28,578 nucleotides of DNA, from positions 1 to 28,578 of IMG/VR virus record IMGVR_UViG_3300020378_000032, one strand, 5' to 3'. Numbering within the stretch: position 1 is the first letter of the stretch; the number at the start of each line of letters is the position of its first letter. Under the pieces are notes generated by a model. That model was not told the origin of the DNA and did no database searches. It saw only the letters and a list, made by a program, of their open reading frames with translations. Below are positions 1-28,578 of the stretch, piece by piece. The stretch is from a virus. The position numbers and the translations under genes are program-made.

Positions 1-55
1 AACCTCCGACCCTCTGCGTGCAAAGCAGATGCTCTCCCAACTGAGCTACAGCCCC
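1..55 (-). tRNA. tRNA-Ala (anticodon TGC), 3' end cut by the window edge
   Basis: Read on the minus strand this starts GGGGCTGTAGCTCAGTTGGG, a typical bacterial alanine tRNA 5' half: acceptor strand at 55-49, D-arm, then the anticodon stem TCTGC/GCAGA around loop TTTGCAC with TGC at 22-20. The T-arm begins at the window edge (GGAGG then TT), so the last 20 or so bases are missing. It reads GCN alanine codons. It lies directly behind the last small gene of the run, whose stop codon is inside the acceptor and D region. It is a phage-borne tRNA if the window is all phage; no integrase or second att copy is visible. Confidence 0.93.
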
Positions 56-279
56 AGTTCGTTATCTTTTGGTTTGAACACGACATTGCATAGACCGAGT
101 TTATTCCGTCTTACAATTTCGTTCTTAACCTTTTGTTTCAATTTAGGTCTTTGACCTTCTTTGTTGTATGCCTCTATCAATGTATCTATTGATTGACATT
201 TCATATATTCATGTTCGATAGTCACTTTCTTTGTGTTTCTATCTACCTTGACCTGTGATTTTCCAAATTTAACTGGCAT
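46..279 (-). CDS. Small conserved-type hypothetical protein, 77 aa
   Basis: The function is not recognised. The product is small and basic, rich in Lys and Val, and begins MPVKFGKSQVKVDRN. Start 279 is chosen because AGAGGA lies nine bases before it; an in-frame ATG at 297 lacks a ribosome site. The start overlaps the end of the upstream oxygenase by 11 bases, so it is probably translated with it. The last codons CTG GGG CTG TAG use the first ten bases of the tRNA-Ala gene, so the protein's C-terminus and stop are part of the tRNA. No membrane segment or metal-binding motif is visible. Confidence 0.7.
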   Translation of the reverse strand: MPVKFGKSQVKVDRNTKKVTIEHEYMKCQSIDTLIEAYNKEGQRPKLKQKVKNEIVRRNKLGLCNVVFKPKDNELGL

Positions 280-874
280 AATTGTTATCCTCTTCATTGC
301 AATACCATATTGCAAGACAATATCTATCTCCTCTCAAGACTGGAGCCACACTATGCCAAGTTGTAGTCGATTTGTTGAATCCAACTATCGTCCCAACTTT
401 GGTTGCAACGGTTGTACCATTGACAGTGAGCTCCCCTCCCAAGAAATCATCATTTAAAAATAAAATTGTTGTTCCTGTATCCTTACTATCTGCTTCGTCC
501 ATATGCCAATCAAAATAACTATTTTCGGGATAGTGTATTATTTGCATATATGAAATACTTTCAAAATCTTGACCCTTTGGTAATGCAAAATGTATTGAGT
601 CTATAGTCTTTGCAAATAATGGACTTGGGTATATATTTGCATGAACTCTTCCCTGAGCTTCATATCTATGATTCTTATCACGATATTGTTTTTCTTTAGG
701 AAGGTATGAACTATTCCCCTCGTCAATCATTTCCACTAAGGGTAATGCATGAAAGTCCTCTATTATTTCTTCACAAACCCATTGTTGAATTGCTTGGTCA
801 TGGATAATCGTAAAGTTATCCATATAACCTTTTGGTCTATCTTGATTTGTTTTTTCTACTGTTTGTTTCGGCAT
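269..874 (-). CDS. 2-oxoglutarate/Fe(II)-dependent oxygenase, prolyl-hydroxylase-like, 201 aa
   Basis: Predicted non-haem iron dioxygenase that would use 2-oxoglutarate and O2 to hydroxylate an unknown substrate. The double-stranded beta-helix signature is visible: H124-x-D126 (FDWHMDE), distal H174 (TTTWHSV), and R184 in RGDRYCLAIWY as the likely 2-oxoglutarate anchor. The GGELTVNG strand between them is typical of prolyl 4-hydroxylase-like phage enzymes. It is the last of three oxygenase genes in a row, each overlapping the next. The ATG at 874 lies inside the upstream gene and has no clear ribosome site. An internal ATG at 823 follows AAAGG and sits at the start of the conserved domain, so it may be the real start. 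Substrate unknown. Confidence 0.85.
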   Translation of the reverse strand: MPKQTVEKTNQDRPKGYMDNFTIIHDQAIQQWVCEEIIEDFHALPLVEMIDEGNSSYLPKEKQYRDKNHRYEAQGRVHANIYPSPLFAKTIDSIHFALPKGQDFESISYMQIIHYPENSYFDWHMDEADSKDTGTTILFLNDDFLGGELTVNGTTVATKVGTIVGFNKSTTTWHSVAPVLRGDRYCLAIWYCNEEDNNYAS

Positions 875-1554
875 GTTTCGGGATAAAAAAATATGACTTG
901 AGAATATCTCCAGTCATTAATATATTTAGAGTAGTCATTTATATACGCACCATGCATTTTATTACCTGTAAATAAAACACAACGATTGTATTTGGCTGGA
1001 ATGATATAGGATAAATCCATAGTCTCTTCCACATTTTGCAATAAACCCAAATGTTCTTTATTTGGAATCCAACAGTTTTCATATACTGCAGTACCACCGT
1101 CTTCTTGTTTATCAAGATATACCAACATATTAATTACTGCATTATCATTAGAATCAGAAAAGTTTCCGTCTATGTGAGGGTAATGTTGTAATTGATTATC
1201 TGTGATATTGATAGTTTTGAAACAATTTATTTCTATATCGTTTCTGTATGTATAACCATGTTTATGAAACTTTTCTCTGCATACATTTAAAAGTCTCTCC
1301 ATAGAATTTTCATGTAATCTTGTAGGGTGACCTATTTTGTCTACTATTCTACAATCAAGATAGTCTATACCATTTGGTGTTTTTCTCTCTTCGTTATATT
1401 TCCATAAGGGAACTTGTCGTTGAGATAAATGTTCAAAGATATCATCAGGATTCTCATAATAATTATCTATTGTAAAATATTGGTGTTCTTCATTCCACTG
1501 TATATCCCAGTTATCTGATTGTCTCCATAATGTATCGATACTATAAAAATTCAT
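856..1554 (-). CDS. Putative 2OG/Fe(II)-type oxygenase-fold protein (DUF6445-like), 232 aa
   Basis: A second oxygenase-fold protein. Candidate iron ligands are H127-x-D129 (HYPHIDGNF) and H201 (NKMHGAY), with R216 (WRYSQVIFF) as a possible 2-oxoglutarate contact. Its general look recalls the DUF6445 family; that assignment is from memory and not checked. Start 1554 is preferred over an in-frame start at 1575 because GGAGAGGA lies eight bases before it. It overlaps the upstream oxygenase by 14 bases and the downstream one by 19, so the three are probably translated as a unit. The three are too different in length and motif spacing to look like recent duplicates. Confidence 0.72.
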   Translation of the reverse strand: MNFYSIDTLWRQSDNWDIQWNEEHQYFTIDNYYENPDDIFEHLSQRQVPLWKYNEERKTPNGIDYLDCRIVDKIGHPTRLHENSMERLLNVCREKFHKHGYTYRNDIEINCFKTINITDNQLQHYPHIDGNFSDSNDNAVINMLVYLDKQEDGGTAVYENCWIPNKEHLGLLQNVEETMDLSYIIPAKYNRCVLFTGNKMHGAYINDYSKYINDWRYSQVIFFYPETCRNKQ

Positions 1555-2275
1555 AAGATAAATCCTCTCCGTCACCTGTATTATCTATTGGGTCGTTATG
1601 TTTTAAGTTAAATGATATTGCAACTCTCTTATAATCACCTTTTTGAGGTTGTACACAATGCAACATGTTAGAAGGCCACATTAATGTTTCTCCATCTACA
1701 GGGTGAAATATCATTTCTGTTAAACTGCCTGGCTGACCTATTCCTACTGTATTTGGAAATCCACCATCACCTTCATCAGGTCGTTTTGTTGATATCCATG
1801 AAGAATGATATGCTGGACTCAAAAATTTGATACCTTGATGACTGTCATTTATAGGATAGTATGTACCACTAATCTGTGAGTCTTGGTGAGAATGATAAGA
1901 ATGATATATGTTTTCTTCCCAAACACTTACCCATGAAAATAAATGTATATTATGTCGTGTTAAATGTTTCACATCTCTACCAAACTGATATTTTTGATAT
2001 GCTACATATGTATCCTTAACTTGATTTGCAAATGAAGTGTACCATGGGAACTGAGTCATGGCTTCTCTCTGTTTTTCAAAGAAATATGTTGTGTAATATC
2101 TTTTTGGGTCGGACTCGAATTGTTTTATCTCTTCTATAAGAGATATACAGTCCTCAACAACTTGTTCATGGTCGAGTTTCATCTCACCTCTTAGAAGAGG
2201 TGTGGGAAATATATCATTTATTGTATATTGAAATGGTTCAAATAGAACATCACTTCTAATCTTTGGTGGTCTCAT
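1541..2275 (-). CDS. Putative 2OG/Fe(II) oxygenase (TIGR02466-like), 244 aa
   Basis: Third oxygenase of the cluster, first in transcription order. Metal-ligand candidates lie in a histidine-rich stretch H125, H128, H130, D132 followed by SGTYY, then H206 (WPSNMLHCVQP) and R217 (KRVAISFNL). The SGxYY and MWPSxxLHxVxP patterns are typical of the phage family usually labelled putative 2OG-Fe(II) oxygenase. It overlaps the end of the outer-spanin gene by 20 bases, so oxygenases and lysis genes share a transcript. No strong ribosome site precedes the ATG, suggesting coupling. The substrate cannot be read from the sequence. Confidence 0.85.
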   Translation of the reverse strand: MRPPKIRSDVLFEPFQYTINDIFPTPLLRGEMKLDHEQVVEDCISLIEEIKQFESDPKRYYTTYFFEKQREAMTQFPWYTSFANQVKDTYVAYQKYQFGRDVKHLTRHNIHLFSWVSVWEENIYHSYHSHQDSQISGTYYPINDSHQGIKFLSPAYHSSWISTKRPDEGDGGFPNTVGIGQPGSLTEMIFHPVDGETLMWPSNMLHCVQPQKGDYKRVAISFNLKHNDPIDNTGDGEDLSYEFL

Positions 2276-2801
2276 TCTTTTTCACTGCAGCTCCAACCCC
2301 AGGCTCACCTTTGATTGTCACATTCCTATAATATATTATTACTTCACCCATTTGTTTGATATATCGTTTGAGTTCTTGCATGTCTTCTGCCATGACTTTG
2401 TAGTCACCGATAGTAGTTGCAACAAACAATATCTCACCATTGTTTTGTTTTTTCATTTCATCTATGAACTGGTCAAGATATGTATATCCCTCTGGCCAAT
2501 CGGGATTCTCTCTTTCTGATAGTTCACATGTTTTTGGTCTTTTGAATTGTTCCACACCTTCTTCATTGAATTTAGGTGGGTCATATTGTATAGTTCTCCT
2601 ACAAGGATTTACTATTTTTGCTTCTGATACAACGAACCACTTTGGTGCTGTCAATTGCACTGGTCTTGGTAAATCGGGTTGCATTATCTCTATCTCTATT
2701 GGTGTAGATACAATTTCAACCTTCTTGTTTGGAAGAAGGGAACAACCACTAATTATCGTTGTTATTAGGATTGGTAAGATTATATAATTCTTTAGTGTCA
2801 T
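2256..2801 (-). CDS. Lipoprotein, probable outer-membrane spanin subunit, 181 aa
   Basis: The N-terminus is a lipoprotein signal: Lys, a hydrophobic run, then lipobox ISGC with Cys20 as the expected lipidated residue. The ATG is inside the preceding gene, 53 bases overlapping in another frame, with GGAGGG nine bases before it. This nested arrangement, a membrane-anchored coiled-coil gene overlapping a lipoprotein gene, is the hallmark of two-component spanins (Rz/Rz1 of lambda, pseT.3/pseT.2 of T4), which fuse inner and outer membranes at the last step of lysis of Gram-negative hosts. At 181 residues it is longer than most outer spanins; the C-terminal half (PDWPEGYTYLDQF onwards) looks like an extra domain of unknown role. 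Confidence 0.7.
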   Translation of the reverse strand: MTLKNYIILPILITTIISGCSLLPNKKVEIVSTPIEIEIMQPDLPRPVQLTAPKWFVVSEAKIVNPCRRTIQYDPPKFNEEGVEQFKRPKTCELSERENPDWPEGYTYLDQFIDEMKKQNNGEILFVATTIGDYKVMAEDMQELKRYIKQMGEVIIYYRNVTIKGEPGVGAAVKKNETTKD

Positions 2802-3135
2802 CTTCTATTCCCTCCATTACTAATTCACTTGCATTATTCATTCTAGTTTCTATCATGCCAGGCTTCTTTAGTGCAAGTAAATCTAAATTGTGCCTTGAAA
2901 AGATTGCAAGATATTCAGCTTTCTCTGCTTCTATCTCTGCATTTCTTCTCGTCATATTCATAAGAGATTGACCTTGTTTCTCGTATGACTCTCTTAAGGT
3001 TTCTATAGCTCTAGTTTGTTCTTCTAGAGCATTCTCTAGTTTAATATTGTTCTCTGTCAATGTCTGATTCTGATTATACAGATACCAAGAACCTAATCCT
3101 AGAACAAGTATTAATGTAATTAACATTTGTTGCAT
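2749..3135 (-). CDS. Probable inner-membrane spanin subunit (Rz-like), 128 aa
   Basis: One N-terminal hydrophobic segment (about residues 4-20, MLITLILVLGLGSWYLY) is followed by a charged, heptad-like stretch from about 24 to 90 that should form a periplasmic coiled coil, the standard layout of an inner spanin. The C-terminus is Asn-rich. The stop of the upstream gene and this start overlap as TAATG, with GGAG about ten bases upstream. The lipoprotein gene begins inside its 3' end. Assigned by topology and gene arrangement; sequence similarity to known spanins is not obvious by eye. Confidence 0.7.
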   Translation of the reverse strand: MQQMLITLILVLGLGSWYLYNQNQTLTENNIKLENALEEQTRAIETLRESYEKQGQSLMNMTRRNAEIEAEKAEYLAIFSRHNLDLLALKKPGMIETRMNNASELVMEGIEDDTKELYNLTNPNNNDN

Positions 3136-3404
3136 TATTCATCGTCTCCATAGTCATAGTCTTCAATTATATAGTTCAGACCAGCTGCACTTCTATATTC
3201 AACTATCTTTCCATCTTCGTCCTTGAACTTAAGATGTTTTTCTTTTTGGACTAATATTTTTTTGGTGATATATGACCTATCGTCTGCATCACCCCATTCT
3301 TTATTAAAAGATACGGTGACCTTATATCGTGTTAAAAAGAGGGATTGAATCCAAGTCCCAATCTTTTTAATCATTTCCCAAACTTTTATAAAGAATTCCT
3401 TCAT
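3135..3404 (-). CDS. Hypothetical protein, 89 aa, first gene of the lysis/oxygenase run
   Basis: The function is not recognised. An amphipathic, aromatic N-terminus (MKEFFIKVWEMIKKIGTWIQ) suggests membrane or interface contact. The C-terminal part is beta-rich with an acidic tail (EDYDYGDDE). Start 3404 is the ATG. A TTG at 3425 in the same frame would extend it by seven residues but falls on the T-run of the upstream terminator-like hairpin and upstream of the late promoter box. The box CTAAATA ends only five bases before the ATG, so the late transcript should be leaderless here. It ends as TAATG with the inner-spanin start. Confidence 0.6.
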   Translation of the reverse strand: MKEFFIKVWEMIKKIGTWIQSLFLTRYKVTVSFNKEWGDADDRSYITKKILVQKEKHLKFKDEDGKIVEYRSAAGLNYIIEDYDYGDDE

Positions 3405-3409
3405 AATCT

Positions 3410-3416
3410 TATTTAG
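3410..3416 (-). promoter_or_regulatory. Late-promoter-like box CTAAATA
   Basis: CTAAATA on the minus strand resembles the T4 late -10 element TATAAATA used by gp55-directed RNA polymerase. It sits just downstream of the terminator-like hairpin and five bases before the ATG at 3404, the same spacing as at 13607 and 21901. It probably drives the lysis and oxygenase genes late in infection. Confidence 0.5.
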
Positions 3417-3426
3417 TATAAACAAA

Positions 3427-3466
3427 ACCCCTCTTCATCCAATACTCTTCAGCAGTGTCGAGGGGT
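3427..3466 (-). terminator. Terminator-like hairpin, 7-bp stem, T-run
   Basis: On the minus strand ACCCCTC (3466-3460) and GAGGGGT (3433-3427) pair perfectly across a 26-base loop, followed by TTTTGTTT. The loop is long for an intrinsic terminator. The 5' arm can also pair with an upstream segment (see the structured RNA entry), so termination may be conditional. It separates the nucleotidase run from the late lysis run. Confidence 0.42.
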
Positions 3467-3555
3467 CTCTAGATTAGAATCTTCCTACTCACAGTCGTTA
3501 TCTGTTCTTGCAGCCCGTCTACGGGAGAGGGGAACGACCCCTCGGTCTTCTAATC
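3427..3555 (-). ncRNA. Structured noncoding RNA or attenuator candidate
   Basis: About 150 bases between genes hold no convincing coding frame but many perfect complementarities. GATTAGAA (3555-3548) pairs with TTCTAATC (3479-3472). CGAGGGGTC (3544-3536) pairs with GACCCCTCG (3467-3459), 9 bp. Locally, GAGGGG/CCCCTC (3543-3538 with 3532-3527) forms a hairpin with a 5-base loop, CCCG/CGGG (3525-3522 with 3517-3514) a tetraloop hairpin, and ACAG/CTGT (3505-3502 with 3494-3491) another. The 9-bp and 8-bp helices cross, which makes a pseudoknot, and the 9-bp helix excludes both the local hairpin and the terminator-like hairpin. It matches no RNA family I recognise, and a tRNA was considered and rejected. 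Confidence 0.45.
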
Positions 3556-3556
3556 G

Positions 3557-3727
3557 TTAACTTGTAATCTCATCTAACAAATCTAAGTCAACTTTTTCTA
3601 ATAAAGTAATCTTATATTTGTCACCAATCTGTTCAACATTGTGAGGAACATCTACTCCTCTTTCTCTTGCAATGTTTACCCTATTGGTAAATTCGTTATA
3701 ATCTTCTGTTGATAATATTGCTTCCAT
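3557..3727 (-). CDS. Small hypothetical protein, 56 aa
   Basis: The frame begins MEAILSTEDYNEFTNRVN and ends VDLDLLDEITS. Its ATG overlaps the stop of the nucleotidase gene (TAATG), with GGAG six bases upstream, so it should be translated with it. The composition is acidic and helical, with no Cys and no membrane segment. The stop is two bases from the structured RNA element, so that element is in effect its 3' untranslated region. Function unknown. Confidence 0.6.
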   Translation of the reverse strand: MEAILSTEDYNEFTNRVNIARERGVDVPHNVEQIGDKYKITLLEKVDLDLLDEITS

Positions 3728-4227
3728 TATTCTCCGTTTCTAAGTTTCTTGAGTTGTTCGATAGTGTCAGCAGCAGAAGTGTGAAGGATACCTATCCCAC
3801 CAGCATTCTCCCAAGCTTCAATGTTTTTTGGTCTATCGTCAATCAAGACATTTTTCTTCATGGCATATGCAGCCTTCTGACTTCCTGTAAATGTACAGTT
3901 CACAACCACACTTGGGTCGACATATTTCTTAATCCATGACTTTTTATCGAAGACAACCAACTCTCTGTTGACTACACCAGCTGCAGTCAATATCTCCCAA
4001 GGACAACCAGTATGTTTGATATATGCAATCAAGTCATACATGTCTATCATTGGTGGAAGGTTTGCAAATAATCTTTTGTTTGTTAACTCTTCTTTTCTTA
4101 GGTCATATTGAGTGTGACCTTTGTCGTCATTTGTGATAGGGTGACCGATATATTCTTCACAACCTTTTAAGAAGTCTGCAAGAACACCGTCCATATCAAC
4201 AAAAATATATTTTATGTTTTTACTCAT
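3727..4227 (-). CDS. HAD-superfamily 5'-nucleotidase / deoxyribonucleotidase-like, 166 aa
   Basis: Predicted phosphatase of the haloacid dehalogenase superfamily, probably acting on (deoxy)nucleoside monophosphates. Motif I is FVDMDGVLADF (nucleophile and acid/base Asp pair), motif II is the Thr in ILTAAG, a Lys lies in the QKAAYAMKK region, and motif III is LIDDRPKNIEAW with the paired Asp. DMDGVLADF and IDDRPKN are typical of the NT5C-like deoxyribonucleotidases found in phages and bacteria. The ATG at 4227 follows GGAGGAGG by nine bases; a TTG at 4233 is the alternative. It sits in a run with nucleotide-metabolism genes, which fits a role in pool balance or host DNA salvage. Confidence 0.82.
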   Translation of the reverse strand: MSKNIKYIFVDMDGVLADFLKGCEEYIGHPITNDDKGHTQYDLRKEELTNKRLFANLPPMIDMYDLIAYIKHTGCPWEILTAAGVVNRELVVFDKKSWIKKYVDPSVVVNCTFTGSQKAAYAMKKNVLIDDRPKNIEAWENAGGIGILHTSAADTIEQLKKLRNGE

Positions 4228-4441
4228 CTTCAAATGCCTCCTCCATTTTTTTCCAGTCTTGAGGGGTATAACCTGTCATAATAAACTCTCTTTCGTCTTC
4301 TGAAAGATTAGGAAAGATGTCTTGGATAAGTCTTCTTTCTCCAGCAGGTCTGTTCCATTCTTCGACCTGTTCTGCAGATATATCCATATACATCTTGTTG
4401 GTTATTCCTGTTAGGGGGCTTACTCTCTCAATCTCAATCAT
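4220..4441 (-). CDS. Small conserved-type phage protein, 73 aa
   Basis: The pattern IQDIFPNLSEDEREFIMTG...W near the C-terminus is a recurrent signature of short phage proteins of unknown function; the N-terminus has the paired SPLTGITNKMYMDI strand. It is acidic and soluble. It has its own consensus-like promoter (TTGACA, 18 bases, TATAAT) ending six bases before the ATG, so its mRNA should be leaderless; there is no ribosome binding site. Its end overlaps the nucleotidase start by eight bases. Confidence 0.65.
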   Translation of the reverse strand: MIEIERVSPLTGITNKMYMDISAEQVEEWNRPAGERRLIQDIFPNLSEDEREFIMTGYTPQDWKKMEEAFEDE

Positions 4442-4447
4442 GTAAAC

Positions 4448-4477
4448 ATTATAACACTAAATGCTACCTATTGTCAA
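4448..4477 (-). promoter_or_regulatory. Sigma70-type promoter TTGACA-18-TATAAT
   Basis: TTGACA at 4477-4472 and TATAAT at 4453-4448 match both consensus hexamers exactly, spaced 18 bases apart. The -35 overlaps the TGA stop of the upstream metalloprotease gene. Only six bases lie between the -10 and the ATG at 4441, so transcription should begin at or beside the start codon. Confidence 0.75.
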
Positions 4478-4788
4478 GGCATTTCGTATGTTTTTTCGTA
4501 CAAATATGCCTCATTTTCGTCTATTTTTCCGTTAGTTAGAACCTGTTTTACATGCATCATTTCATGTGCAAGAGTAGTGAATCTTTCATCGTCCATTTTA
4601 ATGAAAATATCAATATAAGTCCTCTTTCCTATGGTTCTAGGATACTCTATAAGGCCTTTTTGAGAGAATTGTGGGGGTAATCTCTTAATATGCACTACAG
4701 CGTCCTTAGAATCGACGCAGAGTGCCTTAGAATGCATTATTGCACTCTCTAGAAGGGGTTTGTATTTACAGTAAATCTCCATCGTCAT
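4474..4788 (-). CDS. Small zincin-type metalloprotease, 104 aa
   Basis: It contains the zinc-protease motif LAHEMMHVKQ (HExxH with catalytic Glu) followed about 14 residues later by E-A-Y (DENEAYLYE), a plausible third ligand. At 104 residues it is a minimal zincin, similar in layout to SprT-like or other mini-metallopeptidases in phages. No signal peptide is present, so it should act in the cytoplasm or virion. Two ATGs (4788 and 4782) are possible; neither has a good ribosome site. The start overlaps the zinc-ribbon gene by 23 bases, implying coupled translation. Substrate unknown. Confidence 0.7.
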   Translation of the reverse strand: MTMEIYCKYKPLLESAIMHSKALCVDSKDAVVHIKRLPPQFSQKGLIEYPRTIGKRTYIDIFIKMDDERFTTLAHEMMHVKQVLTNGKIDENEAYLYEKTYEMP

Positions 4789-4939
4789 ATTCTAGTTCTT
4801 CGATACTATCAATATCGACTTCTGCACCACAAAAAGGACAATGTTGTATTGGATAGTGGTGTGAATCCATTTCGTGTTCTATTTCACACTCAGATTTACA
4901 TTCTTGACAATATATTTTAAATATTTTTGCTTGGGTCAT
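4766..4939 (-). CDS. Small zinc-ribbon protein, 57 aa
   Basis: The reading frame from ATG 4939 encodes MTQAKIFKIYCQECKSECE..., then HCPFCGAEVDID and an acidic tail. Two CxxC pairs (C11/C14 and C34/C37) with nearby histidines form a zinc-ribbon knuckle like those of small transcription or nucleic-acid-binding proteins. GGAGAG lies ten bases before the ATG. It overlaps the gene before it by 23 bases and the gene after it by 23. The overlaps on both sides, the motif and the ribosome site together make it a likely real gene. Confidence 0.75.
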   Translation of the reverse strand: MTQAKIFKIYCQECKSECEIEHEMDSHHYPIQHCPFCGAEVDIDSIEELEYDDGDLL

Positions 4940-5180
4940 GAAATTCTTTCTCTCCTATAGCTTCTTTAAATAGATTTTCCATACTTTTCTTTTTTCCGTC
5001 CAAAGTTGCATATGGAAGTGGGTGAGGTGCCTCAGATTCGTAAAAATCTTGACCCTCTATATAGACACGAACTTCATTCTCTAGTGTATCAATAGATTTA
5101 AATATATGTTGTAATCGTAGACAGTCTACATCATATTTGACATATCTAGGATTAGGTAAGTAAAGTTTAAAAGACTTCAC
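4917..5180 (-). CDS. Hypothetical protein with GTG start, 87 aa
   Basis: The function is not recognised. The protein starts (M)KSFKLYLPNPRYVKYDVDCLRL and is soluble and charged. The start codon is GTG at 5180, sharing its first base with the TAG stop of the glutaredoxin gene; AAGGAG seven bases upstream supports this start. The N-terminal MKSFKLYL faintly recalls the capsid-targeting sequences elsewhere in the window but lacks the x-E cleavage site, so I do not count it. It lies in the redox and nucleotide run. Confidence 0.65.
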   Translation of the reverse strand: MKSFKLYLPNPRYVKYDVDCLRLQHIFKSIDTLENEVRVYIEGQDFYESEAPHPLPYATLDGKKKSMENLFKEAIGEKEFHDPSKNI

Positions 5181-5413
5181 TAAACTCTCCTTATACCATT
5201 ACTCCACTGTTCGAATTCTGTATATCCACCAATATATTCACCGTGTGCAGTGATTTGTGGAAAGGTTCTGGCTGTTGGAAACTTCTCAAAGAGCTCTTCT
5301 CTTGTAAAGTCCTCACCTATCATATAATATTTGTATTCATATCCCTTCTGTTCACAAAGATTCTTTGCACGAACACAAAAAGGACATGCTGGTTTACTCC
5401 ATATTTCAATCAT
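5180..5413 (-). CDS. Glutaredoxin (NrdC-like), 77 aa
   Basis: Thiol-disulfide oxidoreductase that probably re-reduces the phage ribonucleotide reductase after each turnover. The active site is KPACPFCVRAK (C-P-F-C near residue 9), followed by TFPQI (the cis-Pro TFP motif) and GGYTEFEQW (glutathione-binding GGxxE). The length is normal for a small glutaredoxin or NrdH-like protein. The start overlaps the cytochrome gene stop by eight bases. It is in the same run as nrdA and nrdB, which supports an electron-donor role. Confidence 0.92.
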   Translation of the reverse strand: MIEIWSKPACPFCVRAKNLCEQKGYEYKYYMIGEDFTREELFEKFPTARTFPQITAHGEYIGGYTEFEQWSNGIRRV

Positions 5414-5852
5414 TCATCGTTTCCTCTATAAATTGAGATATTGTGGATATGTCTGAGTCACTCAACATTCCTGCTTGAGCCCACATTGTAGAAGACATAT
5501 TACCCACTGTCTCATTATTTTGATATTGATACAATCTACCACTTATATAATCTGCAGATTGACCAGCAAGTTTAGGGAATACTCCCATACCTTGACCTTC
5601 ATTACCATGACAAGCTGCACAACCAGCCCAAAGACCTCTAATTGAACTAAATGGGTCTTCTGCAGCTGCAGCTTGTTGTCTCTGTAGTTGTTCCACTACA
5701 GTACCATGTACTTTGACATATTCTTCATAACATTCACCTGTACAATTATGTGTAGATGAATAACCTGTATATTCTAAATCGGGGTAGACAACAGTGGCAA
5801 AAAATCCAAAAATACTGAAACTACCCAGTAATGCTAATCCTAACTCTTTCAT
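5406..5852 (-). CDS. Membrane-anchored c-type cytochrome, single haem, 148 aa
   Basis: A hydrophobic N-terminal segment (about residues 5-22) should export and anchor the protein, and a class I cytochrome c domain follows from about residue 68. The haem-attachment motif is C78-A-A-C81-H82 (WAGCAACHGNEGQG), then FPKLAGQSADYI, with M119, M123 or M129 as possible axial ligands before SDSDISTISQFI. This order resembles a single-domain cytochrome c4/c5-like protein. An extra pair, C37 and C41 (NCTGEC), lies near the anchor. It would need the host cytochrome c maturation system and could pass electrons to a terminal oxidase. The ribosome site AAGGAG is only two bases from the ATG, so coupling to the upstream gene is likely. 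Confidence 0.88.
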   Translation of the reverse strand: MKELGLALLGSFSIFGFFATVVYPDLEYTGYSSTHNCTGECYEEYVKVHGTVVEQLQRQQAAAAEDPFSSIRGLWAGCAACHGNEGQGMGVFPKLAGQSADYISGRLYQYQNNETVGNMSSTMWAQAGMLSDSDISTISQFIEETMND

Positions 5853-5858
5853 ATCTCC

Positions 5859-6068
5859 TTAAAGTTTAATTGCAAGTAATAGGAAGATTGCAATCAACAC
5901 TATATTTGCAAAGAACATTAGAAGTCCTAATATAGTGTGATACCAAATCCACCTAGTCTTGTATGCGTTTTCTATCGTTAAATCATCGGGGTCGGGTGAA
6001 CCGTCTGAGTTTCTAACCAACTCGTCCTCTTCCTTAGACCCCCATAATATCTGATACCATTTTTTCAT
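5859..6068 (-). CDS. Small single-span membrane protein, 69 aa
   Basis: A polar N-terminal half (MKKWYQILWGSKEEDELV...) is followed by ENAYKTRWIWYHTILG and one long hydrophobic helix at about residues 48-67, ending AIKL. It overlaps the nrdB stop by four bases and precedes the cytochrome gene by six, so it is co-translated with both. Two consecutive membrane proteins here may work together at the host inner membrane, but that is inference from position. I do not recognise a function. Confidence 0.7.
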   Translation of the reverse strand: MKKWYQILWGSKEEDELVRNSDGSPDPDDLTIENAYKTRWIWYHTILGLLMFFANIVLIAIFLLLAIKL

Positions 6069-7162
6069 AATTTAAAATCCGTAAATGTGTCATCTGTGAC
6101 ATCTTGTTTTATTCCACCAATTACATACGATTCTATCTCGGTCTCCTGTGGTGCATTCTGTAGACCTCTTGAGTTGAACCAGTGTCTTGTCCAAGGCAAC
6201 GGATTGTTTGCACTGGATATATCATATATTGGTTTCAACCCAATCATTCGTAATCTTTTATTTGCAATGTACTCAATGTAATTACTCAACAACGGTACAG
6301 ATAGTCCTATCATAGAACCGTCCTTGAATAAAAACTCTGCCCACTCTTTTTCCTGTAATACTGCGTCTTCATACATTTCGTATACTTCACTCTCACAATC
6401 TTTCATGACTTTGTTCATGATTTTATCGTTCTCATGATTCTGATAACATTTTAGAATGTGTTGTGATACTGCAAGGTGTTGAGCTTCGTCTCTTGCAATC
6501 AGTGATAATATTTTTGCACTTCCTTCCATGAGTTTCAGTTCACCAAATGCAAAACTACATGCAAAAGATACAAAGAATCTCAGTCCTTCTAATATGTTTA
6601 CAGATATTAGTGCAAGGTATAATGCTTTATATAATTCGTAATCGTCTACTTTGAGTCCTAGTAATCTTCTACGACCAAGTTGTATAAAATGGTCGTATCT
6701 TTCTGTGACCATTTCAGCTCTCTTTACAATAGCTTCTTCTTTCAATATTGTATCGAACACATCACTTGGGTCTGCATATACATTCTTTATGATATGTGTA
6801 TAAGACCTACTGTGTATGGTCTCCATGAAGTCCCAAGTAATAATGCAAGACTCAAGTTCAGGTAGAGACACGAAGGGTAGAAATGCTATGGATGGTGCTC
6901 GTCCCTGAACTGAGTCTAATAAGGTTTGATACCTCAAGTTTGAGGTAAAAATATGTTTCTGTGCTTTGTTTAGTTGTTGATAGTCTGCTCTGTCTTTTTG
7001 GAGCGATACTTCTTCGGGTCTCCAAAAGAAACCTAATTGTCTCTGAGTTAGTTTATCGAATATGGGATATTTAAACTCGTCAAATCTCTGTGTATTCAAA
7101 GGTTCACCAAAAAAAGGTTTTGCCTTTGTAAAATCTACTTGTTCTTTATTGAATACTGTCAT
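6065..7162 (-). CDS. nrdB: Ribonucleoside-diphosphate reductase class Ia beta subunit, 365 aa
   Basis: Small subunit that houses the diiron-tyrosyl radical needed to reduce ribonucleotides to deoxyribonucleotides. Expected ligands are all present: Asp in SLQKDRADY, Glu, His and the radical Tyr in METIHSRSYTHI (Glu/His/Tyr spacing as in E. coli E115/H118/Y122), Glu in EEAIVKRAE, Glu in NILEGLRFF, and Glu/His in ARDEAQHL. The C-terminal tail DDTFTDFKL is the usual alpha-subunit docking peptide. The start overlaps the upstream oxygenase stop as ATGA. It is separated from nrdA by that oxygenase, an unusual insertion. Confidence 0.97.
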   Translation of the reverse strand: MTVFNKEQVDFTKAKPFFGEPLNTQRFDEFKYPIFDKLTQRQLGFFWRPEEVSLQKDRADYQQLNKAQKHIFTSNLRYQTLLDSVQGRAPSIAFLPFVSLPELESCIITWDFMETIHSRSYTHIIKNVYADPSDVFDTILKEEAIVKRAEMVTERYDHFIQLGRRRLLGLKVDDYELYKALYLALISVNILEGLRFFVSFACSFAFGELKLMEGSAKILSLIARDEAQHLAVSQHILKCYQNHENDKIMNKVMKDCESEVYEMYEDAVLQEKEWAEFLFKDGSMIGLSVPLLSNYIEYIANKRLRMIGLKPIYDISSANNPLPWTRHWFNSRGLQNAPQETEIESYVIGGIKQDVTDDTFTDFKL

Positions 7163-8142
7163 TTCTTTTCCTTTAACTTAAATGATTCAAAATTGTTAAT
7201 AAACCATTTTTTCTCAAAATGTTCCCATGTTGCCTGATTGTACCATAATTCAGTAGCTGCATTAAATAATTTCATTTCCCATGTATCTTCGTCCTTTGGA
7301 AGATACCTTGATTCTCTTCCGTCAAACCTAAAAGGATTATATTCTCCCGAGAAATGGTCATATCTCTCTTTCATGTGAGGGGGAATGTATTTATCTTTTA
7401 TATCGTCCATGCCAGGCATATCTAACATTTTACCGTTTAAATTTATAAAATGCACAAAGATATGATAACTATATTCACCCATAAATTTATCTCTCCAGTG
7501 TGCAACATTTGGGCCTTGGTATAATAACAAGTCACCCACTTCTAAATCAATCTTCTTTGAGGTCTTTCTTCTTGTTATCGGGATTGACTGTGTACCCTCG
7601 TAAATCTCCGAAGGTTTTTCAATCCAATCATCAGAATTATCTATCCATATAGACCATGGTGAATTGTCGTCTGAGACATAATCCAAACATAGTGTACCAC
7701 TTATCTCACATGAGGGTCTATCTGAATGAGCTTTTAGATATGCACCTCTTTGATATTTTCTTGTATATGAATATGTTTCACCCAAATCCATATCGATATG
7801 GTTTTTCAATTCTTTCCATATCCAGTGGTGTAGTGCAACACCAAAAGGTGAACCCCACATTCCATTCGATTTATATAAAGTGTCTTCGGGAGAATTTTGT
7901 ATAATATCTTCTTCCAAATATAAATGTTCACTCATTTCGGGGTCGAGTTCCATTCTCTTCCATGTATCGAGTGCAAAGGTAATTATATCTTTGGGTATGA
8001 AGTTTCTTAAAACAACATATCCCTCTTTCATTAATTTCCAAGTGTCGGGATTAGTTCTCCCTTCGATTATTTTACCTTTTTCACTTTGGACTGCATTTTC
8101 AATATAATATTCTACAGTCCTATCTTCAAATCGCACAGGCAT
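7159..8142 (-). CDS. 2OG/Fe(II) oxygenase between nrdA and nrdB, 327 aa
   Basis: Fourth oxygenase-fold protein in the window. The metal site is visible as H139-x-D141 (LKAHSDRPSCEISGT) and distal H215 (GPNVAHWRDKF), with SGTLCLDY and DLLLYQG strands typical of the fold; the usual 2OG-binding Arg is not obvious, as YSYHIFVHFI occupies that region. Start 8142 follows GAGGAAG by eight bases; an in-frame start at 8166 lies deeper inside nrdA. It overlaps the nrdA stop by 17 bases and nrdB by four, so expression is tied to ribonucleotide reductase. The C-terminal 100 residues are rich in Trp, Phe and Lys and look like an added domain. Substrate unknown. Confidence 0.82.
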   Translation of the reverse strand: MPVRFEDRTVEYYIENAVQSEKGKIIEGRTNPDTWKLMKEGYVVLRNFIPKDIITFALDTWKRMELDPEMSEHLYLEEDIIQNSPEDTLYKSNGMWGSPFGVALHHWIWKELKNHIDMDLGETYSYTRKYQRGAYLKAHSDRPSCEISGTLCLDYVSDDNSPWSIWIDNSDDWIEKPSEIYEGTQSIPITRRKTSKKIDLEVGDLLLYQGPNVAHWRDKFMGEYSYHIFVHFINLNGKMLDMPGMDDIKDKYIPPHMKERYDHFSGEYNPFRFDGRESRYLPKDEDTWEMKLFNAATELWYNQATWEHFEKKWFINNFESFKLKEKK

Positions 8143-10429
8143 CGCAATCTTCCTCACCACCCTCAAAAGGGTCTTCCATAATTGGTTGTTCTTCTACCAC
8201 ATCTTCTACTTTACCGTCCATGGTATTGTGATAGTAAGATGTTTTCCAACCATATTTATATGTGGTCAATAGGTCTTTTGCCATAATAGATACAGGAACT
8301 TCATTGTTCTCGTAGTTCTCGGGATTATAAGACCAATTACCACTAATGGCTTGGTCAAAGAACTTCTGCATTACTGCAACCACATTTATATAACCCTCAT
8401 TTGAAGGCATATCCCATAATAAAGTATAACTGTTTTTCAGTGTAGAGTATTGAGGTACAACCTGTTTAAGTGTTCCTTTCTTACTCTTCTTGACTGATAA
8501 ATGGTCTCTAGGTGGTTCTATCCCATTTGTTGCGTTAGAAACGACGCTAGAGCTCTCTGAGGGCATTTGTGCAGTGAGTGTAGAGTGTCTTAGACCTCTA
8601 TCTTTTACTCTCTTTCTTAGACCTTCCCAGTCCATATTATACTTTGGTTTAACAAGTTCGTCAACGGACTTCTTGTATGTGTCGATTGGTAATATACCAT
8701 CTGCATATTTTGTTCTATCAAAGTAATCACATGCACCTTTCTCTTCTGCAATATCAGCTGATGCACATAGAAGATAATATTGGAATCTCTCTGTTAAATC
8801 GTGTACCAGTTCTAATGCTTGTGGGTCGTCATACTTTACCTTGTTCTTTGCAAGGTAATGTGCCAGTCCTATGTATCCTATACCAAGACTTCTTCTTGCA
8901 ATGGTTGACCTTTTTGCAGCTTCGACTGGATACTCTTGGTAATCTATCAGTTCTTCAAGTCCTCTCACTGCTAGTTCACAAAGAGATTCCATTTCCTCTT
9001 CTTTTACAATACCTACATTGATTGCAGACAATATACACAATGCAATCTCACCTTCCCCATCGATATGGTCGATAGGGTCGGTGGGTAATGTAATTTCTTG
9101 ACATAGATTACTCATGTTCACCTTATCTTTGAATGAACTATGAGTATTACTATGGTCAATATTCATTATGTAAATACGGCCAGTCTCTGCTCTTTCTTTT
9201 AATAAATCTGTAATCAGTTCTCTTGCACTGACTTTTGTTTTGGGTACGGAAGTTGCTCTCTCATACTTCTCATACATTTCATCAAACTCTTCTGTACCAA
9301 ATGCTTCGTATAAGCCAGGCACATCATGTGGTGAGAATAAAGTTATTTCACCGTTTTCCAAGAACCTTTGATAAAAGATTTGTGAGAGTTGGATAGAATA
9401 GTCGAGCTTACGAACTCTGTTGTCTTCGGTTCCCTTGTTGTTTTTGAGGACAAGAATGTCTTCGATTTCTTGGTGCCAGATTGGGAAATGAACGGTTGCA
9501 CTTCCACCTCTGACTCCGTTTTGTGTACAACACCTAACTGTTGATTCGAACTTCTTAAGGAATGGAATAACTCCAGTATGCTGGACTTCACCACCCCTAA
9601 TTTTTGAACCAATACCTCTAATTCTTCCAGCGTTGATTCCAATTCCAGCTCGTTGAGCGACATACTTTCCGATTGCATGGTCACTGGAGAAGATACTGGG
9701 TAATGAGTCATCTGAGTCAACGAGAACGCATGATGCAAATTGTCTGAGTGGAGTTCTAACTCCTGCCATGATTGGTGTTGGTATGTTAATTTTGAAAGTT
9801 GATATGGCGTCGTAATACCTTTTGACATAGTCTAGTCTTACCTCTTTGTCGTAGTTTTGAAATAGGGTCATTGCAATTAACATGTACATGAATTGTGGTG
9901 TCTCGAATACATCACCACTTGACCTATCCTGTACCAAATACTTGTCTACTATTTGTTGTAAACCAGCATATGTGAAAGATAAGTCTCTAGAATGTTTGAT
10001 ATATGAATTACATTTGTCAAACTCTTCTACCGTGTACATTTGTATAATATTTTTATCATATACACCATGGTCAATATTTCTATTAACAATATCTAACAAT
10101 GGTGGATATATTTCACTGTCTTTCCATTTTGTATTGAATACCTGTTTTTGAATTGCAAATAATAATAATCTTGCAGCCACAAACTGATAGTTTGGACTCT
10201 CTGTTGATATCAAATCATGTGCAGATTTGACTAATATAGATTGTATTTCTTTTGTTGTGATTCCCTCATAGAACTGTAGTCCACTATTCATTTCTACAGA
10301 AGACTCACTCACACCTGTAATATTTCTACAGGCTTTCTCTACCATTCTGTGAATTTTATCTAGGTCTATTGATACTTTGGTTCCGTCTGACTTGACAACT
10401 TTGATTCCCCCATTTCCGTTCTGATTCAT
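8126..10429 (-). CDS. nrdA: Ribonucleoside-diphosphate reductase class Ia alpha subunit, 767 aa
   Basis: Catalytic large subunit making dNDPs for phage DNA synthesis. It has an N-terminal ATP-cone (IKVVKSDGTKVSIDLDKI..., about residues 8-95), the first redox Cys in FASCVLVDSDD, the active-site triad N-x-C-x-E in MSNLCQEITLP, the partner Cys in GEIALCILSA, two radical-relay Tyr near NSYTLLWDMPSNEGY, and a C-terminal CxxC (DCDACAI) that takes electrons from glutaredoxin. Start 10429 overlaps the primase stop as ATGA; a GTG at 10441 would add four residues. The ATP-cone means allosteric dATP control is probably kept. Confidence 0.97.
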   Translation of the reverse strand: MNQNGNGGIKVVKSDGTKVSIDLDKIHRMVEKACRNITGVSESSVEMNSGLQFYEGITTKEIQSILVKSAHDLISTESPNYQFVAARLLLFAIQKQVFNTKWKDSEIYPPLLDIVNRNIDHGVYDKNIIQMYTVEEFDKCNSYIKHSRDLSFTYAGLQQIVDKYLVQDRSSGDVFETPQFMYMLIAMTLFQNYDKEVRLDYVKRYYDAISTFKINIPTPIMAGVRTPLRQFASCVLVDSDDSLPSIFSSDHAIGKYVAQRAGIGINAGRIRGIGSKIRGGEVQHTGVIPFLKKFESTVRCCTQNGVRGGSATVHFPIWHQEIEDILVLKNNKGTEDNRVRKLDYSIQLSQIFYQRFLENGEITLFSPHDVPGLYEAFGTEEFDEMYEKYERATSVPKTKVSARELITDLLKERAETGRIYIMNIDHSNTHSSFKDKVNMSNLCQEITLPTDPIDHIDGEGEIALCILSAINVGIVKEEEMESLCELAVRGLEELIDYQEYPVEAAKRSTIARRSLGIGYIGLAHYLAKNKVKYDDPQALELVHDLTERFQYYLLCASADIAEEKGACDYFDRTKYADGILPIDTYKKSVDELVKPKYNMDWEGLRKRVKDRGLRHSTLTAQMPSESSSVVSNATNGIEPPRDHLSVKKSKKGTLKQVVPQYSTLKNSYTLLWDMPSNEGYINVVAVMQKFFDQAISGNWSYNPENYENNEVPVSIMAKDLLTTYKYGWKTSYYHNTMDGKVEDVVEEQPIMEDPFEGGEEDCDACAI

Positions 10430-11451
10430 ATTCTTTTCCACTCCGTAAGTTTAGTTTTAGCTGAGAGGCCAGTATACGAATTCGATGTAATGACTTCTAC
10501 AATTTCGTCTTGAGTTAGACCACCTTGAATCATATCATTGATATCTTTGTATTGAGATACCCTTCTATCATTCCATATACATACAGTCCAACCGTCCTCA
10601 ATGACTTCGGAAATCTTCTTGATTATTTCTGTACTTCTAGGTTCGTTATCATAAACGAGTATTGCGTTGTCTTTAAATTTTTTATCTATCTTCTTAAAGT
10701 CACTTCCACCGACTGCAATGCTGTTGGGAAGGAATAAACTGTCTATTGGCCCCTCAGTGACATAAACAGTTTTAGTGTTGTCCACATTATTCAAGTTGTA
10801 GATGAGTGGAACATCATCTACGAATCTCATGGTTAAATATCGTAGTTGTGAATCATTTATTGCACGACCACTAATACCAATCAATTCTCCACTCTCATTA
10901 TAGAATGGTATAACAATTCGTGGGTCGTTTCCTAATACTCTATCCCTGTATTTCTTACTAAGACTTGCAAGTGTCTGAGATTGTCTAACGAACCACAGTT
11001 TATCGATTTGTTCTTTGGGAATCTTCCTAGATTCTAGATATTCTCTAGACTCAGTAGTTTCATTTGCACGAAAACAGAGTGCTGTCAAATCGATTTCTTT
11101 CATATTTAGAAGTTCTTTACGCGGAGTAAACTTAAAATCGTTTGCACTCCTAGTTTTTTTACTCCTCGGTTTTTTACCTGTTTCTTGCAACCACTCTTTT
11201 ATATATTCTTTATGAATAATTGGGAAGTGGTCTTTTAGAAAGTTAACACTTGAGGTTGACTTACCACAATTATGACATTTGTAGACAAAGTTTTGGTCTA
11301 CAGTGAAGTGGAATCCTCGTGCCTTGTATTGATTCTTTTGTGAATCTCCACAATAAGGACACCTGTGATTCAGTGTATTCTCATTCTTCCATTTTGCCAT
11401 TTCTAGGGACGAAACGACTTGGGAGAGGTATTTTCTCTCTAACCATAGCAT
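10426..11451 (-). CDS. DNA primase, gp61-like, 341 aa
   Basis: T4-type primase that makes RNA primers for lagging-strand synthesis with the gp41 helicase. It has an N-terminal zinc finger (HRCPYCGDSQ ... YKCHNCGKS), a middle region with RIVIPFYNESGELIGISGRA, and a TOPRIM domain with catalytic Glu in VYVTEGPIDSLFLPN and metal-binding Asp in AILVYDNEPR. Its promoter (TTGATA-17-TATTAT) ends six bases before the ATG, so the mRNA should be leaderless. Primase and helicase genes are about 14 kb apart here, with a late gene block between them. Confidence 0.9.
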   Translation of the reverse strand: MLWLERKYLSQVVSSLEMAKWKNENTLNHRCPYCGDSQKNQYKARGFHFTVDQNFVYKCHNCGKSTSSVNFLKDHFPIIHKEYIKEWLQETGKKPRSKKTRSANDFKFTPRKELLNMKEIDLTALCFRANETTESREYLESRKIPKEQIDKLWFVRQSQTLASLSKKYRDRVLGNDPRIVIPFYNESGELIGISGRAINDSQLRYLTMRFVDDVPLIYNLNNVDNTKTVYVTEGPIDSLFLPNSIAVGGSDFKKIDKKFKDNAILVYDNEPRSTEIIKKISEVIEDGWTVCIWNDRRVSQYKDINDMIQGGLTQDEIVEVITSNSYTGLSAKTKLTEWKRI

Positions 11452-11457
11452 ACATCT

Positions 11458-11486
11458 ATAATACTATAGATATGGTGTTTTATCAA
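11458..11486 (-). promoter_or_regulatory. Sigma70-type promoter for primase, TTGATA-17-TATTAT
   Basis: The -35 TTGATA (11486-11481) overlaps the TGA stop of the upstream membrane-protein gene; the -10 TATTAT is at 11463-11458. AAAACCCTC lies directly upstream of the -35, as at two other promoters in the window. Six bases separate the -10 from the ATG. Confidence 0.65.
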
Positions 11487-12301
11487 GAGGGTTTTTTGAT
11501 AGAATCCATCTTCTCTTTGGGGATTTGGAGAACATATCTGTTCTCTACAACCTGTGGTTTTTCTTCTCTGGCTCTTCTTTGTATTATACCAGCAGAAGTA
11601 ATCAACAATAGTATTGCAAGCGGGTCAAATACAAAAATCAGAGCAAAGATTACCCACCGTACAGCATTGTCAAGGTACTTGACAGATTCGTCTTGTCCGT
11701 ATATGACCTCTGCAACATATTTGATTGGGCCAATCTCTCCTTCCTGTTCAAGTTGTTTCCTTTCTAATGGTAATTTGTCTTCATTTAATTTTACTATATC
11801 ATCTACTATTATGTCAATATCATTTGCAATTTCTATTCTCTCGTCTCTCTGTCTTCTGTCGATATAGTTTCTATCCTGTGGTCTTGCAGTTGCAATAATG
11901 TTATCAAGGTTTGCAACTCTATCTTCTAGTCTGTTTAGTTGAGCTTCCTTTGCACCGATTCTCTTGTCTATGATAGACATTTCTAGTGTGTATGAATCAC
12001 CCACCAGTGTAGTTTCTATGTTTGCTTTAGATAGGTATCCAAATATACCCAATGAAGTGATTAACATGAGTACCACCACCGATAAGGTGAGATAGTATTT
12101 CATGTAGTTGAGTCTGTCCCAAAATAAATGTAGGTATGTTGCAGTGACTATTTTACCAAACTCTAGTGCAGACATCATTACGACTGTACCAAGGAATGCA
12201 CCAGCAAATATAGTTGCCATACCAACAACTGAAAAGTATGCAGCTATAGTTGCAATACCTAAAGAAGTTGCGAGTGCAAGGTAATTTAGAAATTTCTCCA
12301 T
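11483..12301 (-). CDS. Four-helix membrane protein with central coiled coil, 272 aa
   Basis: Two hydrophobic helices at the N-terminus (about residues 7-50, with Gly/Ala-rich FAGAFLGTVVMM), a third at about 70-90 and a fourth at about 218-240 flank a charged, heptad-like region of some 120 residues (IIDKRIGAKEAQLNRLEDRV onwards). Layout suggests an inner-membrane protein with a soluble coiled-coil domain. No enzymatic motif is visible. Stop/start spacing to the phosphatase gene is three bases, and the C-terminal KKPS codons carry part of the primase promoter. Possible roles are a host-envelope change or superinfection block; neither is shown by the sequence. Confidence 0.72.
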   Translation of the reverse strand: MEKFLNYLALATSLGIATIAAYFSVVGMATIFAGAFLGTVVMMSALEFGKIVTATYLHLFWDRLNYMKYYLTLSVVVLMLITSLGIFGYLSKANIETTLVGDSYTLEMSIIDKRIGAKEAQLNRLEDRVANLDNIIATARPQDRNYIDRRQRDERIEIANDIDIIVDDIVKLNEDKLPLERKQLEQEGEIGPIKYVAEVIYGQDESVKYLDNAVRWVIFALIFVFDPLAILLLITSAGIIQRRAREEKPQVVENRYVLQIPKEKMDSIKKPS

Positions 12302-12304
12302 AAT

Positions 12305-13042
12305 TTATCGTTTGAAGATGTCGTATTCTTTTTTCTTCTTTTTCTTTCCAAGTGCAGTTGGAGCCATTGATATTCCAACTCCTGTAGAATTGACTGGTGC
12401 GTCTTCTTTGAGACTCATGTCGACATAATCTATTAGTTCTTCTCCCAGTTTAACTCCTGCGTCATAATCAGAAGGATAATGTAATCCTGCTACGACTCTT
12501 CCGTATCCACATATCTTTGCACCATTCATGATTCCAGCTCTATGTTGTGGATACATTTTACTGTAATATTCTCCTACCAGTGTAGCTTGAGTTGCATGAC
12601 CACTAGGATATGCTGGTGTCTTACTTGTATCTGTTTCAAATTTGTTTAGTTCCAAACCTAGTTTCTCTGCAACTTGATATGGTCTTGGACGATTATAAAA
12701 GTTTTTAAAATGTTTTATTATAGGTCTACAGTTTTGTTCTATATGTGTTAGTGTATCTTCGTCATACTCTAGGTCATGTTCGTCCATGTATTGTTTGATA
12801 TAGTATGAAGTATCTAAGTCACAATTGATATATTGTTGTTTTTGTTTATCAGTTGTGTTTCCTATATCAGATATGATAGTTTTGACTTCCCTTACAACTT
12901 CGTTTCCTGTAGGTGGATTACCTAAATCTATTGACTCCCACCCGTCATGGAATATGTCTAATTTTTTATACTTTGGTTTTTTAAGGTCTTTTGCTGGTGC
13001 AAAAGTCATACCACTTATTTTTAATACATTCTCAATAAACAT
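12305..13042 (-). CDS. PAP2-superfamily phosphatase, class A acid phosphatase-like, 245 aa
   Basis: The three PAP2 signature motifs are visible: KHFKNFYNRPRP (K-x6-RP), AYPSGHATQA (PSGH) and GRVVAGLHYPSD (a G in place of the usual S of SR-x5-H-x3-D, with R, H and D kept). No membrane helices are present, so it resembles the soluble class A acid phosphatases more than lipid phosphatases, although it has no obvious signal peptide and would then be cytoplasmic. The C-terminus has a Lys run (GKKKKKKE). The ATG at 13042 is preferred to a GTG at 13051. It overlaps the upstream gene by 11 bases. The substrate could be nucleotides or other phosphoesters. Confidence 0.85.
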   Translation of the reverse strand: MFIENVLKISGMTFAPAKDLKKPKYKKLDIFHDGWESIDLGNPPTGNEVVREVKTIISDIGNTTDKQKQQYINCDLDTSYYIKQYMDEHDLEYDEDTLTHIEQNCRPIIKHFKNFYNRPRPYQVAEKLGLELNKFETDTSKTPAYPSGHATQATLVGEYYSKMYPQHRAGIMNGAKICGYGRVVAGLHYPSDYDAGVKLGEELIDYVDMSLKEDAPVNSTGVGISMAPTALGKKKKKKEYDIFKR

Positions 13043-13601
13043 CTTCTGCACTCAATAAAACTCTATTATCACCAACATATCCTTCGTATACTGATACTCC
13101 AAATATCTTTGCAACTTCACCTTTAACTTGGACTGCAGTTCTTGGAGTGTGACTATCTAATCTGTATCTGAGGTGATATGTTCCCTCATGTAATACTGGG
13201 AAGTTGACAGCTTCTACAATTTGGTCGGGGTGTAATAGTTCGTTGTCTTTTAATAGTCTGTAGAACTTTTCATATAGTTCTTCACCTTGTTCGTCTGATA
13301 AGTTTGCATGTTCCTTTAATAATAGTAATGCAACAGCATATGAAGCAAATGCAGTCTTACCGAAGGGTACTTTCTCTATGATTCTTTTTAGGTTGAATAC
13401 TAATCTATGTAATAGTGTAAATGAAGACTTCTCCATTTTTGATTCAGGGTTATTCTTGACCTCTTTCCCGTCAACCATTTTAGTTTTAATTCTCTTACCA
13501 TTTTGGTCAATAAAACCAAACTGGTATGCTTTATGTTTCTTAAATGGTGTGACCAACATTTTAAGCATGCGAAAGACTATTAGTGTATCTACAATTCTCA
13601 T
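13032..13601 (-). CDS. Conserved-type phage protein of unknown function, 189 aa
   Basis: The protein begins MRIVDTLIVFRMLKMLVTPF and has a long helical middle (SSFTLLHRLVFNLKRIIEKV, FASYAVALLLLKEH) and a basic, Val-rich C-terminal half. Similar N-termini occur in T4-like and other marine phages as I recall, without a known role. The ATG lies five bases after a CTAAATA late box, so it is probably expressed late and from a leaderless mRNA. It overlaps the phosphatase gene by 11 bases. There is no export signal; hydrophobic segments are short and look like buried helices. Confidence 0.68.
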   Translation of the reverse strand: MRIVDTLIVFRMLKMLVTPFKKHKAYQFGFIDQNGKRIKTKMVDGKEVKNNPESKMEKSSFTLLHRLVFNLKRIIEKVPFGKTAFASYAVALLLLKEHANLSDEQGEELYEKFYRLLKDNELLHPDQIVEAVNFPVLHEGTYHLRYRLDSHTPRTAVQVKGEVAKIFGVSVYEGYVGDNRVLLSAEDVY

Positions 13602-13606
13602 ACAAC

Positions 13607-13613
13607 TATTTAG
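13607..13613 (-). promoter_or_regulatory. Late-promoter-like box CTAAATA
   Basis: CTAAATAG on the minus strand, five bases before the ATG at 13601. It lies in the 18-base gap behind the 123-aa gene. Confidence 0.5.
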
Positions 13614-13619
13614 GTATTT

Positions 13620-13991
13620 TTAAAGTTCTCTTAATCTTTGTGCAAGAGAAGAATCTAGTTCTATATCAGGTTCCCATGTATTTTCTACATAACCAAGATA
13701 TAATAACATTGTTTTGATTGAAGTCCAGTATTTGTCGTCTTTGATTTTAAACCTTAACATTCTCATACATGGTTCGAATCCAAAGACATTGAATAAACAT
13801 ATGATATGGTTTAACATGAGCCGTTCTCTCATTTCACCATTGTTGTGATAACGGTGTAATAACCGTTTAAGATATCTAAACCTTCTCAAGTCCTCTTGGA
13901 AGTCTTCTAATGACTCACACTGTGGGTCATCGTAATGCTTCATTGCAAACGCTTGAAAGTTTTTTGCTGTGATTTTATCAAAAAGACTCAT
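13620..13991 (-). CDS. Conserved-type hypothetical protein, 123 aa
   Basis: An all-helical, basic protein beginning MSLFDKITAKNFQAFAMKHY, with many aromatic residues and a Cys pair near the middle. The pattern (AFAMKHYDDPQ..., RYLKRLLHRY, LNHIICLFNVFG, IELDSSLAQRLREL) matches small proteins common in marine T4-like phages as I recall; function unknown. No ribosome site precedes the ATG. The 70 bases upstream hold a C(UUCG)G hairpin. It is last before the late box at 13607. Confidence 0.68.
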   Translation of the reverse strand: MSLFDKITAKNFQAFAMKHYDDPQCESLEDFQEDLRRFRYLKRLLHRYHNNGEMRERLMLNHIICLFNVFGFEPCMRMLRFKIKDDKYWTSIKTMLLYLGYVENTWEPDIELDSSLAQRLREL

Positions 13992-14009
13992 AATATAGAA
14001 GTATGTAGG

Positions 14010-14025
14010 TCACCCCGAAGGGTAA
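14010..14025 (-). other. RNA hairpin with UUCG tetraloop
   Basis: On the minus strand ACCC-TTCG-GGGT closes an extra-stable C(UUCG)G tetraloop, extended by one G-U and one T-A pair to about 6 bp. Such hairpins are abundant between T4 genes. There is no T-run, so it is more likely an mRNA 3'-end or stability element than an intrinsic terminator. The rest of the 70-base gap holds no gene. Confidence 0.5.
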
Positions 14026-14061
14026 GTATACGGGTCAATAAAATAGAATGGGCACGACCCC

Positions 14062-14472
14062 TTAGACTAATGAACCGTATACTTTATAACTACCGTTAGG
14101 TAGTTGTTCGTATCTCACTTTAAGAGATACAATCTTCTCTTCCTTTTCGATTTCATCGATTTCACTGTCGCCAGTTTTACCTATGATTTCTCCATATCTA
14201 GAGAAGTTTAGGTCGAATTCTCCTGATTCGGAAAATTCTAATTCCTCATCTGCAGTCTGAGGATTTAATCCGATTTGTGCAAGTTTCATCTTCATTCTTT
14301 CTACTGCACCCATAGGGTTTAAGAATTCTGATACTGCAACATGTCCTAATAATGCATTGACATGTCTTTTGACATCTGCGTCTTCTAAATCGTGGGGAAC
14401 TGAACCTGATGTTCGAAGGTCTAATCCTTCATGACCATGGTTTTCTGCTATAAAATCTCTAAACTTTTTCAT
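14062..14472 (-). CDS. Capsid-targeted internal protein candidate, 136 aa
   Basis: The N-terminus MKKFRDFIAEN closely matches the T4 internal-protein capsid-targeting sequence MKTYQEFIAE, which directs proteins into the prohead core and is cut after Glu10 by the gp21 protease; here I8-A9-E10 is the equivalent site. The rest is helical then beta-rich, with conserved-looking HVNALLGHVAVSEFLNPMGAVERM. Predicted to be packaged and delivered with the DNA. GGAG six bases before the ATG is a good ribosome site, and the start overlaps the previous stop as TAATG. Function after entry unknown. Confidence 0.68.
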   Translation of the reverse strand: MKKFRDFIAENHGHEGLDLRTSGSVPHDLEDADVKRHVNALLGHVAVSEFLNPMGAVERMKMKLAQIGLNPQTADEELEFSESGEFDLNFSRYGEIIGKTGDSEIDEIEKEEKIVSLKVRYEQLPNGSYKVYGSLV

Positions 14473-14735
14473 TATTGCTCCACTGCTATCCCAACACCGA
14501 GTACCTCTGCATGTGCAGCGAATACTTCGTCACTTGGGTCTTTCACTATGATTTCAGATGCACCACCACCCAAGGTAAAAGTACCTATGAGTGCAGCTGC
14601 ACTTGTCTCAATAGAGACGAGTCTATTCGTTGTACCTGAGTTTACAACTCGTACATGTGTAGAACTACTAAAGTTGGAACCGTTTGTTGAACTTGTTCCA
14701 CATGCAGCTTCTGAACCTAAAACTTTAATTTTCAT
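14472..14735 (-). CDS. Small beta-rich protein, possible virion component, 87 aa
   Basis: Rich in Ser, Thr, Val, Ala and Gly with alternating hydrophobic residues (HVRVVNSGTTNRLVSIE, ALIGTFTLGGGASEIIV), which suggests a beta sandwich. The length and composition suit a small head-decoration or fibre-linked protein, but no family is recognised. AGAGGA precedes the ATG by six bases. It follows the 181-aa presumed virion protein after 14 bases. Confidence 0.62.
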   Translation of the reverse strand: MKIKVLGSEAACGTSSTNGSNFSSSTHVRVVNSGTTNRLVSIETSAAALIGTFTLGGGASEIIVKDPSDEVFAAHAEVLGVGIAVEQ

Positions 14736-14749
14736 AACTATCCTCTAAA

Positions 14750-15295
14750 TTATGCAACTGATATTGTTGCAGTTCCACCTGTTCCAGCACCACCTGCGTC
14801 AATAACATCGCCTGCAGCGATTGCTTTATCAGCAGTTGCTCCACCAACATCGTCAACTATAGTTCCACTGATACTTTGAGCACCGATGGATAGTGTACAT
14901 GTTCTTGAAGGAACTGTAAATGCAAACTCGATTTTGTTCTTCCCATCGTGAGCAGCTGCAGTTGCAGTTGGGTTTGCACCACCTGTTGCAGTCACCGTCA
15001 ATGTTGCACCGTTAGTCACATCTACTTGTTCGTTATAAACAACAATTACCTTACCAGCATCACCTTGGTCATATGATGTTGCATCAAAGTGTACTGCAGA
15101 TATTGTTGCTTCTGCTAGTGCAGTGGAGAGGTTAGTCTGAGAACCAACTGCGACTAATGTCTCAGTTCTAGTTCTAGAACCTACAGGTATTTGAAGTTCC
15201 CAACCATGTGGTTTAGCCACACAATTGTTCTTGTCTTCTTGTTTGAGGTACTTAGGTTTATCCTCTGTACCGTCTACTATTCCCCATAATGGCAT
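14750..15295 (-). CDS. Probable virion structural protein with Ig-like region, 181 aa
   Basis: The N-terminus MPLWGIVDGTEDKPKYL resembles the MxLWGxxDxxxxKPK opening of structural proteins in marine T4-like phages. The C-terminal two thirds are Ala/Gly/Thr-rich with beta-strand periodicity (GKVIVVYNEQVDV, ATLTVTATGG), like an Ig-like or decoration domain. A good ribosome site, AGGAGA, precedes the ATG. Its composition is unlike the Lys/Glu-rich genes to its right. Assigned as virion protein from N-terminal pattern and location. Confidence 0.65.
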   Translation of the reverse strand: MPLWGIVDGTEDKPKYLKQEDKNNCVAKPHGWELQIPVGSRTRTETLVAVGSQTNLSTALAEATISAVHFDATSYDQGDAGKVIVVYNEQVDVTNGATLTVTATGGANPTATAAAHDGKNKIEFAFTVPSRTCTLSIGAQSISGTIVDDVGGATADKAIAAGDVIDAGGAGTGGTATISVA

Positions 15296-15306
15296 TTTAC
15301 TTTCTC

Positions 15307-15879
15307 CTAACTTGCGATTTTCAATATTTGATTGAAAGTCTTTTTAAATGATTTACTATCTTTTTGTAATAGTCTCATGTATTTATCACGAATGGGAGCC
15401 CGAACAGCCATTAAAGTGTCATGAACTTTGACTGCATCTTGGTGTTTCACCTTAGTCTTTTTCATGTCGTCTGTTCTCACTTCCCCATTCTTACTGATAT
15501 CTTTGAACTTTCTCAACTGCATTAACATATTTGCATCAGGTCTTAATTGCATTCCCTGTGCCTTACTGTTGAATGCATCGATAGCTCTATCGATTACTTC
15601 GTCTTCTGAAGCCTCTGAATATTTTCCACCACTCATGGTAGATATTTTCTCTAATTTCTGTCTGAGTTCTTTCTCTGACTTAGATTTTGCAACTGCACGA
15701 GCAACCTTCTTGTTCCCACCGTCTGACATCATAGCAAAATCTGCAGTTTTCTCCATAACTTTGGATACTTGTTTTGCATCTTTTACATAACCTAACTTCT
15801 TAAGTTTCTCCTTAAAAAGTTTAGTTCTACCGTCTGTGGTTAGAATCTTTTGTACTTCTTTTGCCGTAAGTTTGGCCAT
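15307..15879 (-). CDS. Basic Lys-rich late-block protein, 190 aa
   Basis: Highly basic and helical, with no hydrophobic segment. The stretch LKKLGYVKDAKQVSKVMEKT resembles two segments of the upstream 762-aa protein (KKNKVKDAKIKKAVEVALDL and KKKNIAKDAKTVHKFTDMI), so it seems built from the same KDAK module. The start overlaps the upstream stop as TAATG with no strong ribosome site. Likely a DNA-associated internal protein, by composition and neighbours only. Confidence 0.62.
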   Translation of the reverse strand: MAKLTAKEVQKILTTDGRTKLFKEKLKKLGYVKDAKQVSKVMEKTADFAMMSDGGNKKVARAVAKSKSEKELRQKLEKISTMSGGKYSEASEDEVIDRAIDAFNSKAQGMQLRPDANMLMQLRKFKDISKNGEVRTDDMKKTKVKHQDAVKVHDTLMAVRAPIRDKYMRLLQKDSKSFKKTFNQILKIAS

Positions 15880-18167
15880 TACAATGCACCATATACATCA
15901 TCGTGATTAGAATGTGCATTCTTTGATTGTCTCATTAAATTATCAAAGATTTGATTTCTTATCTGTATCAATTCCTGAGGCATATGTCCATATACTTTAT
16001 GCATATCTTTGATACTACCTAGTAATTTGATTGCTTCTTTGTCTCTTAATTCTTTTGCAAGTAATAGTAATGATTCGTTATGGTCATTTCTATCTGTTAA
16101 CTTTGCAATCTTTTGAATTATTTTTGGATTCATTTCTTTCTTTTCTACTATTGCATTTTCCCACATAGTTCTGTATGAATCCATAACATTTTTCTCTTCT
16201 GCTTTGATTGAACCACCTCTAGGTCTTTTCATTTTACCTTTTGGTAAGTTTCCAAAACCTTTAAATCCACCTCTTCCCTCTAATAATTCTAGGTCGAGTG
16301 CAATTGATACATAAGGACTTGCACTTTCTAATTTTGCTTTTACTGGTGAATTATCAGGTGTATGTTCAGGATTATCTCTGAAATACCATTCTCTAGGCAT
16401 TTGAACAATTTTGTTTCCCTTGAACTTCAAATCACCACCAGTCCATTTTGTTAAGTGTCTCATGAGTAATTCATTCATGTCCATTCCAGCTTTGAGTCCT
16501 TTTTTCTTTGCATAGTCCGCTGACCTTTTCATGTAGTCTTCACTATGTCTTTCACCATCATACTGGTCAACTTCTCCACCCTTAGAAATAGTTTCTAATG
16601 AACCTAATTCGTCAAAGAATGTATCGTCACCAAAAATATCATAAATCATATCTGTAAATTTATGAACTGTTTTAGCGTCTTTTGCAATATTCTTTTTCTT
16701 TAGAATGTCTTGTAGTTTTACTAATTTAGGATATGAATCAGGGATTGCCCATGTTCCTTCTTGTAGGTTTACTTCCTCTTTCATAGGAATATTTTTTGCA
16801 ATCTTATAGAATTTCTTTATAGATTCAAGACCTTTTACGATACCACCACGAACCATTGAAAATGCTGGTGCTGATAAACCTGAACCTCTCATAGTTTTAT
16901 CTACTTCTTTAAGCATGTTCTGTAGTTTCTTTTCAAGTTTTTCTACATTCTTTACATCTTTATCGTCATATGGTTTTTCCATTAAGTTATGTACTTGAGA
17001 CAATGTTTCTGTGAGTTCGTCTTGAAGTTGTAGTTCTACTGATTCTGACTTACCTTTAACCTTTGCAGCTAAGTCTTTGTCTGCACCACCCCATGTTCCT
17101 TTTGATTTAGTGACAAAGCTATTCACTCTTGCCATTGCCCACTGCGGTGCAGTTGCGCCTGGCCTGTGTCCTGTTTTGTATGCAGCGAGTCCTCTGTTGT
17201 ATACCTGTTTCAATATACCTAGAGGCATTCCTGATTTCTCTGCTTTATTTTTAAGTCCTTCTTCGTTCTCGTCTAGGACTTCTTCTTTCTTGTCTTTTTT
17301 ACCTTTTGCTTTGTATCCACTTGCAAATGCAGCTCTTCTTTGTGCATCACTCTTGAATCCTTCTTTTACTGATTCCAAGTGTGCAAAGAACTCACCCATG
17401 ATATCGTCTAGATACTCATCGATAACTTCGTCTGTTTGGTCGGGGTCATCAGTATTGATATCTCCGTTTTCCCATGCAAGATTGTATAATGCCATGTAAA
17501 CTTTGTGTCTACCCATTTCAGGACTTTGTCCTTTCTTTGCAAGCATTTCGATTTCTTTTTTGTATTTCCTTGCAATTTGTTTAGGTTTCATTGCACGACC
17601 TTCAACGATATCAGAAGGGTCATACTCCATCTTCTGCATCATTTTTTGTGCAAGATTAACAAGAACTTCAATCTTTGATTTGTCCATTTTCTGTTTGTTC
17701 TTGTCATTTACTTTATCATAGATTTGTGTAATCATAGATGCAGTAAACATATCAACCATAACACCACCAACTTTAGCTGCACCTTTTGTGTCAACTATTT
17801 TTTGAAGGTCGGGGATTAAACTTTTTTCTGTAAGATTGTTTATATCTTCATGCAAAATACCAACCAATTGATTCATTTCAAATGATTCATTTGCATACTT
17901 GAGTGCATGTTTTACTTCTTTAGAATTGAGAATCTTATTTCCGAAAAACTTTTTGATTTCTTTTTGTGCAACTGACATTGCACCACCGAGGTCTAGTGCA
18001 ACCTCTACTGCTTTTTTGATTTTTGCATCTTTAACTTTATTCTTTTTAAAGTATTGTGCAACTTCTTGACCTGTTAGTTTCTGTCTACCGTATGGCCCTA
18101 ACGCGTCAACTTTACCGTCTTTGGTTAGGATATCTTTCTTTTCTTTTAACTCTTGGAATATATTCAT
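15879..18167 (-). CDS. Large Lys/Glu-rich protein with DUF5824-like region, 762 aa
   Basis: The largest protein of the late block. An N-terminal part carries the KDAK module (FKKNKVKDAKIKKAVEVALD). The centre has a basic stretch FKSDAQRRAAFASGYKAKGK, followed by SGMPLGILKQVYNRGLAAYK and TGHRPGATAPQWAMARVNSF, which resembles DUF5824 of phage proteins (about residues 310-370). A second KDAK module lies near 485, and the C-terminus has a Gly/Lys-rich segment (GRGGFKGFGNLPKGKMKRPR). Several [L/V]-x-E-G sites (NLQEG, VKEG, LLEG) could be prohead-protease cuts that split it into domains. No enzyme motif recognised. Probably a packaged or core-associated protein. Confidence 0.68.
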   Translation of the reverse strand: MNIFQELKEKKDILTKDGKVDALGPYGRQKLTGQEVAQYFKKNKVKDAKIKKAVEVALDLGGAMSVAQKEIKKFFGNKILNSKEVKHALKYANESFEMNQLVGILHEDINNLTEKSLIPDLQKIVDTKGAAKVGGVMVDMFTASMITQIYDKVNDKNKQKMDKSKIEVLVNLAQKMMQKMEYDPSDIVEGRAMKPKQIARKYKKEIEMLAKKGQSPEMGRHKVYMALYNLAWENGDINTDDPDQTDEVIDEYLDDIMGEFFAHLESVKEGFKSDAQRRAAFASGYKAKGKKDKKEEVLDENEEGLKNKAEKSGMPLGILKQVYNRGLAAYKTGHRPGATAPQWAMARVNSFVTKSKGTWGGADKDLAAKVKGKSESVELQLQDELTETLSQVHNLMEKPYDDKDVKNVEKLEKKLQNMLKEVDKTMRGSGLSAPAFSMVRGGIVKGLESIKKFYKIAKNIPMKEEVNLQEGTWAIPDSYPKLVKLQDILKKKNIAKDAKTVHKFTDMIYDIFGDDTFFDELGSLETISKGGEVDQYDGERHSEDYMKRSADYAKKKGLKAGMDMNELLMRHLTKWTGGDLKFKGNKIVQMPREWYFRDNPEHTPDNSPVKAKLESASPYVSIALDLELLEGRGGFKGFGNLPKGKMKRPRGGSIKAEEKNVMDSYRTMWENAIVEKKEMNPKIIQKIAKLTDRNDHNESLLLLAKELRDKEAIKLLGSIKDMHKVYGHMPQELIQIRNQIFDNLMRQSKNAHSNHDDVYGAL

Positions 18168-18171
18168 GGTA

Positions 18172-18903
18172 CTAAAACCCGAACATCATGTCATATAAGT
18201 CGGGGTCTGCCTTTTCTATTGCTTTTGCAACACCGTCTCTTACATCGGTGTCTAACTTAGATATCATTTTATCTAATTGTTTAAGTGTTCTTCCTGATAG
18301 AATTTCCATGTCGTCATACATTTCTGTTTCTAAATTTTTACTGACGAATTTTGCAATATCTTTAACTTCTCTATCTTGACCTTTGTTTTTCTTTTCTATC
18401 TTCTCAACTTTTGCAAGTTCTTTTGCAACATTTTTAAGGCTTTTAGATTGATATTTACCTTTCTTTCCTTCGTCTAGTTCTACTTGTTCTGAGAAATGTT
18501 TAATCATTACATCAGTTGCTTTATGTAAATCACTTTTACTTCCCTTTGCTATGACTCTGTAGTATCCATATCCTTTTTCTGCAACTGCAGAATCAACAAA
18601 CTTTTCTATTTTCTTTATGAACATATCAGCTTCTTTCTGATTATCGAGAACATAAGTTATAGCTAGTTCGTCTAATTGGATACCTCTAAAATATTCTCTG
18701 ACTGATACACCTTCGTTCTTACCTTTATAGTTCTTATCTACATAGTCAAAAAACTTTTTCTTTTCTTCGTCTGATTTAAAATCTGCTGGAGAGTTCACAC
18801 CAAATTTCTTTAGTGCTTTCTTAAAGAACTCTTCGTAATCTGCGCCCTGTTGTAAAAGTTTTCTTGAATCTTCTACTAGGTCTTTGGGTAGGTCGTGTAT
18901 CAT
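18172..18903 (-). CDS. Lys-rich late-block protein with FGV-type module, 243 aa
   Basis: Near the N-terminus the segment FKKALKKFGVNSPADFKSDE then KKKFFDYVDKNYKG is a short helical module I recall from several marine phage proteins. A middle region (about 80-135) with KGYGYYRVIAKGSKSDLHKA looks like a small alpha/beta domain. L143-D-E145 before G146 is a candidate prohead-protease site that would split it from a basic C-terminal helical part. The start overlaps the upstream stop as ATGA. No function known. Confidence 0.62.
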   Translation of the reverse strand: MIHDLPKDLVEDSRKLLQQGADYEEFFKKALKKFGVNSPADFKSDEEKKKFFDYVDKNYKGKNEGVSVREYFRGIQLDELAITYVLDNQKEADMFIKKIEKFVDSAVAEKGYGYYRVIAKGSKSDLHKATDVMIKHFSEQVELDEGKKGKYQSKSLKNVAKELAKVEKIEKKNKGQDREVKDIAKFVSKNLETEMYDDMEILSGRTLKQLDKMISKLDTDVRDGVAKAIEKADPDLYDMMFGF

Positions 18904-19616
18904 TGTTCCAATTCTCCTTTTTCAAAATAGTCAAACATTTTTTGTTTGCCTTCTTCGTTCAGTTGGAGTTGTTTTGCAAGACGACCCAACATATTTCTTT
19001 CTACGAGTTTCTCTGTAGTCTTTTCAACTGATTCTTGAACTTCGGTTTCTTCCATTGCTGGGAGTTCACCCATTTTTGCAGCCATTCTTGCAAATCCTTT
19101 TGGATTTTGTTTCTGCATTTTTTGTAGAACTTTGACATCAGTCATATTAAGGAGATTTGCAACTCCAGCGACTTCGTTATCCTTCTTGAGTCTGAACAAT
19201 TTCTTAATCATGTCACCACTGGACATGTTCTTTTCGTCTAAATCTAACTCAACTTCTTCTCTTGCATCGATAATCTTTTGAGTTTCTAGTTCACCGATTA
19301 ATGATAAGATTTCTTGTTGAGCTTTTAGAATAGACTCATACTTCTCGTTGAATTTGGTATCCTTAAGTGTTTGGTCACCCATTTTTGCAATCTTGAAGTA
19401 ATCTTTCTTTGCCTTTTCAATAAGTTTAGAAAGTTTCTTGACTGCACCAATCTCTTTATCAGTGACTTCTTGAATGTCGTCAAATGTATTAAGTTCTTCT
19501 TCAATTTGAGATTCAAGAATCTCGTCCGCTGTTTTCTCCACACTACCTTCTTTTAAAGCAATGTGATTACGAACTTGTTCTAGTTTCTCTTTCCAGTTTT
19601 CTGACTTATAACTCAT
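18900..19616 (-). CDS. Helical coiled-coil late protein, 238 aa
   Basis: A charged, almost entirely helical protein with coiled-coil character from about residue 25 to 120. An early L21-K-E23 before G24 would release a 23-residue N-terminal peptide if cut by the prohead protease, similar in place to a propeptide. The late box TATAAATA ends eight bases before the ATG; there is no ribosome site, so the mRNA would have a leader of only a few bases. It starts a run of four overlapping genes of like composition. Scaffold-like or packaged role is inferred. Confidence 0.65.
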   Translation of the reverse strand: MSYKSENWKEKLEQVRNHIALKEGSVEKTADEILESQIEEELNTFDDIQEVTDKEIGAVKKLSKLIEKAKKDYFKIAKMGDQTLKDTKFNEKYESILKAQQEILSLIGELETQKIIDAREEVELDLDEKNMSSGDMIKKLFRLKKDNEVAGVANLLNMTDVKVLQKMQKQNPKGFARMAAKMGELPAMEETEVQESVEKTTEKLVERNMLGRLAKQLQLNEEGKQKMFDYFEKGELEQ

Positions 19617-19624
19617 AACAGTAT

Positions 19625-19632
19625 TATTTATA
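19625..19632 (-). promoter_or_regulatory. Consensus T4-type late promoter TATAAATA
   Basis: Exact match to the T4 late -10 consensus on the minus strand, eight bases before the ATG at 19616. It overlaps the end of the preceding cupin-like gene region and is the clearest late promoter of the window. Confidence 0.7.
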
Positions 19633-19912
19633 TATTCTCTATCTTTACAACAAGATTTCCTTGTCCTTTTATAACTCGGTGATATACCATTCTAGGGATT
19701 GCATATTTTTTACCTACAATTAGGGTTTGAGGAAGCTCGTTATCTAACTGCAACTTCCAGTCCTGTCCATTAAGAACCGTGACCCGTCTAGTGTCTTCGT
19801 CCCTATGCCAGATTAACTCTCTGTCTTCTAGGTCTTCTTCGAAAGTCCTACAAATATAGGTTTCTTTCGTCCCGTGTTTCTCTAGTTTTTCATCGGTATA
19901 TGGTCGTGTCAT
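19628..19912 (-). CDS. Cupin-like small protein, 94 aa
   Basis: The pattern ELIWHRDEDTRRVTVLNGQDW, then LDNELP, GKKYAIP and YHRVIKGQGNLVVKI is that of a compact beta barrel, with His in WHRD and YHR placed like cupin metal ligands. Similar short proteins occur widely in T4-like marine phages, with no known role that I can name. AAGGAAAGG sits directly before the ATG. A TATAAT-like sequence is 12 bases upstream without a matching -35. Its stop lies in the late box that serves the next gene. Confidence 0.65.
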   Translation of the reverse strand: MTRPYTDEKLEKHGTKETYICRTFEEDLEDRELIWHRDEDTRRVTVLNGQDWKLQLDNELPQTLIVGKKYAIPRMVYHRVIKGQGNLVVKIENI

Positions 19913-19936
19913 ACCTTTCCTTATATTATATATGGT

Positions 19937-20467
19937 TTACCAAAAGAAGTCTCCACCGTCTGAAAGACCCAATTGTTTTGCATACTGAGGTAAACGACAT
20001 GCCCAGTATCGAGCAGTTGTTTTGTCATTTGCAGTATCACATTTGTGTCTTGCAGCGAAAGATTTTCTTGCAGCTTTATTACCTAATTTTACTTTTAAAC
20101 CTGTTGTATCACCCCATGTTATCTTCTTAATTTTCTCTGTCTTTGGGTCTTTTACATAAACATAGTATTTCTTTGGGCCACCGACTTTGGGTGAATTGAG
20201 TTCTACATCTTTCTCTTCGTGCATAGGACAATCTAAGGGTACATTTTGTCCCTTGTATTCTGCAAACTCTCCTAAATCTGTCTCTAAAAGTCTGTTATCT
20301 ACTGCAGTAGGTTTGTAATTACCCTCTAAATGTAGTCTTCGTGCTTCGTTGATTGTTTGAAAGAACATTTCTGAACCCAAACGGAATGGATTGTCAAAAA
20401 TATTGACTTCGTTCTCTTGCATACTATCAAGAGTTTCTTGGATTGCAATACTTTTGAAAGGTTTCAT
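19937..20467 (-). CDS. Hypothetical late protein with C-terminal Cys/Arg-rich module, 176 aa
   Basis: The N-terminal half is acidic. The C-terminal part, KKITWGDTTGLKVKLGNKAA, then RKSFAARHKCD and ARYWACRLPQYAKQLGL with a GDFFW end, is a module seen repeatedly in phage proteins, with paired Cys around RHKC and WACR that may bind metal. The N-terminus MKPFKSIAIQE is not a good capsid-targeting match. The start overlaps the previous stop (TAATG) with GGGGTGAG upstream. Function unknown. Confidence 0.65.
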   Translation of the reverse strand: MKPFKSIAIQETLDSMQENEVNIFDNPFRLGSEMFFQTINEARRLHLEGNYKPTAVDNRLLETDLGEFAEYKGQNVPLDCPMHEEKDVELNSPKVGGPKKYYVYVKDPKTEKIKKITWGDTTGLKVKLGNKAARKSFAARHKCDTANDKTTARYWACRLPQYAKQLGLSDGGDFFW

Positions 20468-20874
20468 TACTCACCCCTGTCTTTCTTGACTAGGTCACTC
20501 ATAATTTTCATGTTCTCTTCACCACTTTTACTTGCATCATATTCGTATGCTTTCTCTTCTTCTCCTACTGCCCAACTACCGTCAATATATTTGACTTTTA
20601 CTTTTTGCATAGGATAATCAGGTATAGCGAAAGGTGCAACTTCTTCCTGTATCTCTTCAACTTTAAACTCTTCGTTATAAGGATAATCTTTTAAAGGATT
20701 ACCAAACACCTGAGAAAAGTGTTTCTTGACTTTATTCTTTTGTTCGTGGAATGCCTTTTCTTTTTCCTCTATGTAGTCTTCTACACTTTGGCCAGGCGTA
20801 TCTTCTTGATAAGATACTCTAATCTCATCTGTACCTAATTCAAGGACTCCGTTATCATGTTTATTTCCTGACAT
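20467..20874 (-). CDS. Acidic late-block protein, 135 aa
   Basis: An acidic protein starting MSGNKHDNGVLELGTDEIRV, followed by TPGQSVEDYIEEKEKAFHEQ. No motif recognised. It lies six bases after the stop of the cysteine-rich micropeptide gene and lacks its own ribosome site, so its translation probably depends on ribosomes finishing that micropeptide. Confidence 0.62.
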   Translation of the reverse strand: MSGNKHDNGVLELGTDEIRVSYQEDTPGQSVEDYIEEKEKAFHEQKNKVKKHFSQVFGNPLKDYPYNEEFKVEEIQEEVAPFAIPDYPMQKVKVKYIDGSWAVGEEEKAYEYDASKSGEENMKIMSDLVKKDRGE

Positions 20875-20880
20875 AATTAA

Positions 20881-20925
20881 TTAACAACACTCACAATTAC
20901 AACATTTGCAACATTTACAGTTCAT
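20881..20925 (-). CDS. Cysteine-rich micropeptide, 14 aa (MNCKCCKCCNCECC)
   Basis: A 14-residue frame with eight Cys in a C-x-CC-x-CC-x-C-x-CC pattern, ATG to TAA. AAGGAG sits nine bases before the ATG, the best ribosome site in this part of the window, and overlaps the end of the upstream gene four bases away. The pattern is like a minimal metallothionein arm, so it could bind Zn, Cu or another soft metal. It could also be a leader peptide whose translation sets expression of the next gene. No known family is recalled. Confidence 0.6.
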   Translation of the reverse strand: MNCKCCKCCNCECC

Positions 20926-20929
20926 GTTT

Positions 20930-21895
20930 TTATTTCTCCTTTTTTGATAAGTATGCGGCAATGGCCATTTTTCTAATTTTCTTATCGGATTTACCCTTAA
21001 ACTGGGGCGCATCCGACTTCCTGAAATCGTCAATATAATCTCCTGCGTCTGATTTTGCAGTTAACTTCTCACCATACATTTTTGCAAACTTCTTAGTGTG
21101 AGTAGATTTTTTAGTCTTGATTGGATTACCCTCGTCATCTTTATCGCCTGGCGCAGGGCCCGTCTTTCCTTGTTTGAAGTGTGCGTCTCTCTTCTGTTTA
21201 GTTTCTTTGTCTAAACCTTTGTAGTATTTTTTAGGTTGTGTACCCTTATTTTTACCTACATCTCTGTCTTGTTCTTCTTTGTCCTCATACTTTGGTGATT
21301 TCTTTTTAGTTCCGTCTGCACGAGGTATAAGTCCTTTTGCTTTTAAATGTGTTATATCACCGAATCCAGCCTTACCAGCTTTGTGTCTTTTCATTGCATC
21401 TTCTGTATCAGGTGCTTTCTCTTCTAATTCTACGGATTCGTTAGCTTTCCTTGCAGATTCTCTTTCTGCTTCAATCTGTTTGTTTATAGCTTCTTTTTCT
21501 TTCTGTTGATTGATTCTCTCCATTTCTCTCTCATGTCTATCTTGGAGATTCTCTAATTCTAATTCGTGTTTTGCTTGAAGTCTTTCTAATTCTTCTGCCT
21601 GTTTTGCTTTGAGATTTGCAGCGTCAACTGCAGCGTCTTCTTGTATAGGTTCGTCCCCAAACTTGAGGAATAGTCTATTTTTGGATTGTTTTTTATCTGT
21701 GACTTTTGCACCTACCATTGCACCGATTGTATTAATCATTGCAATACCTTTCTCAGAGTTCTTTTGATACTCTCGACCTAACTTAGATTTTAGGTCTGAC
21801 ATGATTTTATCTAGAACACTTGAAAAATCAGATACAAGTTTACCTTCTTCCAAAGGGAGTTCTTTTTTAATCTCGTTGAATTTTTTTGCAGCCAT
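20930..21895 (-). CDS. Lys-rich coiled-coil late protein, 321 aa
   Basis: The product starts MAAKKFNEIKKELPLEEGKL with a candidate prohead-protease cut at L15-E-E17 before G18. A coiled coil (AEELERLQAKHELELENLQD, REMERINQQKEKEAINKQI) fills about 105-150, then comes a Lys/Gly/Asp-rich low-complexity region with HLKAKGLIPRADGTKKKSPK and QPKKYYKGLDKETKQKRDAH, and a C-terminal DAPQFKGKSDKKIRKMAIAA. Such tails are common in marine T4-like phage proteins. ATG 21895 lies five bases after a GATAAATA late box; the longer in-frame start at 21940 is upstream of that box. Probably packaged. Confidence 0.65.
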   Translation of the reverse strand: MAAKKFNEIKKELPLEEGKLVSDFSSVLDKIMSDLKSKLGREYQKNSEKGIAMINTIGAMVGAKVTDKKQSKNRLFLKFGDEPIQEDAAVDAANLKAKQAEELERLQAKHELELENLQDRHEREMERINQQKEKEAINKQIEAERESARKANESVELEEKAPDTEDAMKRHKAGKAGFGDITHLKAKGLIPRADGTKKKSPKYEDKEEQDRDVGKNKGTQPKKYYKGLDKETKQKRDAHFKQGKTGPAPGDKDDEGNPIKTKKSTHTKKFAKMYGEKLTAKSDAGDYIDDFRKSDAPQFKGKSDKKIRKMAIAAYLSKKEK

Positions 21896-21900
21896 AATAC

Positions 21901-21908
21901 TATTTATC
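21901..21908 (-). promoter_or_regulatory. Late promoter GATAAATA overlapping a stop codon
   Basis: GATAAATAG on the minus strand, five bases before the ATG at 21895. The TAA of the box is the stop codon of the upstream cytidylyltransferase-kinase gene, so one triplet serves both. Confidence 0.6.
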
Positions 21909-23184
21909 CTTTTTTCCTTGCAAGCATTCGTTCTTTCCACTTGAGAGCAAGTTTATTCTTTGGATAAGAAGTAGTCCATGTCATTAATTTACTGTACAAT
22001 GCACCTGCCTTTTTATCTAATGCTTGTACTGTATCGTCATTTTTAATCTCATAGAAATCTCTTCCAAATAGTTTTTTGTACTCATTTGCAGCTGCCATTG
22101 CTTTGTCCCAATCTGATTTTACAATTTCAGGTGGAAGTTTTCTTGCACGCATATCATTTCTTTTTTGTGCATTATCTAAAGAAGTCACAACGAATACCAT
22201 TTTGTATTCATATCCTAATTTATCTAATAACTTTTTATAACTGACAATCTTATTTTTATTTGCAGCTGTAGTGTCAAATATCATACCAAGTCTTCCAGCA
22301 ATATAGTTATCCATATTCTTACCAGTTATCTTCTTTGCCTTTGCACGAATCGGGTCAACCTTATCAAAGTCTGCACCTCTTAAATCAAGAGATAGACCTG
22401 CTTTCTTTAATCCGTTCTCAAATGCTTGGTCGGTATTTACCATTTTAAGACCTAGTGCTTTCAACCCAAGTTTATTTACAACTGTAGATTTACCACTGCC
22501 TGGCCCACCCATAAGGAAAACTGCTTTGAAGATGCCTGGGTCATAAACTCCTTCTTTGACTAAATCTTCTATCATATATTCAGGTAGAGTTCCTTCGTTG
22601 ATACCCATACCTTTTCTGATATCGTCATATAGTTTCTTTGCAAGGTTTTTACCTTTACTTGGAACACCGTCTTTGAATCCTTCGAAATCTCCTTTCTCTG
22701 CAAACTCTCTCATTTTACTTGCAGACATTCCTGATACATCATCTGCATCGGGGTCTCTTTCTCCAGCAGAGATTATATTAATTTCTTTGAATTTGTAATA
22801 ACCGTGTCTTGCTTTAACTCCGTTGTATTTTGTTAATAGAGCTTCAAACTCTTTTACTCTGTCTGAACCTACAACCATATTTACTTTAGTATATTTCTTT
22901 TGTTGTAGATAATTACAAATCTCAAATACAGTTCTTACATTTGCATCAACTACAATTCTTCCAAAGAACTTACGGAGATATTTTACTTTGTCTTTATGTG
23001 ATAACGGATTTTTTCTTTTATCGTTTGAATGAGAAGAGAATAATAAAACATCTGTACCCTTACCCACTGATTGAAGTTTCTTTACAAGTTTTTCGTGTCC
23101 TGTTGTGGGTGGGTTGAATCGACCAAAAGTAAATGTTGCACCTTGGTCTTTTGCTTCTGTTAAAAATTTACCGAATGTTTTCAT
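21904..23184 (-). CDS. Cytidylyltransferase-like / P-loop kinase fusion with capsid-targeting N-terminus, 426 aa
   Basis: Two domains. Residues 17-190 are a nucleotidyltransferase of the HxGH type: FTFGRFNPPTTGH (T27-T-G-H30) and the late motif SGMSASKMR (151-159), as in NMN or phosphopantetheine adenylyltransferases. Residues 220-426 are a P-loop kinase: Walker A MGGPGSGKS (226-233) with DTTAANK and ITGKNMDNYI. The N-terminus MKTFGKFLTEA matches the T4 capsid-targeting sequence (MKTYQEFIAE) with cleavage expected after E10, so the enzyme is probably packaged and injected. A second site, I195-N-E197 before G198, lies in the linker between domains. Substrates unknown; NAD precursor metabolism or nucleic-acid end repair are options. 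Confidence 0.8.
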   Translation of the reverse strand: MKTFGKFLTEAKDQGATFTFGRFNPPTTGHEKLVKKLQSVGKGTDVLLFSSHSNDKRKNPLSHKDKVKYLRKFFGRIVVDANVRTVFEICNYLQQKKYTKVNMVVGSDRVKEFEALLTKYNGVKARHGYYKFKEINIISAGERDPDADDVSGMSASKMREFAEKGDFEGFKDGVPSKGKNLAKKLYDDIRKGMGINEGTLPEYMIEDLVKEGVYDPGIFKAVFLMGGPGSGKSTVVNKLGLKALGLKMVNTDQAFENGLKKAGLSLDLRGADFDKVDPIRAKAKKITGKNMDNYIAGRLGMIFDTTAANKNKIVSYKKLLDKLGYEYKMVFVVTSLDNAQKRNDMRARKLPPEIVKSDWDKAMAAANEYKKLFGRDFYEIKNDDTVQALDKKAGALYSKLMTWTTSYPKNKLALKWKERMLARKKG

Positions 23185-24386
23185 TACTTGTCCCAGTTCT
23201 TTTGTGCAGTAAAGTTATTGAATGCAAACTCCATTCGGTCTACAAGTTTAACTGCACTTCCTGTTTTATCGATTGCAACATAACCTTCGGGGTTTACTAC
23301 CTCAAAACCATTTGCAGTCTTTTTAAATGTTCCTATACTCTTTACTCTATTTAGGACATTTATGACCATTTGTTTTGCACTGACTAAGTGTCCCATGAAT
23401 GCAGTAAGGTTTGTTATAAACTTTTTAAGAGACCTCAACTCTTTTAAAATAGAGTCACCAATTTCTCTCTTGATTTGTTTTGTCTTTTCTGTTTTTACTT
23501 TACCAACTACCTTATCAGCCCAATAAGACTCGAAGTGTGATATGTATCCTTCATATGTCGGATTGAAACTACCACCTCTGATAAGTGTATTACAATATGT
23601 TTTATAACTTGCACCAGCTCCCTTAGAACCGATTGCAGTTTGTAATTCTTGAAATTTATTTAAATCTTTTTTCTTGATTCCGTGGAATGCACTTCCTGTT
23701 TTAGATAATTCTTGAGTCAATGCAAGTGTTTCTTTTGCAGTCATGGAACCTTTACCACTTACATCTTTATAACTTGCATCGTCAATCCATACATCTGAAC
23801 TACTTCCTAGTTTAGATATGTTTGCACCAAAACTTGCACCTAAATCTTGTATAGTTCCACCTGTGTATGTGGTATGAAATACAATACCCATTTTAGATTT
23901 TGCAATTTGTTTACCTAAATCTGATTCAGCTAATACTGCATATAAAATAGTATTTGGTTGGAATGTGATAAATGATTTACCGTCAATCTTTTGCATTTTC
24001 TTATCGTTGGTATACATTAAATCACCTTGCATGATTGTATTCCAAGATAGTTTAGATAGGTATTTGAATGAAGTAAGAAACTTCTCTTGTAATTGACCTG
24101 ATAAATCGGGTGATTCTTTTATCTCTTGTTCTGAGGTATAGAATAAAGGTGTCTTATTAAATAGTGATTTCTTTGCAACAAAGAATTGACCAGTCTCGGG
24201 GTGTTTACCACAAAAGATAGCAGGAGCTCCGTCCCACTTTACAGTCATTTTAACACCTGACTGTGCATTTCCCTTTAACATGTCACGAAGACCTTGCAAA
24301 AAGTTTATTGCACCACGACCACCGTCAATACCTTGATTGATGATTTCGTCTTCTAAATGTTCTAAATGTAAGTTCTTTGCACCCAT
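23184..24386 (-). CDS. Ligase-like nucleotidyltransferase (DUF6267-like), 400 aa
   Basis: The segment MTVKWDGAPAIFCG has K50-x-D-G, the lysine motif of ATP-dependent DNA/RNA ligases and capping enzymes. Near the C-terminus E367-G (NPEGYVAI) and K380 (AVKLVDR) sit where ligase motifs IV and V would. A GDLMYTND segment and GIVFHTTY may supply motifs II-III. I recall the family as a DUF (DUF6267) in marine T4-like phages; unchecked. It shares its TAATG junction with the kinase fusion gene, which together could form an end-repair pair. The ATG has an extended -10 (TGATATAAT) six bases upstream and a late box 36 bases upstream. Confidence 0.7.
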   Translation of the reverse strand: MGAKNLHLEHLEDEIINQGIDGGRGAINFLQGLRDMLKGNAQSGVKMTVKWDGAPAIFCGKHPETGQFFVAKKSLFNKTPLFYTSEQEIKESPDLSGQLQEKFLTSFKYLSKLSWNTIMQGDLMYTNDKKMQKIDGKSFITFQPNTILYAVLAESDLGKQIAKSKMGIVFHTTYTGGTIQDLGASFGANISKLGSSSDVWIDDASYKDVSGKGSMTAKETLALTQELSKTGSAFHGIKKKDLNKFQELQTAIGSKGAGASYKTYCNTLIRGGSFNPTYEGYISHFESYWADKVVGKVKTEKTKQIKREIGDSILKELRSLKKFITNLTAFMGHLVSAKQMVINVLNRVKSIGTFKKTANGFEVVNPEGYVAIDKTGSAVKLVDRMEFAFNNFTAQKNWDK

Positions 24387-24392
24387 AATAGT

Positions 24393-24401
24393 ATTATATC
24401 A
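24393..24401 (-). promoter_or_regulatory. Extended -10 promoter TGATATAAT
   Basis: TGATATAAT on the minus strand is an extended -10 element; no -35 is visible. It ends six bases before the ATG at 24386, the same spacing as the -10 boxes of the primase and 73-aa genes. Confidence 0.5.
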
Positions 24402-24422
24402 CAATTTTCTGTGGAATACTAC

Positions 24423-24430
24423 TATTTATG
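24423..24430 (-). promoter_or_regulatory. Late promoter CATAAATA
   Basis: CATAAATAGTA on the minus strand in the 64-base gap before the ligase-like gene. A transcript from here would have a leader of about 30 bases containing the small inverted repeat CACA/TGTG but no ribosome site. Confidence 0.6.
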
Positions 24431-24450
24431 ATTTTTTTTGATTCGGGTGA

Positions 24451-24897
24451 CTATTCTCCTGATGCACCACTGTCTATTTTATTCTGTAGTGTGGCCTTCT
24501 TTGCAGTCAAATCAGTGATATTTTGTTTATGTGCTGTCAATGCAGCTTCCATACCAGTTTGAGCTCTTACATTAGAACCATTATCTGACCAGTCTTTCCA
24601 TGCTTCATAAACACCCAGTGTGACTGGGTCTGTCTCATTTTCATCAACTGTCGGATATTGACTTCTCCACCATGCAAAGTAAGCGTCACCACCACCTGTA
24701 CCAGTCCATCTATGATTAGATGCACCAGTGGTATCATTAGGGTCACAACCGTCTGTATGTGCTGGATTACTCCAGTCTGCAGCTTCTCCTCTAGGGCCGA
24801 ATACATTACTATTGGTTCCTTCAATCCAATCTCTGTATCGTTCCTGTCGTGCAATTCTTAAATCTAATAAAGCAATTTGGTCTGCCCATGCTCCCAT
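24451..24897 (-). CDS. Hypothetical late protein, 148 aa
   Basis: Helical ends (MGAWADQIALLDLRIARQER and ALTAHKQNITDLTAKKATLQ) flank a Gly/Asn/Trp-rich centre (NVFGPRGEAADW, RWTGTGGGDAYFAWWRSQYP). It lacks the Lys/Glu richness of its neighbours and may be a virion or fibre-linked protein. AGGAGGA seven bases before the ATG is a strong ribosome site, and a CTAAATA late box lies about 20 bases upstream, so this is a classic late gene with a normal leader. No family recognised. Confidence 0.65.
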   Translation of the reverse strand: MGAWADQIALLDLRIARQERYRDWIEGTNSNVFGPRGEAADWSNPAHTDGCDPNDTTGASNHRWTGTGGGDAYFAWWRSQYPTVDENETDPVTLGVYEAWKDWSDNGSNVRAQTGMEAALTAHKQNITDLTAKKATLQNKIDSGASGE

Positions 24898-24918
24898 GTG
24901 ATTTCCTCCTAAAAGAAC

Positions 24919-24925
24919 TATTTAG
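24919..24925 (-). promoter_or_regulatory. Late-promoter-like box CTAAATA
   Basis: CTAAATAGTT on the minus strand, 21 bases before the ATG at 24897, overlapping the stop region of the 60-aa gene. It has a normal leader with a ribosome site. Confidence 0.55.
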
Positions 24926-25104
24926 GTTTTTGAAAGGGGTGAAGAGTGAAGTTTTTCTTCTACTTGTTCGAGTTTCAACTGTATCATATCAGCCTGTTTA
25001 AGATTACCACTCTTCTTTAAATCTCTGAGAGATTTTTTGAGTTGTATCTTATAGGTAATCAGTTCGATTACTTCATCAGACTTCAATGTTTTTTTAGTTT
25101 CCAT
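24922..25104 (-). CDS. Small helical protein, 60 aa
   Basis: A short, Lys/Glu-rich, fully helical frame (METKKTLKSDEVIELITYKI ...). It has its own promoter, TTGTCA-17-TATAAT, with a late CATAAATA box inside the spacer, so it could be read both early and late. No ribosome site is visible before the ATG. Function unknown. Confidence 0.6.
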   Translation of the reverse strand: METKKTLKSDEVIELITYKIQLKKSLRDLKKSGNLKQADMIQLKLEQVEEKLHSSPLSKT

Positions 25105-25117
25105 AACAGTACATTAT

Positions 25118-25146
25118 ATTATACAATACTATTTATGGTATGACAA
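25118..25146 (-). promoter_or_regulatory. Sigma70-type promoter TTGTCA-17-TATAAT
   Basis: -35 TTGTCA at 25146-25141, -10 TATAAT at 25123-25118, spacer 17. AAAAACCCTC lies directly upstream, as at the primase and uvsX promoters. It drives the 60-aa gene with a leader of about ten bases. Confidence 0.75.
25130..25137 (-). promoter_or_regulatory. Late box CATAAATA inside the sigma70 spacer
   Basis: CATAAATAGTA on the minus strand lies wholly in the 17-base spacer of the promoter at 25118-25146. The two polymerase forms could not occupy the site together. Confidence 0.5.
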
Positions 25147-25154
25147 GAGGGTTT

Positions 25155-25280
25155 TTATACCTTTAGACTTTTCTGTAAAGATGCAATTTCCTTCTTCTGA
25201 CGGTCATTTGGTTCCTTTACTTTTAGTAAATTATCTAGGGCAACTTGTCTTCTATTTTGTATGTTTTTCTTTCTTATCAT
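25155..25280 (-). CDS. Small basic protein behind the helicase, 41 aa
   Basis: The ATG overlaps the helicase TGA as ATGA, the tight coupling used elsewhere here. The frame, starting [20 protein letters not shown] and ending EIASLQKSLKV, is basic and helical, with a short heptad-like tail. Its stop is followed by AAAAACCCTC and the next promoter, so it fills the otherwise empty 170-base gap. Possibly a helicase partner, by position only. Confidence 0.6.
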   Translation of the reverse strand: MIRKKNIQNRRQVALDNLLKVKEPNDRQKKEIASLQKSLKV

Positions 25281-26659
25281 ATTTTAAAATCCGAATATCT
25301 ATCTCTTCCTCTGTCTGCAACTGGTATAGAATCATCATAATCATTCTCTGCAGAATCTATCAACTCTTCCTGAGCTTCTTGTTCACAGTCATAAAGTTTC
25401 ATTCTTGACCTATCAATACCGATTACAAATCTCTTGAATATTGTTGGGTCATTGTATCTGTTCTTCAATTGTTTCACTACTAACTGGTCTAGGTCTTCGA
25501 GCTCGTCACTTGTAATCAATGCAAACATTAAGTCTGCAGTTGCAGGCAGACCAAAAGATTCAGAAGTATCTTCGAGTCCAATATCTGTAGAACCATAACC
25601 ACTTCTTGTAGTTTGTGTTGCAGATACAACTGGAACATCATATTCAACTGCAAGACCACGAAGTTCTTCTGCAATACTCTTAACTAGAGTGTAAGAGTTT
25701 GCACCTGAGCCTGGCCTGATTCTATGACTTGCACAAATGTTTAGATAGTCAATGAAGATAATATCGGGTTGAAAATCTTTCTTGATATCCAGTTCTTGTA
25801 ATAAATGTCTGAAATGTCCAGCATGTGCAGCTGCAGTTGGATACTCTTTTACAATCAGTTTACCTTTTGTTTTGTTCTTGAGTTTCTCAATCTTCTTGTC
25901 ATACATTTTCTTAGACAAGTCGGGAAGTTCTTTCATAGGAATGTTCAAAGTATTTGCATCGATTCTCTCTGCAATTCTTTCTTCTGACATTTCCATGGTA
26001 ATGTACAATACATTCTTTCCCATTACAAGACAAGAAGACGCTTGGTGACACATAAACAATGATTTACCAACACCAGTACCAGCAAGAACAATATTCAAAG
26101 TCTTGTTTGGTAAACCACCCTTAGTAATCTTGTTGAAGTATTCTAGGTCAAACGGAATCTTCTCTTCTTCCGTATGATAGAATTCAAATCTTTCGTCTGC
26201 GTCTTCTAATACATCGTGTCCAATGTGGGTATCAAAGGACACGGAAAGTGCATCTTTCAAAAGTTCGGGTATCTCACCAGTAGAGCGTTGTGACTTCTTA
26301 TCTATGACTTCTATAGAGTCCATGACTGCAATATAGATTGCTCTATCTTTGCACCACTTCTCTGTCTCGTCTAATAACCAGTCTTGAGGTGTGTCGTCTC
26401 TACCGAAACCTTCTACAATAGATTTAGAATCTGTGATAATCTTCTCATTTACATTCGTAGAATTATCAAGATTTATGAGAAGTGCTTCTACTGTAGGTGG
26501 TTTAGTATACTTCTGAAAGTATTCATATGTAAATTCATATATCGTTCTTTCAGCTGTATCTGTGAAATACTCGGACTTTAGAAAAGGGATACACTTCCGT
26601 GTAAACTCTTCATTCTGAATCAGATTCTTGAGTATCGTCTGTTCTATTCTCGTTTCCAT
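25277..26659 (-). CDS. Replicative DNA helicase, gp41/DnaB-like, 460 aa
   Basis: Ring helicase that unwinds the fork and recruits primase. An N-terminal helical domain (about 1-100) is followed by the RecA-like motor: Walker [10 protein letters not shown] (193-200), [17 protein letters not shown], Walker [11 protein letters not shown], the sensor [13 protein letters not shown] with arginine, and [15 protein letters not shown] near the end. The 460-residue length is usual for gp41. The ATG lies 50 bases inside uvsX and has no clear ribosome site, so it is probably coupled to uvsX translation. The T4 order uvsX then 41 is kept. Confidence 0.93.
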
Positions 26660-27662
26660 ATTTAAAATAATCTCTTACTACAACTTCCAATCTTTCCATT
26701 ACTTCATCAGTAAAGTATTTCTCGGGGTTGTTATTAATAGTTTTACCAAATTCTGTTTTACCATTTGGTAGTTCAATCCTTGTTGACGATTTCTTGAAGA
26801 TACCACTTGCAAGTGCAAGGTCAAGTAAACCATAGTATCTATCTAGACCCGTTTCATAATTGAGTCTGACATCAACCATTCGGTTCTCCACTGTCAATCT
26901 AGATTTTGCATTCTTACAGTGTATGATATTTCCTACCACTTCTGTTCCTTCTTTTTCTTTCTTCTTTGAAAGATAGATAATTGAAGAGGCTGCATATTTC
27001 AAACCACTTCCACCACCCATTTCTTTCTGAGGGAACATAGAACCAATCACATCATAAGTGTGGTTAGTCACTATCATAGGGACTCCTGCCCTACCAAGTT
27101 TTAGGGTCAATACTCTGAATGCACCTTTAACAACTTGAGCTCGAGTCATGTCTCGGGTTTCTTTACCCTCTGCAGTGTCCTCAATCTCTTTTGTAGTAGA
27201 CAACATACCTAATGAATCAAGACACATCATCATAGGTGGTCTTTCTGATTCATCTGTTTCAAGATACTTATCGAGAATGTTGATTGCCTGATTTCTGAAT
27301 TCTTGAACTGTCACCACAGGCACGATAACAATTCTGTTTGAATCGATTCCTCTATCTTCAATCATATCTTTACTGATTGCAGATTCGGATTCGAAATAGA
27401 TTACTGCAGCCTCGGGATTATCTTCTAGGAACTGTTTACACATTCCCAGTGCAAAGTAAGTTTTACCTGTTGCTGATTCTCCTGCGATTGCAGTGATTTT
27501 GTTTTTAGGTAATCCACCGTGTAGTGAACCACTCAATAATGCATTGAAGACATAACTCCCTGTATCAACAAAGGAATCAACATCTCCAGCTGCAACACCA
27601 TCTGAAACGACATTTGCATATTCGTTTCCTGATGCTTTAACTAAGTCTTTTAAAAATGACAT
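26610..27662 (-). CDS. uvsX: RecA-like recombinase UvsX, 350 aa
   Basis: Strand-exchange protein for recombination-dependent replication and repair. Walker A GESATGKT (61-68), [10 protein letters not shown] with the catalytic Glu, Walker [12 protein letters not shown], and [11 protein letters not shown] then [13 protein letters not shown] (L2-like loop) place it firmly in the UvsX/RecA family; the acidic C-terminus (DDTQESDSE) is typical. It is preceded by a sigma70-type promoter and a ribosome site GAGGAG nine bases before the ATG. The ribosome site lies in one arm of a perfect 12-bp inverted repeat whose other arm covers the promoter spacer. Confidence 0.96.
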
Positions 27663-27665
27663 AAC

Positions 27666-27717
27666 ACACTCCTCATAAATGTATAATAGTATTCATTATA
27701 GTATATATGAGGAGTGT
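27666..27717 (-). repeat. Perfect 12-bp inverted repeat spanning promoter and ribosome site of uvsX
   Basis: ACACTCCTCATA (27666-27677, plus strand) and TATGAGGAGTGT (27706-27717) are exact reverse complements, 28 bases apart. One arm contains the uvsX ribosome site, the other the 5' part of the -35/-10 spacer. In a transcript that reads through from upstream the arms would form a hairpin hiding the ribosome site; transcripts from the uvsX promoter lack the upstream arm. It may instead be a protein operator. Confidence 0.7.
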
Positions 27718-27723
27718 TGACAA
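27695..27723 (-). promoter_or_regulatory. Sigma70-type promoter for uvsX, TTGTCA-17-TATAAT
   Basis: -35 TTGTCA at 27723-27718, -10 TATAAT at 27700-27695, spacer 17. AAAACCCCC lies directly upstream. Expected start near 27688 gives a leader of about 26 bases with a ribosome site. It overlaps the 12-bp inverted repeat. Confidence 0.78.
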
Positions 27724-27736
27724 GGGGGTTTTCTAA

Positions 27737-28578
27737 CTATTTTAGAAATTCTTCTTTAGTTATGAGTTGACCCTTTTCGAATGCTTTCTTCTGCATATCA
27801 TTTTCAATAGTAGGAACTATTCCTTTTAGATTAAAAGGTAATTCACCATTGTACTGTAGTGGCATTTTTGGTGTAAATGAATGCCCAACAAATTTGAATG
27901 CGTTCTCCGCATATTTTTTTGTTTGTTTCAGAAACTTTCTGAGATTTTCTTTTGCATCTCCTTCAAATGCATCTGTAGAATACAGAATCACATTTTGTTC
28001 TTGTCCTGCGTATGCAAGAATCCATCTCAAAAATAATTGTTCATCTCTACTTCCACCAACTGCAAGTAATACATCATTCAATCCTTTGTCTTGGTCTTGA
28101 ACAAATTTGTTTCCTAACCAATCAACGACATCTTTACGACTCATTTCTTTAACTAATGTGCCACCAGCTATTTTCTTTAGAATCATATTCACGATTTTAG
28201 TATCAATGCCTGAATCAGTGTCGAACCACTTATGTAATTCATACTCGTCATATAAATGTTGGTAAATAGAATCAACATCACTTGCACATTCTCCACACTG
28301 GATATCTGCAACAACTGCCACAACAAAATCTTTCATTTTTGTTCTCTCAACATAATCATGAAAGTTTGATTTGATTCCTGTAGCTCTTCTTCTTGTGTTT
28401 GGTTTCTCGGACTGTTTCATTCGAATTCTGAGAACAGGCAACCAACCCTCAAAGTTTTTTAGTTTTCTAATTTCACTTCTTCGAGTTCTTCCGTCAATCC
28501 AAGTTCCATTCTCGTCAATTATCGGAGGTAAAGACTCTGTCTTCCAACCGTTTAATTTGAGGTCAGCACCAAGAGAAT
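27737..28578 (-). CDS. ParB-like domain protein, 5' end beyond the window, at least 280 aa
   Basis: The frame stays open to the right edge, so the ATG-like start inside it is not the real start. The first visible part, IIDENGTWIDGRTRRSEIRK then LPVLRIRMKQ, matches the ParB/Srx-type nuclease fold signature (DENGxxIDGRxRxxA ... VPVxxI), with the conserved DGR motif. A helical middle with Lys/Asp-rich runs follows, then a C-terminal domain (about the last 130 residues, VILYSTDAFEGDAKENLRKF, FVGHSFTPKMPL) not recognised. In phages ParB-like proteins act in DNA binding or nicking, and some as kinases of unknown substrate. It precedes uvsX by 75 bases. Confidence 0.7.
   Translation of the reverse strand, partial: SLGADLKLNGWKTESLPPIIDENGTWIDGRTRRSEIRKLKNFEGWLPVLRIRMKQSEKPNTRRRATGIKSNFHDYVERTKMKDFVVAVVADIQCGECASDVDSIYQHLYDEYELHKWFDTDSGIDTKIVNMILKKIAGGTLVKEMSRKDVVDWLGNKFVQDQDKGLNDVLLAVGGSRDEQLFLRWILAYAGQEQNVILYSTDAFEGDAKENLRKFLKQTKKYAENAFKFVGHSFTPKMPLQYNGELPFNLKGIVPTIENDMQKKAFEKGQLITKEEFLK

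Follow-up and report, generated by a model that had tools for sequence, protein, structure and literature searches.

A putative T4-type capsid-targeting sequence on a nucleotidyltransferase-kinase of a T4-like phage and on unrelated phage proteins from natural waters

INTRODUCTION

In phage T4, a ten-residue N-terminal leader sends proteins into the prohead core (reviewed in PMC9026906). Mutagenesis of this leader showed that positions 4 and 7 weigh most in targeting and positions 8 and 10 in processing; when position 10 is Asp, packaging is kept and processing is blocked (PMC9026906).

The cargo that marine T4-like phages carry besides DNA is mostly unknown. A transferase has been detected by mass-spectrometric proteomics in purified virions of the cyanophage S-SM1, as T4-GC190 (PMC3037559), in purified particles of S-SCSM1 (PMC9602691) and S-SZBM1 (PMC9146016), and, with three unique peptides, in virions of S-CREM2 (PMC10665884). 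The authors of the S-CREM2 (PMC10665884) and S-SCSM1 (PMC9602691) studies noted that carry-over is possible in such detections.

Here we analyze 28,578 nucleotides of DNA from a marine virus of bacteria (positions 1 to 28,578 of IMG/VR record IMGVR_UViG_3300020378_000032; hereafter the window), which encode a transferase of this family fused to a kinase. Residues 1-10 of this enzyme are very probably a T4-type capsid-targeting propeptide, with which the enzyme would be loaded into the prohead, cut after Glu10, kept in the virion and injected.

RESULTS

Gene, domains and linker of the nucleotidyltransferase-kinase

The coordinates originally proposed for the gene were correct, but the strand had to be changed: the open reading frame (ORF) runs on the minus strand, from an ATG at 23184 to a stop at 21904, and the protein starts MKTFGKFLTEAKDQGATFTFGRFNPPTTGH (Table 1). 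The start codon and the stop codon of the upstream DUF6267 gene overlap within TAATG, which is preceded by GGGACAAG. This start position, or a variant of it, is kept in nearly all of 67 homologous loci, and the start codon is sound.

Table 1. Features of the window discussed in the text. A slash marks a predicted or candidate cut.
Feature	Position	Strand	Basis
Two-domain nucleotidyltransferase-kinase (NTase-kinase), 426 aa, N-terminal leader	21904..23184	-	ORF; Pfam; PHROG; 68 IMG/VR relatives
Leader MKTFGKFLTE, residues 1-10, predicted cut E10/A11	23155..23184	-	Match to T4 IPII/IPIII; cluster conservation
Adenylyl/cytidylyl-transferase domain, residues 13-196	22597..23148	-	CoaD/NadD/NMNAT fold; TTGH and GMSASKMR motifs
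Linker, residues 197-219, candidate sites INE197/G198 and VKE211/G212	22528..22596	-	Conservation; low pLDDT; site count
P-loop kinase domain, residues 220-404, GGPGSGKST	21973..22527	-	AAA_33; kinase fold
DUF6267 protein, ligase-like KWDG motif	23184..24386	-	Pfam DUF6267, E 1e-103
Gene block, modules fused behind NTase in Melnitz g18 and HTVC008M gp130 (762, 176 and 320 aa)	15879..21892	-	blastp
Untagged 135-aa protein, C-terminal module APFAIPDYPM...SKSGEEN	20467..20874	-	Similarity to relatives read by eye
Second leader-bearing gene, 136 aa, MKKFRDFIAE/N, leader at 14443-14472	14062..14472	-	Strict motif at gene start

The two-domain architecture and the length of 426 residues were as first described. 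Pfam placed CTP_transf_like at residues 19-122 and AAA_33/Zeta_toxin at 220-366 (AAA_33, E 4e-10), and the transferase part matched PHROG 3041/395 (cytidyltransferase). Transferase and kinase were the only Pfam domains of the enzyme; the ADP-ribosyltransferase domain of the T4 Alt family was not found in it. An AlphaFold2 model built from 26 relatives had a mean pLDDT of 73 and a pTM of 0.46. As modeled, the fold of each domain is reasonable, and the mutual placement of the domains is not fixed. In structure comparisons the transferase half resembled CoaD, NadD and NMNAT (VIA-align Z about 13), and the kinase half had the fold of UMP/CMP and adenylate kinases (Z about 14); fold searches returned CoaD, NadD, NMNAT and adenylate-kinase folds and favored no single substrate class. 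The GGPGSGKS P-loop was invariant across the 26 relatives, and the transferase motifs NPPTTGH and GMSASKMR were invariant or nearly so. Both halves are therefore probably active.

The original prediction also pointed to an I-N-E-G motif in the linker. The motif is present (I-N-E197/G198), a second candidate follows (V-K-E211/G212), and both agree with the sites preferred for cleavage in T4. The 26 relatives all keep E197 and E211, which lie in or beside a stretch of low model confidence (pLDDT under 50 at residues 198-217). Three [LIV]xE[AGS] sites were counted in the NTase-kinase against 0.77 expected, a weak excess (P = 0.036) for a short motif of which similar sites arise by chance in control proteins. 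In HTVC008M the two halves are encoded separately, the kinase by gp129 and the transferase by another gene. Kinase-less relatives, however, keep a Glu close to where E197 stands (QVEES in S-SM1, VRES in Melnitz), and this residue may therefore be structural rather than a cleavage residue. Taken together, a second cut by the prohead protease after E197 or E211, with the transferase and the kinase traveling separately, is possible but doubtful.

Match of the leader to T4 and its conservation in the transferase family

The T4 record gave MKTYQEFIAE/AR for ipII, MKTYQEFIAE/AS for ipIII and MKTFKEFTST... for ipI. The residue-by-residue match of MKTFGKFLTEA to T4 MKTYQEFIAE, from which the original prediction started, was confirmed with the ipII and ipIII sequences. 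The leader in the window begins at the initiator Met, is about 10 residues long and has aromatic residues at F4 and F7, aliphatic L8, and E10 followed by A11. Model confidence was low at residues 1-10 (mean pLDDT 41), and order began at residue 11. The proposed contrast between the small internal proteins that bear the tag in T4 and the large enzyme that bears it here holds, but cargo this large has a precedent: Alt of T4, with 682 aa, is a large enzyme that is packaged and trimmed.

From the collected loci, 224 members of the transferase family were gathered and grouped into 26 clusters at 70% domain identity. The leader was present in 24 of the 26. F7, E10 and A11 were found in all 24 leader-bearing clusters, F4 in 23 (Tyr in the other) and L/I8 in 21, and positions 3, 5, 6 and 9 were variable. 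Since this conservation sits on the residues that are functional in T4 mutagenesis, it was counted in favor of T4-type targeting. The strict motif was found in 194 of 226 transferase ORFs, and nearly all the others had a variant shifted by one residue (e.g., MKFKQFLSEA and MTNKNFTSWLSEA). The catalytic core starts 19 to 154 residues downstream of the leader. This variable spacing, together with the low model confidence at residues 1-10, excludes the leader as a piece of the transferase fold; judged from alignments and model, leader and enzyme are separable modules.

The collecting scans ranked transferase candidates by queries that contained the leader, which possibly biased them toward leader-bearers. 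The bias check covered eight isolates whose match began downstream of the leader, plus P-SSM2. In this set the leader was present in P-TIM40 (MRFLDFIKEA) and P-SSM2 (MKSFSQFLTET), and no NTase leader was found in S-RSM4, S-H9-1, P-HM2, S-CAM1, S-MbCM7, S-PM2 and Pseudomonas phage Deifobo. The leader is thus not universal across the wider transferase family. In the S-RSM4 group, a small neighboring gene has the degenerate leader MKDFKKLREEA. The product of P-HM2_164 (L248:2071-3387) starts MKSLSDFTKKSKVAE/ANIT, which is closer to the longer T4 IPI leader than to that of IPIII. Melnitz g18 has a shortened form of the leader.

The leader could also be a scaffold-binding motif only, which targets the protein to the prohead and is not removed; the protein would then be a structural or assembly part and would not be injected. 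The T4 leaders with Asp10, packaged and unprocessed (PMC9026906), would suit such a role, as would HTVC008M gp130, which starts MKTLKELLRKK, without E10 or F4/F7. However, the invariance of Glu10 and Ala11 in all leader-bearing clusters makes an uncut leader hard to explain, and the catalytic motifs of both domains are as conserved as described above. We consider a permanently retained leader unlikely.

Virion detection of homologues and gene neighborhood

When translated, the transferases detected in virions were found to start MKKFSAFLNE/A (S-SM1), MKSFLQFLKE/A (S-SCSM1), MKNFSSFLTE/A (S-CREM2) and MRFRQFIIE/A (S-SZBM1). The detections concern these four leader-bearing cyanophage homologues and not the fused NTase-kinase. 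In S-SCSM1, neighbors 89, 90, 92, 93, 95 and 97 of the transferase are annotated as virion proteins too. The leaderless NTase of S-PM2, absent from S-PM2 virions, was dropped as a negative control, since two modules are mixed in the T4-GC190 cluster and the earlier proteomics had less depth. No usable virion proteomics of pelagimyophages was found among the abstracts searched.

In the window, the NTase gene adjoins the replication genes uvsX and gp41. This neighborhood, and the carry-over named as possible by the authors of two of the proteomes, would fit an N-terminal peptide that binds the replisome, the membrane or the transcription machinery, the virion detections being contamination and the likeness to T4 convergence. 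The leader nevertheless agrees, in residue order and register, with a 10-mer whose function has been mapped, several other genes of the S-SCSM1 block have virion-protein annotations, and the tagged genes of other phages are not replication genes; such a binding role is very improbable.

No gene of the window has an internal strict match, and a second gene starts with one, MKKFRDFIAENHG (14472->14062). A 65% identical relative of this second tagged gene, in the 129.7-kb record G010, starts MKTFKNFITEA and the HTVC008M homologue starts MKSFKDFQ; HMM searches gave the gene no name. Two relatives of the DUF6267 protein also carry the leader (MKSFKSFITEA in L258, MKSFQTFLNEA in L290). In S-PM2 (L245:373-2148), a leaderless transferase is fused to the DUF6267 C-terminus; in the window the two are encoded by separate, adjacent genes that overlap. 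The C-terminal module of the untagged 135-aa protein occurs in L012, L035, L036 and L047 as a free protein of 66-69 aa with an MKTFKEFLKEE-type leader, encoded just upstream of the transferase. In six loci the small tagged gene is fused ahead of the NTase and supplies the N-terminal tag, and only the decayed form ...NSFENLTEAK is left of the NTase's own leader. By blastp, the 762- and 320-aa proteins of the gene block matched HTVC008M gp130 (70% and 53%, respectively), and the 176-aa protein matched Melnitz g18 (61%). Neighboring proteins held 15 candidate cleavage sites against 8.0 expected (P = 0.0135), and control genes 8 against 8.4; heavy multi-site processing of these proteins is suggested by the counts but was not relied on.

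Several other genes of the window, all on the minus strand, were noted in passing. The gene at 5406-5852 encodes a 148-aa protein whose start is membrane-like and which has a CAACH heme-binding motif; it looks like a phage cytochrome c. Those at 269-874, 856-1575, 1541-2275 and 7159-8166 look like 2OG-Fe(II) oxygenases, which are common in cyanophages and pelagimyophages, and the one at 12305-13051 has the look of a PAP2-type acid phosphatase (YPSGHATQ ... HYPSD).

Head genes are absent from the window, a 28.6-kb fragment. A Peptidase_S77 prohead protease and a Gp23 shell protein are encoded by its relatives G010, HTVC008M, S-SM1 and Melnitz. They were found in 7 of 11 long tagged records, which are themselves fragments and of which two were transferase loci rather than pattern hits, versus 0 of 5 control-pattern records.

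Occurrence of the leader on unrelated proteins

The search for the motif across related phages that had been called for extended the leader well beyond the transferase clusters. An exact DNA pattern for MKxFxxF[LIMF]xEA was scanned over IMG/VR and hit at least 120 stretches. Among the matches listed, 112 of 123 stood at ORF starts, versus 3 of 40 for a permuted pattern in the same collection (Fisher P 3e-23). Transferases made up 45 of these 123, and 71 gene-start matches were not recognized as transferases. The latter fell into 37 clusters, about five of them truncated or divergent transferases, so that among the matches listed the leader heads at least about 30 non-homologous families. DUF6267 ligase-like proteins (E 1.5e-102) are among the tagged cargo, as are a GNAT acetyltransferase (E 1e-7), a 5'-3' deoxyribonucleotidase (PHROG 2643, E 1e-21) and, by a weak match, a metallopeptidase; ADP-ribosyltransferase-like and pol-beta-type nucleotidyltransferase-like proteins were judged by eye only. 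In the clearest pairs of unrelated tagged proteins, the best alignment was confined to the first 11-14 residues.

A relaxed pattern gave 43 matches in 21 records, of which about 20 are expected from the way the records were recruited and about 23 are extra; the permuted pattern gave 0 and the reversed pattern 1. Five tagged genes lay within one 14-kb record. With a register-tolerant motif in 223 loci, 219 of 7,954 gene-start candidates matched, versus 13 of 21,374 in-frame internal start-like codons. After removal of the NTase family, 19 gene-start matches stood against 13 internal ones (odds ratio 4, P = 1e-4). Strict hits in the nearly whole genomes of S-SM1, HTVC008M and Melnitz numbered 1 (the transferase), 0 and 1 (the neighbor g15, MQGFKTFLSEA), respectively. 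In T4 they were ipII, ipIII, gene 61.1 and one spurious match near a gene's end.

A chance likeness in the Lys/Phe-rich proteome of an AT-rich phage, which a ten-residue motif with about half of its positions free might seem to invite, is practically ruled out by the internal-codon, permuted-pattern and reversed-pattern controls and by the gene-start bias (P about 1e-23 among the matches listed).

Three tagged loci deserve separate mention. T4 gene 61.1 (L082:18966-19130), uncharacterized and 54 aa long, starts MKTFKEFIKED and may, by this match, encode a further T4 internal protein. Record G017 (L416:1-3601) has five consecutive genes with MKTFKQFI-type leaders, including ADP-ribosyltransferase-like and metalloprotease-like (HELTHW) proteins, and has the look of a cargo island. 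A tagged ADP-ribosyltransferase-like protein, MKQFKDFITEKK..., encoded in G010 (L408:95-547), a relative of the window's phage, is a possible counterpart of T4 Alt.

DISCUSSION

By every sequence test, the leader of the NTase-kinase is a T4-type capsid-targeting sequence. The original proposal that it heads an enzyme which should be packaged gains support from the conservation of the leader, its portability and the homologues detected in virions. The cut after Glu10 and the delivery to the host are predicted by analogy with T4. In the proposed mechanism, the segment with F4, F7 and L/I8 would dock the new NTase-kinase onto the prohead scaffold core, as in T4. A gp21-type protease would then cut after Glu10 during head maturation, and the enzyme would start at Ala11. 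It would remain in the finished virion, as its homologues do in published proteomes, and would enter the cell with the DNA, where a nucleotide or cofactor would be its immediate substrate. Many other, unrelated cargo proteins of T4-like phages from natural waters would use this tag too.

We lean somewhat toward a broader reading, in which the leader serves these phages as a general address label and marks a large, mostly uncharacterized set of head-packaged, injected proteins, an early-acting kit that can be listed from sequence alone. If so, the set would include transferases, ligase-like proteins, acetyltransferases, ADP-ribosyltransferase-like proteins, nucleotidases and metalloproteases, and the kit might serve, for example, in cofactor or nucleic-acid repair against host defense. 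The recurring virion cytidylyltransferase of cyanophages puzzled the authors who reported it, and a tag of known function offers a mechanism. The tag makes packaging testable at the single residues 4, 7, 8 and 10. It also lets candidate injected proteins be read from genomes and so lists what T4-like phages probably carry into their hosts.

The mechanism itself is already known; what appears to be new is that the tag heads a conserved enzyme of marine T4-like phages and recurs in at least about 30 cargo families. In the literature outside subscription journals, no paper was found that ties the tag to cyanophages or pelagiphages, by which we do not imply priority.

Among known systems, NadR, an NMN adenylyltransferase with a ribosylnicotinamide kinase, has the same domain order and folds as the enzyme of the window, an NMNAT-type fold followed by a P-loop kinase. 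The NadR profile TIGR01526, however, gives the window enzyme 32.9 bits, far under the cut-off of 341, and the enzyme was therefore not classed as NadR. The closest virion protein is T4-GC190, the cytidylyltransferase or NMNAT-like protein of cyanophage virions, which has a homologous transferase domain (37-45% identity) and the same leader, but lacks the kinase domain and in most cases has more residues between leader and transferase. In the cyanophage virion studies consulted, no link of its N-terminus to a targeting signal was found. T4 Alt resembles the window enzyme as predicted here in being a large head-packaged enzyme from which gp21 cuts a short N-terminal propeptide; its leader, MELITELFDE, is different, and it has neither a nucleotidyltransferase nor a kinase domain. 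The T4 internal proteins IPI, IPII and IPIII share with the window enzyme the pattern MK-x-[FY]-x-x-F-[LI]-x-E followed by Ala, with unrelated cargo behind it, in T4-like phages. Their cargo is small and basic, whereas that of the window is a 426-aa two-domain enzyme, and the leaders in phages of aquatic bacteria sometimes have one residue fewer ahead of the first Phe than the leader of T4.
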